Source of the DNA: an uncultured Roseiflexus sp.
Lineage (GTDB): Bacteria; Chloroflexota; Chloroflexia; Chloroflexales; Roseiflexaceae
Assembly: GCA_937935075.1 (NCBI GenBank)
Contig: CALGYB010000030.1
Coordinates: 1 to 64,000 of the forward strand
DNA: 64,000 nucleotides
Reading direction: 5' to 3'
Numbering within the stretch: position 1 is the stretch's first letter; every line of letters starts with the position of its first letter. Below are positions 1-64,000 of the stretch, piece after piece. Below the pieces are notes generated by a model. That model was not told the origin of the DNA. It did no database searches and worked only from the letters and a program-made list of their open reading frames with translations. The position numbers and the translations under genes are program-made.

Positions 1-13
1 CAACGTTCCTGTG

Positions 14-856
14 TTACGATCCTTCCGGCATCACATCCCCGTCCTCGTCGGCGGGTCTGCTCAGGTCGATGGTGGCGGGTCCATAACGCATGCGGCGCGC
101 AAGCGCGACGATTGATTGGCCATACGTTGAGCCTGGTACTGCCCACCTGCCGTTGAGTCCCAGGATGGTCGGTGCAACGCCGCGCAGTGCGGGCGACAGT
201 GGTCGCACGGCGAGCGCTGTAGCGATCAGGGCGCGTTGCGCCTCATTCGCCTGGTCGTCGGTGAGGGCGTATGCCAGCAGACGCCCCAGGTGTGCCGGAA
301 CAGCGTGTTCTGCCCAGGTCGAGAAGCTGATGCCGCGCTCCCAGCGTTGCCGTTGCGTGTTGTACGCCCATCCGGTCGGGTCGGGCGGCGGGTCTGCGCG
401 CCACTCGCCGGTGACGCCAATGCCGGCCGGGTTACGCTGCGGGCGCAGGCTCCAGAAACTGGTCAGATGGCCGGTTTCGTGCGCCATCTGCGCCAGCGCC
501 AGGAACCAGTCCATGCCGGCCATGTCGCCGATGGAGCGGTAGGCGCCGACGATAATGCCGATGTCGAAGGCGGTGTAACTGCGGTCGGCGCGCGGGATGA
601 ACCAGTTGATCGCCATGGTCTCTGTTCCGGTAGCCGGACCAACGAGTGGCGCATCATCCAGAATCGGTGGAAGATCGCCATCACGGGGTGGCGGTAGGGG
701 AACCGGCGTGTCGGACGGCGGAGGGGACGCGGCTGGCGCCTGCACCAGTGGAAGGTAGACCTGGTATGATGAGCGTTCGTCGGCGTGACTGACGGTAATG
801 GCGGAAGCGGCGCAGGCCAGGACGGATGCTTTGAGGAACTGACGACGCGTGATCAT
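14..856 (-). CDS. Tat-exported glucosaminidase-like protein
   Basis: A 280-residue protein that starts with a twin-arginine signal (TRRQFLK at residues 3-9, then a hydrophobic stretch to about residue 25), followed by a Pro/Ser/Thr-rich spacer to about residue 75. The folded part contains MAHETGHLTSFW and NPAGIGV, the pattern of glucosaminidase-type peptidoglycan hydrolases in which the Glu of HETG would be catalytic. The inferred role is cleavage of cell-wall or glycan N-acetylglucosaminyl bonds outside the membrane. It stands alone, divergent from mgsA with 147 bases between them. The family assignment rests on that motif only, so the exact substrate is unknown. Confidence 0.6.
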   Translation of the reverse strand: MITRRQFLKASVLACAASAITVSHADERSSYQVYLPLVQAPAASPPPSDTPVPLPPPRDGDLPPILDDAPLVGPATGTETMAINWFIPRADRSYTAFDIGIIVGAYRSIGDMAGMDWFLALAQMAHETGHLTSFWSLRPQRNPAGIGVTGEWRADPPPDPTGWAYNTQRQRWERGISFSTWAEHAVPAHLGRLLAYALTDDQANEAQRALIATALAVRPLSPALRGVAPTILGLNGRWAVPGSTYGQSIVALARRMRYGPATIDLSRPADEDGDVMPEGS

Positions 857-936
857 GGTAATATCCTATTGTGTGTCGTTTCCGCCATGATCGTACTCCC
901 GACGCCGGTGTGTTTCCAGTGCTGGAGATTACAGCG

Positions 937-965
937 TTGTTGCTGCCATCTGAGCGGTGTATGAT
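937..965 (+). promoter_or_regulatory. Sigma70-type promoter of mgsA
   Basis: TTGTTG (937-942), a 17-base spacer and TATGAT (960-965), ending 38 bases before the GTG start of mgsA. Found by reading only; no transcript data. Confidence 0.55.
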
Positions 966-1003
966 ACGCATTCGATGGCTCAATATCCACTGAGGAGCGA
1001 GAG

Positions 1004-1387
1004 GTGACGACTCGGCAACCAACGCTGGCGCTGATTGCGCATGATCGCAAGAAGGATGATATGGTGTTGTTCACGCTACGGCGCCGCGATATGCTTGCCA
1101 GGTATCGCCTGGTTGCTACCGGCACAACCGGTGAACGTATCGCGCGAGCGACACGTCTAGAGGTTGAACGGATGCTGTCCGGTCCGATGGGGGGTGACGC
1201 ACAGATCGCAGCGCGGGTCGCACAGGGCGAGATTGACGGTGTCATCTTCCTGGTTGACCCGCTCTACGCTCATCCGCACGAGCCGGACATTCAGGGATTG
1301 TTGCGCGTGTGCAATCTGTACAATATTCCGCTGGCAACGAATCTGGCGACCGCCGAACTTGTCGTTGCCGGTCTCGGTGCTGTGTGA
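1004..1387 (+). CDS. mgsA: Methylglyoxal synthase
   Basis: Converts dihydroxyacetone phosphate to methylglyoxal and phosphate, a cytoplasmic bypass of lower glycolysis that relieves sugar-phosphate build-up. The 127 residues hold the family signatures: LIAHDRKKD near the N-terminus, TGTTGERI, the catalytic region GPMGGDAQ and the conserved block FLVDPLYAHPHEPDIQGLLR. It lacks the N-terminal extension of longer family members but the core is whole. The GTG start is chosen because GAGGAG lies six bases upstream at 992-997 and a good promoter lies at 937-965. It is monocistronic and faces the arsenite exporter tail to tail. Confidence 0.93.
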   Translation: MTTRQPTLALIAHDRKKDDMVLFTLRRRDMLARYRLVATGTTGERIARATRLEVERMLSGPMGGDAQIAARVAQGEIDGVIFLVDPLYAHPHEPDIQGLLRVCNLYNIPLATNLATAELVVAGLGAV

Positions 1388-1396
1388 AGTCCTTGA

Positions 1397-1562
<166 letters not shown>

Positions 1563-1564
1563 TC

Positions 1565-2722
1565 TTACGCGCCGGGATCGTTGACCGGCGGCGGGCATCC
1601 TTCTGCTGCCGCAGCGATGATGTGCGGATCGGCGGGTTTCGCCTCCGATGCGAAATAGCGACGCTGGAAAAAGAACGCGACATTGACCAGCCCGATCATC
1701 ACCGGCACTTCGACGAGCGGACCAATGACGGCGGCAAAAGCAGCGCCGGAGCTGATGCCGAAGACGGCCACCGCGACGGCGATGGCGAGCTCGAAGTTGT
1801 TGCTGGCAGCGGTAAAGGCGATAGTAGTGGTCTTTCGATAATCGGCGCCGATGCGATATCCCATCCAGAAACTGATCAGGAACATCAGCACAAAGTAGAG
1901 CAGCAGCGGAATGGCGATGCGCACGACATCGAACGGTATCTGGACAATGAGTTCTCCCTTGAGACTAAACATCACGACAATCGTGAAGAGCAGTGCGATC
2001 AGGGTCAGCGGGCTGATGCGTGGTACGAAGTGTCGTTCGTACCATTCCGCTCCCTTGATGCGCCGGAGGACGAAGCGGGTCAGAAAACCGGCAATCATCG
2101 GGATGCCCAGGTAGATAAACACACTTTCCGCAATCTGTCCGATGCTGATCTGGACGATACTGCCCTGCAACCCGAAGAGCGGCGGCAGGACGGTAATGAA
2201 CACCCAGGCATAGACGCTGTAGAACAGCACCTGAAAGACGCTGTTGAATGCGACGATTCCCGCAGCGTACTCGGTGTCGCCCTTTGCCAGTTCGTTCCAG
2301 ACGATGACCATCGCAATGCAGCGTGCCAGCCCGATCATGATCAGCCCGATCATGTACTCCGGGTAGTTGTGCAGGAACACGATCGCCAGCACGAACATCA
2401 GGACGGGTCCAATGATCCAGTTTTGCACCAGTGATAATCCCAGAATGCGGACATTGCGGAACACTTCCGGGAGTTCTTCATAGTGCACCTTGGCGAAGGG
2501 CGGGTACATCATGAGGATCAATCCGATTGCAATGGGAATGTTGGTCGTCCCCACATTAAACCGGTCGAGGAACGTTTCGATGCCGGGAATAAAATAACCG
2601 AGTGCAACCCCGACCCCCATTGCCAGAAAGATCCAGACCGTCAGAAACCGATCAAGCAGCGATAGGCGCTTTACAACCCCGCCGTGTGACGGCGCCTGCG
2701 TTGCGGTAATCGTCTGAGCCAT
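1565..2722 (-). CDS. acr3: ACR3-family arsenite efflux carrier
   Basis: A 385-residue inner-membrane protein with about ten hydrophobic helices that exports arsenite (and possibly antimonite) by proton-motive force. The ACR3 signature containing the essential cysteine, [13 protein letters not shown], and the following [14 protein letters not shown] are present. It starts 12 bases after the stop of the ArsP-like permease and so is very likely co-transcribed with it and controlled by the ArsR operator at 3936-3953. No arsC or arsA is present in the window, so this island handles As(III) directly or relies on a reductase elsewhere. Confidence 0.93.
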
Positions 2723-2734
2723 TCCTGCCTCCTT

Positions 2735-3826
2735 TCAGATCACCAGATTGAACACATACCCGATTGCGACAATCCCCAGCGCCACGATGCCGATAAACGT
2801 CGCAATCAGACGCGGCTTCAGCACCCGGCGCAGAATAATCATTTCGGGCAAACTCAGCGCCACCACAGCCATCATGAACGCCAGCGCTGTGCCAAGCGCC
2901 GCCCCCTTGACCATCAGCGCCTGAATAACCGGCATGATCCCGGCGGCATTGGCGTAGAGCGGCACGCCGAGCAGCACGGCTGCGGGAACCGACCACCACG
3001 CATCGCGCCCCATAATGTCCGCCATTGCCTGCTCGGGCACATAGCCGTGAATACCCGCACCAACCGCGATGCCGACGACGACATACAGCCAGACCTTTCC
3101 GACAATTTCGCGGGTGCTCTGCCACGCCGCAGCGAAGCGCTGATGCCACGTCAGTTGCTGGTGTGCGACTGCCCCGCCGCCAGATCGGATCTGCCAGACG
3201 AAATCCTCGACATAGCGCTCCATGCGCATCCGACCGATGATTACCCCCGACACAATGGCGATTGCCATCCCCGATGCCAGGTAGAGTGCGGCGATCTGCC
3301 AGCCGAATATGCCGAAGAGCATCACCAGCGCTACTTCGTTCACCATCGGTGCGGCAATCAGAAAGGAGAAGGTGACGCCAAGCGGAATGCCCGCCTCGAC
3401 AAATCCGATAAAGAGTGGTACGGCGGAACACGAGCAGAATGGCGTCAACACGCCAAGGCCGGCTGCCAGCATATTCCCGACCCCCTCGCGTTTCCCTGAC
3501 AGCATTGCGCGGGTGCGTTCCGGGCTGAAGAATGAGCGGATGGTGGAAATGATAAAGATCATGCCGCTGAGCAGCAGCAGGATCTTCGGCACATCATAGA
3601 GGAAGAAGGCAACAGCTTCTCCCAGATGTGATCCGGCTTGCAGCCCAATGACCTCATATGTCAACCAGTCTGCCAGTCGCTGAATGCTGGTATATGCGAC
3701 GCTCCACAGCGCGGCTGCGCCGGCCACAAGCAGCCATGCGCGGCGGTTGGCGTTGTTCGCCTGTTCTGCCGAAGAAGAGATTGCCTGTGCCATAAATGAC
3801 GACCCTTCGTTATGAGTCCGCTGCAC
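2735..3826 (-). CDS. ArsP-like permease (PF03773 family)
   Basis: A 363-residue polytopic protein with about eight to nine membrane helices. It carries the family landmark TPFCSCSAVPLFIGF followed by APMVNEVAL; the paired cysteines are thought to bind metal or organoarsenical cargo. Members export trivalent organoarsenicals (ArsP) or other soft metals, and some are linked to mini-thioredoxins as here. It is the first gene of a two-gene unit with acr3, with a 100-base leader to the operator and minus-10 element near 3932-3953. Substrate is inferred only from its arsR and acr3 neighbours. Confidence 0.82.
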   Translation of the reverse strand: MQRTHNEGSSFMAQAISSSAEQANNANRRAWLLVAGAAALWSVAYTSIQRLADWLTYEVIGLQAGSHLGEAVAFFLYDVPKILLLLSGMIFIISTIRSFFSPERTRAMLSGKREGVGNMLAAGLGVLTPFCSCSAVPLFIGFVEAGIPLGVTFSFLIAAPMVNEVALVMLFGIFGWQIAALYLASGMAIAIVSGVIIGRMRMERYVEDFVWQIRSGGGAVAHQQLTWHQRFAAAWQSTREIVGKVWLYVVVGIAVGAGIHGYVPEQAMADIMGRDAWWSVPAAVLLGVPLYANAAGIMPVIQALMVKGAALGTALAFMMAVVALSLPEMIILRRVLKPRLIATFIGIVALGIVAIGYVFNLVI

Positions 3827-3834
3827 AAAGGCTT

Positions 3835-3914
3835 AACCACAAAGGACGCGAAGCGCACGAAGGTGAATAAAATGAAGCGCATTTCCTTTGTGTCCCTTTG
3901 TGACCTTCGTGGTT
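3835..3914. repeat. Imperfect inverted repeat in the permease leader
   Basis: AACCAC (3835-3840) pairs with GTGGTT (3909-3914), and the flanking AAAGG/CCTTT runs extend an imperfect stem. It lies in the untranslated leader of the permease gene, downstream of the operator. It could be a repeat relic or an RNA structure; a function is not shown. Confidence 0.45.
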
Positions 3915-3931
3915 GCTTTTTGCAGTGAAGT

Positions 3932-3953
3932 CTTATATGCAAGAATCTGCATA
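3932..3953 (-). promoter_or_regulatory. ArsR operator and minus-10 of the permease-acr3 unit
   Basis: Inverted repeat TATGCAAGAATCTGCATA at 3936-3953 (half sites TATGCA and TGCATA, six-base gap). A reverse-strand minus-10 TATAAG lies at 3932-3937, overlapping the operator by two bases. The same operator, with the same two-base overlap of the minus-10, occurs in front of arsR at 4839-4856. No good minus-35 is seen here. Confidence 0.72.
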
Positions 3954-4135
3954 CACTGGAGCAAAAAATACGCTCTGCCATGCGCGACCTTATGCCAGGA
4001 CGACCCTGTACCAGGCACAACCTTGTGCGGGGAGGCGCGTATGCGTTATGTCTGTGCTTCAATCAGCGGAGAATCGGCGCAGTACGCCAATCCTTTGGCA
4101 GCGCCATGACGCTGCCCCCGATACACCCGTCATGT
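3954..4135. other. Rest of the 309-base gap between permease and mini-thioredoxin genes
   Basis: The gap 3827-4135 holds the permease leader, the inverted repeat and the operator listed separately. In 3954-4135 no credible gene or RNA was seen. Confidence 0.5.
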
Positions 4136-4375
4136 TCATCCCTGCGCCAACCACCCGGCGATCTCAGACTCGCTGGGAATTCGACCGGCGGAGACCAGCG
4201 TGTCGTTGATCACCAGCCCCGGGGTTTGCATGATGTTCCAGCGCATCATCTGCGCGTAGTCGGTGACCTTTTCGATAGCGGCGTCGATGTTGCGTTCTGC
4301 GATGACCCTGGCAACAACTGATTCCAGCCGTTTGCAGTTTGCACAACCCGATCCGAGAATCTTGACAGAAACCAT
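4136..4375 (-). CDS. Small thioredoxin-fold protein, redox-active disulfide type
   Basis: A 79-residue protein starting MVSVKILGSGCANCKRLE, with a CANC redox pair at residues 11-14 and a cis-proline context TPGLVIND typical of the thioredoxin fold. Such mini-thioredoxins recur beside ArsP-like permeases and ArsR regulators and may hand metal or reducing power to the permease; that role is inference. It lies 30 bases after arsR in the same direction and is probably expressed from the arsR promoter. A GAGGA-type ribosome site lies just upstream of the ATG. Confidence 0.85.
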   Translation of the reverse strand: MVSVKILGSGCANCKRLESVVARVIAERNIDAAIEKVTDYAQMMRWNIMQTPGLVINDTLVSAGRIPSESEIAGWLAQG

Positions 4376-4405
4376 TCGTGTTCCTCCTGAGGATAGTTCA
4401 GCGTG

Positions 4406-4804
4406 TCAGCGCCTGAATCGGTGCACTTTCGAGCGCGAGCAAGCGGACGCTGCGTCCTCCTCCGCAGAAGTGCGGGCGCCTGAGTCGGTATCCCTCTCTG
4501 TGACCCCTTGCGCGCATGCTTCTCCCAACGCAGGAAAGGGGGCGCTGCCGGTCATGGCGTGCGCCAGATCGATCAAATCCAGCACTTCGGGCTTGGCGAT
4601 ACGGTAAAAGATGTTCAACCCGCAGCGCCGATCGGCAATGATGCCTGCTTTGCGCAGTACTGCCAGTTGCTGCGAGATGTACGCCTGCCGCATATTCAAC
4701 CGCTCTTCGATCTGACAGACGCACTGCTCTCCCTCGCGCAGCGCCTCCAGTAGCGCAATCCGCAATGGATGCATCAATGCTTTGAAGATCCGGGCCTCGC
4801 TCAT
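4406..4804 (-). CDS. arsR: ArsR-family winged-helix repressor
   Basis: A metalloid- or metal-responsive repressor. The winged helix runs from about residue 5 to 85 of the 132-residue form (MSEARIFKALMHPLR, then the recognition region MRQAYISQQLAVLRKAGI). The pair of cysteines in EQCVCQIEE sits in the helix where ArsI/III inducer thiols are common, and further cysteines lie near the C-terminus. A longer reading from 4855 is rejected because that ATG lies inside the operator and upstream of the predicted start of transcription; an alternative ATG at 4828 would be leaderless. The minus-10/operator arrangement implies autoregulation and control of the permease-acr3 unit. Confidence 0.9.
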   Translation of the reverse strand: MSEARIFKALMHPLRIALLEALREGEQCVCQIEERLNMRQAYISQQLAVLRKAGIIADRRCGLNIFYRIAKPEVLDLIDLAHAMTGSAPFPALGEACAQGVTERDTDSGARTSAEEDAASACSRSKVHRFRR

Positions 4805-4834
4805 GAACGTTGTCTCATAAATCCGCATAGGCAC

Positions 4835-4863
4835 AGTATATGCAAGATTTTGCATAGAAACAA
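4835..4863 (-). promoter_or_regulatory. arsR promoter with embedded operator
   Basis: Read on the minus strand: TTGTTT (4863-4858), a 17-base spacer, TATACT (4840-4835). The spacer is almost filled by the inverted repeat TATGCAAGATTTTGCATA (4839-4856), the same half sites as at 3936-3953. Bound ArsR would block polymerase directly. Confidence 0.75.
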
Positions 4864-5190
4864 GTAACAGGTGTTAACGTTCTATTGCGGTTTGGCTATT
4901 TTCTTGAGTGGACGACGGTATGCCATCTTCCCGCGTAGCCCCTGATCCTGTGCATGTGGCAGCCCCACCGGGGCTTGACTGACCTGAGCAAGGGCTTACG
5001 AACATTGGCAAAAAATCCGGCATTCGCGCTGCGCCCGGCGGCTGAAGCCGCAGGCTATGGTTGCGAAGCCTGCCTTCACAGGCTCTGCCGGATTCTTGAT
5101 GTAGCCCGCAGCGGCAGGATGCCGTCTGACCATATCATGACCGGACCCCATGTTCAGGCGACAGCCTCGTCGTCCCTCATCGAGGCGACA
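4864..5190. repeat. Intergenic repeat DNA between arsR and the cyclase gene
   Basis: No gene seen. Around 4965-4980 is a short hairpin GCCCCACCGGGGC, and 5020-5100 holds a segment (GCATTCGCGCTGCGCCCGG, then GGCTGAAGCCGCAGGC) that recurs at about 13550-13605 and, in the other direction, at 46360-46425. It is a member of the dispersed repeat family of CCCGC/GCGGG-type hairpins noted elsewhere. Confidence 0.6.
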
Positions 5191-5193
5191 TAG

Positions 5194-5222
5194 TTGCAGA
5201 TCGCTATAGGCGGATATACAAT
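5194..5222 (+). promoter_or_regulatory. Sigma70-type promoter of the cyclase gene
   Basis: TTGCAG (5194-5199), 17-base spacer, TACAAT (5217-5222), 49 bases before the ATG at 5272. Reading only. Confidence 0.55.
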
Positions 5223-5271
5223 AGCCCAGGAAGAATAGTTGTCCGTATAAGGTTCCTCAACGTACCGTAGC

Positions 5272-8187
5272 ATGATCGAACTGGCACACATCCTTGCTGT
5301 TGATGACGATGCCAGCGTGCGACGCATGCTGCAGATTCTGTTGACGAACGCCGGTTATCGCGTGTCTCTTGCGAGTACCGGCGAGGAAGCTCTGGCATAT
5401 CTGGAACTGGTCACACCCGATCTGGTGCTGATGGATGTGTCCCTGCCGGGACTGAGCGGCCGACAGGTCATGGAGCGGATCAAATCCGATCCGGAGCGCC
5501 CCTTCATTCCTGTCATCCTGATTACCGGTCATGGTGACCAGGAGTCGAAAGTGGCGGCGCTCGACGCCGGCGCCGACGACTTCCTGGTCAAGCCTGTCGA
5601 TCTGACCGAACTGCTGGCGCGGGTGCGCGCAATGCTACGGTTGCAACGCAGTCAGCGTTCGTTGCGCGCTGAGCAGCGGAAAACCGAGTTATTGCTTCAT
5701 CTGACGCGTGAACTTGGGACGACGCTCGATCTTGATCGGTTGCTGACTCAGTTCCTCAACCGGCTTGCCGATGCCGTCGGTGCGGTGCGTGCCAGCATTC
5801 TCGTGCTTACCGGCGATCAGCCGCGCTTCTTTTCCAATACGCGCAATCGACCAACCATTCCCCTGACCGACATTTTGGGGCAGGGTGTGGCCGGATGGGT
5901 GCTGCACGAACGCAAGCCGTTAATTATCCATGATACGCGCGAGGACTCGCGCTGGATTGCGGTGAATGCCCAGCAACGCGCGGTGCGGAGCGTCGCCGCT
6001 GTGCCGCTGGTGCGCGAAGGACGCGCCCTCGCTGCGATTACGCTGGTGCATCACACACCCGGCTACTTCACCCATGACCATCTGGAGTTGCTCAATGCCG
6101 TGGCAGCACAGAGCGCGATTGCGCTCGAAAACGCGGAATTGTTCCATCTGACGCGCACACAGCGTGACCTGCTCGAACGTCGCGCCGAGGAGCTGCAACG
6201 TATCAATCAGATCAGCCGTCACCTGACGGAATTGATGAGTCCCGATCAACTCCTTCGTCTGGTGGTGCATCTGATTCATCATACCTTCGGCTATCCGCTG
6301 GTCGTCGTCGCCTTGCGCGACGATGAACGCCTGGTATTGAGCGCCGCTGCGGGCAGTACGATTATTGAACAGGCCGTTGGGTATGCGATCCTGCCCGATG
6401 CCAGCGCTACCGGACGGGCGATTACTCAGCGTGAGCCGTATCACGTCGCTGATTTTCTTCAGGCCGACTGCTACCCGCTGGCGGGGGTGGAGCGCAGTGT
6501 GCGTTCGGAACTGGCAGTTCCCATCCAGACGGCGCGCCAGGTGTTTGGTGCGCTCTCGGTGATGGCGTACATTCCCAATGCGTTTGGCGATGCCGATGTG
6601 CGTCTGCTTTCGACGCTGGCAAGTCAACTGGGCATTGCGCTCGATAACGCGCGCCTGTTCAATATGGAACAGCGCCGCGTGCGTCAACTCGGCATGGTGA
6701 ATACTCTGTCGATTGCGATGACGGCGCGCCTGGATGCAGCCGAAAATCTGACCATTGCCACGCATACGATCGCGTCGATTTTTGAAGTTACGGCGTGCGG
6801 CATTGTATTGACCAATCCTCGCGTCCAGCACATGCGGCACGCTGTGTTTGCAACGGATGCTGCGCGTGACCGTCTGCCCTGGCGATTCCTTGCTGAAACG
6901 GTCGTCCTCTCCGGTCCGCAGGTGGTGTCGGCAGACGATGGGTTACTGGCGCCGCACGCTGCTGATCTTGCTGCGACGGGAGTGATGGCGTTGGCGCTGG
7001 CGCCGTTGCTGACGGGCGGTAAGCAGATTGGTCTGATCGTCCTTGATATCAGTGGTCACGAACGACAGTTTCAGTCAACCGATCTGACGCTGCTCGAAAC
7101 CGTCGCCAGTTTGCTGGCGCAGGTCATCGAAAACGCCTGCCTGTACCGCGAGGTGGAAGACGAACGTTCGACCCTGGGCGCAGTGCTGCGCAGCGCTGCC
7201 GATCCGATCCTGCTCATCGATCCGCAGAGTCGTCTGGTGCTGGCGAACCCTGCCGCCGAACAGCGTCTGCACCTCACCGGGGCGATTGGCCGGTTGGTTG
7301 ACGATGCGGTTGGTAACCGCGACTTGCTGTGCGCCTTGAAGTCTCCCTCCTCGAATGGTCAACCGGTGATGGAAGTCACCCTCGCCGACGGCGCGACGTT
7401 CAATGTCAGCGTTGCACCGGTGCGTGGCGCCGACGATGCTTCCATCGGGCGGGTGGCGGTGATGCAGGATATTACTGCGATCAAAGAACTTGAGCGTGCG
7501 GAGCAGGAACGCCTGCGCGCCACGTTCCGGCGCTATGTGTCGCCACAGGTGGTCGAAGAGGTCATGGCGGGCGGCGGCGAGTTCGGCGCGCCGCAGGAGT
7601 GCGACATCGTCGTGCTGTTTGCCGATATTCGCGGTTATACGTCGCTTGCCGAAGGTCTGGCGCCACAGGTGCTCGTGGATCAGATCCTCAATCGGTATTT
7701 CACGGCTATGACCGAGGCGCTCTACCGACATGGCGGAACAGTCGATAAGTTTCTGGGAGATGGGTTGATCGGCGTGTTCGGCGTGCCGATTGCGCGCGAC
7801 GACGACGTGCCTCGCTCGCTGCACGCGGCGGTCGATCTGCAACTGGCGTTCGCCGATCTCCGCACTATCTGGCGTCGCGATCTCGGTCTCGACCTTGGCA
7901 TGGGAGTGGGAGTCGCCTATGGACCGGCGCTTGTCGGCAATATCGGGTCGCCACAACGCCTTGATTACACCGTGATCGGCGATGTCGTCAATACGGCCAA
8001 CCGTCTGAGCGGGCTGGCGCGCGCCGATCAGATTATTGTGTCGCATCGCCTGGTCGATGCGCTGCCGCCAGGGTATGACCTTCCCTGGCAGGTGCGCCTG
8101 ATCGGTCCGGTCATGCTCAAGGGCAAGCACGAACCGCATATGGCGTATGAGATTGTGTACCAGGTCGCGGTATCCAGCGATGCCTGA
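5272..8187 (+). CDS. Receiver-GAF-GAF-GAF-PAS-adenylate cyclase
   Basis: A 971-residue soluble signal protein predicted to make cAMP from ATP. Domains: receiver at about 5-120 (acidic cluster DDD 11-13, phospho-acceptor Asp55 in LVLMDVSLPG, Thr85, Lys107); three GAF modules between about 145 and 630; a PAS module at about 640-750; a class III nucleotide cyclase domain at about 775-955. The cyclase has both metal aspartates (FADIRGYTSL and KFLGDGLIGVFG), the Lys of DKFLGDG and the Thr of LDYTVIGD, which favour adenine over guanine, and NTANRL. No membrane segment. Input is thus a phosphorelay plus ligands or redox signals. No histidine kinase lies next to it, so its partner is probably elsewhere, perhaps one of the kinases at 17.8 or 30.3 kb. 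Confidence 0.9.
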   Translation: MIELAHILAVDDDASVRRMLQILLTNAGYRVSLASTGEEALAYLELVTPDLVLMDVSLPGLSGRQVMERIKSDPERPFIPVILITGHGDQESKVAALDAGADDFLVKPVDLTELLARVRAMLRLQRSQRSLRAEQRKTELLLHLTRELGTTLDLDRLLTQFLNRLADAVGAVRASILVLTGDQPRFFSNTRNRPTIPLTDILGQGVAGWVLHERKPLIIHDTREDSRWIAVNAQQRAVRSVAAVPLVREGRALAAITLVHHTPGYFTHDHLELLNAVAAQSAIALENAELFHLTRTQRDLLERRAEELQRINQISRHLTELMSPDQLLRLVVHLIHHTFGYPLVVVALRDDERLVLSAAAGSTIIEQAVGYAILPDASATGRAITQREPYHVADFLQADCYPLAGVERSVRSELAVPIQTARQVFGALSVMAYIPNAFGDADVRLLSTLASQLGIALDNARLFNMEQRRVRQLGMVNTLSIAMTARLDAAENLTIATHTIASIFEVTACGIVLTNPRVQHMRHAVFATDAARDRLPWRFLAETVVLSGPQVVSADDGLLAPHAADLAATGVMALALAPLLTGGKQIGLIVLDISGHERQFQSTDLTLLETVASLLAQVIENACLYREVEDERSTLGAVLRSAADPILLIDPQSRLVLANPAAEQRLHLTGAIGRLVDDAVGNRDLLCALKSPSSNGQPVMEVTLADGATFNVSVAPVRGADDASIGRVAVMQDITAIKELERAEQERLRATFRRYVSPQVVEEVMAGGGEFGAPQECDIVVLFADIRGYTSLAEGLAPQVLVDQILNRYFTAMTEALYRHGGTVDKFLGDGLIGVFGVPIARDDDVPRSLHAAVDLQLAFADLRTIWRRDLGLDLGMGVGVAYGPALVGNIGSPQRLDYTVIGDVVNTANRLSGLARADQIIVSHRLVDALPPGYDLPWQVRLIGPVMLKGKHEPHMAYEIVYQVAVSSDA

Positions 8188-8435
8188 GCCGTCTTGAATT
8201 GCACGCTGACGCATGTCATCTGCGGATGGCCGGGTTTTTGCTCCTCATCGCCACAATCACTGCTCTCGCACAGATCGACCGTCTCCGCAGTCGTCTGTGT
8301 GTTTGCCTGTTTGGATGAAAGTCACGTTTTGCCTCCTTGCTGGGGCAAGTCTGGCGCAATGCGACGCTTTTGGCGTCGTGCATTGCATAGTGTGGCGTCT
8401 TCAGCAGGACCATCGACAGAGAAAGGAGCCTCCGT

Positions 8436-9518
8436 ATGACCCCTCGACCATCGTTCGCTTCGATTGCGGCTGCGCTGGCGCTGATCATCAGCGTGGCGAA
8501 TGCGTTCCACCAGACGAGCCAGGCGCAGCCTGCGCCGCAGGCAGTCGTCGGCGGCGCCTTCACCTACCAGGGACGCCTCGATGATAATGGCGCGCCAGCC
8601 AACGGTGTGTATGACTTCGAGTTCGCGCTATTCGACGCCGTGACGGCAGGGAGCCAGGTTGGCGCTACGGTTGCGCTCAACAATGTAGCGGTGGCGAACG
8701 GCGTCTTTACTGTGCGGCTCGACTTTGGCAATCCGTTCTGGCAACAGCAGACCTTTCTGGAAGTGCGGGTGCGCAAGAGCGGCGCTGGAATCTTTACCAC
8801 GCTGACGCCGCGCCAGCCGCTGAGCGCCGCGCCGGTCGCCAGCGCCCTGCCTGGTGTGTATACCGATCAGGCTGACCAGTTCGTTGGCATTGGTCGCACG
8901 ACTCGAATCACCAACAGAGAGGTCTTTGGCATCAACGCCGATTTCGGCGCGGACGACTTAATCCGCTATGGCGGGATGTATATCAATACCGTTGCGCCAG
9001 CAGGTCTGCCGTTCTACGGCTACGCAACCGCGGGAGCATTTCGTGCGTGGACGACGTACAACCCGAACCCGGACAATGTGGCCAGCCCTAACCTCAATAA
9101 TGGCGCATGGGAGGTGTACAACGCAGTCGCAACGCGACCGCTGGTGCAAGTGCGGACGACTAGCATCGCCCAATCGGCCAGCGCGAACGGGTTGGTCAAG
9201 GCCGGCGTGGTTGCAAGTTGCAGCTCGCCAACCTCTTCCCTTTCACGCAGTTTCGTTTCCATTGCCCCTGTATCGCCTGCCCCGCCGCCTTCGGTGACGA
9301 TTGCGTGGAGCGACACCCTCAACGCCTGCGTGATCGATTTCGGTTTTATCGTCAACAATCGCTACTATGTGGCGATGGCGAATACATCCGATCCGCGGTT
9401 TGCTACATGCGTGCCCGCGCCCATTAGTGAGCCTGATTTCTCGAGAAAACTGGTGTGCAATCGGTTTCTCACGAACGGCGCACGCGAAAACGGCAGCATC
9501 GTCGTGCTGGTCTATTGA
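8436..9518 (+). CDS. Exported protein of unknown function
   Basis: A 360-residue protein with a signal peptide (hydrophobic residues about 8-24, probable cleavage near AQA). Residues about 40-150 form a beta-rich module with the pattern FTYQGRLDDNGAPANGVYDFEF and GVFTVRLDFG that is found at the start of many secreted proteins of Chloroflexota, Planctomycetota and Bacteroidota. The rest is not recognised and is rich in Asn, Ser, Val and Thr. It ends 13 bases before the next small exported protein, so the two are likely co-expressed. GAAAGGAG lies just upstream of the ATG. Function unknown; surface or extracellular location is inferred from the signal peptide. Confidence 0.7.
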   Translation: MTPRPSFASIAAALALIISVANAFHQTSQAQPAPQAVVGGAFTYQGRLDDNGAPANGVYDFEFALFDAVTAGSQVGATVALNNVAVANGVFTVRLDFGNPFWQQQTFLEVRVRKSGAGIFTTLTPRQPLSAAPVASALPGVYTDQADQFVGIGRTTRITNREVFGINADFGADDLIRYGGMYINTVAPAGLPFYGYATAGAFRAWTTYNPNPDNVASPNLNNGAWEVYNAVATRPLVQVRTTSIAQSASANGLVKAGVVASCSSPTSSLSRSFVSIAPVSPAPPPSVTIAWSDTLNACVIDFGFIVNNRYYVAMANTSDPRFATCVPAPISEPDFSRKLVCNRFLTNGARENGSIVVLVY

Positions 9519-9531
9519 CGAAAGGAGGACG

Positions 9532-9834
9532 ATGATGCACACCAGCATTCTTCGCAGGCTTGCAATCGTGCTCGTGGCGCTCGCGGCGCTCGGCGCGCTG
9601 CGGGCGGAACCGGCGGGCGGGCAGCGCTTTACGGTGACGCCAGCGGCGATCAGCGGCATCAACTCGGTGGTCGCCAGCGGCGGCGGTTTGAGCAGCGGCG
9701 GCGTGTATACGCTGCACGGCACGTGGGGCCAGGCGGCGACCGGCATCTCAACCGGCGGCGCCTATACACTGGCGGCAGGATTCTGGCACGGCGGCGCGCC
9801 GCGGTCGGTGCATCTGCCGCTGGTCATCCGTTGA
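9532..9834 (+). CDS. Small exported protein, Gly/Thr-rich
   Basis: A 100-residue protein. The start is the first of two adjacent ATGs (9532, 9535) because AAAGGAGG stands at 9521-9528. Residues 1-30 are a signal peptide. The mature part contains GGGLSSGGVYTLHGTWGQA and SGGAYTLAAGFWHG-like repeats (two copies of a GG-Y-TL motif), as seen in C-terminal parts of secreted repeat proteins. It ends HLPLVIR, and a similar YLPLVQ run follows the signal peptide of the protein at 14-856. Its 3' end overlaps the convergent purN by 11 bases. Function unknown. Confidence 0.65.
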   Translation: MMHTSILRRLAIVLVALAALGALRAEPAGGQRFTVTPAAISGINSVVASGGGLSSGGVYTLHGTWGQAATGISTGGAYTLAAGFWHGGAPRSVHLPLVIR

Positions 9835-10474
9835 GGCGTGCCAGGCGCGCGACGACCTTGACGATCAGGCGGTGCTCGACCTGCTTGATGCGCTCGTGGA
9901 GCGTTGCTTCAGTGTCGCCGGGCAGGATCGGCACTTCGACGCGCGCCAGCACCGGTCCGTCGTCCACGGCTGGCGTCACGCGGTGAATGGTGCATCCGGT
10001 GATTGGCAGGCCAAGGCGCAGCGCATCGGCGACGACGTGCGCGCCGCGCAATGCGGGGATGACGATGCCGCGCGAGGTGGTGAACGTGTCGCCGCCGTCA
10101 TCGGGCAGGAGCGCCGGGTGCTGGTTGATGACCTGGTTGGGAAAGCGGTCCAGGAAGACTGGCGATAGCACGCGCATAAAACCGGCCAGAACGATTAGAT
10201 CAGGGGTAAATGCTGCCGTCACGTCCGCCAGGCGGCATTCCCATTCTTTGCGCGCGGCGGGATCGCGCGGTTGGCGCAACGGAACGAATGCCGCCGCAAC
10301 GCGATGCTTCAGTGCGCGCTGCAACCCATAGGCGTCGGCGCGGTCGCTGATCACCAGAACAATCTCGGTATTGCCGAGGTCGCCGGTTTGCTGAGCATCG
10401 AGCAGCGCCTGAAGGTTCGAGCCGCTGCCGGAGACGAATACCGCGACGCGATATGGGGTTGTCGGGATATTCAT
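9824..10474 (-). CDS. purN: Phosphoribosylglycinamide formyltransferase
   Basis: Transfers a formyl group from 10-formyltetrahydrofolate to GAR in purine synthesis. The 216-residue protein has the phosphate loop VSGSGSNLQAL, the catalytic block NQHPALLP (Asn and His) and the aspartate of VDDGPV. Compared with E. coli PurN it carries an extra segment after HPALLP (about residues 122-138, DDGGDTFTTSRG), which sits near the active-site loop; such insertions are known in longer homologues. It overlaps purD by four bases (ATGA), so the two are translationally coupled. Confidence 0.92.
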   Translation of the reverse strand: MNIPTTPYRVAVFVSGSGSNLQALLDAQQTGDLGNTEIVLVISDRADAYGLQRALKHRVAAAFVPLRQPRDPAARKEWECRLADVTAAFTPDLIVLAGFMRVLSPVFLDRFPNQVINQHPALLPDDGGDTFTTSRGIVIPALRGAHVVADALRLGLPITGCTIHRVTPAVDDGPVLARVEVPILPGDTEATLHERIKQVEHRLIVKVVARLARLNG

Positions 10475-11727
10475 TGGATTGCCCTGGCGCCAATGTCACG
10501 GCGGTACTGCATACCCGGAAAGGAAATCCGGTCCACTGCTGCATATGCGCGTGTCAGCGCCCCGCGCAGTGTGGCATCAATGCCGGTGACACCGAGCACA
10601 CGCCCGCCTGCTGTTGTCAACTGACCATTTTTCCACGCAGTGCCGGCGTGGAAGATCAGCACATTCGGATCATTGATGGTCTCGATGCCGACGATTACAT
10701 CGCCGCGGCGCGGCGTGTCGGGGTATCCTGCTGCTGCCAGCACAACGCACGCTGCCGCCTCACCCGTCCAGCGCAGCAAATCGTCGGACAGCGTTCCATT
10801 CCCGGCGCTGGCCGCAAGCGCCGCGAGCAGGTCGCCCTCCAGCAGCGGCAGGATCGCCTGTGTCTCCGGGTCGCCGAAGCGCGCGTTGAACTCCAGCACC
10901 CGCGGTCCGTGTTCGGTCAGGATCAAGCCGGCGTAGAGTGCGCCGCAGAATGGCGTTCCCGCTCGTTTCAGCGCGCGCAGCGCCGGCAGGATGACCTGCG
11001 CTGTCAGATCGGTAACATCGGCGGGTGTGAGGTGCGGCGCGGGAGCGTAGGCGCCCATGCCGCCGGTGTTCGGTCCGGCGTCGCCGTCACGCAGGCGCTT
11101 GTGATCCTGCGCCGGCGGCAGCGGCAGCGCACGCTCGCCAGCGCACAGCGCAATCAGCGACACTTCCGGTCCACTGAGGCGTTCTTCGAGCACCAGGCGC
11201 GCGCCGGCGCCGGTGACGCTCAATGTCCGAATCGCATCCAGCGCGTCGCCGACCGACTCGGGGACAATCACCCCCTTGCCGGCGGCAAGCCCGTCGGCTT
11301 TCACGACCCACGCTCGTCCGGTGGCGCGCACAAAATCGGCTGCTTCGTTGGGATTGTCGAAGATGCACGCTTCGGCGGTTGGAATGCCCGCCTCGATCAT
11401 CAGCCGCTTGGCGAAGGCTTTACTGCTCTCGATCTGCGCCGCTGCCGCAGTGGGACCAAAGACCGGAATGCCTGCCCTGAGGCAGGCGTCCGCCAGACCA
11501 GCCGCGAGCGGCGCTTCGGGACCGACGACGACCAGATCGATCCGCTCGCGTTGCGCAATCTCAACGAGGCGCGGGATGTCCAAAACCTCGACCGGCAGAT
11601 TGCGCCCGACACGTGCCGTGCCCGGATTGCCAGGCGCAACGAAGAGCGCGTCGATCAGCGGCGACTGCGCCAGTTTCCATGCCAGCGCGTGCTCACGCCC
11701 GCCGGCGCCAATGAGGAGAACGTTCAT
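10471..11727 (-). CDS. purD: Phosphoribosylamine-glycine ligase
   Basis: ATP-dependent ligation of glycine to phosphoribosylamine, second step of de novo purine synthesis. The 418 residues match the usual length. Landmarks: N-terminal MNVLLIGAGGREHALAW, the ATP-grasp motifs KADGLAAGKGV and EERLSGPEVSL, and the metal-binding stretch LEFNARFGDPETQ. First gene of a two-gene unit with purN. Other pur genes are not in the window. Confidence 0.95.
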   Translation of the reverse strand: MNVLLIGAGGREHALAWKLAQSPLIDALFVAPGNPGTARVGRNLPVEVLDIPRLVEIAQRERIDLVVVGPEAPLAAGLADACLRAGIPVFGPTAAAAQIESSKAFAKRLMIEAGIPTAEACIFDNPNEAADFVRATGRAWVVKADGLAAGKGVIVPESVGDALDAIRTLSVTGAGARLVLEERLSGPEVSLIALCAGERALPLPPAQDHKRLRDGDAGPNTGGMGAYAPAPHLTPADVTDLTAQVILPALRALKRAGTPFCGALYAGLILTEHGPRVLEFNARFGDPETQAILPLLEGDLLAALAASAGNGTLSDDLLRWTGEAAACVVLAAAGYPDTPRRGDVIVGIETINDPNVLIFHAGTAWKNGQLTTAGGRVLGVTGIDATLRGALTRAYAAVDRISFPGMQYRRDIGARAIQ

Positions 11728-12122
11728 TGTACCGACCTCTCGAACCTGTTCCGGTACGATTATAGCACCATAGGTGGCGGCGTGATGTGCGGGCGCGCCG
11801 GTTGGGGAAGGGCAAAACGCGCCGTGTGAGGGATGGTCTCAGACGCGTCCCTACCTCGCTCGCCTCCAATCACGCCGGGCGTGCTTCCGTCGGGCGTCCG
11901 CCTGTGTGGACGCCTTCGCCTCCGTCTGCGCAGGCGAAGGCGTCGGAAAAATCCTTCAGAGGCGATTTCAACCGCCGGCTGCCTGTATCGGGCGCAGATC
12001 CGGTTCGACAGCGCCGGTATAGTCGTGTACACTGCTCGCGTATGACAGGTTCGAACAATATGGGATAACAGGGTTCGGATCTCGGTCGCCTTGTTTTGTC
12101 GCAGCGTACCTGATGGACTACT
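11728..12122. other. Gap with a palindrome, no gene
   Basis: The 395 bases between purD and the nitronate monooxygenase remnant. GACGCCTTCGCCT (11909-11921) and AGGCGAAGGCGTC (11932-11944) form a perfect 13-base stem with a 10-base loop; its core resembles the arm of the 92-bp repeat family. No coding sequence was seen. Confidence 0.55.
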
Positions 12123-13171
12123 ATGATCCTGCAAGAACTGTTCGGCATCGAGCTGCCGATCATCCAGGCGCCCATGGCAGGTGTGCGGGGCGCCGCACTC
12201 GCCGTCGCCGTGTCGAATGCGGGCGGGCTTGGATCGTTGCCCTGCGCCACGCTCAGTCTCGACGCTCTGCGGAATGAACTGGCGGCGATCCGAACCGAAC
12301 ACAGACCAGTAAGCCATTCAACGTCAACTTCTTCTGTCACACGCCGCCGGCGGCGGACGCTCAACGCGAGGCGGCATGGCGGGCGAAGCTTGCGCCGTAT
12401 TACCGGGAGTTCGGCATTGATGCGGAGAGCATTCCCGTTGGGGCAGGACGTTCGCCCTTCAGCGCCGAAGCCGCCGATCTGCTCAGCGAATTCGAATCGC
12501 CCGTCGTGAGTTTTCATTTTGGCCTGCCGTCAGCCGAATTGCTGGCGCGCGTGAAGGCGTGGGGTGCGAAAATCATCGCCTCAGCGACCACCATTGACGA
12601 GGCGCTCCGGCTCGAAGCACACGGGGTCGATGCCATCATTGCGCAAGGTCTCGAGGCAGGCGGGCATCGCGGCATGTCCCTGGTAGACGATCTCAGTACG
12701 CAAGTCGGCACATTCGCGCTGGTTCCCCAGATTGTTCAGCGGGTCAGGGTTCCGGTCATGGCATCTGGCGGCATCGCAGGTGCGAGGGGTGTTGCGGCGG
12801 CGCTGGCGCTCGGCGCAGTGGGCGTGCAGGTCGGCACGGCGTATCTCCTCTGTCCAGAGGCGACGACCGGCGCCGTGCATCGCGCTGCACTGAAGAGCGA
12901 GGTTGCCCGCCATACCGCAATCACGAACCTTTTCACCGGACGACCGGCACGTGGCATTGTGAGTCGCCTCATGAGAGAACCTGGACCGATCAGCGACGCT
13001 CCACCGGCTTTTCCCTTCGCTGCTGCCGCCATCGCACCCTTGTGCGCCAGGGCTGAAAGTCAGGGTTCCGGTGATTTCTCGCCGCTCTGGTGCGGCCAGA
13101 ATGCCAGCGGGTGCAGAGCGATCCCGGCTGCCCAACTCACGCGGGAACTGGCTGCTGGAATTGCAGGGTAG
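12123..13171 (+). pseudogene. Nitronate monooxygenase family gene, broken by a frameshift
   Basis: FMN-dependent TIM-barrel enzyme family that oxidises nitronates. The start MILQELFGIELPIIQAPMAG is intact in one frame. Near 12297-12303 the reading moves to a different frame, where KPFNVNFFCHTPPAADAQ and the rest follow without a stop: SFHFGLPSAELLARVKAWG, AIIAQGLEAGGHRG (with the catalytic-region His), ASGGIAGARGVAAALALGA and GVQVGTAYLLCPE. The change equals loss of one base or gain of two. Apart from the shift the gene is full length (about 349 residues), so decay is recent or the shift is a sequencing error. Confidence 0.85.
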
Positions 13172-13362
13172 CTCCACTGCGAGGTCTGAATGTCCAGGGT
13201 GAGGTTGATGGCTTGATATGCGTGCCTTGTCAGACGGGAGCGAACAAGGCAGGCGACGCCGCTCACAGTGGTCTTTGAGTCGTTAATCCGGTATCGCCCG
13301 GCGCCCGGTTTAGCCCGCACGGGCACGCTTCGCTTCCTGTAGCCTGTGACTTATGATACTAA

Positions 13363-13452
<90 letters not shown>

Positions 13453-13455
13453 TAA

Positions 13456-13625
13456 TGCGCGGTCATTCGTACAATACTGCCGGTGCGCTACGGGCGAAAG
13501 CCCTCGCTGAGGACATGAAAGCCCCGCTGGGGCTACTGAGAAGGCGGGCTTCGCAACCGGAGCCTGCGGCTTCAGCCGCCAGGCGCAGAGCGAATGCCGA
13601 ATTATTTTGTGCATGTTCATCACGT
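13456..13625. repeat. Dispersed hairpin-rich repeat
   Basis: Contains the hairpins GCCCCGCTGGGGC and GCGGCTTCAGCCGC-like arms and the phrase ACAATACTGCCGG, all of which recur at about 51400-51475, and partly at 4965-5100, 46186-46435 and 63245-63300. No coding potential. With the 92-bp element it fills most of the 577-base gap 13172-13748; 13172-13359 shows nothing recognisable. Confidence 0.6.
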
Positions 13626-13748
13626 CCGCGCGTATGCGCCTGTCAGGGACGATGCAGCCACTGCTGCTCGGCGCTGTGCTGTGGTTCCTGACGAATCCCG
13701 AAGGCAACTGGTATAATTGGGGATGATGCCAGCTCGAAAGGACGACCT

Positions 13749-14531
13749 GTGCCCCACCCGTTTCCTGGAATGAATCCTTACCTCGAAGCGCCGGGCCTCT
13801 GGCCCGATGTGCACAACCGTCTGATCGTCAGCATCGCCGACGATCTGGCGCCAGTGCTGCGTCCACAGTACTATGTTGCAATCGAGGAACGCACCTATCT
13901 GGCCGAACCCGAAGACGCGGCATTTGTCGGTCGGGCGGATGCCGCCGTTGTGACGCGCTCTGCTCAGCCGGTAAGCGTATCCGTTCCTTTTCAAGAGTCG
14001 GGAGGGGTGGCGGTTGAGGTGGCGTTGCCCGACCTGGTGCGCGAGTCGTATCTGGAGGTGCGCGCCGCAACTGATGGGCGGGTCGTGACCGTTATCGAAG
14101 CGCTGTCGCCTGCCAACAAGCGTTCTGGCGAAGGGCGCGCGCTCTATCTGCGCAAACGTCTTGCCGTGCTGGGCAGTCTCAGTCATTTGGTCGAAATCGA
14201 CCTGCTGCGCGCGGGTGAACCGATGCCGGTGCGTGGATGGACAGGCGTGAGCGACTATCGCATACTCATCAGCCGCAGCAACCAGCGTCCGCGCGCGCTG
14301 CTCATTCCCTTCAGCGTTCGCCAGCCAATTCCGCGCTTTGCCGTACCGCTCGATGCGGATGCGACCGAACCTGAGATCGACCTGGGGGCGCTACTGCACG
14401 TCATCTACGAACGCGCCTCCTTCGACCTGAGCATCGATTACCGCCGAGACCCCGAGCCGCCGCTGACCGGAGACGATGCAGCCTGGGCAGACCAGCTTCT
14501 GCGTCAGAGTGGACTGCGCCAGGATCACTGA
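13749..14531 (+). CDS. DUF4058 family protein
   Basis: 260 residues starting MPHPFPGMNPYLEAPGLWPDVHNRLI, the hallmark of DUF4058, a family frequent in Cyanobacteria, Chloroflexota and Planctomycetota. The core VIEALSPANKRSGEGRALYLRKRL resembles the restriction-endonuclease-like fold motif pattern (E plus ExK-like residues), so a nuclease-related fold is possible, but no function is established. No signal or membrane segment. It is single and convergent with the iron permease gene, 16 bases apart. Confidence 0.85.
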   Translation: MPHPFPGMNPYLEAPGLWPDVHNRLIVSIADDLAPVLRPQYYVAIEERTYLAEPEDAAFVGRADAAVVTRSAQPVSVSVPFQESGGVAVEVALPDLVRESYLEVRAATDGRVVTVIEALSPANKRSGEGRALYLRKRLAVLGSLSHLVEIDLLRAGEPMPVRGWTGVSDYRILISRSNQRPRALLIPFSVRQPIPRFAVPLDADATEPEIDLGALLHVIYERASFDLSIDYRRDPEPPLTGDDAAWADQLLRQSGLRQDH

Positions 14532-14547
14532 TGCACCCTGCTGATAT

Positions 14548-16221
14548 TCAACTGTGGGAAAGCACTTTCTCCATCCCCGCCTGATGGCGCATGACGACCA
14601 GCAGGGTGATGACCGTAACGATGATCAACGCAAACGCCGGCGGCGCCGCCTGGGTATGCACCGATTCGCTGGCAGCCACCCAGATGCGCACCGGCAGGGT
14701 ATCGAAACCCGGTGGACGCAGAAGGATGACCGTTGGCAATTCCTTCATGGCGGTCACGAAGCAAAGCACCCAGCCCGCCAGCAACCCTGGCGCTGCGACC
14801 GGCACGGTCACATGCCGGAACGTTTGCAAGCCGTTATTCCCCAGTGTGCGCGCTGCCTGCTCCAGCGACGGCGACACGACGCGCAACGCCGATTCGTTGG
14901 CAGTCACCGCCTGCGGCAGCAAGCGGAAGACAAAGCCGGTAACCAGCACGATGAGCGTGCCGTAGAGCATCGGCATCCAGCGGTTGAACAGCAACACGAA
15001 ACTCAGCCCGATGATAATCCCCGGCAGTGCAAACGGACTCTGGCAGGCGGCAAGCAACAGATTGCCCCAGCGCCCCGGTCGGCGGACGGCGACGAGCGCC
15101 GGGAAGATGGCCAGCGCGATGGCGCCGGTAGCGGCGGCGGCGGCAAGCCCGACGCTGTTCACTGCATAGCGCAGCACGCCGGCATTGTTGACGCCCCAGA
15201 TCCGATCAACCTCGGTTGGGAAAAGCCATCCCTGCAATGTCAGTCCGCTGAGCGTCAGCAGCGGCAGTCCAAGAGAAAAGAAGGTCAACAGACCGACCGC
15301 CAGCAGTGCCAGCGGACGCCAGCGCCCCAGGCGGGTCAGCCGCCGGGGTTGCCAGCGGGTGCGCGTCATCCGGCGTTCGCGGCGCGCCAGCCAGGCGGCG
15401 CCGTAGAGCGCCGGCACAGCCATTCCGATCAGAACGAAACTCAGGATCGCCGCTGCGGATCGATCAACCTGACCGGCGAATTGCTGGAAGATTGCCAGGG
15501 TGAAGGTGCGGTAGCGAAGCATCGCCACCGTGCCGAAATCCGAAAGCACGTAGAGCGCCACCAGCAGCGCACCGCCAGCCGCTGCCGGCAGCGCCAGCGG
15601 CAACACTACGCGCCAGAGGGTCTTCCAGGCCGAAAGACCGGTGATGCGCGCCGCTTCTTCCAGCGATCGGTCGAGGGAACGGAGCGCCGCACCGACCGGA
15701 AGAAACACATATGGGAACACACACAGACTGATAACCATCGTGGCGCCCCACAGATTCGTGATCGGCGGCAGCGGGAATGTCCCGCGAGCGAATCCCAGCC
15801 ATTCTACGGCAACCTGATCAATCACCCCGCCGCGTCGGAAGAGGATCAGCCAGCAGATCGCCGCTACATACGCCGGAATCGCCAGCGGCAGCGCCAGCAC
15901 CACCCGCCACACTCGCGCTCCCGGCAGATCGGTGCGCTCGACCAGCCATGCTGCGCCGCAGCCGAACAGAATGCTGAGCGCCACTGTCGTCGCGGTCAGC
16001 GCCAGCGTGTTGCCGGCCAGAACTGGAATCTGCCGGGACCAGAGGCGTGTCCAGATGGCGGCATCCGCTTCGAGCGCCCGGATCAGAATGTAGGCAAGCG
16101 GGATGATCGCCAGAACGCCGACCAGCGTCGCCACGATATGCAGCGCAGCCGATGACGAACGCCATACGACCATCGATGCGCGCAGCGTGTGCGCAGCGGG
16201 GAGAGGAATCGTTTGTTTCAT
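14548..16221 (-). CDS. fbpB: Ferric-iron ABC transporter permease
   Basis: A 557-residue fused permease with two six-helix halves, each holding a binding-protein-dependent transport (EAA) loop: [21 protein letters not shown] and [21 protein letters not shown] (split here across the two halves at about 200 and 470). This is the FbpB/ThiP-like layout. It follows the iron-binding protein gene by 72 bases in which a perfect hairpin lies. No ATP-binding subunit is encoded next to it. Confidence 0.88.
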
Positions 16222-16238
16222 GTGATGATTGGCGACGG

Positions 16239-16273
16239 CTGGAAGGGCGAAGGCACTGCCTTCGCCCTTCCAG
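16239..16273. terminator. Perfect hairpin between the iron-binding protein and permease genes
   Basis: CTGGAAGGGCGAAGGCA (16239-16255) and its exact complement (16257-16273) with one central base. There is no T-run, so it may lower expression of the permease relative to the binding protein, stabilise the upstream mRNA, or just be a repeat relic related to the GGCGAAGGC palindromes. Confidence 0.5.
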
Positions 16274-16293
16274 GCGACTTTTCAGACACGCGC

Positions 16294-17427
16294 TTACGGC
16301 ATACCCACCTTCTGAACCAGCGCCCGCGTCGGCTCCAGTTCATCCCGCAGAGTCTTGAGCGGGAATGGGTTCAACTTGAATGAACGAAGCGGCGCAACTC
16401 CTTCCGCCAGCGGAACGTCAGGGACGATGGGATATTCATAGTTTCGCTCGGCATAGATCTTCTGTCCATCTGGCGAAAGCATGAAATCGACGAACATCTT
16501 CGCCATCTCCGGGTTGGGTCCGCCCTTGACGATCCCGGCATTGGTCGAGTTGACCATCAACCCCAATCCGCCATCTTCCTGATCGGGATAGACCACGCCA
16601 ACCGGTGCGCCTTCCGCTTTGGAGAGATGGTAGTAGTAGTGATTAACCAACCCCAATTTCAGTTCACCCGCGCCGACTGCCTTGCGCACATCGGTGTGAC
16701 CGCCAAAGAACTGAGTATTGTTCTCCAGCAATCCTTGCATGAAGGCTTCAGTTGCCGCTTCGCCCAGTTGATTGCGCATCATGACCAGTTGCGCCATCAT
16801 GGCGCCGTTGGTGCTGTTGGCGGAGCCGAGAGCATCCTTCCATTTGGGATCCGCCAGGTCAACCATCTTCTGCGGCAACTCTTCAGGCTTGACCAGATCG
16901 GTATTGTACATGATAACGCGAGCGCGGAGCGTCAGTGCGACCCAGCTCCCATCGTCGGCGCGGTAATCCGCCGGAATCGCCATCACCGCAGGCGAATCGT
17001 TCGGCGCAAAGACCCCTTCAGCCGCCAGGTTCTCCATCGTCAGAATGTCGGAATTGATCAGGACATCCGCCTGCGGATTGGCGCGCTCTTCGAGGATGCG
17101 CGCCGCCAGTTCGCTGTTGCTGCCGTTGAGCACTGTGACCCTGATGTCGGGGTAGACGGCGTTGAAGGCTTCGATAACCGGTTTGAACAATGCTTCGGCG
17201 CGCGTCGTGTACACGACGACTTCGCCCTTCGGGGCAGCGATTGGCGCCGCAGTGGGTTGTTCGGGTGCAGTCGTTGGCTCAGCAGGCGCCGTCGTTGGCG
17301 CCGCAGCGGGTTGTTCGGGCGCCGTCGTCGGGGCGGCGGCAGGTTGCCCGCCACAGGCTGCGATCAGCGCGACGCTCATCGTGAGGAGCAACAGACGAAA
17401 CCTTAAAAGCCCTGGCATCCGGTTCAT
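16294..17427 (-). CDS. fbpA: Ferric-iron ABC transporter binding lipoprotein
   Basis: A 377-residue lipoprotein: signal peptide with lipobox LIAAC (Cys25), a low-complexity Ala/Pro/Thr spacer to about residue 68, then a class of binding protein matching FbpA/FutA ([34 protein letters not shown]). The triple tyrosine in [11 protein letters not shown] fits the tyrosines that bind Fe(III) in this family. The spacer is a repetitive tether ([10 protein letters not shown] twice with variants). It heads the operon and lies downstream of a promoter with a metal-regulator-like box. AAAGGAA precedes the ATG by eight bases. Confidence 0.9.
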
Positions 17428-17553
17428 GGTGCATGTGTTCCTTTCCAGACAGTGGCTACGACTGTCTCACATCTGACAGACCAGTGGCGTCGTCAATCAA
17501 CCGCGAGGTTGTCGGCGACAGGGACGCGCAGCGCGCCGGCGAGTGATGAGCAA

Positions 17554-17563
17554 AGGTTAACCT
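17554..17563. promoter_or_regulatory. Palindrome AGGTTAACCT near the iron transcription start
   Basis: A perfect 10-base palindrome at the predicted start of transcription of fbpA, seven bases from the DtxR-like box. Its core resembles half sites of DtxR/MntR-family operators. It may be a second operator. Confidence 0.45.
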
Positions 17564-17569
17564 GTGGTG

Positions 17570-17600
17570 TTAGATTACCCTAACATCAAAACTTTGTCAA
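17570..17600 (-). promoter_or_regulatory. fbpA promoter overlapped by a DtxR/IdeR-like box
   Basis: Minus strand TTGACA (17600-17595), 17-base spacer, TAATCT (17577-17572). On top of the minus-10 and spacer lies TTAGATTACCCTAACATCA (17570-17588), which matches the IdeR/DtxR consensus TWAGGTWAGSCTWACCTWA at 15 of 19 positions by hand count. An iron-loaded repressor there would shut the importer in iron-replete cells. Confidence 0.65.
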
Positions 17601-17794
17601 GTTTCATCTGGCAGAATAGTGAAAACCCGGCGTCGATGCACGTTGCTGGGAGAAAGGGCGACCCGCAGATGGATGGCGCGGCTTCACAGCGATCAGACCA
17701 CGTCTGAAGCAGCAGGCGGGGATGATCGTCGTCAGTGGCTCACCGATGCGCGTTCTTCGGAGAACTCCTTGCGTCGCATTGCCGATTTCGGGGA
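17601..17794. other. Rest of the gap between fbpA and the histidine kinase gene
   Basis: The 367-base gap 17428-17794 contains the iron promoter and leader; 17601-17794 shows no gene, RNA or clear repeat. Confidence 0.4.
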
Positions 17795-20533
17795 TCAGGA
17801 CGCCACCGGCAGCACGAAATGAAAGACGCTGCCTTCGTTGATCCGGCTCTCGACCCAAATACGTCCGCCGAGGAGCTTGATGAGGGGTTTGACCAGCGAC
17901 AGACCGAGACCGGTGCCGCCGGCTTCGACCTTGAGCGGATTCTCGGTGCGGTAGAAACGCTCCCAGATGCGCGGCAGGTCTTCTGGCGCGATTCCAACGC
18001 CGGTATCGCGCACATCGATCTGCACATAGCGACCAGGGCGCAACCCATCGCGTTCCTCCTCAGGGATCGCATCGGCGGTGATTTCACGCGCCTCGATAGT
18101 GATCGACCCGCCGCGTGGCGTGTACTTAACCGCATTCGATACGATGTTGAAGAGAATCTGATTGAAGCGGCGAGCGTCGGCGCGCACGAGCGGCAACCCG
18201 GCAGGAATGCTCAATAACAGGTGTTGCTGCCGATCCAGGATTTTCGGTTGAAGATCGAGCATCACGGCGCTGAGGGTTTCCGCGACGTGGATCGGACGGA
18301 TCTCAAGTTCGACGCTTCCCGTCTCGATCTTGGTGATGTCGAGCAGATCGTTGATAATCGCAATCATGCGTTCGGCATTCGACTGAATAATGCCGAGGAA
18401 CTCTCTTTGCGTTTCGTTGATCGGTCCCAGGCTGCCCATCGCCAGGAGTTGGGTAAACCCTTTGATCGACGTCATCGGCGTGCGCAACTCGTGCGAGACG
18501 GTGCCGATGAACTCGGTCTTGAGCCGGTCAGACTCGACCTCGCGCGTGCGATCGCGGAACACGGCAACCGCGCCCATCAGCGTGTCCTTGCTCGAAATCA
18601 CCGGATCGAGCGTAATGCTAATAGTGCGCGGACCGATCTGGAACGTTGTCGAGAGGGTACGCGGTTGATGCTGTTCATCCCACGGATTGTTCAACAGGTC
18701 ATCGAGCGACAATTCCTCGACGCGTCGCCCCAGCAAACGTCGCAGCAGGTCCCCCAGATCCCAGGTCACCAACTCGTCGATAGGACGATCAAGGATTTTC
18801 TCGGCTGCCAGGTTCGCCGTCAGCACCGAACCACTCCGGTCGCAGACGATGACGCCATCCGAAAGGCTTTGCAGAATAGCGGTGCTCTGGCTGACCGCCT
18901 GTTCCTGACGTTGTTGCATTTCATGGCGGTGAAGGTACTGCTGTTCCATCTGCTGGTACAACTGGGCGTTATAAATGCCGATCGCAATCTGGTTGGCGGA
19001 TGACGTCAGCAGGCGTAAGTGTTCCTCGCGGAAATAACCGGTCTGTTCGTGAGAGAGCACCAGCACGCCAAGGACTTCGTGGTGCGCAATGAGCGGCACA
19101 GCGATCATCGAGCCGCTCCGTTTTGCCGACGGGTCGTCGAGTGGCGGCGGCACCCAGCGCGGGTCGGACGCAACGTCTGCCACAATCAGCGGCTTCCGAT
19201 GTTGCGCCACCCAGCCGACGATGCCCTGTCCGAGCATGAAACGTGTATGACCGATGTCGCTGTTTTTCCCCAGCACTGAGCGATCAACCAGTTGTTCGAT
19301 TTCCCGGTCGAGCAGCATGATCGATCCGTGGTCAACGCCGATCAGTTTCGCCAGGGTCTTGAGCGAGTTGTGCATAATGTCATCGCCGTCGAGCGAGCTG
19401 CTGACCTCGATCGCGATAGTGTTGAGCGTCTCGAGGGTATCGCGCTCGATCTGCAATTCACGAGTACGTTCGGCGATCCGTTCCTCCAGCACCGCATTGA
19501 ACGCGCGCACTTCCGCATACAGGCGCGCATTTTCCAGCGCAATCGCCGCCTGACCGGCGACTGAGCGGACAAAATCCTGTTGGGAACGATCGCCGAGCGT
19601 ATGCTCTTCACCCTGACAGACGATAATCCCCACAATGCCGCGCTGTGTGACGAGCGGCACGCCAAGCACCGCATGGCCTGGAAGATGCCAGCCATGCTGG
19701 TCGTGTGATGCCGGTTCAGCCACAAAAAGGGGTTCTTGCTGCTGAAGCATCTGAATGACCAGGTCATGGGCGGCATCGAGCGGCACAGAGCGGATCTCCG
19801 GCGTCGGAGCGCCGTGGCGCCAGACCATGTCAAGTCGGGTGGCATCCTCGGAGATGAGCCAGATATCAACGACAACCGGCGCCAGCACCTCTGAAAGTGC
19901 AGCGCTTATCTGCCTCAGGTGCGTTTCGCGGTCGAACGTGGACGACAGATCGTGCGCCAGTTGATTGAGCCGGGAGACTTGCAGCGTTGTCCGATCCGTG
20001 ACTTCCGCATCGCGGTAGAGGCTTTCGACCAGCATGCGGGTTTCGTTCAGTTCGCTCAACACCGTATGCGCTGCGTTGACCCATCGCTCAACGAGCAGGG
20101 TAATGGCGTGATCGATGAGATCATCGAGCGCATCGAGAAGTCGGTAGAAGCTATCGTCCTGCGACTGCTGTGCATCCGCTTCTATCGACTCGCAAAACAG
20201 CGCACGGCGGCACATGCTGCGCAGCCGCTGGAACAGCATAATCTGGCGGGGCAGGTCGTCCTCGCCGATCGTGCTCCGCAAGGCGCGCAGCGTCGTCAGG
20301 CACTCGTCGAGCGGACGTTTATCGCCGTCTGCAGCAGCGATCAACCCATCGTACAGCGCCGCCAACACGACCTTGCGCTCATCGGGATGCACGGTGATTG
20401 CTTCGCCGTTTCCTGTAGAAGCTTGAGAGTCTGGCGCGAACAGATCATCACCCGCAGCAATCCAGAGCGGCAGAAGGGTCGCGCGATTGGCGCTCAACCA
20501 GTGGGTCAGATGGGTTGATGTCGTGTGCTGCAT
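17795..20533 (-). CDS. GAF-GAF-PAS histidine kinase with RsbR-like N-terminal helices
   Basis: A 912-residue soluble kinase. Residues about 1-165 are helical (LTHWLSANRATLLPLWIAAG, then regularly spaced Leu/Ile) and resemble the N-terminal helical domain of RsbRD/RsbR-type co-antagonists; this is inference. GAF modules follow at about 195-350 and 375-530, a coiled coil between, a PAS at about 555-665, the phospho-acceptor helix FIGTVSHELRTPMTSIKGF (His at about 690), and a complete ATPase domain (NIVSNAVKYTPRGG, DTGVGIAPEDL, GGTGLGLSLVK). No membrane segment. It is the last gene of an rsbT-PP2C-kinase unit (20-base gap), so it probably feeds a partner-switching pathway. Confidence 0.88.
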   Translation of the reverse strand: MQHTTSTHLTHWLSANRATLLPLWIAAGDDLFAPDSQASTGNGEAITVHPDERKVVLAALYDGLIAAADGDKRPLDECLTTLRALRSTIGEDDLPRQIMLFQRLRSMCRRALFCESIEADAQQSQDDSFYRLLDALDDLIDHAITLLVERWVNAAHTVLSELNETRMLVESLYRDAEVTDRTTLQVSRLNQLAHDLSSTFDRETHLRQISAALSEVLAPVVVDIWLISEDATRLDMVWRHGAPTPEIRSVPLDAAHDLVIQMLQQQEPLFVAEPASHDQHGWHLPGHAVLGVPLVTQRGIVGIIVCQGEEHTLGDRSQQDFVRSVAGQAAIALENARLYAEVRAFNAVLEERIAERTRELQIERDTLETLNTIAIEVSSSLDGDDIMHNSLKTLAKLIGVDHGSIMLLDREIEQLVDRSVLGKNSDIGHTRFMLGQGIVGWVAQHRKPLIVADVASDPRWVPPPLDDPSAKRSGSMIAVPLIAHHEVLGVLVLSHEQTGYFREEHLRLLTSSANQIAIGIYNAQLYQQMEQQYLHRHEMQQRQEQAVSQSTAILQSLSDGVIVCDRSGSVLTANLAAEKILDRPIDELVTWDLGDLLRRLLGRRVEELSLDDLLNNPWDEQHQPRTLSTTFQIGPRTISITLDPVISSKDTLMGAVAVFRDRTREVESDRLKTEFIGTVSHELRTPMTSIKGFTQLLAMGSLGPINETQREFLGIIQSNAERMIAIINDLLDITKIETGSVELEIRPIHVAETLSAVMLDLQPKILDRQQHLLLSIPAGLPLVRADARRFNQILFNIVSNAVKYTPRGGSITIEAREITADAIPEEERDGLRPGRYVQIDVRDTGVGIAPEDLPRIWERFYRTENPLKVEAGGTGLGLSLVKPLIKLLGGRIWVESRINEGSVFHFVLPVAS

Positions 20534-20553
20534 AGCGGTGCAAAGACGCAGGT

Positions 20554-21129
20554 TCAGGTTTGAATAACGACTACTGTGGCATCGTCGGACTGTTTGCCGT
20601 AGATTTGGACGATCTGCTCTGCCAGCGCCTGCGGCGACTGACGAATATCGAGATGCAAATCCTGAGCGAATTGTGACGACACGCCATCACTGTACAATAC
20701 GAACAGATCGCCTGGGTCATACGTATACGTCAGTTCGAGCAAGGTCGGCAGGCGATATCCGAGAATGCCGTTCTTCGAGATCGGCTTGATCGGTTTGCGG
20801 CTGTAGACATAGATACCGATGTTGCCGACGCCGATGTACGATGCGTTGCTCTGGATCGGGTCGAGCCGCAGCAACCCGACGACGGCGCCGCGTGTGGTGT
20901 GCAGTGCTTCGTGCGAGATGCGGATGAGCTCCTGAAGTGGGCGTTCGGCACGCTCGCGGAAGATGGTTTCCGCCAGACGCGCCGCGCGCGCCGCTTCTTC
21001 GCCGCCGCCCAACCCATCGACGACGGCTGCAAGGATGCCGCTGCCGTTCAGGGGTGTCACCATCCAGATGTCGCCGGAGATCGATTGACCCCGCTTGGCG
21101 CGATTGTATGCTCCCCACGCGATGTTCAT
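20554..21129 (-). CDS. PP2C-type serine phosphatase, RsbX/SpoIIE class
   Basis: 191 residues from the ATG at 21129, chosen because it overlaps the rsbT-like gene by ATGA; longer readings upstream lie inside that gene. The PP2C core is short as in RsbX: SGDIWMVTPL, VVDGLGGGEEAA (metal Asp), GVGNIGIYVYS, DLFVLYSDGVSSQF (metal Asp) and SDDATVVVI. It would dephosphorylate STAS or RsbS/RsbR-type proteins, resetting the switch thrown by the kinase encoded just upstream. Confidence 0.88.
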   Translation of the reverse strand: MNIAWGAYNRAKRGQSISGDIWMVTPLNGSGILAAVVDGLGGGEEAARAARLAETIFRERAERPLQELIRISHEALHTTRGAVVGLLRLDPIQSNASYIGVGNIGIYVYSRKPIKPISKNGILGYRLPTLLELTYTYDPGDLFVLYSDGVSSQFAQDLHLDIRQSPQALAEQIVQIYGKQSDDATVVVIQT

Positions 21130-21557
21130 CGGCGAACCTTTCCAGGCCCGCCGGTGCGTTTGCCGGGCCACTTCACTGCGCGCACGCGCGTCCCCACGCC
21201 AACCGTCGACTCGATGGAGAAGTCGTCCATCAAGCGTTGAACGCCGGGAAGACCTGCGCCAAGCGTCTGTGCGGTGCTGTAGCCGTCGCGCAGCGCCAGC
21301 GCAATGTCGGCGATGCCGGGTCCCTGATCGCGCGCCTCGATTGCGATGCCCTGACGACCGTTGTCTTCGACGCATTCGATCATCAGTTCACCGCTGCCGG
21401 CATGTGCCAGAATGTTGCGCGTGAGTTCCAGAACCGCAATTTCAATGCGCGTGCGGTCGATGTCGTCGAACCCCAGGGCCGTCGCCATATCGCGTGCGCG
21501 CCCCATTGCGACATACACATCGACCTCTCGCCTGACAGGGCAGACTATCGCCTCCAT
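21126..21557 (-). CDS. RsbT-like serine/threonine kinase (GHKL anti-sigma fold)
   Basis: 143 residues of the small HATPase family: the N-box ELTRNILAHAGSGEL, G1 box ARDQGPGIADI and G2 box GAGLPGVQRLMDDF. RsbT phosphorylates RsbS/RsbR STAS proteins in stressosomes; the GLPGVQRLMD pattern is closer to RsbT than to RsbW. First gene of the unit with the PP2C phosphatase (4-base overlap) and kinase. No small RsbS gene is adjacent; a STAS fusion lies 12 kb away at 34003-35307. Confidence 0.85.
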   Translation of the reverse strand: MEAIVCPVRREVDVYVAMGRARDMATALGFDDIDRTRIEIAVLELTRNILAHAGSGELMIECVEDNGRQGIAIEARDQGPGIADIALALRDGYSTAQTLGAGLPGVQRLMDDFSIESTVGVGTRVRAVKWPGKRTGGPGKVRR

Positions 21558-22108
21558 CTGAGTGTACTCCTGCGTTTGTGTGAGCGCCAGTGCACAGCGT
21601 TACAGTTTGCTGACACACAGCGCAGCCGCGCCTTTTGTCCCATGCCGTGCGGCATTCCCGGCTTGCGATTTGCCGCTCCTTACCGGCGCGGTCTGCTCCT
21701 AAGTATATCAGTATAGCCGAGGAGCGCGGCCAGAGTCGGATCGAAATGCGTTCGATATTGACGCGAAATGGGAAATGGGGGTGCGGGGCGGGAGGCGAAC
21801 CGCGAATGGCGCAGAGTTCCTGGCAAGCCTTTCGGATGCATCGCTCGCCTGGGCAGTGAGTTTTGGTACGAGCGCGGTTCGGCAGGCTCACTGCAAGGGG
21901 CGTCATCTCGCCTATATGCGCTCTTCTTCCCGATTCGGCGCGTTCAGCGCATTGCTCGTGGGAGAAGGAGTCTGGGGGATGAGGGGATAACAGGCATCAG
22001 GCGCGCCCTCTCTTTTGTCGTATCGAGGAAGTGTTGCGACCCGGGCACAATCTGTTTTATAATCAAAACTCAGATAATCGCATCGAAAGAGGAAAACGGC
22101 CTGCACTT
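21558..22108. other. Non-coding gap upstream of the rsbT-like gene
   Basis: Part of the 988-base gap 21558-22545. No gene was accepted: open frames here lack a ribosome site and family resemblance. The rsbT promoter must lie near 21560-21650 but no clear boxes were seen. Confidence 0.4.
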
Positions 22109-22109
22109 A

Positions 22110-22200
22110 GAGCCTATCCGAAAAATCGCTGACTGAAGTGCGACCGGGTAGGCGAAGGCATTTGCCTTCGCCTACCCAACGAGCTTTTCCGGATAGGCTC
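22110..22200. repeat. 92-bp palindromic repeat, copy with TTA duplication
   Basis: GAGCCTATCC to GGATAGGCTC with the internal GGGTAGGCGAAGGC hairpin. Flanked by TTA on both sides (22107-22109 and 22201-22203 read with the terminal C). Nearly identical to 13363-13452. Confidence 0.82.
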
Positions 22201-22425
22201 TTACGACGTACCTGTGGACCCGCTAATGGTCTGGGCGGTCGACGCGCAAATGATCATATCATTCTCTCACTTTTCAGAGCAAGCCGGTGACGGGAGAGAA
22301 CTCCAATTAGTGCCTCTAGATGGTCATTAGAGCCGATGAAAGCGGGCTGCAAAAAGCCGTTCGCGCCGCTGCCAGGGGAGCCAATATTCCCAAGCGGGTC
22401 AGCCCGCATACCTTTCGCCACTCGA

Positions 22426-22523
22426 GATGACCGTCACCGGAGGGCGTTTGGGGCACGACCGAGCAATGACCAGCGTCACGGGCGTCGGCGATCCATCGGT
22501 AGCGGGTCCTGGTGACGGTCATC
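22426..22523. repeat. 98-bp interval bounded by 13-base inverted repeats
   Basis: GATGACCGTCACC (22426-22438) and its complement GGTGACGGTCATC (22511-22523). The same 13-mer bounds two 98-bp tandem copies at 58115-58212 and 58259-58356, there in the opposite polarity. The interior differs. Lies just after the etfA stop, where it could form a long hairpin in the etfBA mRNA tail. Confidence 0.65.
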
Positions 22524-22545
22524 AGCCAGGCGATGCCTCTAACCC

Positions 22546-23532
22546 CTACTTCCCCGTCCGCTTCTTGATCTCCTCCGTCAGCAGCGGCACGATTTCATTC
22601 GCATCGCCGACGACGCCATACGTGGCGACGCGGAAGATCGGCGCGTCCGGGTCTTTGTTGATCGCCACGATGGTGCGTGAGGAGCGCATGCCTGCCAGGT
22701 GCTGGATGGCGCCGGAGATGCCAACCGCCATATACAGTTTCGGGCTGACCGTCTTACCGGTCTGGCCGACCTGATGCTCATAGGGCACCCAACCCGCATC
22801 GACGATCGCGCGCGATGCGCCGTAGGCGCCGCCGACCGCTTCCGCAAGCGGGGGGATCAGTTTGTAATAGTTCTCCGGCGACCCCAGGCCGCGCCCGCCC
22901 GACACGATGATCGCTGCGTCCGACAGATTGACGGCCCCCTGCTTCGGCGCCACGCTCACAACCTTTGCACGCATCGGAACGCTGGGCATGGCTTCGGTCA
23001 CCACTGCGCCGGAGCGGCCAGGACTTGCCTGCGGTTCCGGGAAACTCTGCTTGCGCACCGAGACGACCGCCGTTCTGCCGGGGGCGAAGGTCAGCGTGTT
23101 GATAACGTTGCCGCCGTGTGAACTGCGAACGGCGCTCACCACGCCATTCTCGATTGCGACATTCGTCGAGTCGGCGGCGACGCCGGTATCGAGTTCCGCC
23201 GCCAGCGCCGCGCTGAAGTCGCGCATCTGGAAACTGGCGCCGGTCAGGATCAGGGCAGGCTGATACTTCTTCGCCAGCGCTGCGGCTGCGCCAACATAGC
23301 CATCGGTGGTGTACTGCGCCAGCGTGCCGTCATCGACCACATACGCCGTATCGGCGCCGTAACTGAAGGCGGTGTTCGCAAGATCGCCGACGCCGGCGCC
23401 CAGGATCAGCGCGCCGACCTTCATCCCGTTGGCGTCAGCCAGTTCGCGCGCCTTGCCGAGCAATTCCTTCGACACCCCGGCCATATCGCCATGGGCGGTT
23501 CGCTCAATGAAAACCCAGATCTCGTTCGCCAT
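22546..23532 (-). CDS. etfA: Electron transfer flavoprotein, alpha subunit
   Basis: 328 residues, FAD-binding subunit. C-terminal signature region [39 protein letters not shown] and [18 protein letters not shown] are complete, with the FAD motif [10 protein letters not shown]. Together with EtfB it carries electrons from acyl-CoA dehydrogenases to the quinone pool. Starts 13 bases after etfB. Confidence 0.95.
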
Positions 23533-23545
23533 AGACGTTCTCCTG

Positions 23546-24322
23546 TCAGATAACCTGCGCTTCCATCAACTTATCGACCAGTCGGGCAACCTTCTCGGCA
23601 GCATCTTTTCCTTCGATGACCTCGCCCTTCGGACGCGGCGGCGGCGGGACGCGATTGACCAGGTTCAATGCCGGGGTCAGGTCCGCAGCGCTGAGACCGA
23701 GATCCGCCGCCGACCAGGTCGGAATCTCGACCTTGGCGACTTTGCGGATGCGCAGCAACGATGGGTAGCGTGGTTCATTGATGCCTTTGACGACCGTCGC
23801 AACCGCCGGCAGGCTGGCTTCGACCGTTTCGACGACCTCTTCGAGGTGGCGTTCGGCGACGATCTTGCCGCTTTCCAGCGAGACAACCTTGCCCACATAG
23901 GTCAATTGCGCCCAACCGAGCAACCGCGCCAGCGCCGGTGCGAACGCTCCAGTCTCGTCGTCGGTCGAGTTGCGACCACACAGCACCAGATCGACATCGC
24001 CCAGCTTCTTGATGGCGGCGGCGGCGACCCGCGCAGCGCCGAAGGTGTCAAGTTTGGTGAACGCCGGGTCGCTCAACAGGAGCGAGTCGGTGGCGCCCAT
24101 TGCGAGTGCGCGACGAATCTGTTCCTTCCAGTCTTCTGGACCAATCGAGAGAATGGTGACTTTGCCGCCCAGTTTCTCGTTCCACTGCAACGCCTCTTCG
24201 ACGGCATACTCATCGAAGAGGTTCATGATCTGCTCGATCCCATCGGCGTTGATTGTCAGATCCGCGTTGATTTTGACCGAGTTGTCGCGCGGAACCTGTT
24301 TCATGCAGACGACGATGTGCAT
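23546..24322 (-). CDS. etfB: Electron transfer flavoprotein, beta subunit
   Basis: 258 residues from MHIVVCMKQVPRDNSVKIN. The start at 24322 is preferred to the upstream ATG at 24340 because GGGAGG lies 6-7 bases before it. Landmarks: DEYAVEEALQWNEKLGG, LCGRNSTDDETGAFAPALA (the usual GxQxxD is replaced by GRNSTDDETGAF-like). Dimer partner of EtfA, AMP/FAD complex. It has its own possible extended minus-10 promoter within the 121-base gap after the acyl-CoA dehydrogenase gene. Confidence 0.93.
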   Translation of the reverse strand: MHIVVCMKQVPRDNSVKINADLTINADGIEQIMNLFDEYAVEEALQWNEKLGGKVTILSIGPEDWKEQIRRALAMGATDSLLLSDPAFTKLDTFGAARVAAAAIKKLGDVDLVLCGRNSTDDETGAFAPALARLLGWAQLTYVGKVVSLESGKIVAERHLEEVVETVEASLPAVATVVKGINEPRYPSLLRIRKVAKVEIPTWSAADLGLSAADLTPALNLVNRVPPPPRPKGEVIEGKDAAEKVARLVDKLMEAQVI

Positions 24323-24425
24323 AGCGCCTCCCTCTTGCACCGCTGCTCGTCAGCGGCTTCGCATCAATGCTGCTTCCCCTGGTAATCCCCTTGTGCGCTT
24401 ATTAGCGTACGTGGTAACACGTTGC

Positions 24426-24434
24426 ATTATAACA
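24426..24434 (-). promoter_or_regulatory. Possible extended minus-10 promoter of etfBA
   Basis: Reverse-strand TGTTATAAT (TGnTATAAT form), about 100 bases before etfB. No good minus-35, as usual for extended minus-10 promoters. It would permit etfBA expression apart from the upstream genes. Confidence 0.45.
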
Positions 24435-24443
24435 TGATGTTCA

Positions 24444-25688
24444 TCATGCCCATTCATCCGGGTCATACGCGGGCAACTCGCGGCGGAGCGGCTTATTCTC
24501 GCGGTAGCCAAGCGCGAAATCCGCCTGGAGCAGTTCCTGCAATTCACGGGTGCCTTCGTAGATGATGGCGCCGCGCGCATTGCGCAGGTAGCGTTCGACG
24601 GGATATTCGTCGCTGTAGCCATAGGCGCCGTGGATCTGAATCGCGTCGTCGGCGGCCTCGAAACTGCTGACGGTCGCATGCCACTTGGCGAGGGTCGTTT
24701 CGCGGGTGTTGCGGCGTCCCTGGTTCTTCATCCAGCCGGCGCGGTACACCAGCAGGCGGCTGGTGTCGAGTTTGCGCACCATGTGGCTGATCATGCGCTT
24801 GACCAGTTGATGTTCGGCGATGGGAACACCGAACGTCTGGCGCTCTTTCGCGTAGCGGATGCTGGCTTCCAGGCTCGCCTGGATGAGACCGGTCGCACCG
24901 GCGGCGACGGTGTAGCGCCCGTTGTCGAGCGCGGTCATGGCAATCTTGAACCCCTCGCCCTCTTCGCCGAGCCGGTTGGCGACCGGCACGCGCACCTCTT
25001 CGAGAATGACCGAACCGGTATTGCCGGCGCGCACGCCGAGTTTCCCGTGGATTGGGAGACTGCTGACGCCGGGCATGGTGCGTTCGACGATGAAACACGA
25101 GATGCCCCGGTTCCCCTTCGAGGGGTCAGTCTTGGCGAAGACCAGGAAATGGTCGGCGATGTCCGCCAGGCTGATCCAGGTCTTCTCGCCATTCAGGATG
25201 TAGGAGTCGCCGTCGCGTCGTGCAGTGGTGAGCATGGCGCCGGCATCGGTGCCGCTGTTCGGTTCGGTCAGGCAGTAGCCGGCGATTTTCTCGCCTTTCG
25301 CTTGCGGGACCAGGTATTTCCGCTGCTGTTCTTCCGTTCCCCACTGAAACAGCGTCAGCGAGTTCAAGCCGGTATGGACGCTCATGACCACGCGCAGGAA
25401 ACTGTCGACTCGCTCCAGTTCCTCGCACACGACCGCCAGCGCCAGGTAGTCCATTCCTGCGCCGCCGAGCCGCGCCGGCAGGCAGATGCCGAGCAGCCCC
25501 AGTTCGCCCATGCGCTTCAGGATGGGACGAATGTGCGGGCGGGTCTCTGGTCCCTCCATTGCCGCGCCGCTGCGGTCCCACTCGCGAATGAACGGCGCGA
25601 CTTCCTTTTCGGCGAATTCGCGCACCGTGCGGCGCAGAATCTGGTGTTCCTCGGTCAGGAACATGTCGTAGTTGGCGGTGAAATCCAT
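24444..25688 (-). CDS. Acyl-CoA dehydrogenase
   Basis: 414 residues with the full family fold: N-terminal helical domain, middle beta domain with CLTEPNSGTDAGAM and WISLADIADHF, C-terminal domain with RQTFGVPIAEHQLVK and the catalytic base in GAIIYEGTRELQ (Glu of YEGT). First step of beta-oxidation or of amino-acid acyl-CoA breakdown, passing electrons to the EtfAB encoded downstream. Chain length cannot be told from sequence reading. Between it and the MFS gene are 52 bases. Confidence 0.94.
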   Translation of the reverse strand: MDFTANYDMFLTEEHQILRRTVREFAEKEVAPFIREWDRSGAAMEGPETRPHIRPILKRMGELGLLGICLPARLGGAGMDYLALAVVCEELERVDSFLRVVMSVHTGLNSLTLFQWGTEEQQRKYLVPQAKGEKIAGYCLTEPNSGTDAGAMLTTARRDGDSYILNGEKTWISLADIADHFLVFAKTDPSKGNRGISCFIVERTMPGVSSLPIHGKLGVRAGNTGSVILEEVRVPVANRLGEEGEGFKIAMTALDNGRYTVAAGATGLIQASLEASIRYAKERQTFGVPIAEHQLVKRMISHMVRKLDTSRLLVYRAGWMKNQGRRNTRETTLAKWHATVSSFEAADDAIQIHGAYGYSDEYPVERYLRNARGAIIYEGTRELQELLQADFALGYRENKPLRRELPAYDPDEWA

Positions 25689-25740
25689 TGTCGTTTCCTC
25701 TCAAGAACCCAGAACTGAGAACCAAGAATCGGCGTCTCCC

Positions 25741-27102
25741 TCACACCTTTGCCGGCGGCGTATTCCCCGCCTCAAGGATGGCGCGGCGCGCGTCGACGCG
25801 CAGCAGCAGCGCAATGCCGGCGATGAAGAAGATGAGCAGCAGCAGAATCGCCACCCGGTAGCTGCCGGTAAACTGGAGCGCCAGACCAAAGACGAGCGGT
25901 CCGAGCCAGCTGGTGCCACGTTCGCTGACTTCGTACAGGCTGAAATACTCCGACTCCTGCCCCGGCGGGATCATCTGCGAGAAGAGCGACCGGCTGATCG
26001 CCTGGCTCCCGCCCATGACGACAGCAATCGCCGCCGCCAGGATGTAGAACTGCGTCGGATTGCCGGGCTGCACCCAGCCATACGCCGCAAAGATCACGCT
26101 CGTCCAGATCACCAGGCTCACCAGGATGGCGCGGGTAGCGCCGATCCATCCCGCGACACGCCCGAACATCAGGGCGCCGGCAAAGGCGACGAACTGTACC
26201 ATCAGAATAGCAGAAATGAGTGTGGATTGCTCCAGTTTCAGTTCTTCGGCGCCAAACTGCGACGCCAGGGCGATCACGGTTTGAATGCCATCATTGTAGA
26301 GCAGATAAGCGCCGAGGAACAACAGTGTCTGCGGGTAGTTGCGCGCCTTGCGCAACGTTTCCCACAACTGTTTGAAACCGATGGTCACATAGTGTTCGCC
26401 TGGCGGTATACGCTTGATCGGATCGCGCCGGCGCAGCGCCAGCAGCGGAATAATGGTGAAGATCGCCCACCACATGCCAGCTGAGACGATGCTGATCCGC
26501 ACGGCGTGATTGGGAGAGACGCCAAACGACCCGGCGTTCTGGAAGAGCAGCAGATTGGCGACGAGCAACAACCCGCCGCCGAGGTAGCCGAGCGCCCATC
26601 CCTGCGACGACACGGCATCGCGTCGGTCGGGACTGGCAATCTCCGGCAGGAACGCATTGTAGAAAACGATTGATGCGCCAAAACTCAGGTTGGCAATCAG
26701 AAACAGCACCCCGCCGAAGAGGTAGTTGCCGCCATCGAGAAAATAGAGCAGCATCGTGGCGATGGCGCCCACATAGGCGAAGACGCCCAGGAGATGCTTC
26801 TTCAGATGGGTATAGTCGGCAATTGCGCCAAGGATCGGCAAAAAGAGCACCTGGAGCAGTACCGACAGGGAAACCATGTATGGAAAGAATGCCCCCGCCG
26901 CCACCTGAATGCCTAGCGGGTAGACAAACCCATCGGCGTCGGCGGCATTCCGGGTCACCGAGGTCAAATATGGTCCGAGAAAAACCGTTACAACTGTGGT
27001 GGAAAAAGCGGAATTCGCCCAGTCGTAGAAATACCAGCCAACCTGTTCGCGGCGATCATCAATGGCAGCAACGCTGGCGCTGCGCGCGATCTCAGCACTC
27101 AT
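25741..27102 (-). CDS. UMF1-type MFS transporter
   Basis: 453 residues from MSAEIARSASV; the longer reading to 27369 is rejected because GAGGAG precedes this ATG and the extra residues are not family-like. About twelve membrane helices. The N-terminal pattern GWYFYDWANSAFSTTVVTVFLGPYL is characteristic of the UMF1/Atg22-like family. Substrate unknown; some members are associated with amino-acid or organic-acid export or uptake. It sits between acyl-CoA dehydrogenase and enoyl-CoA hydratase genes in the same direction, so a link with fatty or branched-chain acid use is likely. Confidence 0.85.
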   Translation of the reverse strand: MSAEIARSASVAAIDDRREQVGWYFYDWANSAFSTTVVTVFLGPYLTSVTRNAADADGFVYPLGIQVAAGAFFPYMVSLSVLLQVLFLPILGAIADYTHLKKHLLGVFAYVGAIATMLLYFLDGGNYLFGGVLFLIANLSFGASIVFYNAFLPEIASPDRRDAVSSQGWALGYLGGGLLLVANLLLFQNAGSFGVSPNHAVRISIVSAGMWWAIFTIIPLLALRRRDPIKRIPPGEHYVTIGFKQLWETLRKARNYPQTLLFLGAYLLYNDGIQTVIALASQFGAEELKLEQSTLISAILMVQFVAFAGALMFGRVAGWIGATRAILVSLVIWTSVIFAAYGWVQPGNPTQFYILAAAIAVVMGGSQAISRSLFSQMIPPGQESEYFSLYEVSERGTSWLGPLVFGLALQFTGSYRVAILLLLIFFIAGIALLLRVDARRAILEAGNTPPAKV

Positions 27103-27162
27103 GCACTCCTCTCTTCTCTTGACTCTTCGTCCCCGCCTGCACCGCAGTGGAGACATTGCATT

Positions 27163-27187
27163 GAAGACGCTGCGATGCAACGTCTTC
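27163..27187. terminator. Hairpin between enoyl-CoA hydratase and MFS genes
   Basis: GAAGACG (27163-27169) and CGTCTTC (27181-27187) with an 11-base loop containing GCGATGC. No T-run. It may attenuate read-through from the hydratase gene. Confidence 0.35.
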
Positions 27188-27205
27188 GGGCGATGCGCCT
27201 CGCGT

Positions 27206-27991
27206 CTATTGCCCCTTCCACGTTGGCTGGCGCTTCTCGAGAAACGCCGTGGTTCCTTCTTTTGCGTCGTCGGTCGCTGCAATTGCGCCGAAGAGGGCGG
27301 CTTCGTACATGCACCCCTCTGCCAGCGGCATATCCAATCCGCGATTGATTGCCTGCTTGATGGCGGCAATCGCCAGCGGCGCTTTTGCGGCGATCTTCAT
27401 TGCCAGCGCACGCGTCTCTTCCATGAGCGATGCCGCCGGCACGACACGCTCGACGAGACCGAGGCGCAGCGCCTCTTCCGCCGGGATCATGTCGCCGGTC
27501 ATGCAGAGCAGGCGCGCCGCCGACGGTCCGATCAGGCGCGGCAGGCGCTGTGTGCCGCCCCAGCCGGGGATGATGCCCAGATTGATCTCCGGTTGACCGA
27601 ACATGGCGGTTTCGGCGGCGATGCGTATATCGCAACTCAGCGCTAGTTCCAGCCCGCCGCCGAGCGCGTATCCGTTGATTGCCGCGATGATCGGCTTTGT
27701 CATCTGACGCATGAACAGCCCAAGGTCGTGAGCGGCTTCGCTGAAGCGTCGTGCAGCGTCGGCGCCCGGCAGTATCTGGAGTTCGGTGATGTCGGCGCCG
27801 GCGGCGAATGCGCGGTCGCCGGCGCCGGTTACGATGGCAACGCGCTGTGATGCGTCGATTTCAAAGGCGCGCAACGCGGCGTGGATCTCGGCGATGGTTG
27901 CCTGATTGAGTGCATTGCGCACGCGTTCACGGTTGATCGTGATGATCGTCAGCAAGCCTTCGACAGCCACGAGGATGTTGTCGTAAGCCAT
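27206..27991 (-). CDS. Enoyl-CoA hydratase/isomerase
   Basis: 261 residues from MAYDNILVAVEGLLTIIT. AGGAGG stands six bases before this ATG, so it beats the ATG two codons upstream. Crotonase fold landmarks: GDRAFAAGADITEL (oxyanion hole), NGYALGGGLELAL, and the two catalytic glutamates in the AAETAMFGQPEINLGIIPGWGG region. Second step of beta-oxidation. Its divergent neighbour encodes a likely 3-hydroxyacyl-CoA dehydrogenase (third step). Confidence 0.93.
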   Translation of the reverse strand: MAYDNILVAVEGLLTIITINRERVRNALNQATIAEIHAALRAFEIDASQRVAIVTGAGDRAFAAGADITELQILPGADAARRFSEAAHDLGLFMRQMTKPIIAAINGYALGGGLELALSCDIRIAAETAMFGQPEINLGIIPGWGGTQRLPRLIGPSAARLLCMTGDMIPAEEALRLGLVERVVPAASLMEETRALAMKIAAKAPLAIAAIKQAINRGLDMPLAEGCMYEAALFGAIAATDDAKEGTTAFLEKRQPTWKGQ

Positions 27992-28024
27992 CTGCATCCT
28001 CCTCTCTGTATGCGGGGCGAGAGT

Positions 28025-28033
28025 ATTATACCA
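28025..28033 (-). promoter_or_regulatory. Extended minus-10 promoter of the enoyl-CoA hydratase gene
   Basis: Reverse-strand TGGTATAAT, 34 bases before the ATG at 27991, a perfect TATAAT with the TGn extension. Confidence 0.6.
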
Positions 28034-28094
28034 GGATTGGGGAGTGGGCAGCGAGGCGAGATGGGCGCTATGAACGATCACGCAAACAAGGGTG

Positions 28095-28262
28095 TACAAT
28101 CTACCATCGGTAGCTGCGTGCTGAGAGATCTTTGCGCCTCTGCGCCTTTGTGTGATTCGACAGGAAAGATGCCTGATCGAACGGAGTGCGCAGGGGGTAA
28201 TCTACCATCGATAGCTTCATACTGAAGCGCCTTTGCGTCTTTGCGCCTCTATGAGGGCTTAT
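28095..28262. repeat. Two imperfect direct repeats upstream of the SDR gene
   Basis: The phrase ATCTACCATCGGTAGCTGCG, followed after a few bases by CTTTGCGCCTCTGCGCC, recurs about 100 bases on as ATCTACCATCGATAGCTTCA followed by CTTTGCGTCTTTGCGCCTC. Occupies the divergent control region between the hydratase and SDR genes. Meaning unknown; such phrases are common intergenic repeats. Confidence 0.5.
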
Positions 28263-28279
28263 TTTGAAAGGAGCACTCC

Positions 28280-29044
28280 ATGCATATCGCAGGAAACAGC
28301 GCCCTGATCACCGGCGGCGCGTCGGGGTTGGGCGCAGGTGTGGCGCGCCATCTGGCGGCGCTCGGCGCAACCGTGACCATTGTGGATGTCAACCGTGAGG
28401 CGGGTGCGGCGCTGGCGACGGAACTCGGTGAACGGGCGCGCTTCGTCGCCGCCGATGTCGCCGACGCGGAACAGATGCAGGCAGCGGTCGAGGCAGCCGC
28501 GCGCGATGGCGCCTTGCGCGTGCTGGTCTGCTGCGCGGGCATCGCCACGGCGGAACGCACGCTGGGCAAAGAAGGACCACTGCCGCTCGAACGGTTCACG
28601 CGCGTAATCGCGGTGAACCTGATCGGCACGTTCAACGCTATCCGGCTGGCTGCCGCAGTGATGGCGGGCAACACCCCCAACGACGACGGCGAGCGCGGCG
28701 TGATCGTCTGCACCGCTTCGATTGCGGCATTCGAGGGGCAAATCGGGCAGGCGGCGTACAGCGCCTCGAAGGCTGGCGTGGCCGGCATGATGTTGCCGCT
28801 GGCGCGTGAACTGGCGCGACACGGGATTCGAGTTGTCGGCATTGCTCCGGGAACCTTTGACACGCCGATGCTGGCGGGGTTGCCAGAGGCGGCGATCACG
28901 GCGCTGGCGCAGCAGGTTCCCTTCCCGTCGCGCCTGGGTCGGCCAGCGGAGTTTGCCGCATTGGTGCAGCACATCGTCGAGAACCCGATGCTGAACGGCA
29001 CAACCATCCGTCTGGATGGCGCGCTCCGCATGGGTCCGCGGTAG
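28280..29044 (+). CDS. Short-chain dehydrogenase, 3-hydroxyacyl-CoA dehydrogenase type
   Basis: 254 residues, NAD-binding [10 protein letters not shown], the NNAG-like stretch [11 protein letters not shown], Ser in [14 protein letters not shown], catalytic Tyr and Lys in [10 protein letters not shown]. The pattern [14 protein letters not shown] with ...[16 protein letters not shown] and [16 protein letters not shown] matches type II 3-hydroxyacyl-CoA dehydrogenases (HSD17B10-like). Predicted role: NAD-linked third step of beta-oxidation. Divergent from the hydratase gene. GAAAGGAG precedes the ATG. Confidence 0.9.
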
Positions 29045-29121
29045 CCATCATTGACGGTCGGACAGCGGCGCAATACAATTGAGTCGAAGCCACACAGCGA
29101 TAAACGATTGGAGCGATGCAC

Positions 29122-29337
29122 ATGACAAGGGCCTTCACTGTTATTATCGAACGTGACGCTGAAGGCTACTATGTAGCCACTGTTCCTGAATTGCGCGGTT
29201 GTCATACACAAGCCAGATCGCTCGATACCTTGATGAAACGAATCCGAGAAGCAATCGAAGTGTGTCTGGAAGTTGAAGGCGAACCGCTCCCGCCACAGGA
29301 ATTCATCGGGGTCCAGCGCGTTTGGGTTGATGTATGA
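29122..29337 (+). CDS. hicB: HicB-type antitoxin
   Basis: 71 residues from MTRAFTVIIERDAEGYYVATVPELRGCHTQ..., the partial RNase H-like fold of HicB, with LDTLMKRIREAIEVCLE. Start at 29122 rather than 29116 because GGAG (29110-29113) then has an eight-base spacing. No DNA-binding tail is visible. It overlaps the hicA reading by four bases. Its toxin partner is broken, so it may be a solitary antitoxin. Confidence 0.85.
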   Translation: MTRAFTVIIERDAEGYYVATVPELRGCHTQARSLDTLMKRIREAIEVCLEVEGEPLPPQEFIGVQRVWVDV

Positions 29338-29559
29338 CAAAACTACCGCGCGTCAAAGGACAGGAACTCATCGCCGCATTGCGCAAAGTTGGCTTTGAAG
29401 TGGTGCGTATCAAAGGAAGCCATTATGCGCCACGCTGACGGACGGTGTACTGTTGTCCCTGTGCATCGCGGCGAAACTATCGGTCCGGGTTTGATGTCAA
29501 AGATTCTGCATGATTGTGAGATGAGCCGAGACGAGTTAGTGCAACTCCTGTCGCACTGA
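29334..29559 (+). pseudogene. hicA: HicA-type toxin gene, frameshifted
   Basis: MTKLPRVKGQELIAALRKVGFEVVRIKGSHY is the normal N-terminus with the double-stranded-RNA-binding-like fold and the catalytic His of GSHY. After 29426 one extra base shifts the frame and a stop follows. In the next frame the remainder reads RHADGRCTVVPVHRGETIGPG ... LLSH, ending at 29559. The region has 226 bases (75 codons plus one), so a single inserted base inactivates the toxin. Confidence 0.85.
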
Positions 29560-29586
29560 CCGGACAATCTCGACGTGAGGCGTGCG

Positions 29587-29931
29587 ATGCCCCCATCTCC
29601 CGCAGACCTCATCGCGCCAATCGAACAGGCGCTGGCGACGCTTCCCGCTGACAGCAACGAATACACCGCGCTCGCTGCGCTGCTCGACCAGATCCGCCAG
29701 GGGCGCGTCCGCACGGTCGCAGGTCCGCAGATCAATGCGGTTCACGCCGCGCGCGACGCCAACATCGCCACAACGCAGGTCATTGTCTATCCATTGTCGG
29801 GTGATGCCGATGGTGCGCGCACCTGCCTGACGCACCTCGCGGCACACTACGGTACGACTCCCGATGCCGGTGCGGACGCGCGCACCCCCTCCAACACCAA
29901 AAGGCGCTCGATTATTTTTTGCTGCCCTTGA
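29587..29931 (+). CDS. Unknown protein with an effector-associated-like N-terminus, probably truncated
   Basis: 114 residues: a helical start PSPADLIAPIEQALATLPADSNEYTALAALLDQIRQG followed by TVAGPQINAVHAARDANIATTQVIVY. That arrangement, a short helical bundle then a Gly/Asn/Asp beta linker, is reminiscent of adaptor and effector-associated segments ahead of NTPase or peptidase effectors in Chloroflexota; this is pattern-based and unsure. From about 29886 its DNA is also read in another frame as the C-terminal half of a VapC, so the reading probably ends by chance and the original gene lost its C-terminus. Confidence 0.4.
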   Translation: MPPSPADLIAPIEQALATLPADSNEYTALAALLDQIRQGRVRTVAGPQINAVHAARDANIATTQVIVYPLSGDADGARTCLTHLAAHYGTTPDAGADARTPSNTKRRSIIFCCP

Positions 29932-30134
29932 CGATCTTGCCCTTTGATGACCGGGCAGCGACCGCATACGGTGCGCTGCGTGTCTCCCTCGAATCTCAGG
30001 GAACGCCAATTGGGGCGCTTGATACCTTGCTTGCCGCTCAGGCGGTTAGTTACCGACTCATTTTCGTGACCAGCAATGTCCGGGAGTTTGCGCGCGTGCC
30101 GGGATTAACCGTCGAGGACTGGACAACGCCGTGA
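29886..30134 (+). pseudogene. VapC-type PIN toxin, C-terminal half only
   Basis: QHQKALDYFLLPLTILPFDDRAATAYGALR, then GTPIGALDTLLAAQAV and VTSNVREFARVPGLTVEDWTTP are the C-terminal half of a VapC ribonuclease (GxLD acid and TxNxREF). The N-terminal half with the first catalytic Asp is missing and replaced by unrelated DNA in a different frame. No vapB antitoxin is seen. Confidence 0.8.
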
Positions 30135-30162
30135 ATGCAAACCCTCAACCCTCCACCCCCAA

Positions 30163-30261
30163 GACCCTTGAGGTCGGGTGACGTGTGCACCGCAGGCGGG
30201 GATCGCGCCGTTAGCGACGTTCCAGCGCAAAGACCGGTCTACGGCGGAGACCTCAAGGGTC
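30163..30261. repeat. 99-bp interval bounded by 13-base inverted repeats
   Basis: GACCCTTGAGGTC (30163-30175) and GACCTCAAGGGTC (30249-30261) are exact complements. The same arms, one mismatch, bound a 98-bp interval at 57527-57624. Likely a non-autonomous dispersed element or a hairpin. No gene lies in 30135-30347. Confidence 0.7.
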
Positions 30262-30347
30262 GGGGACGTTTCCGCCGTCTGTAACTTTCAGCCTGAAACG
30301 CTCCCATCTGTGCACACACGCCCAAAATGGTGTATCATGGCGCTGCT

Positions 30348-32399
30348 ATGACACACGTGCTCCATCAGGTCTCCGCGTCCGAAGGCTGTCGCGTGCCGGA
30401 TCAACTGTATACCCACCTCCACCTGATCGAGGCGATCGGTCAACCGCTCGTGGTCACCGATTGTTCTGGCATCATTGTGTACTGGAACGCAGCGGCAGAA
30501 ACCGCCTTTGGCTGGCGTCGGGAAGAGATGCTTGGCAGGGTCGTCACATCCCTGTCGGATCACACCGGCTGGCGGCGCAGAGTGTCGCGCGCGCTCGATG
30601 TGGTTGTGCGGGAAGGGCAGTGGCGCGGCGAACTGCTCGTCGAGCGCAGCGATGGCGCCGAAGCGACAGTGCTGGTCGATGCGAGGCGCTGGCGCATCGA
30701 ACAGGAAGACGCTGAATTCATCATTGGCGTTGCCGTTGACATCAGTGCTCAAAAGCGTGTTGAGGCGCGATTGCGGCATCGCGTGGCGGTCCAACGCCAG
30801 CGTACCATCAACCTTCAGCAGCGTCTGAAGCAGCAACTGACCGATGTGCGCCTGGCGAATCACATGCTGAGTCGCGAGATTGCCGAGCGTATCAGCGCCG
30901 AGCAGAAACTGCGTTTCCACGCAACCCTGCTCGCTGCCGTCAGCCAGGCCGTGATTGCCACCAACCTTTCGAGCGAAATCATCTACTGGAGCCGGTCGGC
31001 CGAACGCATCCTCGGGTGGAGCGAAACAGACATGATCGGTCGTTGTGTCTTCGATCTGGTGGCTGAGCCACACGATCATGCACTGATCGCAGAGATGCGC
31101 GCGACTGTTGCTGCCGGTCGAACATGGGAGGGTGAGTTTACCCTGCTGCGGCGCGATGGAACGACCTTTCCTGCGTCTGTGACCGTGGCGACGATCTACG
31201 ATGAGCAACAGCAACGAAGCGGTTCAATCGGCGTTATCAGTGATATAACCGAGCGCAAACGCGACCGGAAGGCGCTGGCGGACGCCAATGTGCGCCTTCA
31301 GCAGATGAATGCCGATCTGCAGTTGAGTCGTGATCTGCTGTACACCATCGTGAACAACCTCGATGATGCACTGGCATTGATCGATGGTCATGGCGTCATT
31401 CAGGCGACCAATCGTCAGTTTGCCCGCTTTTTTGAGATGCTGCCGGACGCGCTTCCTGGCAAGCCGTGTCATGAGGTATGTCCGGCAATTGCGCCGATTG
31501 TCTCACGCACTCTTGTCAGCGGACTCAAAGCGTCGGGACGGGTGCAGGTGCAGCTTTCATCAGGCGCGGCGGTCATTCTGGACATTCACAGCATTCCCCT
31601 GAGCGATGCCGATGAGTCGCGGCGGGTTGTGCTGCGTCTGGTGGATATCACCGAACATTTGCAACTGGAGGCGATCATGCGCCAGAATGAGCGTCTGGCG
31701 ACAACCAGTCGTCTGGCAGCAATCGTGGCGCATGAGATCAACACGCCGTTGCAATCGATTCAGAATTGTCTGTACCTGTTGCGCTCGAAGGGCGCGGCAC
31801 AATCGGCGGAGTTTCTCGATCTGCTCAGCGACGAGATCTGTCGGGTATCAGGGCTGCTGCGGCGTCTGCTCGATCTCCATCGCCCCGGTGATGGCTCGAT
31901 TGAACTGATCGACTGCAATGCCGTGATCGAGCGGGTGCTCCTGTTGCTCGGCAGCACCCTGGCAGGCAACGGTATCCGTGTCGAGCGATCACTGGCGCAG
32001 TCGCTGCCGCAGGTGTCGGGGCAGCGTGATGCACTGATACAGGTGGTGCTCAACCTGGTGCTGAACGCTGTCGATGCGATGCCGTATGGCGGCGTCTTGC
32101 ACGTTATGACTCGCGTGGCGGAGACTTCTGAACGATCATCGATGCCATGGGTGCAGATCATAATCGCAGATACCGGTCCAGGGATCGCATCCGATCTGCA
32201 AGAACGGATTTTTGACCCGTTCTTTACCACGAAGCCGCATGGATCAGGATTGGGTCTGACGGTCAGCCGACAACTCGTCGAGCAGCACGGCGGATCGCTG
32301 TGGGTCGAAAGCGTTTCCGGCGGCGGCGCCACCTTCATCGTGAGGCTTCCGGCGACAGATGCAGCGGAACGACTCAGACTCATCGCTGATAGCGAATGA
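30348..32399 (+). CDS. PAS-PAS-PAS sensor histidine kinase
   Basis: 683 residues from MTHVLHQVS; an ATG at 30327 is less likely. Three PAS modules at about 20-130, 185-310 and 325-430 (numbered from this start), a phospho-acceptor helix with AAIVAHEINTPLQSIQN (NtrB-like His), and an ATPase domain with LNLVLNAVDAMPYGG, IADTGPGIASDLQERIFDPFFTTK and GSGLGLTVSRQLVEQHGG. No membrane span, so it senses a cytoplasmic signal, redox or small molecule. It is followed 38 bases on by a response regulator in the same direction, a likely two-component pair. Confidence 0.9.
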   Translation: MTHVLHQVSASEGCRVPDQLYTHLHLIEAIGQPLVVTDCSGIIVYWNAAAETAFGWRREEMLGRVVTSLSDHTGWRRRVSRALDVVVREGQWRGELLVERSDGAEATVLVDARRWRIEQEDAEFIIGVAVDISAQKRVEARLRHRVAVQRQRTINLQQRLKQQLTDVRLANHMLSREIAERISAEQKLRFHATLLAAVSQAVIATNLSSEIIYWSRSAERILGWSETDMIGRCVFDLVAEPHDHALIAEMRATVAAGRTWEGEFTLLRRDGTTFPASVTVATIYDEQQQRSGSIGVISDITERKRDRKALADANVRLQQMNADLQLSRDLLYTIVNNLDDALALIDGHGVIQATNRQFARFFEMLPDALPGKPCHEVCPAIAPIVSRTLVSGLKASGRVQVQLSSGAAVILDIHSIPLSDADESRRVVLRLVDITEHLQLEAIMRQNERLATTSRLAAIVAHEINTPLQSIQNCLYLLRSKGAAQSAEFLDLLSDEICRVSGLLRRLLDLHRPGDGSIELIDCNAVIERVLLLLGSTLAGNGIRVERSLAQSLPQVSGQRDALIQVVLNLVLNAVDAMPYGGVLHVMTRVAETSERSSMPWVQIIIADTGPGIASDLQERIFDPFFTTKPHGSGLGLTVSRQLVEQHGGSLWVESVSGGGATFIVRLPATDAAERLRLIADSE

Positions 32400-32437
32400 G
32401 ACAGGCATAATGCACACGTATCTGAAAGAGCAAGGTC

Positions 32438-33229
32438 ATGGTGCGGGGGTACGGTCGGGTTCTCCTCGTTGAGGACGATCATGCAGCATTGATGTCACTG
32501 CGTCGCATTCTGGAAAGCGCTGGCTACCATGTCGTGGCCGTCGCCGATGGTGAAACTGCGTGTCAACACCTGGAGGATATCGGCGGTGACTACGATGTCG
32601 TGCTGACCGATCTGCGCATGAACGATGTCAATGGTCTGGAAGTGTTGCGTGCCGCACGGCGGCTGCCGGATCCGCCGGAGGTTGTGTTGTTGACCGGTTA
32701 CGGGACGCTCGGCACCGCGATCGAAGCGTTGCGCGCCGGCGTATACGATTATCTGCTCAAACCGTGCAAGCCGGATGAACTCCTGTGCGCCATCGAGGGG
32801 GCCATGCGGCGCCGCTATGACTCTGCGCTGCACCGCGCGGTTTTGCATGAGCGGACGCATGGGGTCGAGTCCCAAGATGAACGTGTCATTCTTGAGCAGG
32901 TGCGCTACCTGCGGGTGGGTGAACTGCTGATTGATCGTCTCAATCGGCGCGTTCTGTTTAGAAGCAGGGTGATCCAGGTCACGCCGACCGAGTATGAATT
33001 GTTGTGTTGCCTGGCAGAAGCGCGTGGTCAGGTTCTGACGTTTCGCGAAATCGTGCAGCGCGCCTACATCGATTCGTATGCTATTTCCGACGACGAAGCC
33101 CAACAATTGCTCAAAACCCATATTCACAATCTGCGGCATAAGATCGATCCGGCGTACATTATCAATGTGCGGGGCGTCGGGTATCGCCTGACCGATCCCC
33201 GGACGTTGCACCGTCGCTTTGAACGGTGA
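32438..33229 (+). CDS. OmpR-like response regulator
   Basis: 263 residues. Receiver at about 5-120: Asp13/14, phospho-acceptor Asp58 in VVLTDLRM, Thr86, Lys108 in LLKPCK. A linker to about 150, then a winged-helix DNA-binding domain of OmpR type (TPTEYELLCCLAEARGQVLTFREIV and LLKTHIHNLRHKIDP ... VRGVGYRLTDP). It should be phosphorylated by the upstream PAS kinase and bind DNA. Confidence 0.9.
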   Translation: MVRGYGRVLLVEDDHAALMSLRRILESAGYHVVAVADGETACQHLEDIGGDYDVVLTDLRMNDVNGLEVLRAARRLPDPPEVVLLTGYGTLGTAIEALRAGVYDYLLKPCKPDELLCAIEGAMRRRYDSALHRAVLHERTHGVESQDERVILEQVRYLRVGELLIDRLNRRVLFRSRVIQVTPTEYELLCCLAEARGQVLTFREIVQRAYIDSYAISDDEAQQLLKTHIHNLRHKIDPAYIINVRGVGYRLTDPRTLHRRFER

Positions 33230-33360
33230 GTGAATGCTGCCCTTGCGGTATCGTGTTATACTGTTCAGGAAATAAGATGCCTGACTATTCGCTATTGGCA
33301 CAGGCTCTCGACACACACTGCTTGTCACTCATTGCGTATCGCTCATTACCGGTATAAGAG

Positions 33361-33948
33361 GTGTCTGTGCCGCGCACAATGCGCTCCGATGACTGGGACC
33401 GTCTGTTTGCGCCAAATGCTCCGAAGCGCGGCGGTCCGTTGCGTGCGTTTATCAATCTGATGCTGTTTGCTTTTCTGCTCGGAGCGCTGGCTCTCGGCGG
33501 AGTCTGGGTTGTTCGCGAGCGTCAGCAGCAGGCGGAACGCCTCGCCGCAACCGCAACCGCGTATGTTGGAACGGTCGTGCCGCAACTGACCAGCGTCGCC
33601 GGCGCGACGCAAACGGTCGAGGCGCAGGGCACGGCAACCCGTATCGCGTTGCGCACGGCAACGGCTCAGGTAGTCGCCAACCCGAGCGGCACGCCCGAGC
33701 CGGGCATTGGAAGCGGCGAAGTCGTTCGGGGCGGTAATTTGCGTCGGGAGCCGCGCGTTGCACCCGAAACGGTCGTCGGTCTGATCTATCCAGGGGACAG
33801 GATCACCTTCCTGGAGCGACGTGTGGTCGGCGATCAGGTATGGTTTCGGATACGGGTCGATCAAGCAGCAGCCGATCGGTCGGGAGAAGGGGTTCCCGCC
33901 GGAACGGAAGGATGGGCATCGGCGCTGCTGCTCTCAACACCTCCCTGA
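33361..33948 (+). CDS. Membrane-anchored SH3-domain protein
   Basis: 195 residues from a GTG start. A short cytoplasmic tail, one membrane helix (about residues 32-51, FINLMLFAFLLGALALGGVW), a Thr/Ala-rich stretch, then a bacterial SH3-like module at about 115-190 (GGNLRREPRVAPETVVGLIYPGDRITFLERR..., EGWASALLLS). Typical of proteins that bind the cell wall or a partner outside the membrane. It is free-standing between the two-component pair and the STAS fusion. Partner unknown. Confidence 0.65.
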   Translation: MSVPRTMRSDDWDRLFAPNAPKRGGPLRAFINLMLFAFLLGALALGGVWVVRERQQQAERLAATATAYVGTVVPQLTSVAGATQTVEAQGTATRIALRTATAQVVANPSGTPEPGIGSGEVVRGGNLRREPRVAPETVVGLIYPGDRITFLERRVVGDQVWFRIRVDQAAADRSGEGVPAGTEGWASALLLSTPP

Positions 33949-34002
33949 GACATCTCCTGTCGATCATTCATCGCACTACAACATCTGCCAGGAGACCTGC
34001 CA

Positions 34003-35307
34003 GTGACATCTGCTCTTACACTTGGTTGCATTCTGAACGACGCGCGTTTCACCTTCTGGTCGATTATGCGCCATGGTGTGCGGGCGCGTGCGGCAGAGCA
34101 CGGCGTAGCGGTCATTGATCAGGATGCCCCGACTGTCGAAGCGCAGATCGACATAGTTGCCGATCTGCTGCGGCGACGGGTGCATGCACTGATCCTGGGA
34201 CCGGCGCACGAGACTCGCGCTTTCGCGCAGCACCTCGAACTGGCACGCCTGGCGCGCATTCCGGTTATCGAGGTTGATGGCGGCATTCTCGAGGGGTATG
34301 TCAGCGCGACCGTTCGTTCCGATGAACGTCAGGGATTGATACGGATGGCAGAATTGCTCACGGCGCATCTGGGCGATCAGTTTCGTATCGCCCTGATCGC
34401 CGGTCCCCACAACCATCGCGCCGACATGCTTGCCGAGACGCTGAGTCGATGGCCCCGTGTGCAGGTTGTTGCGCAGGCGGTCGGCGATTGGACGCGCGAC
34501 AGCGGCAGGCGTCTGACGGAGGAATGGCTGCGCTCTGGCCAGCCGATAGACGCCATCTTTGCCGCCAATGATCCCATGGCGCTCGGCGCAATCGATGCGC
34601 TCAAGGCGCTGCATCTGACCGGAAATGTCGTGGTTGCCGGTTTTGATGGGCTGCCCGAGGCGTTGCGCGCGATTCACAACAACCATATGCTGGCGACCGT
34701 CAACCAGGACCCGTTGTGCATCGGTCGTCAGGCGGTCGATGTGGCGCTCCAGGCGGTGCACGGCGCTCCAATCGAGCGGCAGATTCTCACGCCTGGCGAA
34801 TTGATTACCCGCGACACTGTGACCGAGTCGGCGCTGCGCGCGCTCGATCTGCTCCCCGGCATGATGCGCGATTTTATCGAGAGCAATGCCGAACGACAGA
34901 AATTGCAGGAAGAAATCATCGCGGCACAGCGCTCGACCATTCGAGAATTGTCGACGCCGATCATCCCTGTTGACGAACGCACGCTCATCGTTCCGTTGAT
35001 CGGTGCGATCGACAGCACCCGTGCGATGCAGATGACTCAGTCGATCCTCGAAGCCATTGGCGAGCGGCGCGCCGACGATGTCATTATCGACATCACTGGC
35101 ATTGCCGTCATCGATACCGGCGTCGCCAATCATCTGGTGCAGACGGCGCAGGCTGCCGGTCTGCTCGGCGCACATGTGACCCTGGCGGGGATGTCGCCGG
35201 AGGTTGCACAGACCATTGTGCAACTGGGGGTCAAGCTTGGTCAGTTGACAACATGCAGCAACTTACAGGCAGCGTTGGAATTGGCGCGTCGCCGTCGCCG
35301 TCGGTAA
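34003..35307 (+). CDS. Cytoplasmic periplasmic-binding-protein-like sensor fused to a STAS domain
   Basis: 434 residues from a GTG start. About residues 5-285 form a LacI/sugar-binding-protein fold (LGCILNDARFTFWSIMRHGV, ALIAGPHNHRADMLAETL, DAIFAANDPMALGAIDALK, VVVAGFDGLPEALRAI) but there is neither a helix-turn-helix nor a signal peptide. About 320-430 is an RsbR-type STAS domain: VIIDITGIAVIDTGVANHLVQ and GMSPEVAQTIVQLG, with Thr in the two places that stressosome RsbR proteins are phosphorylated. So a soluble ligand could set the phosphorylation state of a stressosome-type switch. Kinase and phosphatase partners may be those at 21126-21557 and 20554-21129. Confidence 0.82.
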   Translation: MTSALTLGCILNDARFTFWSIMRHGVRARAAEHGVAVIDQDAPTVEAQIDIVADLLRRRVHALILGPAHETRAFAQHLELARLARIPVIEVDGGILEGYVSATVRSDERQGLIRMAELLTAHLGDQFRIALIAGPHNHRADMLAETLSRWPRVQVVAQAVGDWTRDSGRRLTEEWLRSGQPIDAIFAANDPMALGAIDALKALHLTGNVVVAGFDGLPEALRAIHNNHMLATVNQDPLCIGRQAVDVALQAVHGAPIERQILTPGELITRDTVTESALRALDLLPGMMRDFIESNAERQKLQEEIIAAQRSTIRELSTPIIPVDERTLIVPLIGAIDSTRAMQMTQSILEAIGERRADDVIIDITGIAVIDTGVANHLVQTAQAAGLLGAHVTLAGMSPEVAQTIVQLGVKLGQLTTCSNLQAALELARRRRRR

Positions 35308-35311
35308 AAGC

Positions 35312-35336
35312 GGAGGCGTTGCATTGCAACGCCTCC
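35312..35336. terminator. Perfect hairpin between convergent genes
   Basis: GGAGGCGTTGCA, one base, TGCAACGCCTCC. It lies four bases after the STAS gene stop and 25 before the stop of the convergent site-2 protease, and may end transcription from both sides. No T-run is present. Confidence 0.6.
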
Positions 35337-35361
35337 CTATGATGGATATGTATATGCCATC

Positions 35362-36519
35362 CTACGCACCGCCGCTCACATCACGCGCCATCTGTGCGCG
35401 GCGCGCTTCCTGCTGGCGCTCAAGGTACGACAGCACCGCGTAGGCTTCGGAAATATCCTCGATGCTGACCAACCCCAGGTAGATTTCTCCTTCGTACACG
35501 GCGACGACGCGCGTCCCCTGGGCGCTCATCACCTGGCGCACCTCATCGAGGGTTGCGCTCGACGGGACGCGCACAAACTCGCGTTGCATGATGCCGGTGA
35601 CATACAGATCGCGTGTGTCGCTCGCCAGCGCCCGCAGCACATCTTCGCGCGTCACAATGCCAACCAGACGATGGTTCTGCATGACCGCGAAATCGGGTTG
35701 GTAGCTGGTCAGAATGTAATCGACGACTTTGCTTACACGGTCGCCAATGTCGAGGGTGAGAGCGTGACGGTTGTACGCATCGCCGACGCGCATGGTGTCG
35801 AGCATGGTGCGCGCCTGTCCCTCGGCATTCTCCTGACCTGCGCCGAGAAAGATAAACACAGCAACCAGCGCCAGCAGGAAGTTGCCGCTGATGATGCCCA
35901 GAATGCCCATCACGATGGCTATCCCCTGACCAAGGAACGTCGCAATGCGCGTGGCGCGGCGAAAGCCGATGATCATCGCCAGCACCGAACGCAGAATGCG
36001 CCCCCCGTCGAGCGGAAACGCCGGGATCATGTTGAAGATCACCAGCAGGATATTGGCCTGCAACAGCCAGAGCGTCAATCCCTGGATCGACGGCGCCGGA
36101 AACGCTCCCCGCCCGATCTCCAGGTTGTTAAGGTCAAAGATGCCAAACGCAACCGCCGTTCCGGTTGCCAGCAGCAGCACGGCGGCGATGATCACATTGA
36201 CCAGCGGCCCGGCGGCGGCGATGACCAGTTCGTGCCATGCTTTCGACGGGTTGCGCCCAAGCAACGCCAGACCGCCAAGCGGCAGCAGAATGATCTCGCG
36301 CACCGGTATGCCGAAAGCGCGTGCTGCAACGCCATGCCCTAATTCGTGCAGCGTCACGCAGAGAAACAGCAGCAGGATCAACAACGCGCCAAATGCTGCG
36401 CCAACCGCGCTATACGATACTCCGCCGGCAATTGCACCGAGAATGACGATCAGGAAGAACGTCAGGTGGATCTTAATATCGATGCCGGCGACCTGTGCAA
36501 TCCGAAATGACCATCTCAT
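35362..36519 (-). CDS. Site-2 protease family metalloprotease with CBS domains
   Basis: 385 residues. Membrane core with the zinc motif HELGHG (in LFLCVTLHELGHGVAARAFG) and the second zinc motif NMIPAFPLDGGR in another helix; about five to six helices. C-terminal residues about 245-375 form a CBS pair (MRVGDAYNRHALTLDIGD, VTGIMQREFVRVPSSATLDEV). Members such as SpoIVFB cut membrane-bound regulators; CBS pairs usually bind adenosyl nucleotides and gate activity. No obvious substrate lies next to it. Confidence 0.9.
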   Translation of the reverse strand: MRWSFRIAQVAGIDIKIHLTFFLIVILGAIAGGVSYSAVGAAFGALLILLLFLCVTLHELGHGVAARAFGIPVREIILLPLGGLALLGRNPSKAWHELVIAAAGPLVNVIIAAVLLLATGTAVAFGIFDLNNLEIGRGAFPAPSIQGLTLWLLQANILLVIFNMIPAFPLDGGRILRSVLAMIIGFRRATRIATFLGQGIAIVMGILGIISGNFLLALVAVFIFLGAGQENAEGQARTMLDTMRVGDAYNRHALTLDIGDRVSKVVDYILTSYQPDFAVMQNHRLVGIVTREDVLRALASDTRDLYVTGIMQREFVRVPSSATLDEVRQVMSAQGTRVVAVYEGEIYLGLVSIEDISEAYAVLSYLERQQEARRAQMARDVSGGA

Positions 36520-36600
36520 AGTCCTTCTCCCACTGGATCAATTCCCGATAATCCCCAAGGCTATCCCACCCGCTCCAAAAACCTCTCATAATCCGGTACG

Positions 36601-37593
36601 TCATGCTACCCGATTTGGATCGATTACATACGACCACCAGTTATTGCTGACACCGAACGTCTCGCCGCCGACCCGCGGCAGATGACTGAGCCACCAGAGA
36701 TGATGGAGGCGCATATCGCCGCTGCCCCATTCCCGGCAATCGACCCAACGGGGGCGTCCTGGCATGTCGGGGAACGTCAGCCAATCATCGCAATAACTGA
36801 TGACCGGACGCGGGTTGCCCCAATCATAATCGCGCTCGGAGTTGGGGGCGAAATGCACATTGCCGCAGTGCGCCTGTCCGGGATGGGTTTTGTCGTAGCG
36901 CGTGAACACGTTCCACAGGTTCTGCTCCGGCGGATGCCCGGCAAACACGCGGCTCATGATCGACTCGACGCGGTGGCCGAAATTCTCCAGCATGCAATCA
37001 ACATCGCGCTCATAGTTGAATGCCATAATGACAAATCGTCTAGAGCAGTGGTCGGTGTTCGGCACCGGCGGCGAGTTGCACCAGAATGCGTCGCGCCCGA
37101 CCATCGTCGATTCATAATCGCCAGCATACGGAAAGGCGAAGAACCAGACCTCATCCATCTCGCCGCGTTCGTACCGCCCGATCAGGTCGAACGCCGCAAC
37201 CTGCGCCTCATAGTCGATCCGGTCGGGTTCGTGCATCCGGCGTGATCGCCAGGCTGCGACATAACTCTCGCCAGTGTAGCGAAACCCGTCGATCTTGCGC
37301 GGGAACCAGTCGGCGTCGATGCGTTCGACAATGCGATAACGCACATATCCGCCGCTCGCCTGTTCCAGATCGGCGATGTACTGACGCGCCAGGCGGTCCG
37401 GGTCGTTCCAGCCGAAAATCTCGGTCAGGCGGCGCCCGCCTTCAGACGCAACCGGCGGGTTGTGCACAATCATCAGCACGCGAGGAGAAACAGGTTCGAC
37501 CGGCAACGCCGGCGTCTGCGCCGGAAGCAAAGACGGTGAGGCGGAGCGAGGCGGACGTATGCTATTCAGAAAACGGCGCAGAACATCAAACAT
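36601..37593 (-). CDS. Protein of unknown function, Trp/Tyr-rich
   Basis: 330 residues not recognised. N-terminal basic, Pro/Ser-rich stretch (about 1-40), then VLMIVHNPPVASEGGRRLTEIFGW, an alternating helix and strand core, and a C-terminal part rich in aromatic and polar residues with HLWWLSHLPRVGGETFGVSNNWWSYV. Several His, Asp and Cys are scattered but no known catalytic pattern. No signal peptide is clear. It follows a 92-residue gene in the same direction, six bases apart, which suggests co-transcription. Function not assigned. Confidence 0.5.
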   Translation of the reverse strand: MFDVLRRFLNSIRPPRSASPSLLPAQTPALPVEPVSPRVLMIVHNPPVASEGGRRLTEIFGWNDPDRLARQYIADLEQASGGYVRYRIVERIDADWFPRKIDGFRYTGESYVAAWRSRRMHEPDRIDYEAQVAAFDLIGRYERGEMDEVWFFAFPYAGDYESTMVGRDAFWCNSPPVPNTDHCSRRFVIMAFNYERDVDCMLENFGHRVESIMSRVFAGHPPEQNLWNVFTRYDKTHPGQAHCGNVHFAPNSERDYDWGNPRPVISYCDDWLTFPDMPGRPRWVDCREWGSGDMRLHHLWWLSHLPRVGGETFGVSNNWWSYVIDPNRVA

Positions 37594-37599
37594 TCAGGG

Positions 37600-37878
37600 T
37601 CAATCATCATTACCGGAGATGACGATCTGCGAACGAACCCCCAGCGCAGCAAGTTGCTGGAGACAGATAACGATATACTTGGCGGCGATGCGGCGCTCTT
37701 CTTCGGTGGTATCGAGCATGGGATCGTAGCCGGCCATCTGCGACTTCACGAAGAGGCCGTCAAGGATTTCCTGCTCGTCGGGAGTCAATGCATCCATGAT
37801 GGTTTCGCTCGCCTCCTGCTCAGTCGCAAACGCATCCCGCCAGCGTCGCGGCAGTTGCCAGAATCGGGCGCTTCTCAC
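37600..37878 (-). CDS. Small protein of unknown function
   Basis: 92 residues, mainly helical and acidic (ALTPDEQEILDGLFVKSQM, DTTEEERRIAAKYIVICLQQLAALG). It may start at the internal ATG at 37797, giving 65 residues; neither has a strong ribosome site. It stands upstream of the 330-residue unknown gene with a six-base gap. Not recognised. Confidence 0.45.
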   Translation of the reverse strand: MRSARFWQLPRRWRDAFATEQEASETIMDALTPDEQEILDGLFVKSQMAGYDPMLDTTEEERRIAAKYIVICLQQLAALGVRSQIVISGNDD

Positions 37879-38065
37879 CAGATACTATGAACTGTCGGCA
37901 TGCGTGTATAGTACCACAGTTTTGTGGCATATGCCGGTAGGCGATTGCATCAGATTGAGATGAGGACAGGAAACCGCATGCGCCAGAGATCGAATCCCGG
38001 CATGGCAGCGCACGCGCCGCGCACGTTGCGCGACGCATACCTGCAGAGACGCGCACCGACCACCA

Positions 38066-39118
38066 TTATGCGACTGACAGGCGAAACACGGTCGTATGCT
38101 GGTAGGCCTCGTCGGGATTGAGAACTATCGAAGGGAACTGCGGATGGTTCGGCGAATCGGGGAAGTGCTGGGTTTCCAGGCAGAGGGCGGCGTGTTTGGT
38201 CAGAACGTGACCGTTGCGCGCAGTGATGGCGCCGTCGAGGGAATTGCCGGTATACAGGTGAATGCCGGGATGGGTGGTCAGCACATCGAGCGCGCGCCCA
38301 CTCGCCGGATCGACCAGCCGCGCGGCATGGCACAATGCGCCGTCGGCGCCATCGATCACCCAGGTGTGATCATACCCCCCAAGCCCGTTGCGAAGTTGCT
38401 CATCATCGGCGTGGATGCGCGCGCCGATCAGGGTCGGCGTGGTGAAGTCCATGACCGTGCCACGCACGGCGCGAATCTCGCCGGTTGGGATGAGTGAGGC
38501 ATCGACCGGCAAAAAATGACCGGCGAACAACTGCATCTCGTGGTGCAGAATGTTCGCGGCGCCGCTCAGGTTGAAATAGGCGTGGTTCGTCAGATTGACT
38601 ACCGTTGCGCGGTCGGTCGTCGCGTGATAGTCGATGCGCAGCGCCCCCTCAGCAGTCAACGTATAGGTCACGGTCACGCTCAGATTCCCCGGATACCCCT
38701 CTTCGCCATCGCGGCTGAAGTACGTCAGTTCCAGCGCCGGTTCAGCCGCATCGGCGATAGGGCGCGCCTGCCAGATAACCTTATCGAAGCCGATGACTCC
38801 GCCGTGGAGATGGTGTGCGCCGTGGTTGCGCGCCAGGCGGTATGTTGTTCCGCCAAGCGAGAAGACGCCATTGGCGATCCGGTTGGCGACACGCCCGATC
38901 AGGCTGCCGATGTATGCCGGGTTGTTCAGGTAAGGCGCCAGGGTGTCAAAACCGACGACGACATCCCCCGGCCGTCCCTGCCGGTCTGGGGCGCGCAGTG
39001 AGACAAGTGCGCCGCCATAGGTGATGACCTGCGCTTCGATGCCTTGTGCGCCGCGCAACGTGAAGCGCTCGACGGTCTGACCATCAATCGATCCGAAGGG
39101 TTCGCGCGTGATGCTCAT
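38066..39118 (-). CDS. galM: Aldose 1-epimerase (mutarotase)
   Basis: 350 residues. Interconverts alpha and beta anomers of glucose or galactose in the cytoplasm. Motifs: NRIANGVFSLGGTTYRLARN, HHLHGG (catalytic His), TNHAYFNLSG (catalytic His), GYDHTWV (Asp), LCLETQHFPDSPNHPQFP (catalytic Glu). Complete by length. Single gene; the 187 bases to the upstream unknown gene show nothing clear. Confidence 0.94.
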   Translation of the reverse strand: MSITREPFGSIDGQTVERFTLRGAQGIEAQVITYGGALVSLRAPDRQGRPGDVVVGFDTLAPYLNNPAYIGSLIGRVANRIANGVFSLGGTTYRLARNHGAHHLHGGVIGFDKVIWQARPIADAAEPALELTYFSRDGEEGYPGNLSVTVTYTLTAEGALRIDYHATTDRATVVNLTNHAYFNLSGAANILHHEMQLFAGHFLPVDASLIPTGEIRAVRGTVMDFTTPTLIGARIHADDEQLRNGLGGYDHTWVIDGADGALCHAARLVDPASGRALDVLTTHPGIHLYTGNSLDGAITARNGHVLTKHAALCLETQHFPDSPNHPQFPSIVLNPDEAYQHTTVFRLSVA

Positions 39119-39171
39119 GAGTGCTCTCTGTGCAGTTGCTCAAAAAGGTTCCCTTATGAGGATCAACCGGA

Positions 39172-39253
39172 TATGAGACAATCTCGTGATCGGCGTTGGC
39201 TGAGCCTGTCGAAGCCAACGCCGCATGCGCAAGCGTGTTCGTCTTGGTTGAGA
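39172..39253. repeat. Dispersed repeat with a GTTGGCT...AGCCAAC hairpin, family B copy
   Basis: AGACAATCTCGTGATCGGCG, the hairpin GTTGGCTGAGCCTGTCGAAG-CCAAC (arms CGTTGGCT and AGCCAACG), then GCAAGCGTGTTCGT. The same parts in inverted order of flanks stand at 43031-43097, so these are two copies in opposite directions. Occupies the 292-base gap 39119-39410; the rest of the gap is featureless. Confidence 0.7.
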
Positions 39254-39410
39254 TTGATCTTCCTCATTAGAATCCAGACATTCGAGTCGGCGGTTCGCTG
39301 TCATCGTCAGGCGCGTCGGCGTGTTTACCGCAGCATCAGCCTGCCACGGGTTCAGCGAGGAGCAGCGGCGGCTGAAGCAACCTCCGGCATGTGGGGAGAT
39401 GGCTGCACCG

Positions 39411-42400
39411 TCAACGCTCCGCGTCGAGGTCTGCGAGCAGCGCGCGCACCGCCGCCTCGAGTTGTGCATCACGCCCATAGCGCCACTCTCCCAATCTCAG
39501 GGGCGCATCAATGTCCACCGGCCGACCGCGACCCTCCAGGTCTTCACCTTCAGGTGTCGTGACGCGCAGTTGAGGGAGCCGGAGCGATCCCCCGTCAATC
39601 AGGCGCCGGGTGAATGTGCCAATGACAGCGCCGGCTGTTGGTCTTCCGACAACCTTTCCGAGACCCTGGCGCCGGTACGACTCGCTGAACGTTTCTGCAT
39701 TGGAACTCGACGACTCGTTCGTCACGAGAACCGTTGGCTTGTTTAACACACGGTTGCCAAGGATGTGCGACGAGTCGGCGACGGAACGATTGCGGAATGC
39801 GCTGAGCAAGATGCTGCGACGCATCAGGACATCAAGGATAAAGGTTGCGGTATGCCCGCCCGAATTGAAGCGGATATCGACAACCAGCCCGTCTTTATGG
39901 TGCATTTCGACGTCGAGATCGGTAAGGAACTGCTGGTAGGCATCGTAGCTCATCTTGCGAATGTGCACGTATCCAATGCGTCCATCGCTCGCTTGATGGA
40001 CGATCTGTTTATTCTCCAGAACCCATGCTCGATAGCGCAACCAGTCATATTGCTCAGCCGAAATCGGGCGCACCTCGACCTCGCGCTGCTCGCCGGAGGG
40101 AGCAGCCACCCGCAAGGTAACCCGCCGTCCGGCGGTGCGTTGCAACAACGCATCAAGTGATATGCCCGGCTTCAGTGGAACACCGTTGACCGCCAGCACC
40201 ACATCGCCGGGTTGGATCGCGCCGTTGTGGGCGATTGCCGCCGGACCGTCGGGAATGACTCGATCAACGCGGAATTGACCACTGTGCAGATATTCGACCG
40301 CATCGAATATGAGACCGAGATAGCCGTCCTGACCGCCATTCCCGTCGCTTCTGAACAATCCAACGTGCGAAGAACGCAGCTCGCCGACCATCAGGTTAAT
40401 CAGGATGTATATTTCGTAGGACGTTTGCGCCCCTTGAATCAGCGGCGCATATCGCTCGTGCGTCGCTTCCCAATCGATGCCGTGAAAACGCTCGTCGTAG
40501 AAGCAATCGCGCAGCAAGCGCCAGCATTCCTCGAAAATCTGCCGCTTTTCCTGAGCGAAATCGATGATCACCTCTGCCGATACCGCCAGCGTTGTCTGTT
40601 CCCCCTTCGGGAACTTCCGCACCGCAATCGTGCCGCCATCGAGGAAGTAGAGATGCTTACCGTCCGGCGTAAACCAGGCATGCGATTTTGCTCCCGGCGT
40701 GCTGGTCAACTGGCGTGGTCCCTGATCGGCGCGCGGCTCGTCGAGCGGCAGCGTCCAGAGATTCTGACGACCCGCAACCGTTGCACTGCACACCAGATCG
40801 CGCCCATCCGGGCTGATACACAGCGCGATCGCATCCATCTGCGGCGGCGTCAACAGACGTAACCGGCGCTCGATGCCATTGAAAACGATGGAGACCTCCG
40901 TCGCTGCCGGCTTTCTGGCAGCCCTGGGAGGCGCCAGGCGCTCCACCGACGTATGCTCCGATGGATCATCAGGTTCGACAACAGGAATGTCCGTCGGCTG
41001 CGGCTCACGATCAGCATCGGCGTGATGGTTTGGGGGGGCGGGAGTACGGGCAGGTCTCAGACCCGCCCGTACAGAAGGGTCAGGTCTCAGACCCGTCTCC
41101 ACCTCGAACAGCCGCTCGAACTCCACCTCACGAAACAACGGCGGCAGCGGTTGCAGATCGATGCGCGCAATCTGTGACTCTGCGCGGTACTGACCGGTCG
41201 TAAAGATAATAAAACGTCCATCGGGCGACCAGAGTGGTCCTGCCGCCTGCAAATTGCTCAGGAACGAAATCTGATGCGCCTGTGCTTCTTCGATGTGTTG
41301 CACATACAGATTGCTGAAGAAGCGTTCGTCCTGGGCGCAGAACGCCAGCCAGCGACTGTCGGGCGACCAGGCGAACGATGCGCCAAACACGAAGTGCGCC
41401 CGAATAAATGGGCGATCCTCGCCGCTGGCGACATTGATCAGCCGGATCTCGTCATTGCCGCTTGCATATGCGATCCAGCGACCGTCAGGCGAGAAACATG
41501 GCGCGCTCTTGCGTTTGGGTTCACACGTCAGGCGCGTTTCGCAGCGCGTGGGGAAATCGTAGCGATACACCTCTTCGTCGCCGTGGCGGTCTGAGACATA
41601 CACCAGGCAACGACTGTCGGGCGACCAGGCGATGTCGCTGTCGCGGAACGCCGTCTGCGACACGCGATACGCCGGTCCCTGGCGCTGATCGCGCTCGGTT
41701 TCTTTATCGGCGAAGTCGGCGAAAATCTTGCCGCGCACGGTAAATGCAACCTTCTTCCCATCCGGCGAGAGCGCCAGTTCGCCGACATCGCGCGTATAGG
41801 TCTGCACCCGAACCGGGGTTATCTTCGTATCCTGGCGCACCTGGATCGGGACGCGCGTGATGGCGCCGGATTCACGATCAAGCGTCCAGATGCCAAAATC
41901 GCGCTCGAACGCGATGATTCTGCCATCGGCGCTGATCGAGGGCCAGAGCAGGCGTCCGTCGTTGAAGGCAGTGATGCGCTCTGCGGCGCCGCCCTCGCGT
42001 GGCGCAACCCACAGATTTTCGCTTCCGTCGCGATCAGAAACGAAGAAGATCGCCTGGCTGTCGGGCGACCACATCGGGCAGTAATTCATGCCAGGCGCAT
42101 CGCTCAACTGATAGAAATCATCAGCATCGGGCGCATTCGACACCAGCCAGAGTTCTGCGCCGCCATACGGATTCGGTCCCCGTCGCCACCAGGGGTCACG
42201 CATCAGACTGAATGCCAGCCAGCGGCCACAGGGAGAAACGGCGACCGTGCCGAGACGCTCATAGGGTTGCGCAATCCAGAGGATTGGTGTGCCGCCTGTT
42301 GCGGCAACGCGATAGATCGCCGCGCCCTGGCGTTCGCGCTGCGAGGTGAAATAGATGGCGGCGCCGTCAGGCGACCAGCATTCAACGGCGCTCTGCACCT

Positions 42401-42677
42401 CATGGTACGTCAGTCGCCGCACCTCGCCGCCATCGAGCGGCAGCACATACACGTCACCCTGTCCGGTGCGTGATGAGGTGTAGGCGATGGCTGAACCATC
42501 CGGCGACCAGCGCGGCAGCATATGGTTGGCAGGATGGGCAGTCAGTCGTTCGGCGTGCCCGCCGCCAGCATCAACGAGCCAGATGTCGCCTGCATAGACG
42601 AACGCAATACGACTGCCGGCAGGATTGATCGCAGGCGCGCGGAAATAGGGACGGCTAGTATGCTGATCGTCGGTCAC
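39411..42677 (-). CDS. Tricorn-type S41 protease
   Basis: 1,088 residues from the GTG at 42677. The reading from ATG 42719 is rejected because a promoter minus-10 (TATAAT) overlaps that ATG. First about 590 residues are WD40/TolB-like beta-propeller blades (repeated SPDG motifs such as WSPDSRWLAF). Then a C1 helical domain, a PDZ module (about 840-900, IQPGDVVLAVNGVPLKPG) and a C2/S41 catalytic domain with the nucleophile Ser in NESSSSNAETFSE. It degrades peptides made by the proteasome or other proteases. No signal peptide, hence cytosolic. Confidence 0.92.
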   Translation of the reverse strand: MTDDQHTSRPYFRAPAINPAGSRIAFVYAGDIWLVDAGGGHAERLTAHPANHMLPRWSPDGSAIAYTSSRTGQGDVYVLPLDGGEVRRLTYHEVQSAVECWSPDGAAIYFTSQRERQGAAIYRVAATGGTPILWIAQPYERLGTVAVSPCGRWLAFSLMRDPWWRRGPNPYGGAELWLVSNAPDADDFYQLSDAPGMNYCPMWSPDSQAIFFVSDRDGSENLWVAPREGGAAERITAFNDGRLLWPSISADGRIIAFERDFGIWTLDRESGAITRVPIQVRQDTKITPVRVQTYTRDVGELALSPDGKKVAFTVRGKIFADFADKETERDQRQGPAYRVSQTAFRDSDIAWSPDSRCLVYVSDRHGDEEVYRYDFPTRCETRLTCEPKRKSAPCFSPDGRWIAYASGNDEIRLINVASGEDRPFIRAHFVFGASFAWSPDSRWLAFCAQDERFFSNLYVQHIEEAQAHQISFLSNLQAAGPLWSPDGRFIIFTTGQYRAESQIARIDLQPLPPLFREVEFERLFEVETGLRPDPSVRAGLRPARTPAPPNHHADADREPQPTDIPVVEPDDPSEHTSVERLAPPRAARKPAATEVSIVFNGIERRLRLLTPPQMDAIALCISPDGRDLVCSATVAGRQNLWTLPLDEPRADQGPRQLTSTPGAKSHAWFTPDGKHLYFLDGGTIAVRKFPKGEQTTLAVSAEVIIDFAQEKRQIFEECWRLLRDCFYDERFHGIDWEATHERYAPLIQGAQTSYEIYILINLMVGELRSSHVGLFRSDGNGGQDGYLGLIFDAVEYLHSGQFRVDRVIPDGPAAIAHNGAIQPGDVVLAVNGVPLKPGISLDALLQRTAGRRVTLRVAAPSGEQREVEVRPISAEQYDWLRYRAWVLENKQIVHQASDGRIGYVHIRKMSYDAYQQFLTDLDVEMHHKDGLVVDIRFNSGGHTATFILDVLMRRSILLSAFRNRSVADSSHILGNRVLNKPTVLVTNESSSSNAETFSESYRRQGLGKVVGRPTAGAVIGTFTRRLIDGGSLRLPQLRVTTPEGEDLEGRGRPVDIDAPLRLGEWRYGRDAQLEAAVRALLADLDAER

Positions 42678-42717
42678 GGGCGATCTCTTTTCTGTTACAG
42701 CGTATCGTACACACGCC

Positions 42718-42746
42718 ATTATAGATGCGACTCACGACGCGGACAA
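42718..42746 (-). promoter_or_regulatory. Sigma70-type promoter of the tricorn protease gene
   Basis: TTGTCC (42746-42741), 17-base spacer, TATAAT (42723-42718). It implies a start of transcription near 42711 and so a translation start downstream, at GTG 42677. Confidence 0.6.
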
Positions 42747-42922
42747 GTAGGAGTTGATGCATAACATAGCCATATGTGCATCTCTCGAGACGCTGACAGA
42801 GACGTTACGCTGTTCTTGACAGGGACTTTACGCTGTTCCTGCTACACTCCTGTCGTTGATGGGAGTTGACAACGCGACATGATGTGTCCAGTGCGTCAGT
42901 ATCATTCAATCAATGTGGTGCG
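42747..42922. other. Non-coding part of the gap upstream of the solute-binding gene
   Basis: Nothing recognised apart from direct near-repeats at 42799-42840 (GACAGAGACGTTACGCTGTTC and GACAGGGACTTTACGCTGTTC, each about 21 bases, 30 apart). Confidence 0.4.
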
Positions 42923-43024
42923 CTGATGGTCGGCGAGGGCAAAGACCTGCGCCCGAACTCTACCGATCCGCCGACGATTGCCGCCTTCCGCCAGCGCCGC
43001 GATCTGACAGGGAGATCAATCTAA
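42923..43024 (+). pseudogene. Remnant of a solute-binding protein gene
   Basis: Reads LMVGEGKDLRPNSTDPPTIAAFRQRRDL then a stop. It is almost the same as LMIGEGKDLRPNYTDPKTIAAIRWYLDL at residues about 653-680 of the intact lipoprotein gene that starts 320 bases downstream. It is a gene fragment left from duplication or decay of a related gene; only about 25 codons are alike. Confidence 0.7.
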
Positions 43025-43030
43025 ACCCGG

Positions 43031-43097
43031 ACAAACACGCTTGCACCTGTGGCTTTGGCTGAGCCTGTCGAAGCCAACGCCGATCACGAGATTGTCT
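43031..43097. repeat. Dispersed repeat, family B copy (inverted)
   Basis: ACAAACACGCTTGCACC, the TTGGCTGAGCC/TCGAAGCCAA hairpin, then GATCACGAGATTGTCT. Reverse copy of 39172-39253. Confidence 0.7.
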
Positions 43098-43099
43098 AA

Positions 43100-43169
<70 letters not shown>

Positions 43170-43274
43170 TCGATCTTCCTATGAGAAGACCCCGAAGGGC
43201 CTGGAACTTTTCCAACAGCATCGTCGTCCTAGCTCAGGATCACGGTACTGCCACGATGTCTCATACCTGTATCA

Positions 43275-43302
43275 TTGCGAAGTGATGGCATTTGGCTATA
43301 CT
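43275..43302 (+). promoter_or_regulatory. Sigma70-type promoter of the solute-binding gene
   Basis: TTGCGA (43275-43280), 16-base spacer, TATACT (43297-43302), 42 bases before the ATG. Confidence 0.5.
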
Positions 43303-43344
43303 ACATAATGTCTGCACACGGCGGATTCTGAAAGGAAAAGGCAC

Positions 43345-46137
43345 ATGCGACGTCTATGGATAATGTTGACCCTCTGGACGGTGCTGCTCGCATCGTGTGG
43401 CGCGCCGCAGCCATCGGGCGGTGCGACTCCGGCGGTCCCTGGAGCGATGCCGACGAGGGGAAGCGAGTCGGTCACCATTTCATTTGCGGTATGGGAGTAC
43501 GAACGTGCTGCCTACGAACCGCTGGCGGATCGGTTTACCGCCGAAAATCCCACTATCAAGGTGGTCCTGGTATCGCTCGATGACGTAATGATGTTCGAGC
43601 CAGGCAGCGAGGGACCGACCAGTCCGCTCGATATGCTGCGGCGGATCGTGTCCGCCGCCGATACTGCTCCCGCATTCGCGCTGACGCCGGAAGCGTTTGG
43701 CACGCCGCTGCTGCTCGACCTCAAGCCGCTAATGGACGCTGACGCTACGTTTCAACGCGACGACTTCCTCCCTGGCGCCATCGAGCGCTACACGGCGAAG
43801 GGCGGGGTCTGGGCGCTGCCGCGCTACCACAGCGTCCCGTTGATTGTCTACAACCGCGCCTTGTTCCAGAACGCCAATCTGCCCGAACCGCGTCCCGGCT
43901 GGACGTGGGATGACCTGATGGCGGCCGCCGAGCGCCTGACCGAGCGCAGCGGCGTGACGACCCTCACCTATGGGTTCATGGAACCAAGCAGCGGTCTGTT
44001 ACCGCTCCTGGGGCTGCTCGATCAACAGGGGATCAATCCACTGACGGCAGCGGCAGAAGAGACGGATCTCACCGCGCCGGCGTATGTCGCGGCAGTCGAG
44101 CGCGTGCAGGAGTGGTATCGCACCGGCGTGCTGGTTGAACCGTATTTTCGCAGCGCCTCTGCTGAAGACCCCACGCGCCTGGTGCGCGAAGGGCGAGTCG
44201 CTATCTGGAGCGACTTGTCCTACATCAGCAATGACGACGGCTCGCTATGGACGCCGGACTTTCCGGTCGGTCGCGTGCCATTCCCGAAGGATGCCGTCTT
44301 CGGTCCCTTTTTCAGTTCAACCGAAGGATTCATCATCAGCGGCGGCACAGCCCACCCCGACGCCGCCTGGCGCTGGATCGAGTGGCTGACGCGCCAACCG
44401 GTTGCCGAGGATCAGCAGAGTTTCGGTCCTTTTTCTTCACGTTTGCCTGCCCGGCAGTCGGTGGCGCAGCAAACGGAGTTCTGGAGCAAACTCGATCCGC
44501 AGACCGCCGAGGCGTACCGGTGGGCGATAGAGAACAGCGGGACGCTGCCAGACACGCAGATCGATTATATGGTGATGGGCGCCCTGAGCCAGGCGGTTAG
44601 CGCATCTATCAGTGACCCGAAGGCGAATGTGCGCCAGGCGCTGGCGGAGGCGCAACGCCAGATGCAGGAGTCGCTTGCGCAGCGCGACCTGACGCCGACA
44701 CCGAAGCCGAATCTCAATCCGGTGGTGGTCGCCACGCCAGAGCCGCAGGAAGCGCCGGTCGGCGCCACGACCGTGTCGTTTGGTCTCTACGGGTATAATC
44801 CCGCTGAAGTGCGCCGCCTTGTGCGCGCCTTCCGCGATCAGCGCCCCGATATTTTTGTGCAGGTGAAACAGTTCGAATGGACGCCCGAAGTGCAGGAGGT
44901 GACTGCTGCCACGCTTGCGCAGACCAACGACTGTTTCTTCTGGTCGGGTTCGATCTCCGGCAATGATGAATCAGCCCTGCTCGATCTGCGTCCGCTGATC
45001 GAAGCAGACCCCAACTTCCCGCGTGATGATGTCTTTCCGGCGGCGCTGGCGCAGTACAGTCGCGAGGGGCGCATCTACGGGTTGCCCTATGCCGTCAATA
45101 TGCGCAGCCTGATCTACAACCATGCCGCATTTGAAGCGGCAGGCGTGCAACCGCCGCGCGCCGACTGGAAGCCGGACGATTTCCTGGCGGCGGCGCAGGC
45201 GCTGACCAGGGGAGAAGGAAGCGACCGGCGGTGGGGATATGTGCCAGTGGGATCTCCACAGTCCGATATGCTGTTCTTCATCAGTCAATTTGGCGCGCGT
45301 CTGATGATCGGTGAAGGCAAAGATCTGCGCCCGAACTACACCGATCCAAAGACCATCGCTGCCATCCGCTGGTACCTCGATCTGAGCATGGTGCACAAGG
45401 TGGCGCCGCCGGTCAAGTTCTTCTACCGGCGCGATGACTTTGGCGGCGCGGATCGTTCCTACGAGTTGGTCCAGTCCGGTCGGGTCGGGATGTGGTTTGG
45501 GTATGCCGAGTCATTCCAGGAAAGGGTCGTGATTCAACCGATCGAGCCGGGAGGCGGACCCGGACCGGCGCCGACTGCCGTTCTGCTGACGCCGGTCGAG
45601 CGCGACATTCGAGCGGCGCCGCTGCCGGTCGGTGGCGCCGGCCTGCCGTCGAGCGAAGTGTTCCTGCGTGGACTCTTCATTTCGGCGCGGGCGCAGCAAC
45701 CGCAGGCGTGCTGGGAATGGATCAAGTTTCTGTCCGGCGACTCATCCCTGATGTACGGCGACATGCCTGCCCGTCGCTCAGTCGCGCAGTCTGAGGCGTT
45801 CCTCAGCCAGGTCCCGCCGGAGCGTAGCGCGCAGTTCGAGGCGATGCGGGCAACTCTGGCGATCCCGTCGCAGAATGTCGGTGATGCTAACACTATCTAC
45901 AGCCAGTACTCCGACCCCTACTGGTTTTTCAAGGCGCTCAGCGCTGTTGTGGAGCAGGGCGCCGATCTCGAGAAGGAACTCGCCGAAGCGCAACGTTTTG
46001 CAACCGCCTTTGCCGAATGCATGAACCGCGAGAATGCTCGTGCGCCAGCATGCGCGAAAGAGGTCGATCCAGACTACAAGGGGTATAACGTCGATGAGGA
46101 AGAGCGAGGTCTTCCCCCCGCCGGTTATGCGCCATAA
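43345..46137 (+). CDS. Tandem extracellular solute-binding lipoprotein
   Basis: 930 residues. Lipobox LLASC (Cys18). Two solute-binding domains in one chain: about 45-420 (VTISFAVWEYERAAYEPLADRF ... WTRQPVAEDQ) and about 475-905 (VSFGLYGYNPAEVRRLVRAF ... SQYSDPYWFF), joined by a Pro/Thr/Gln-rich linker. Each has the family landmarks, e.g. LPRYHSVPLIVYNRALFQNA and LPYAVNMRSLIYNHAAFEAAG. Both halves end with an -ARRSVAQ- or -ARQSVAQQ- motif, showing internal duplication. No permease or ATPase is adjacent, so it may be an orphan receptor or use a distant transporter. Sugar binding is suggested by the class only. Confidence 0.88.
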   Translation: MRRLWIMLTLWTVLLASCGAPQPSGGATPAVPGAMPTRGSESVTISFAVWEYERAAYEPLADRFTAENPTIKVVLVSLDDVMMFEPGSEGPTSPLDMLRRIVSAADTAPAFALTPEAFGTPLLLDLKPLMDADATFQRDDFLPGAIERYTAKGGVWALPRYHSVPLIVYNRALFQNANLPEPRPGWTWDDLMAAAERLTERSGVTTLTYGFMEPSSGLLPLLGLLDQQGINPLTAAAEETDLTAPAYVAAVERVQEWYRTGVLVEPYFRSASAEDPTRLVREGRVAIWSDLSYISNDDGSLWTPDFPVGRVPFPKDAVFGPFFSSTEGFIISGGTAHPDAAWRWIEWLTRQPVAEDQQSFGPFSSRLPARQSVAQQTEFWSKLDPQTAEAYRWAIENSGTLPDTQIDYMVMGALSQAVSASISDPKANVRQALAEAQRQMQESLAQRDLTPTPKPNLNPVVVATPEPQEAPVGATTVSFGLYGYNPAEVRRLVRAFRDQRPDIFVQVKQFEWTPEVQEVTAATLAQTNDCFFWSGSISGNDESALLDLRPLIEADPNFPRDDVFPAALAQYSREGRIYGLPYAVNMRSLIYNHAAFEAAGVQPPRADWKPDDFLAAAQALTRGEGSDRRWGYVPVGSPQSDMLFFISQFGARLMIGEGKDLRPNYTDPKTIAAIRWYLDLSMVHKVAPPVKFFYRRDDFGGADRSYELVQSGRVGMWFGYAESFQERVVIQPIEPGGGPGPAPTAVLLTPVERDIRAAPLPVGGAGLPSSEVFLRGLFISARAQQPQACWEWIKFLSGDSSLMYGDMPARRSVAQSEAFLSQVPPERSAQFEAMRATLAIPSQNVGDANTIYSQYSDPYWFFKALSAVVEQGADLEKELAEAQRFATAFAECMNRENARAPACAKEVDPDYKGYNVDEEERGLPPAGYAP

Positions 46138-46438
46138 ACAAGGGTCCTGTCAGGGGAGCAGGCATAATGTGACATGTCGTTCGGACGGACGTGCGGGCTG
46201 AAACCCTCACTGAGGACGCGGTTCGATCGTGCTCACCGCACGTGCAAGCCCCTGCGGGGTTTGGGGAGGGCGTCAGCCCGCCCCGCGTGCGTCTGCGGTG
46301 TTGCAGCGGGGACAAGCCCGTCGGAGACGTGCGGGCTAATGAATGAAATCCGTAGAGCCTGCGCAGGCAGGCTTCGCAGCCGTAGCCCGCAGCTTCAGCC
46401 GCCGGGCGCAAAGCGAATGCTTGGGGAGCGCCTTACAC
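46138..46438. repeat. Hairpin-rich intergenic repeats downstream of the lipoprotein gene
   Basis: No gene. Contains TGCGGGCTGAAACCCTC and TGCGGGCTAATG phrases, a GCGCAGGCAGGC/GCCTGCGC hairpin and the GCTTCAGCCGCCGGGCGC segment that recurs at about 5030 and 13575. Confidence 0.55.
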
Positions 46439-46439
46439 A

Positions 46440-46570
46440 GTGATCAACCACAACCTGGACAATCAAGGACATGGAGTGGCTGATGTTGGCTGAGCCTGTC
46501 GAAGCCAACGTCGGCCGCAAGACGGTCAACACAGTCCATTATTGGGCAACATCTGGTTTGGATCGCTCTA
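46440..46570. repeat. MITE-like element, family A, degraded left end
   Basis: About 130 bases: GATCAACCACAACCTGGAC, the GTTGGCT/AGCCAAC hairpin, GACGGTCAACAC, ends GATCGCTCTA. Same order as 62480-62611; reverse of 51231-51363. The left terminus has diverged from TAGAGCGATC. Confidence 0.75.
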
Positions 46571-46716
46571 GCAGCAAGGCTTCCGCCCGCTGCCACGTTA
46601 TGCCTTAACACGCGCACCGGCGCTGAAGCAGCCTCCTGCTCCCCGAGGAGATGACGTCGCTTCGCTCGCAACGACGCCAAACGTTTGATATGGCGTTCTA
46701 TAAGGATTAATATGCT

Positions 46717-48318
46717 ATGCGATGGGTCATTCGCTGGATGAGTCTATGCTGCGTGGCGCTGCTCGCCGCCTGTGGCACGACGCAGGCGGCGCAGGAGCCG
46801 CCAACTCCCACCCCCTTGCCGCCCGACCCGGCGCTCGAACGTCCGACGTATACGGTTCAGCGCGGCGCTATCGAGCAGGTGGTTACGGTGACTGCTCGCG
46901 CGACGCCGGTTGATATGGTGCGCCTGGCATTCCGACGTGATGGGCGCGTCAACGTCGTGAATGTCAGGCGTGGCGATGTCGTCGAGGAAGGAGATGTTCT
47001 GGCGGAACTGCAACAGGATGAGGCGCTCGACGAGTTGCGTCGCGCCGAGGACGATCTGGCGCAGGCGCGGCGCGACCTCGAGAGCGCGCGGCTGGCGAAG
47101 GAGAAACGGATCAAGGAACGGGAACTCGATGTTGATCGCGCCAGGCGCGAACTCGAACGATTGCTGCCCGGCGGTGAGGCTGACCTGTTCAAGGAACTGC
47201 AAGATCGCCTGGAAACGGCGCAACGCGAATTGCGCAACACCCGCGATGACGCTTCGTGGTCGAAAACCTCGGCGGAGAAAGCGCTGATCGACAGCGCCGA
47301 GGCGCTGTCCGATACGCAGAAAGCGTACAGCACCGCCTACTGGAACTGGGATTGGGTGCAGCGCTATGGCACCGACCCGGAGAATCCGTTCATCAAAGAC
47401 GAAAATGGCGTGCTGGTCCCCAACCGGCTGACCGATAAGCAAAAGGAAGAGTATCGCGTGAAACTGACGCAGGCCGAGCGCGCCTTGCGCGATGCCGAGC
47501 GTAACCTGGAGCAGGCGCAGCGTGCCCGCGAGCGCGCATCTGAAGACGAGGTTGTCCGCATTCGCGAAGCCGAGAAAAAAGTCGCAGAAGCGCAGCGTGC
47601 GCTCGATACGTTGCTTCAGGGAAAGAACCAGGCAATCGAGGACGCCCGGCTTGCGCTTGGACGGGCGCAGGTTGCCCTGGAAGAGGCGCGTAACGAGACC
47701 CTCAATAGTGCGATCCGCGCTGTGGAGAACGCTGAACGCGCACTGGAAAAAGCGCGTCGTCGCGTTGATGATGGGCGGGTCATCGCACCGCAGGCAGGAA
47801 CCGTTCTGGCGATTGCCATCGAACCAGGGGCAAGTGTGACTGCATTCGAACCGGTTATCGAGATCGCCGATCCGTCGAACCTGGAATTTGCGGCAACGCT
47901 CAGCGCCCAGCAGATGCGGTTGCTCTCCGAAGGGCAGAGTGTCGAGATTCGCCTGCTCTCGCGCCCGGACCTGGCGATCCCTGGCGTCATTCGCCGCATG
48001 CCGGCGCCGTATGGCTCAGGCGGAAGCGGTGCGGTGCAGGATCGTGATGTCACGACGCGCTTTCAGGTTATTGATGCGCGCGGACAACAGTTCGAAGCGG
48101 GTGTAACCGTGGCGCGGGTCAGCATCGTGCTGGAACGCAAGGAAAATGTGCTCTGGCTGCCGCCCGAAGCCATCCGTTCCTTCGAGGGTCGCCGTTTCGT
48201 CATTGTGCGCGAGGGAGAGCGCGAACGCCGCGTGATGGTGCGGGTCGGCATTGAAACCGAAGAGCGGGTCGAAATTCTCGAGGGCCTGAACGAGGGCGAT
48301 ATTGTGATTGGTCCGTAG
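46717..48318 (+). CDS. Membrane-fusion adaptor lipoprotein (HlyD/MacA type)
   Basis: 533 residues. Lipobox LLAAC (Cys19), then a PT-rich tether. A barrel-sandwich/lipoyl part at about 40-95 (VQRGAIEQVVTVTARATPV), a very long coiled coil (about 95-345, heavy in Glu, Arg, Leu) with an embedded stretch WNWDWVQRYGTDPENPF, then the second half of the lipoyl domain (GRVIAPQAGTVLAIAIEPGA) and beta-barrel domain. It would link the FtsX-type permease to an outer partner or to the cell wall. Three bases separate it from the permease gene, so the two are one operon. Confidence 0.88.
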   Translation: MRWVIRWMSLCCVALLAACGTTQAAQEPPTPTPLPPDPALERPTYTVQRGAIEQVVTVTARATPVDMVRLAFRRDGRVNVVNVRRGDVVEEGDVLAELQQDEALDELRRAEDDLAQARRDLESARLAKEKRIKERELDVDRARRELERLLPGGEADLFKELQDRLETAQRELRNTRDDASWSKTSAEKALIDSAEALSDTQKAYSTAYWNWDWVQRYGTDPENPFIKDENGVLVPNRLTDKQKEEYRVKLTQAERALRDAERNLEQAQRARERASEDEVVRIREAEKKVAEAQRALDTLLQGKNQAIEDARLALGRAQVALEEARNETLNSAIRAVENAERALEKARRRVDDGRVIAPQAGTVLAIAIEPGASVTAFEPVIEIADPSNLEFAATLSAQQMRLLSEGQSVEIRLLSRPDLAIPGVIRRMPAPYGSGGSGAVQDRDVTTRFQVIDARGQQFEAGVTVARVSIVLERKENVLWLPPEAIRSFEGRRFVIVREGERERRVMVRVGIETEERVEILEGLNEGDIVIGP

Positions 48319-48320
48319 CC

Positions 48321-51167
48321 ATGCGCCTGATACTGACTTTTCTTTCTGTCCTGACGGCTGCCCTTAAGCGTCTGCGCGCCAATGTCGGTCTGGCGTTCTG
48401 TGCCTGGCTGGCGGCAGTCACTGCGGTCGCGCTCGCGGCGGCTATCCCGGCGTATGCCGAAGCAGCCAGCCTGCGCCTGTTGCAGGACGAAATCCGGCAG
48501 CAGGAGGAGCGCCTGGGACGGTCGCCGTTTGCGCTGTTGCTGCGCTATATCGGCGCATGGAACACGCCGCTGGAGTGGGAGCGCGTCGCGCCGGCGGATG
48601 ACTATCTGCAGCGCGAAGGCATACCTGGACTTGATCTGCCGACCAGCAGTTTTGCGCGCCATGCCCGCACGGCGCCGCTCCGGGTGTTCCTCGCCGCAAA
48701 TGGTGACACGATCTTCCTGAAAAATGCGCCGCTCGGCTTTATCAGCGGTCTTGACGACCGCATGCGGATCGTCGATGGGCGGATGCCGCAGGCGTCGGTG
48801 GATGGCGCCGCGCTCGACGTTGTGGTTGCCCGCGCGTTTGCCGACGAGACTGGTGTGAATGTTGGCGATACGCTCACAATCATTGCTTCCGGAACGCGCC
48901 CGGCGACGCTTCAGGCGCGTGTGGCGGCGCTCTGGGAACCGGTCAACCGCAACGATCCGGCGTGGTTCTTCCCGCCCGACACCCTTAGCGATCTCATTCT
49001 CGTGCCGGAAGCGAGTTTTACCGGTCCTGTCGCTGCGGCGCTGCGCAATGAAGTCGATCAGGCGCTCTGGTTTGTGCGGTTGAGCGGCGAAGGCGTCACC
49101 GGCGCGCAGGTGTCGCCGCTCCTGGGGCGTGTGGAAAGTGTGCGCGCGCGCGTCAATGGCATCATTCCGGGGCTGCGTCTCGAGCAGGGACCGACGGAGG
49201 CGCTGCAACGCTACCAGGAACGTGTTGCGACGCTGACCACGCAACTGTTCGTGTTCAGCGCACCGATTCTCGGATTGACGCTGTACTTTGCGGCGTTGAT
49301 CGCCGCCCTGCTCGTGCGGCGGCAGAGCAGCGAGATCGCGCTTCTGAAGTCGCGCGGCGTTCGGAGCGCCCAGATTCTCGGGATGTACCTGGTTGAGTGG
49401 TCGATCATCGGCGCCCTGGCGCTTATCGCAGGGTTGCCGCTCGGACTTGCCTTTGCATCGGTGATGAGCCGGGTGCGCTCGTTTCTCGATGTCGATCTGG
49501 CAGGCGTTGATGCGCCGCTATCGCTCGGCGCGCAGAGTCTGACGTTCGCCCTGGTCGTTCTGGCGATCACGGTGGCTGCTGCCCTGATCCCGGCGCTTGT
49601 AGCGACGCGCCGCACCCTGGTGGATGAACAGCAGCAGGCGGCGCGCGCGGTGCGCCCTCCCTTCTGGCAGCGCGCCTATCTCGATCTGCTGCTCCTGATC
49701 CCGGCAGGATACGGCGTCTACCAGTTACAGACCGGCGGCAGCCTGTTTCAAGGGAATGCAGATCCGTTCAGTAATCCGCTGCTGGTGCTGACTCCGGTGC
49801 TCCTCTGTTTTGCGCTTGGTCTGCTGGCGCTGCGGCTCATCCCGCTGATGCTGGAAGGGCTGGCGCGGCTGGCGACGATCCCGGCGTGGGTTGCGCCGCT
49901 GGTCACGTTGCGCGCGCTGGCGCGACAGACCGACAATTACCGTGGCGCGTTGCTCCTGCTGATCCTGACGCTGAGCCTGGCAACGTACAGTTCCACAATG
50001 GCGGATACGCTCGATGGAGCGATGCGCACAGAACTGACGTATCAGGCTGGCGCAATGACCCAACTCTTCGAGACGGGCGAGAGCGCCGAGCGCGCGCGCC
50101 CTGGTCAGCCCGGCAGACCGCCGCAGCAACAGCGCCGCGATATTCGGGAAGAAGCGCGCTTTCTGTTCGTGCCGGTCAGTGAGCATCTTCAGGCGCCCGG
50201 TGTGCGGGCCGCTGCACGGGTTGGGCGCTACGACGCTTTCGTCAGCGCTGGTGCGAGCAACAGACAGGCGCAGGTGATCGGGATTGATCGAACCGATTTT
50301 CCGAAGGTGATCACCCGGTTTGACCGCGCCTGGGGCGGCGGCGAGTCGCTCGGCGGATTGATGAACCTGCTGGCGCGTTACCCGAACGGCGCGCTCGTCA
50401 GCCGTGAACTGCTTGGCGATAGTCTGCGTGTCGGCGATACGCTGCCCGCTACGCTGCGGCTCTATGGCGATCAGCGTGACGTGCGTTTTCGCATTGTCGC
50501 CGCTATCGACCTCTGGCCCGGCGTCTATCCGCAGGACGGACCGATCATCGTCGCTAACCTGAATTACATCTTCGATGAAATGGGTGGACAGTACCCGTAT
50601 GATGTCTGGATCAGTCGCGATCCGATGATCCCTATCGAGGAGGTGGTTGCCGGTGTACGCAGGTTGGGTATCCCGGTCATCGATGTTCTTGATGGGGCGA
50701 CGCTCATCGCGCGCGAGCAGTCGCGTCCACAACGCCAGGGGTTGTTTGGCGTGTTGACCATCGGCTTTCTGACGGCTGGCGCGTTGACGCTGCTCGGCTT
50801 TCTGGTTGCCGGGTTCATTACCGCGCGTCGCCGGGCGATTGAATTGGGCATGCTGCGGGCGTTGGGATTGAGCGGCTTTGGAGTGGCGGCGGCGCTTTTG
50901 CTGGAACAACTGCTGCTGATTGGCGCTGGCCTGGCTGCTGGCAGCGGCATTGGCGCGCTGGCGGCAGTGCTGATCGTGCCCTTCATGCAGGTCGGTGTGG
51001 GTCCGTACCCTGGTGTTCCCGCCTACCCGCCGCGCCTGGCATGGGAAAGTATGGCGGGCATCTATGCGGCATTCGGCGTGACGCTGATGCTCTCGTTGTT
51101 GGCGCTTGGCGCCTCGCTGGCGCGCATCCGGTTGTTCCAGGCGGTGAAATTGGGGGATGTGAACTGA
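48321..51167 (+). CDS. FtsX/MacB-type ABC transporter permease
   Basis: 948 residues with an N-terminal helix, a large extracytoplasmic domain (about 60-330), a three-helix block (about 330-470), a central helical block to about 560, a second large domain and a final three-helix FtsX block (TAGALTLLGFLVAGFITARRRAIELGMLRALG). The duplicated FtsX layout is that of predicted lipoprotein or macrolide exporters and of actinobacterial-type permeases. It directly follows the adaptor gene; the double ATPase starts 482 bases later, after a repeat-filled gap. Confidence 0.88.
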   Translation: MRLILTFLSVLTAALKRLRANVGLAFCAWLAAVTAVALAAAIPAYAEAASLRLLQDEIRQQEERLGRSPFALLLRYIGAWNTPLEWERVAPADDYLQREGIPGLDLPTSSFARHARTAPLRVFLAANGDTIFLKNAPLGFISGLDDRMRIVDGRMPQASVDGAALDVVVARAFADETGVNVGDTLTIIASGTRPATLQARVAALWEPVNRNDPAWFFPPDTLSDLILVPEASFTGPVAAALRNEVDQALWFVRLSGEGVTGAQVSPLLGRVESVRARVNGIIPGLRLEQGPTEALQRYQERVATLTTQLFVFSAPILGLTLYFAALIAALLVRRQSSEIALLKSRGVRSAQILGMYLVEWSIIGALALIAGLPLGLAFASVMSRVRSFLDVDLAGVDAPLSLGAQSLTFALVVLAITVAAALIPALVATRRTLVDEQQQAARAVRPPFWQRAYLDLLLLIPAGYGVYQLQTGGSLFQGNADPFSNPLLVLTPVLLCFALGLLALRLIPLMLEGLARLATIPAWVAPLVTLRALARQTDNYRGALLLLILTLSLATYSSTMADTLDGAMRTELTYQAGAMTQLFETGESAERARPGQPGRPPQQQRRDIREEARFLFVPVSEHLQAPGVRAAARVGRYDAFVSAGASNRQAQVIGIDRTDFPKVITRFDRAWGGGESLGGLMNLLARYPNGALVSRELLGDSLRVGDTLPATLRLYGDQRDVRFRIVAAIDLWPGVYPQDGPIIVANLNYIFDEMGGQYPYDVWISRDPMIPIEEVVAGVRRLGIPVIDVLDGATLIAREQSRPQRQGLFGVLTIGFLTAGALTLLGFLVAGFITARRRAIELGMLRALGLSGFGVAAALLLEQLLLIGAGLAAGSGIGALAAVLIVPFMQVGVGPYPGVPAYPPRLAWESMAGIYAAFGVTLMLSLLALGASLARIRLFQAVKLGDVN

Positions 51168-51230
51168 GAACTGAGAACCAAGAACCAAGAACCAAGAACT
51201 GAGAACTGAGAACCAAGAACTGAGAACTGA
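51161..51230. repeat. Heptanucleotide tandem array, left part
   Basis: Ten 7-base units, GAACTGA or GAACCAA, starting inside the permease stop codon region. Two more units (51367-51380) lie beyond a 133-bp mobile element that splits the array. Confidence 0.85.
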
Positions 51231-51363
51231 TAGAGCGATCAACCAAATGATGTACAACACTTGCTTGTCTTGGCCGTCGTGCGGCTGACGTTGGCTGAGC
51301 CTGTCGAAGCCAACGTCGGTCGCTCCACGTCCTTGATTGTCCAGGTTTTAGTTGATCGCTCTA
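51231..51363. mobile_element. MITE-like element, family A, with TGA duplication
   Basis: Starts TAGAGCGATCAAC, ends GTTGATCGCTCTA (13-base terminal inverted repeats). Flanked by TGA on each side (51228-51230 and 51364-51366). Removing element plus one TGA leaves a continuous heptamer array. No coding capacity; it would need a transposase in trans. Confidence 0.85.
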
Positions 51364-51366
51364 TGA

Positions 51367-51380
51367 GAACTGAGAACTGA
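51367..51380. repeat. Heptanucleotide tandem array, right part
   Basis: Two GAACTGA units continuing the array beyond the inserted element. Confidence 0.8.
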
Positions 51381-51649
51381 TACGAATGCGCGGTTGTTTG
51401 GACAATACTGCCGGGGCGCTACGGGCTAAAGCTCTCGCTGGGCGCGTGCAAGCCCCGTTGGGGCTGCTGATGCCAAGACGTTGTAGATTATTACGCCTTG
51501 CGAACCGAGCACTCGAACATCTTGTCTGACTGACCGCAAGTTCGCATGAGAACCAAGGACCGAGAACCGGGAATATTCTCAGGGGTGCGCGAGCGGCGCG
51601 TCTGCAAGGGAAGCGGGCGAGACGCATAGGGTATGAACGTAGCGACGAT
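51381..51649. other. Remainder of the permease-ATPase gap
   Basis: Holds a copy of the GCCCCGTTGGGGC hairpin repeat (about 51400-51475) and an AGAACCAAGGACCGAGAACC run related to the heptamer array. No gene seen; a start for the ATPase lies at 51650 with only a weak upstream ribosome site. Confidence 0.5.
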
Positions 51650-53335
51650 ATGAACACGACCGATCACATTATTCACGCCAGCGGTCTGGTGAAAATCTAC
51701 AAGGTCGCCGAACTCGAGGTGGTGGCGCTCCAGGGATTGGACCTCGAAGTGGCGCGGGGCGAGTTTCTGGCGCTGGTTGGTCCTTCCGGCTCAGGCAAAT
51801 CCACGCTCCTCAGCGCCATTGGCGGCCTGGATCGCCCCTCAGCCGGGCAACTGGTCGTTGATGGTCTCGATCTGACTGCGCTGACGCCTGCTCAGGTGAG
51901 CGCCTATCGTCGTGAGCGGATCGGCTTCATCTGGCAGCAGACGACCCGCAACCTGCTACCCTATCTCAGCGCGCGCGAGAATATCGAATTGCTGATGACC
52001 TTTGCCGGGCGCAGCGGGCGTGAACGGCGCGCCTGGGCGGACGAGTTGCTGGAAGCGGTTGGCATGGCAGACAAAGCCTCGACCCCCATCACACAGTTGT
52101 CTGGCGGTCAACAGCAACGCGTTGCTATCGCCTGTGCGCTGGCGAACCGGCCACGCATCCTGCTCGGCGACGAGCCGACCGGCGAGGTGGACTGGGACAC
52201 GGCGCAGCGGGTGCTGACGCTGCTCCGCGACCTGCGGACGCGCTATGGACTGACGATCGTGCTGGTCACGCACGATCCGCGTGTGGCAGAGCAGGCAGAC
52301 CGGGTGATCGCCATTCGTGACGGTCGCACCAGCACTGAAACGCGCCGCGACGACGGCAGCGGCAACGGGGCATCGGCAGATGTTGGACGGCGCGCGCGCG
52401 CCGCCGAAGAACTCGTCGTTGTTGATCGCGCCGGGCGCTTGCAGATACCCGGTGATCAACGGGCGCTCGCGGGGATCGGGCGGCGCGCGCGCGTCGAACT
52501 CGTCGATGGCGGCGTGCTCATTCGTCCGGTAGAAGATGACCGGATCGCTATTCCAATCGAGGAGACAACCGGCGAACACCACCACCATTACCTCTACGAT
52601 GATGATACGTCCCTCGATGTCGCCGCACCGGCGTCATCCGAACCGCTCATCGACGTGCGAGGCGTCACCCGCACATTCGGCATCGGCATTCACGCGGTCC
52701 ACGCATTGCGCGGCGTCGATCTCACCGTCGAGCGGGGTGCGTTTATCGCCCTTATGGGACCAAGCGGCAGCGGTAAGACGACGCTGTTGAACATTATCGG
52801 CGGGTTGGATCGCCCGACAAGCGGCAGTGTCGTCATCGAAGGGCGCCGCGTCGATCAGATGCGTCCCGATGAACTGACCGATGTGCGGCGCCGGATCGGG
52901 TTTGTGTTTCAAAGTTTTGCGTTGCTGCCCACATCGTCGGCGTTCGAGAACGTGGAACTGGCACTGCGCCTGACCGGGCGAACGCCTCGCCGCCGGTGGG
53001 ATGCACGGGTGCGTCGCGTGCTGGCAGCGGTCGGGTTGAGTGATTGGACCGATCATCGCCCCTATGAATTGAGCGGTGGCCAGCAGCAGCGCGTTGCACT
53101 GGCGCGGGCGCTGGTCACCTACCCACGTATCATCCTGGCAGACGAACCAACCGGCGACCTCGACAGCCGCACCGGCAGGCGGGTGCTGACCATGCTGCGC
53201 ACCCTGTGCGATCAGGAAGGGGTCACGCTGATCATGGCATCGCACGATCCGGCGGTGACGGAATTCGCAACCACCATTTACCACCTGCGTGATGGCGTCA
53301 TCGTCGGGTGCGAGCAGGGGGTTACTACTCGTTAA
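51650..53335 (+). CDS. Double ABC ATPase with an AbrB-like linker domain
   Basis: 561 residues. ATPase 1: Walker A GPSGSGKS at 44-51, signature LSGGQ at 150-154, Walker B ILLGDE at 170-175. ATPase 2: Walker A GPSGSGKT at 370-377, LSGGQ at 474-478, Walker B IILADEPTGDLD from about 494. Both are of the MacB/LolD/FtsE-like class that powers FtsX-type permeases. Between them, residues about 255-298 read VVVDRAGRLQIPGDQRALAG then IGRRARVELVDGGVLIRPVED, the pattern of the SpoVT/AbrB swapped-hairpin DNA-binding domain. The linker also has a His-rich and an acidic run (EHHHHYLYDDD, about 309-319). A single polypeptide thus offers both ATP sites for the double-FtsX permease. Confidence 0.88.
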   Translation: MNTTDHIIHASGLVKIYKVAELEVVALQGLDLEVARGEFLALVGPSGSGKSTLLSAIGGLDRPSAGQLVVDGLDLTALTPAQVSAYRRERIGFIWQQTTRNLLPYLSARENIELLMTFAGRSGRERRAWADELLEAVGMADKASTPITQLSGGQQQRVAIACALANRPRILLGDEPTGEVDWDTAQRVLTLLRDLRTRYGLTIVLVTHDPRVAEQADRVIAIRDGRTSTETRRDDGSGNGASADVGRRARAAEELVVVDRAGRLQIPGDQRALAGIGRRARVELVDGGVLIRPVEDDRIAIPIEETTGEHHHHYLYDDDTSLDVAAPASSEPLIDVRGVTRTFGIGIHAVHALRGVDLTVERGAFIALMGPSGSGKTTLLNIIGGLDRPTSGSVVIEGRRVDQMRPDELTDVRRRIGFVFQSFALLPTSSAFENVELALRLTGRTPRRRWDARVRRVLAAVGLSDWTDHRPYELSGGQQQRVALARALVTYPRIILADEPTGDLDSRTGRRVLTMLRTLCDQEGVTLIMASHDPAVTEFATTIYHLRDGVIVGCEQGVTTR

Positions 53336-53378
53336 CCTTTTGTAGCCGAAACATTACACACTCCGTCCACATCACTGC

Positions 53379-53384
53379 TATACT
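53379..53384 (+). promoter_or_regulatory. Possible minus-10 of the hydrogenase operon
   Basis: TATACT, about 100 bases before hydA; the best minus-35 (TTACAC, 53354-53359) is 19 bases away. Weak evidence. Confidence 0.3.
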
Positions 53385-53486
53385 CGTGCCCACGATGTAC
53401 TTTTCTCCGTCCCGTTCTTAGTCGATTCTTCCGAACAGAATCTCGTCGTCTGGCGCAACCGGCTCTCCGATCTGAGGAGGTTGTCT

Positions 53487-54746
53487 ATGCCTGCTCGTCC
53501 TTCGTCGCTGGAGGAACGTCTTGCAGCGCGCGGCGTTTCGCGCCGTCAATTCCTCAAGTTCTGCGCTGCCATGACCGCAACGCTCGCCCTGCCCGCTACG
53601 TTTACGCCGCGTATCGCCAGGGCGCTGAACACCGCCGAACGTCTTCCGGTTGTCTGGTTGGAGTTTCAAGATTGCGCCGGCAACACCGAATCGTTCCTGC
53701 GCGCCGATTCGCCTGGCGTTGCCGACATCGTGCTGGAGCAGATCAGCCTGGAGTACCACGAAACGATCATGGCGCCGGCCGGTCATCGCGCCGAACACTC
53801 GCTCGATGCTATCGTGGAACACTATCCCGGTCAGTACATCGCTATCGTCGAAGGGTCGATCCCGACTGCCAATGGCGGAGTGTACTGCACCATCGGCGGT
53901 CGGACGGCGCTGAGCATCGCGGAGCGTGTGTGCTCGAACGCCCTGGCGACGATCGCAGTCGGCGCCTGCGCCTGGGACGGCGGCTGGCCCGCTGCCAGTC
54001 CGAACCCGACCGGCGCCGTCGGGGTGCGTCAGGCGGTGCCTGGTCTCAAGAATCTGATCAACCTGCCAGGCTGCCCGATGAATGTCATCAACCTGACAGG
54101 GGTCATTGTTCATTACCTGACGTTCAAACAACTGCCAGCAACCGACGAGCAGGGACGCCCCTTCTTCGCCTATGGGCAACTCATCCACAACAACTGCGAG
54201 CGTCGTGGTCACTTCGACTCGGGACGTTTCGTCGAGCGCTGGGGTGACGAGGGGCATCGCCTGGGATGGTGTCTGTACAAAATGGGGTGCAAAGGACCAC
54301 AGACCCTCTCGAACTGTCCGGCTGTCGGGTGGAATGGCACATCCTACTGGCCCATCGGCGCGGGGCACGGGTGCGTCGGCTGTATGTCGCCGCGCTTTTG
54401 GGATACGATGTCGCCCTTCTACGAGCGCCTGCCAAACATTGAGGGATTCGGCGTCGAAGTAACCGCTGACACCCTGGGCGCCGTTGCAGTTGGCGCAGTG
54501 GCGGCGGCTGGTGTGGTGCATGGAGTGGCAAGCGCCATTCGCGCGCGGATGCAGCCGATTGCAGCGCACGACGGCGGCGAGACGCTGGTGGAAGCGGCAG
54601 AACGCGCCGTGCAGGTGGTGGAACAGATTGCAGCACCGGTCAAAGCGGCAGAGGCGCCGGTCGAAGAGCCTGGAAAAGCGATTACGTCAGGTGGAGACGA
54701 CGCGGGTGTACGTCCCGATCGGGATGGCCCGTCTGCTCAAGGGTAG
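53487..54746 (+). CDS. hydA: [NiFe] hydrogenase small subunit with Tat signal and membrane anchor
   Basis: 419 residues from the ATG at 53487; GAGGAGG ends six bases before it, so the in-frame TTG at 53481 is rejected. Tat signal SRRQFLKF (residues 18-25). Proximal-cluster Cys in WLEFQDCAGNTESF (Cys63), VGACAWDGG and LPGCPMN; the second Cys of the usual CxxC is Asn66. Distal and medial clusters: HNNCERRGHF, GWCLYKMGCKGP, NCPAVGWN and GHGCVGCMSP. A membrane helix (about 340-365) anchors it, then a long Ala/Glu/Val tail. It carries electrons from the large subunit to the cytochrome b encoded downstream. Confidence 0.93.
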   Translation: MPARPSSLEERLAARGVSRRQFLKFCAAMTATLALPATFTPRIARALNTAERLPVVWLEFQDCAGNTESFLRADSPGVADIVLEQISLEYHETIMAPAGHRAEHSLDAIVEHYPGQYIAIVEGSIPTANGGVYCTIGGRTALSIAERVCSNALATIAVGACAWDGGWPAASPNPTGAVGVRQAVPGLKNLINLPGCPMNVINLTGVIVHYLTFKQLPATDEQGRPFFAYGQLIHNNCERRGHFDSGRFVERWGDEGHRLGWCLYKMGCKGPQTLSNCPAVGWNGTSYWPIGAGHGCVGCMSPRFWDTMSPFYERLPNIEGFGVEVTADTLGAVAVGAVAAAGVVHGVASAIRARMQPIAAHDGGETLVEAAERAVQVVEQIAAPVKAAEAPVEEPGKAITSGGDDAGVRPDRDGPSAQG

Positions 54747-54882
54747 AGGTGTGGCGCGACGGCCCTTCTGCAGACTGGTTGCGCACAACGCCGGTTTTCA
54801 AGCCCGCGGGATGGTCTCGTGCGAGCGACACTCCACACCGTCTGCGTCCTGACAGGTTGAGCAAAGCAGCGGAGGAAGCGTT

Positions 54883-56595
54883 ATGGCAAAGATCGCCATC
54901 GATCCAATTACGCGCATTGAAGGACACCTGCGTATCGAAGCGCAGATCGAGCAGGGACGGGTGGTTGATGCATGGAGCAGTTCGACAATGTTCCGCGGCA
55001 TGGAGATCGTCCTGCGCGGACGCGATCCGCGCGACGCCTGGGTGTTCGCACAGCGCATCTGCGGCGTTTGCACAACTGTCCATGCCCTCGCTTCGGTGCG
55101 CGCCGTCGAGAATGCGCTTGAGATTCAGATTCCCGATAATGCTCGCCTTATTCGCAACATCATCGCTGGCGCGCAGTACGTGCAGGACCATGTCATCCAC
55201 TTCTATCACCTGCACGCGCTGGATTGGGTAGATATCGTGAGCGCGCTCAGCGCCGATCCGGTCAAAACATCGGAACTGGCGCAGAGCATTTCCGACTGGC
55301 CTAAATCATCACCAGCCTACTTCAAAGGCGTGCAGGGGCGGTTGCAAAAGTTCGTGGACAGCGGACAACTGGGGATTTTCGGCAACGCCTACTGGGGGCA
55401 TCCGGCATATGCTCTGCCGCCTGAAGCCAACCTGATGGCGGTGGCGCACTATCTCGAGGCGCTGGAGTGGCAAAAGGACGTTATCAAGATTCACGCGATT
55501 CTCGGCGGCAAGAATCCCCATCCGCAGACATACCTCGTTGGCGGTATGGCGACGCCGCTCGATCCGAATGCGCAGCAGGCGATCAACACCATTCGCATCG
55601 CACAGTTGAAGGCGCTGGCGGAGCAGGCACGCACGTTTGTGAATCAGGTCTACATCCCTGACATCCTGGCCATCGCATCATTCTACAAAGACTGGGCGGG
55701 ACTTGGCGCGGGGGTGGGCAACTATCTGTCGTATGGCGACTTCCCCGCCGCAAAGGATGGCAATGTCGCCAGTTACTGGCTGCCGCGCGGCGTGATTGTG
55801 AACAAGAATATCGATCAGAAGCCGCTGCCCATGAACCACGAGCGTGTGACCGAGTATGTCGCGCATTCCTGGTTCCGCTACAGCGAAGGCGATCAACAGG
55901 CGCTTCACCCGTGGAAAGGCGAGACCATTCCGAACTACACCGGTCCGCAGCCGCCCTATGACTGGCTCAACACCGACAGCAAATATTCCTGGCTCAAAAC
56001 GCCGCGCTATAACGACATGCCGATGGAGGTCGGTCCGCTGGCGCGCATGCTGGTGGGATATGCTTCCGGTCAGCAGCGAATTCAGGAACTGGTGAACGCA
56101 ACGCTCGCGCAGTTGGGGGTGGGTCCAGCGGCGCTCTTCTCGACGTTGGGGCGCACGGCGGCGCGCGCCATTGAAACGGCGCTGCTCGCCGAACTGTTGC
56201 CGGAGTGGATCGATGAACTGGCGGCAAATATGGCGTCGGGCAACCTGGCGGTTCACAACAGTACGAAGTGGAGTCCGGCGAACTGGCCCAAAGAAGCCGT
56301 CGGCTGGGGATCGATGGAAGCGCCGCGCGGCTCGCTCGGGCACTGGGTGCGGATCAGGGACGGCAAGATCGTCAACTATCAGGCAGTCGTTCCGACGACG
56401 TGGAATGGTTCGCCACGCGATGCGCGTGATGTGCGTGGACCCTACGAATCTGCCCTGATTGACACGCCCATCGCCGACCCGGAGCAACCGATCGAAATCC
56501 TGCGCACCATCCATTCATTCGACCCGTGCATGGCATGCGCAGTTCACCTGGTGGATGCTCGTGGCGTTGAGATTACCCGCGTCAAGGTGCAGTGA
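54883..56595 (+). CDS. hydB: [NiFe] hydrogenase large subunit
   Basis: 570 residues with the Ni-Fe site cysteines in RICGVCTTVH (Cys60, Cys63) and DPCMACAVH (Cys549, Cys552). The final 15 residues after His555 (LVDARGVEITRVKVQ) are the extension removed by the endopeptidase encoded at 57640. It oxidises H2 in complex with HydA, carried through the Tat system together. GGAGG lies before the ATG. 136 bases separate it from hydA, with no other gene. Confidence 0.95.
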   Translation: MAKIAIDPITRIEGHLRIEAQIEQGRVVDAWSSSTMFRGMEIVLRGRDPRDAWVFAQRICGVCTTVHALASVRAVENALEIQIPDNARLIRNIIAGAQYVQDHVIHFYHLHALDWVDIVSALSADPVKTSELAQSISDWPKSSPAYFKGVQGRLQKFVDSGQLGIFGNAYWGHPAYALPPEANLMAVAHYLEALEWQKDVIKIHAILGGKNPHPQTYLVGGMATPLDPNAQQAINTIRIAQLKALAEQARTFVNQVYIPDILAIASFYKDWAGLGAGVGNYLSYGDFPAAKDGNVASYWLPRGVIVNKNIDQKPLPMNHERVTEYVAHSWFRYSEGDQQALHPWKGETIPNYTGPQPPYDWLNTDSKYSWLKTPRYNDMPMEVGPLARMLVGYASGQQRIQELVNATLAQLGVGPAALFSTLGRTAARAIETALLAELLPEWIDELAANMASGNLAVHNSTKWSPANWPKEAVGWGSMEAPRGSLGHWVRIRDGKIVNYQAVVPTTWNGSPRDARDVRGPYESALIDTPIADPEQPIEILRTIHSFDPCMACAVHLVDARGVEITRVKVQ

Positions 56596-56603
56596 GGTGT
56601 GCG

Positions 56604-57386
56604 ATGCGACGGCGAGTCTATGTGTGGGAAATCCCGGTGCGCCTGACGCATTGGGTCAATGTGGTGAGCATCGTGATGCTCTCGTTCACTGGCTACTATA
56701 TTGCCAACCCGTACATCTTCGTGAGTACGCGCGAACCATGGGGTATTTACTTCATGGGAACGATGCGGTTTCTCCACTTTGCGTTCGCCTATATCTTCGT
56801 GGCGAGCCTGCTTCTGCGCACCTACTGGGCGTTCGTCGGTAATCAATGGGCAAGCTGGCGCGGGTTGTTTCCCTTCCTGACGGCGGAAGGGCGCAAAAAC
56901 ATGTGGCATGCTATCCAGTACTACTTCTTCCTGCGCCGCAATCCGCCGGAGGTTGCCGGGCACAATGCGCTGGCAGGCACGTCGTACATGATTATCGTCT
57001 TCCTGTACGGCTTGAGTGTCTTTACCGGCTTTGCCATCTACGGTCAGTTACATCCCGCGAGCATCTGGCACACCCTCACCAACTGGGTGATGTCGCTGGT
57101 ATCGCTCCAGACATTGCGGCTCGGACATCATATCATCATGTACCTCATCCTGGCGTTTGTCGTGCACCATGTATACGCCGCATGGCTAATCGACATGGAA
57201 GAGGGCAACGGTCTGATGTCGAGCATCTTCAGCGGCTATAAGTTCCTGCCAAAGAATCAGCAGCCAGATTGGATCGAGCAGGTGATCGCCCAGAACGGCA
57301 AGCAGAACGGCAAACAGGATGGTAAAGCGCCACACGTGGCGAAGCCGGAGACGCGCGGGGTTGAGCGTGGGAAGGTTGCAGGATGA
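56604..57386 (+). CDS. hydC: Hydrogenase cytochrome b subunit
   Basis: 260 residues from ATG 56604 (GAGGTG five bases upstream). Four to five membrane helices with haem-ligand histidines in VRLTHWVNVVSIV, RFLHFAFAYIFV, LGHHIIMYL and VVHHVYAAW. It passes electrons from HydA to the quinone pool. The last about 40 residues are a polar tail (GKQNGKQDGK) that runs into DNA related to repeats downstream. Eight bases after hydB. Confidence 0.92.
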   Translation: MRRRVYVWEIPVRLTHWVNVVSIVMLSFTGYYIANPYIFVSTREPWGIYFMGTMRFLHFAFAYIFVASLLLRTYWAFVGNQWASWRGLFPFLTAEGRKNMWHAIQYYFFLRRNPPEVAGHNALAGTSYMIIVFLYGLSVFTGFAIYGQLHPASIWHTLTNWVMSLVSLQTLRLGHHIIMYLILAFVVHHVYAAWLIDMEEGNGLMSSIFSGYKFLPKNQQPDWIEQVIAQNGKQNGKQDGKAPHVAKPETRGVERGKVAG

Positions 57387-57510
57387 ACATTGAATGTGGG
57401 AAGATGGTAGGGGCGTGCCATCGGCGCGCAGGGGCGACGATGGCCGGTGAAGGGTGAACGCTTAACGTGGGAAGGTGGTAGGGGCGCGTCCGTGCGCCCG
57501 TTGTACGTTG
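57384..57510. repeat. Imperfect direct repeat after hydC
   Basis: TGAACATTGAATGTGGGAAG then GGTAGGGGCGTGCC (from 57384) recurs 71 bases later as TGAACGCTTAACGTGGGAAG then GGTAGGGGCGCGTCC (from 57455). A partial third copy overlaps the hydC end. Function unknown. Confidence 0.6.
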
Positions 57511-57526
57511 GGGGCGAGATCTGCCC

Positions 57527-57624
57527 GACCCTAGAGGTCTTCACCAGAGCTCGTCGTATACATTCGGCCCTGGTAGTTGAACGATTGTCGCCCGCTGTAC
57601 AGACGTCGCGCGACCTCAAGGGTC
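57527..57624. repeat. 98-bp interval bounded by 13-base inverted repeats
   Basis: GACCCTAGAGGTC (57527-57539) and GACCTCAAGGGTC (57612-57624); one base different from a perfect match. Same arms as 30163-30261. It sits in the hydC-hydD gap and ends 15 bases before hydD. Confidence 0.65.
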
Positions 57625-57639
57625 TTGGTGGAAAGAACG

Positions 57640-58119
57640 ATGATTATGCCAGCAATCCTGGTCCTTGGTTTGGGCAACATTATTATGTGCGACGAGGGGT
57701 TGGGCGTGCGCGCCTGTGAGCGCCTGACCCAACGCTATCGCCTGCCCGACGGTGTGATCGTGCTCGATGGCGGAACGCTAGGGCTTGATCTGTTGCCGTA
57801 CCTTGAAGGGATCACCGACCTGCTCATCATCGATGCCATCAATGCCGGCTATTCACCCGGTACGATTGTGCGGCTGGAGAATGAGCAGATACCGCAGACT
57901 CTGGCGCTCAAAATGTCGATGCATCAGGTGGGCTTGCAGGAACTCCTGGCAGTGATGGCACTGCGCGGGCATACACCGCCGCGCATCGTGTTGCTGGGTA
58001 TGGAACCGTTGCGGATCGAACCAGGGCTGGACCTTTCGGCGCCGGTGCAGGCAAACCTCGATGCGCTGGTGGAGGCGGCGGTTGCTGAACTGCGATCCTG
58101 GGGGGCTGGGTGCAGGTGA
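57640..58119 (+). CDS. hydD: Hydrogenase maturation endopeptidase
   Basis: 159 residues. HybD/HycI family: LVLGLGNIIMCDEGLGVRACERL (Glu of the nickel site in CDEG), DGGTLGLDLLPYLEG, LLIIDAINAG (Asp) and KMSMHQVGLQELLAVMALRG (His). It trims the HydB C-terminal extension after nickel insertion. A start three codons later (57646) is possible. hyp genes are not in the window. Confidence 0.92.
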   Translation: MIMPAILVLGLGNIIMCDEGLGVRACERLTQRYRLPDGVIVLDGGTLGLDLLPYLEGITDLLIIDAINAGYSPGTIVRLENEQIPQTLALKMSMHQVGLQELLAVMALRGHTPPRIVLLGMEPLRIEPGLDLSAPVQANLDALVEAAVAELRSWGAGCR

Positions 58120-58356
58120 CGGTCATCGGCGGGGCGGTTGGAGCGCCTGGGGGAGTGGGCGGCGCTGGGGTGCGTGCAGGTGCGGGGTAAGGTGGCGGCG
58201 ATGACCGTCACCGATGGGCAGCGCCGGAGGGCATGGGTGTGCGGGGTGGGGTGGCGCAGGTGACGGTCATCGGCGGGGCGGTTGGAGCGCCTGGGGGAGT
58301 GGGCGGCGCTGGGGTGCGTGCAGGTGCGGGGTAAGGTGGCGGAGATGACCGTCACC
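58115..58356. repeat. Tandem duplication of a G-rich 98-bp element
   Basis: Two copies (58115-58212 and 58259-58356), each bounded by GGTGACGGTCATC and GATGACCGTCACC, about 144 bases apart, differing at one base. The G runs (GGGGCGG, GGGGGAG, GGGCGG, GGGG) could form a quadruplex. The same terminal 13-mer is at 22426-22523. It lies upstream of the hflX promoter. Confidence 0.85.
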
Positions 58357-58372
58357 GATGGCGGGCTGCCGC

Positions 58373-58401
58373 TTGCCCCATACCACGGGGCATGCTACAA
58401 T
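58373..58401 (+). promoter_or_regulatory. Sigma70-type promoter of hflX
   Basis: TTGCCC (58373-58378), 17-base spacer, TACAAT (58396-58401), 33 bases before the ATG. Confidence 0.55.
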
Positions 58402-58434
58402 AAAGTCACGGATTGCAATTTACCTGTAAGGAGC

Positions 58435-59799
58435 ATGACGATCAGAGACGATCAGACGACTCCCAATGGCGGGCGCCGCCTCTACGAAACCCGCCCGCCC
58501 CGTGAACGCGCTTTTCTCGTCGGTGTGGAACTGACCGGTGGCCGCAGTGCATGGAAAGCCGAAGACTCGCTCCAGGAACTCGCCCTGCTGGCTGACACCG
58601 CCGGTCTTGATGTAGTTGGCAGCACGTATCAGCGCCTCAAGCAGCCCTTCCCGCGTTATTTCGTTGGTCCCGGTAAGATCGAAGAAATCGCCGCACTCCG
58701 CGACACGTTGCGCTATGATCTCGTCGTGTTCGACGATGAATTGACGCCAGCACAGGCGCGCAACATCGAAGATGCCTTGCAGACGCGCGTGCTGGACCGC
58801 ACCGTCCTGATCCTCGACATCTTCGCGCGCCATGCGCAGACCCACGAAGGGCGCGTGCAGGTCGAACTGGCGCAGTACCGCTACCTGCTCCCCCGTCTGC
58901 GACGACAATGGACGCACCTGGAGCGTCAGGCTGGCGGCGGCGGCGCTTCCGCAGGCGGCGTCGTCGGGTTGCGCGGTCCAGGCGAGACGCAGCTCGAAGT
59001 CGACCGGCGCCTGATTGCGCGCCGCATCCAGTGGCTCGAACAGCAGATCGAGGACGTGCATCGCCATCGCGAAGTCTACCGTGAACGGCGGCGTCAGAGC
59101 GGCATCCCGGTGGCGGCAATCGTCGGATACACGAACGCCGGAAAATCGACGCTGCTCAACGCCCTTTCTGGCGCTAACGTGCGCGCCGAAGACCGGTTGT
59201 TCGCTACGCTCGACCCGACAACGCGCCAGGTGGCGCTTCCCGGCGGGCAGCAGATCCTTCTTACCGACACCGTCGGGTTTATTCAGAAACTGCCAACGCA
59301 CCTGGTAGCGGCGTTCCGCGCAACCCTCGAAGAGATCCGTGAGGCGGATGTGTTGCTGCACGTGCTCGACATTACCCATCCGAACGCAGCGCAACAGACG
59401 CAGACGGTCCTCGATACACTGCACGATCTTCAGGTGGAGGATCGTCCGATCCTCACGGTGCTCAACAAGGTCGATCTCATGGTCGGCGTCGATGAATCTG
59501 AAGTGGGCAGAATTGCAGAAACGTTGGGGATGCCGGACGATTATGTGGCTGTCTCGGCGCGCAAAGGTTGGGGTCTCGATACGCTTTTGCACCGCATCGA
59601 GCGGACGCTTAGTGAGCGCATGATGCCGCTGACGGCGCTGATCCCTTACCGCCGCAACGATCTGGTGTCGCTCTGGCATACGCGCGGCGTGATTGACGAA
59701 GAACGGTACGAAGCGGAAGGGACGCTGATCGCCGGCCGTCTTCCGGTCGATCTGGTGCGCTGGTTCGAGCCGTTCTCGCACCCTGTGTTCGCTGCATAA
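58435..59799 (+). CDS. hflX: Ribosome-associated GTPase HflX
   Basis: 454 residues from ATG 58435. N-terminal HflX domain (GVVGLRGPGETQLEVDRRLI) and GTPase domain with G1 VGYTNAGKSTLL, G2 region and G3 DTVGFIQKLP, G4 LNKVDL and G5 VSARKGWG. HflX splits stalled ribosomes after heat or stress. The purine-rich ribosome site AAGGAG is only one base from the ATG, which is unusual. Coupled to the following hydrolase gene by a TAATG overlap. Confidence 0.93.
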   Translation: MTIRDDQTTPNGGRRLYETRPPRERAFLVGVELTGGRSAWKAEDSLQELALLADTAGLDVVGSTYQRLKQPFPRYFVGPGKIEEIAALRDTLRYDLVVFDDELTPAQARNIEDALQTRVLDRTVLILDIFARHAQTHEGRVQVELAQYRYLLPRLRRQWTHLERQAGGGGASAGGVVGLRGPGETQLEVDRRLIARRIQWLEQQIEDVHRHREVYRERRRQSGIPVAAIVGYTNAGKSTLLNALSGANVRAEDRLFATLDPTTRQVALPGGQQILLTDTVGFIQKLPTHLVAAFRATLEEIREADVLLHVLDITHPNAAQQTQTVLDTLHDLQVEDRPILTVLNKVDLMVGVDESEVGRIAETLGMPDDYVAVSARKGWGLDTLLHRIERTLSERMMPLTALIPYRRNDLVSLWHTRGVIDEERYEAEGTLIAGRLPVDLVRWFEPFSHPVFAA

Positions 59800-60737
59800 T
59801 GAATCCACTGCCGCCATTCGCCGCCGTGAGCATGGCAGCGTTGCTTGCCCCGCTTGCGCTGACGCCGCTGCGTGAGCGACTCAATCCGGCTGACCTGCCG
59901 GGTGTTCAGCGTTTTGTGCGCGTCGGTGCGTATGACCTGCACTACACCGATGAGGGACCGCGCGACGCGCCGGTGGTGTTGCTCGTCCACGGCTTTGCCG
60001 CGTGGGCGTTCGCCTGGCGTTCGCAACGCGCCGCGCTCGCCGCCGCCGGACGGCGGGTGGTGACGATTGATCTCATCGGCTACGGTGCATCCCCTCGTCC
60101 TGCGGCGCCGGTCTACTCGACGCACGATCAGGCGCAGGTGTTGTTGCAGGCGCTCGATGCACTTGAGATCAGGACGTTCGATGTGGTCGGGCACTCGTTC
60201 GGCGGGCGGGTGGCGTTTCAGATGGCGCTGCTTGCTCCGCAGCGGGTGCAGCGCATCGTTGCGATCTGCCCTGAGGCGTTCACCGTCGGGCGTCCGCCGA
60301 TTGCTGCGCTTGCCCGTCTGCCGCTGATCGGTCAGGCGCTCTCGTACTATGTCCTGGCGCCGTCGCTGGTCGGCGTCGGGCTGCGTTCCCTCTCGAAGCG
60401 CCACGACTGGTTGACCGACGAGGTGATCGCGGGGTACGCCGCGCCGCTGTATGTGCGCGGCACGGCGGCGGCGCAGGTCTGGCAGGCGCGCTCGCCAAAG
60501 GACGGACCGCTGCCGGCGCCGGAGAACCTGGCGTCGATCCGCCCGCCGACGCTGCTGCTGTGGGGCGATGGCGACACGGTGTTTCCGGTGGACGAGGGGC
60601 GCCGCCTGGAACGCATCCTCCCCGACGCTCGTCTGATCGTCTACGACCGCACTGGCCACCTGCCCTACGAAGAACGCGCGGCGGAGGTGAATGAGGCGAT
60701 GGTTGGGTTCCTCCGGGGAGATGAGATAGGAACATGA
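59799..60737 (+). CDS. Alpha/beta hydrolase
   Basis: 312 residues. N-terminal helix may be a signal anchor (residues about 5-25, PFAAVSMAALLAPLALTPL). Hydrolase core: oxyanion HGFAAWAFAW, nucleophile GHSFGGRVAFQ, acid in LLWGDGDTVFPVDEG and His in YDRTGHLPYEE. Substrate unknown; the Ser-Asp-His set is complete. Overlaps hflX by one base and the PIN remnant by four. Confidence 0.85.
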   Translation: MNPLPPFAAVSMAALLAPLALTPLRERLNPADLPGVQRFVRVGAYDLHYTDEGPRDAPVVLLVHGFAAWAFAWRSQRAALAAAGRRVVTIDLIGYGASPRPAAPVYSTHDQAQVLLQALDALEIRTFDVVGHSFGGRVAFQMALLAPQRVQRIVAICPEAFTVGRPPIAALARLPLIGQALSYYVLAPSLVGVGLRSLSKRHDWLTDEVIAGYAAPLYVRGTAAAQVWQARSPKDGPLPAPENLASIRPPTLLLWGDGDTVFPVDEGRRLERILPDARLIVYDRTGHLPYEERAAEVNEAMVGFLRGDEIGT

Positions 60738-61111
60738 AAGTTCCAGGAGTCTACCTTGATACCTCCGTGCTGGGGGGTGCTTCGATGCCGAGTTCGCTCC
60801 CTGCTCGAACGGACTTATCAGGGATATTCGCCGCAGTTTATTTGTGCCCGTTTTGTCTGAGATTGTGACTGTCAAGGTTGCCAATGCTCCCGTAGATGTA
60901 CAAACACTGTACACGGAACTCGTGTCCGGCGCTGCTGAAGTTCTGACTGTGAACAGGAGCGCCCTTGAACTCGCAGAGGCTTATCAACAACGTGGCATCC
61001 TGACGCCGAAATTCTACAATGATGGTGTGCATAGTGCACTTGCGACGGTGGCTGACGTCGATGTGCTGGTTAGCTGGAACTTCAAGCACGTCGTTCATTA
61101 TGATAAGATAC
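60734..61111 (+). pseudogene. PIN-domain gene, frameshifted and C-terminally truncated
   Basis: Begins MKVPGVYLDTSVLGG (first catalytic Asp). At a G6 run (60772-60777) the frame is lost; with one more G the continuation reads CFDAEFAPCSNGLIRDIRRS, then VPVLSEIVTVKVANAPVDVQ, ELAEAYQQRGILTPKFYNDG and VLVSWNFKHVVHYDKIR. The family then needs about 25 more residues, which are replaced by DNA of the convergent gene end. So it has two lesions. The slippery G run could in theory allow phase-variable restoration of the first. Confidence 0.85.
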
Positions 61112-61134
61112 GCGGGTCGGGTATGTTCCCGCCT

Positions 61135-62430
61135 TCAACCTGCAACCTTCAACCTTTGCCTCACAATTTCATACAGTATCACCCCCGCTGCCACACCGAC
61201 GTTCAACGAATCCTGCCCGGAGGCCATGGGGATGCGCACCAGCGACGAACAGGCCGCCAGCGTCGCACTGGTCAATCCCTCGGTTTCATTACCGACGATG
61301 ATCGCCAGCGGGATGGGCAGGTCGGCGTCGTACAGGGTCTGCTCGACATTGCCGGTTGCGCCGGCGACGTGGATGTCCTGTGCGCGCAGTCGCCCGATCC
61401 AGGCGGGCAGATCGGCGCAGGCGTAGATCGGGATGCGCCCTACGGCGCCGCGCGCGGCGCGCACACATTCGCGGTGGAGCGGATCGGCGCCGCCGCCTGC
61501 CACGACGACCGCTTCGGCTCCGGCGGCATCGGCAGTGCGCAACGTCATGCCCAGGTTTTCGGGATTGTTGATCTGCTCCGTGACCAGAATGACGGCGCGC
61601 CTGCCGGGGCGGTAGTCGGCGACGTCGCGCACCCGCCCCCAAATTGCAGTGATGACGGCGGGGATCGGGCGGGTGGGAGTGATCAAGCCCATCAGACCTT
61701 CGGAAATGCGGTAGGCGGGCACATCCAGGTCTGCCGCGCGCCGGAGCAGCGCTGCGCCTGTCGGATCGCGCAGCAGATCGCCGGTGTAGAACAGGTCCTC
61801 GACCGGCAGATCATCAAGGGCGCGGGAGGCGAGGAGGGGACCTTCGGCAAGGAATTGACCGCGCGCGCGCCGACCTGCCGCATTGCCGAGGTCGCGCAGG
61901 CGGGCGACAATCGGGTCTCTGGCGCTGCTGAGGGTTTGCCCCTGCGCCGGGGGCGGCAGGTCGGCGCGCGCTAGTGGGGGACCACGGAATAGTGTGTCGT
62001 CGTCGATGACGGGGAGCGTTCCGCTGCCGCGCCGAACGCCAATGAACAGATGAATGCCGGGGCGCCTTAGCGGTGGACGCGGTGCGACTTCATGCCCGTC
62101 GAACAGTTCAGCGAGCGTCGGCAACGTCCACGCGCCGGCTACCAGAAACAGTAGCGCGTCGCCGCGTGGCGCAGCCAGGAGTAGATCGCGCAGTGCGCGT
62201 TCGTGGGCAGCCACAACCATTGCGCGTGTTGTAGCAGCAAAGCGCGTTTCTGAGCGGTATACCAGCATGCCGTCGATGGTTCCCCATCCCGACGCCAGGA
62301 CGCGCACTGCCGCGCGGTCGGCGTCGAAGAAGTCAGCAACCAGGTCGTCATGTTCAGCGTCGTATTCCCGGCGCAGCAGGTCGATCAGCGCTGATCGTGC
62401 GGCATCCAGGTTCTCGATAATGATAGCCAC
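61135..62430 (-). CDS. SpoU-type RNA 2'-O-ribose methyltransferase with a long N-terminal extension
   Basis: 431 residues. The C-terminal about 260 hold a substrate-binding domain and the trefoil-knot SPOUT core: NPENLGMTLRTADAAG (motif 1), LAIIVGNETEGL (motif 2), IPMASGQDSLNVGVAAGVILYE (motif 3). It should methylate a rRNA or tRNA ribose. Residues 1-165 are an extra domain not seen in standard RlmB/TrmH proteins (MAIIIENLDAARSALIDLLRRE, then HLFIGVRRGSG-like strands); it may help bind RNA, but its nature is unknown. Confidence 0.85.
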   Translation of the reverse strand: MAIIIENLDAARSALIDLLRREYDAEHDDLVADFFDADRAAVRVLASGWGTIDGMLVYRSETRFAATTRAMVVAAHERALRDLLLAAPRGDALLFLVAGAWTLPTLAELFDGHEVAPRPPLRRPGIHLFIGVRRGSGTLPVIDDDTLFRGPPLARADLPPPAQGQTLSSARDPIVARLRDLGNAAGRRARGQFLAEGPLLASRALDDLPVEDLFYTGDLLRDPTGAALLRRAADLDVPAYRISEGLMGLITPTRPIPAVITAIWGRVRDVADYRPGRRAVILVTEQINNPENLGMTLRTADAAGAEAVVVAGGGADPLHRECVRAARGAVGRIPIYACADLPAWIGRLRAQDIHVAGATGNVEQTLYDADLPIPLAIIVGNETEGLTSATLAACSSLVRIPMASGQDSLNVGVAAGVILYEIVRQRLKVAG

Positions 62431-62479
62431 ACGCTTTACCCTTCCCTCACAAGACGTGGATCGTGCCGTCGCTCTCTTA
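62431..62479. other. Start of a 969-base gap
   Basis: The gap 62431-63399 has no accepted gene. It holds the family A element at 62480, a palindrome pair at 63074-63227 and a hairpin repeat at 63245-63300; the middle (62620-63070) is featureless. Confidence 0.4.
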
Positions 62480-62611
62480 TCGAGCGATCAACCAACACCT
62501 GGACAATCAAGGACGTGGAGCGGCAGATGTGGGCTGAGCCTGTCGCAGCCAACGTCTGCCGCAGGACGGTCAACACGGGCCATTATTGTGCAACACTGGT
62601 TGATCGCTCTT
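62480..62611. mobile_element. MITE-like element, family A, with TTA duplication
   Basis: Ends TCGAGCGATCAACC and GGTTGATCGCTCTT, about one mismatch from 51231-51363. Flanked by TTA on both sides (62477-62479 and 62612-62614). Includes the GGCTGAGCC/AGCC core and GACGGTCAACAC. Non-coding. Confidence 0.82.
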
Positions 62612-63073
62612 TTATGCCGAGTCGTCCGTTCGAGGCATCAGGACGCTTCAATTCCCCCTTCTCCCGCGTGCAGGAGAAGGAAGCAGAGAGATGAGGGTAA
62701 AGACGGCGCCAGGACACGTCATATAGCCATTGCCCCCAAAGCCTCTCCACCCGTGAGGACGCCAAACCTCCGTTTCGGGCGACCGGTGGCATCGTTTGCC
62801 ATCACCGTGAACAGTTGCGTCCTGCTGCACAGGGATGGGCTATTCCGAGCGTACTCGCTGTCGAGTATAGCACAAGCGGGTGGAGACATACGGCATGGGC
62901 GGCATCTCCACCAGAATGCCATCCCCTGATACAACCGTCTCTGAGCATTTGCGCTTTTGTGGTCGCTCTATCGCAAGCAGCGCCTCCGTGATCGCACCGC
63001 TTGCACGAAGGCCCGCTTCCACAGCCTGCAACCGACGTTATCCGGTAGACCCGCGCCGCCAGGTCGCACGCCC

Positions 63074-63227
<154 letters not shown>

Positions 63228-63399
63228 AAACCTGCACTCGAGACATGGAAGCCCCGTAGGGGCCTGGTGTGATCTCAGCGAGGGCTTTAGCCCGCAGCGT
63301 CCGGCGCAACCCAGCCTCTGGAGTAGGTACGCGCATATAGGGATGTATATTCAGACTCCATAACCGTCGGACGAGGATGAGGCGGAGCGGTTGTGTTTC

Positions 63400-64000
63400 T
63401 CAGCGGCCTGTGGCGCGCACCGGGCGCGTAACGGCGCGCGCAGCGCGGGCGAGTCCCCGGCGGGCGCGAAGGCTCGCAACGGCGGCGTAGTGCCCGGCAG
63501 CCCATGAGCGTCCACCAGCCTGCACGTCGCCGTGGATGATCGCCTGTCGGAGGTCGTCGGCGGTTGTGCCGGGGAAGAGGGTGTAGCCAAGCCCTACTGT
63601 CGAGAAGTGGTGCGCATCGCTTCCGCCGCAGGCAGGCAGACCGAGCATCGCTGCCACGGACGCGGCGCGCGCATTCATGCCCGGCAGCGGCAGGCTGGCG
63701 TTGAACACCTCGACGCCATCGACGGGCCAGGCCGGGTTGTCGCCGCCGCAGTAGCGGAGCAGATGTGCGCCAAATGAAGAGACCAGCCAATCGAAGGGGT
63801 GCGCAACGATGCAAATCGCCCCCTGCTCATGAGCAGCAGCAATCGTTTTGGGTGCGGGTTGTCCTGGAGGGAGGGCGCGTTCGAGAAACAACACCAGCAG
63901 GTGACCATCGGCAGTGGACACCTCCTCGCCGACGATCACCTCGACATCGAAGCCGCGCGCCATGCGCCGCGCCTCGAGCGCGCCGGCGATGGTATCGTGA
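63400..64000 (-). CDS. PHP-domain phosphoesterase, N-terminus beyond the window
   Basis: The gene runs past the window end. The visible C-terminal 200 residues include HDTIAGALEARRMARGFDVEVIVGEEVSTADGHLLVLFL (PHP motifs) and HPFDWLVSSFGAHLL and GGSDAHHFSTVGLGYTLF, metal-binding His/Asp residues of the polymerase-and-histidinol-phosphatase fold. The last 30 residues are Arg/Ala-rich. Predicted to cleave phosphoesters, perhaps of nucleotides or RNA; substrate not known. Confidence 0.85.
   Translation of the reverse strand, partial: HDTIAGALEARRMARGFDVEVIVGEEVSTADGHLLVLFLERALPPGQPAPKTIAAAHEQGAICIVAHPFDWLVSSFGAHLLRYCGGDNPAWPVDGVEVFNASLPLPGMNARAASVAAMLGLPACGGSDAHHFSTVGLGYTLFPGTTADDLRQAIIHGDVQAGGRSWAAGHYAAVASLRARRGLARAARAVTRPVRATGR

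Follow-up and report, generated by a model that had tools for sequence, protein, structure and literature searches.

A 133-bp element that interrupts a heptamer array in a Roseiflexus contig is very probably a gene-less MITE whose movement depended on a DDE transposase that acted in trans and cut C-TNA-G targets with a 3-base stagger. The window analyzed is a stretch of 64,000 nucleotides, which is part of contig 30 of a draft genome (4.85 Mb, 220 contigs). Because a tandem array provides a built-in empty site, the borders of the element and the length of its target repeat could be read without a second strain.

Borders and target site of the element

The interrupted array adjoins an FtsX-like permease gene (48321-51167); the gene on its other side (51650-53335) encodes an ABC ATPase. 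Ten GAACTGA/GAACCAA units (51161-51230, + strand) are followed by the element (51231-51363, + strand), which we call family A and which has 13-bp perfect terminal inverted repeats (TAGAGCGATCAACC...AGTTGATCGCTCTA). A central hairpin occupies 51283-51321, with the loop core GGCTGAGCCTGTCGAAGCC at 51293-51311. The element is flanked by the two copies of the target duplication, TGA at 51228-51230 on the left and TGA at 51364-51366 on the right, and the array then continues with two GAACTGA units (51367-51380, + strand). When the element and one TGA were removed, twelve heptamers stood in register. Thus, the array-interrupting element is confirmed: the layout and coordinates given in a preliminary description of this DNA are right, and the borders that it assigned are exact, because the array returns to phase after the deletion. 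The description had also called the element a MITE, and the call is supported: the element is short and gene-less, with inverted ends, a high copy number and a target duplication.

For 16 copies that lie within or next to GAACYRA arrays, we measured the register. This genome supplied ten, and a same-genus genome, G013, supplied the other six, which are a selected sample because they came from a query that held both an array and a MITE. From 0 to 7 bases were removed after the element and the continuation of the 7-base phase was scored; L162 and L166 of G013, which have a damaged end, were left unscored, and L003, in which one end has a deletion, was used for this measurement only. Removal of 3 bases was best in 12 of the 16 copies. 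It tied with removal of 4 in L179 and was not best in L092, L210 and L163, of which L092 and L210 are poor cases. When only the array copies with identical flanks were considered, 3 bases was uniquely best in 10 of 11. Nearly all array insertions lie directly after a unit with T at position five. The exceptions are L165 (after GAACCGA) and L179 (after GAACGGG), both with unmatched flanks. The sequence CTNAG is present in GAACTGA and GAACTAA units and absent from GAACCRA units.

For the family as a whole, pairing of the ends gave 59 copies after removal of 10 chance pairs. A further 40 loci contributed 23 copies (the other 17 gave no end pair), and exclusion of one false copy (L223) left 81. 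The 3-base flanks are identical in 38 of the 81 copies, every one being TNA, and no copy has a repeat 4 or 5 bases wide. Thus, the 3-bp TNA duplication proposed previously holds family-wide. In 54 copies TNA is present on both sides, and the N is the same in 38 of these; when the pairing was shuffled, the mean agreement was 15.4 and the maximum 27. Moreover, C occupies position -4 in 69 of 82 rows and G occupies position +4 in 66 of 82 (one of the 82 rows is false). Because the flanks follow the pattern C-TNA-element-TNA-G, the target is CTNAG. The TNA target named previously is therefore correct as far as it goes but too short. The preliminary description had also stated that copies without TNA duplications would refute it. 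Taken literally, such copies exist, as 43 of the 81 have no identical pair of flanks, yet in the first paired set 57 of 59 copies keep TNA on one side or both, and the missing identical pairs read as decay. It should be mentioned that identical flanks are not linked to lower divergence (medians of 0.108 with and 0.098 without identical flanks in 43 copies; p = 0.40), so that divergence lends no independent support to decay.

Family size, central hairpin and other repeats

When the ends AGAGCGATCAACC were searched for with at most one mismatch, 84 + 83 matches were obtained in this genome versus 0 + 2 for the reversed control pattern. Therefore, the family is not a product of chance. BLAST gave at least 60 matches in this genome, with both strands counted (40 were scored of 285 first-look candidates). 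A sequence-only profile was built from 30 aligned copies, and 150 candidates per genome were scored. With fragments included, about 160 matches were found in this genome, about 153 in G013, 41 in G011 and 23 in G012. G009 (one contig) and G010 gave no match. By this search, family A is present in three of five other same-genus genomes. Of 82 genomes from the order, most of them draft assemblies, four contained the exact 14-base end; all four belong to one genus, and the control gave none.

The paired copies are mostly 114-136 bp in length, and longer ones reach about 270 bp. Six copies (L047, L051, L052, L072, L090 and L098) carry internally duplicated hairpins or inserts, which bring them to 158-264 bp, and L078 is a 587-bp copy with the remnant of another element inside. 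In 43 full copies, the terminal columns (first and last 14) are 93% conserved. These copies differ from the consensus by 6.7-13.7% (median 10%), and the closest pair is 93% identical. This divergence looks like that of an old burst without recent movement.

The hairpin loop lies one way in 29 of the 43 aligned copies and the other way in 14. A tree of the 43 copies made without the hairpin columns requires 10 changes of orientation (bootstrap range, 8-10; shuffled mean, 11.9), and only 2 of the changes are forced by well supported branches. The stem covaries: 11 of 30 copies carry changes at both positions of one pair. From these alignments the loop has likely, if not provably, flipped repeatedly. 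At up to 3 mismatches, the loop core occurs five times in the window, always within these elements. A search of the open-licence literature for the letters of the hairpin core found no paper. The core may resemble the small dispersed repeats of cyanobacteria.

The second copy reported previously, at 62480-62611 (- strand), was seen with TTA at both 62477-62479 and 62612-62614. Three further relatives in the window had been missed, and their borders were placed by eye. One is a third family A copy (46436-46570, - strand) with a decayed left end and TTA/GCA flanks. The other two are related elements: that at 39157-39266 has variant ends (TGAGGATCAACC...GATCTTCCTCA) and CTTA/TTAG flanks, and that at 43008 to about 43098 has a variant left end (CAGGGAGATCAATC), its right end being lost at the start of another repeat. 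These two are members of a sister group with the ends TAGGAAGATCAAC, for which 52 matches were found in this genome at up to one mismatch and 0 in the control (L060, L022 and L101 are other examples). Hybrid elements, with one family A end and one sister group end, also exist. A second repeat family, bounded by GAGCCTATCCGAAAA and with a GGGTAGGCGAAGGCATTGCCTTCGCCTACCC hairpin at its centre, is present in the window at 1393-1476, 13359-13442, 22106-22189, 43096-43179 and 63154-63227. In addition, two 118-bp direct copies (58100-58217 and 58244-58361) are 95% alike, with a start-to-start distance of 144 bp. An Rfam scan of positions 45000-64000 gave no match.

Heptamer arrays as landing sites

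We found 664 matches to the array pattern in this genome versus 46 in the control. By an automated test, 8 of the 81 copies touch an array (L092 and L210 among them being weak cases), compared with 54 of 20,000 random positions in the window. A rough expectation was calculated from the 664 array matches, a share of T-bearing units put at about one half on inspection of 100 rows by eye, and the CTNAG density in the estimated intergenic part of the window (27 in 9.0 kb). This rough estimate predicts about 12-16 array-touching copies if only intergenic sites are used, and about 3-4 if all sites are used. Because every GAACTGA and every GAACTAA unit includes a CTNAG and the arrays are intergenic, no special attraction to arrays is needed; the counts are about those predicted by the choice of CTNAG, and the density of targets is roughly sufficient to account for the array insertions. 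A target motif within a tandem unit means that an array can be a natural safe harbour for transposons. A broader scenario, which we regard as improbable, is that GAACTGA-type arrays serve as renewable, gene-free landing pads, the CTNAG target being rebuilt by each such unit. In two lineages or more, the arrays would thereby absorb an IS5-like MITE, and the central hairpin would be an invertible module, flipped repeatedly while its stem is kept paired.

The intergene that corresponds to the interrupted array was inspected in five same-genus genomes. The whole gap was covered in G009, G012 and G013, and the part beside the permease in G010 and G011; the MITE is absent from the parts covered. Several heptamers are present at this site: GAACYRA-like units in G011 and G012; GTGAYGA in G011, G012 and G013; GGTTGAA and then GGTTCTY in G009 and G010; and an ATTCGYT-like repeat in G012. 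Thus, the period of 7 is constant and the motif varies after the FtsX-like permease gene (L142/L154, L143/L155, L145, L146/L156 and L159/L167). Across 400 kb of G009 (L230-L249), period 7 is the commonest (21 of 123 TRF rows, overlapping rows counted), and its motifs are several, unrelated and sometimes abutting (for example, L236 2475-2886). No exact CTNAG empty site was read by blastn at six named and nine same-genus loci, because the intergenes are too diverged.

Candidate transposase and known systems

In the mechanism that we propose, the inverted ends TAGAGCGATCAAC(C) would be recognized in trans by a DDE transposase. The palindrome C-TNA-G would be cut with a 3-base stagger, the element would be inserted, and repair of the gaps would generate the TNA repeats.

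We searched for an autonomous partner. No autonomous IS with the family ends was found: the four of 82 genomes that hold the ends showed short elements only at the places examined. The surroundings of the 67 exact 13-base ends in this genome (fetched for all but the end at C220) contained short elements or no second end, and 15 stretches around ends in relatives contained no autonomous element. A 1.97-kb end pair in a relative was considered as an IS but consists of two MITEs, one on either side of a 502-codon frame, which reads like a membrane transporter gene. A blastn search against plasmids and phages gave no match. In IMG/VR, six single ends were found, with no pair within the stretches and no hairpin core.

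A search for PF01609 gave eight places in this genome. The resident IS5-like DDE_Tnp_1 element has TAGAGCC ends (GAGCCTGTTATG) beside TA, and its flanks are TA/TA, not TNA, in all four copies with both ends. By eye, copies of an IS5-like element (L038-L044) contain numerous short inserted palindromes around GCTTCGAC..GCTCAGCG, as well as G/C-run palindromes within the transposase region.

Because the family A copies lie 7-14% from the consensus and no partner was found, the transposase may now be lost or rare. It was most likely a member of the IS5 superfamily and IS1031-like, an assignment in which our confidence is limited; as no autonomous partner was found, we infer it. The IS1031-type IS5 origin proposed in the preliminary description is partly supported: the TNA target and the 3-bp repeat agree with it, but our searches gave no IS that shares the ends, and the resident IS5-like element differs.

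It is possible, if rather doubtful, that the same MITE was moved by a transposase that does not belong to the IS5 superfamily and produces TNA repeats by coincidence. The absence of a partner from our searches is consistent with this, a TNA repeat by itself is not diagnostic of a protein family, and the TAGAGCG ends are unlike the published IS1031-group example, which starts with GAACC (passages of PMC12016507). However, C-TNA-G or TNA is the target reported for NuwaII and for IS1031-group elements (passages of PMC4482050 and PMC12016507).

An element that begins and ends with TA beside GAGCG might instead have GAGCG ends and a duplicated TA, with TNA as an outer preference only. The TA beside GAGCC in the resident IS5-like element would fit a TA-target transposase of this kind, Tc1/IS630-like or other. 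Tc1/IS630-like elements duplicate TA. In family A, however, the outer TNA agrees between the two sides, with the same N in 38 of 54 copies versus 15.4 when shuffled, and the array register is restored by removal of 3 outer bases. Neither observation is predicted by a TA duplication, which we consider very unlikely. Barely credible is an illusory insertion, in which the element came first and the arrays grew outward from its flanks: array turnover is fast, and orthologous intergenes carry different units, but GAACYRA units without the element are present at orthologous sites (L142/L154 and L143/L155), the heptamer phase on one side of the element carries on at the other in 12 of the 16 cases, which two-sided growth would not give, and most copies lie outside arrays yet have the same kind of flanks.

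The IS5-superfamily assignment rests on resemblance to known elements. In passages of PMC12016507, the IS1031 group of the IS5 family is described as preferring TNA, with an exclusive 3-bp repeat, and its example ISLrh has GAACC directly after its TGA. Family A shares with these the 3-bp TNA duplication, including TGA. In contrast to them, it has no transposase gene, its ends are TAGAGCG, and no IS1031-like partner was found; because the ends differ from the published example, we do not claim membership of the IS1031 group. NuwaII, of the eukaryotic PHIS superfamily that is kin to bacterial IS5, is described as using the target C-TNA-G, and in the passages concerned its empty sites are compatible with a repeat of 3 or of 5 bases (Han et al. 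2015, PMC4482050). The target of family A, with its conserved outer C and G, is the same. The host here is a bacterium, and the arrays decide for 3 bases. Reading of arrays could therefore settle cases such as that of NuwaII.

As described in parts of PMC2836001, Tourist mPing of PIF/Harbinger likewise makes a 3-bp TAA/TTA duplication with a preference that extends further out; this plant element, for which precise excision is known, differs in having a known partner. The intergenic tandem 7-mers of Beggiatoaceae and Cyanobacteria, for which TAACTGA is given in parts of PMC4679880, resemble the GAACTGA arrays, and the likeness is to the arrays only and not to the element that lands in them. 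Among titles and the opening lines of abstracts in the open-licence literature, no paper on these elements, the MITEs or heptamers of Roseiflexus or Chloroflex, was found, and neither name occurs in the main text of a review of bacterial MITEs (PMC10969869). From bacterial MITEs generally, as portrayed in that review, family A does not differ in kind: it is short and gene-less and has inverted ends, a duplication and a high copy number. Thus, it is an ordinary MITE, with its partner missing, that has a refined target, CTNAG, and unusually firm borders.
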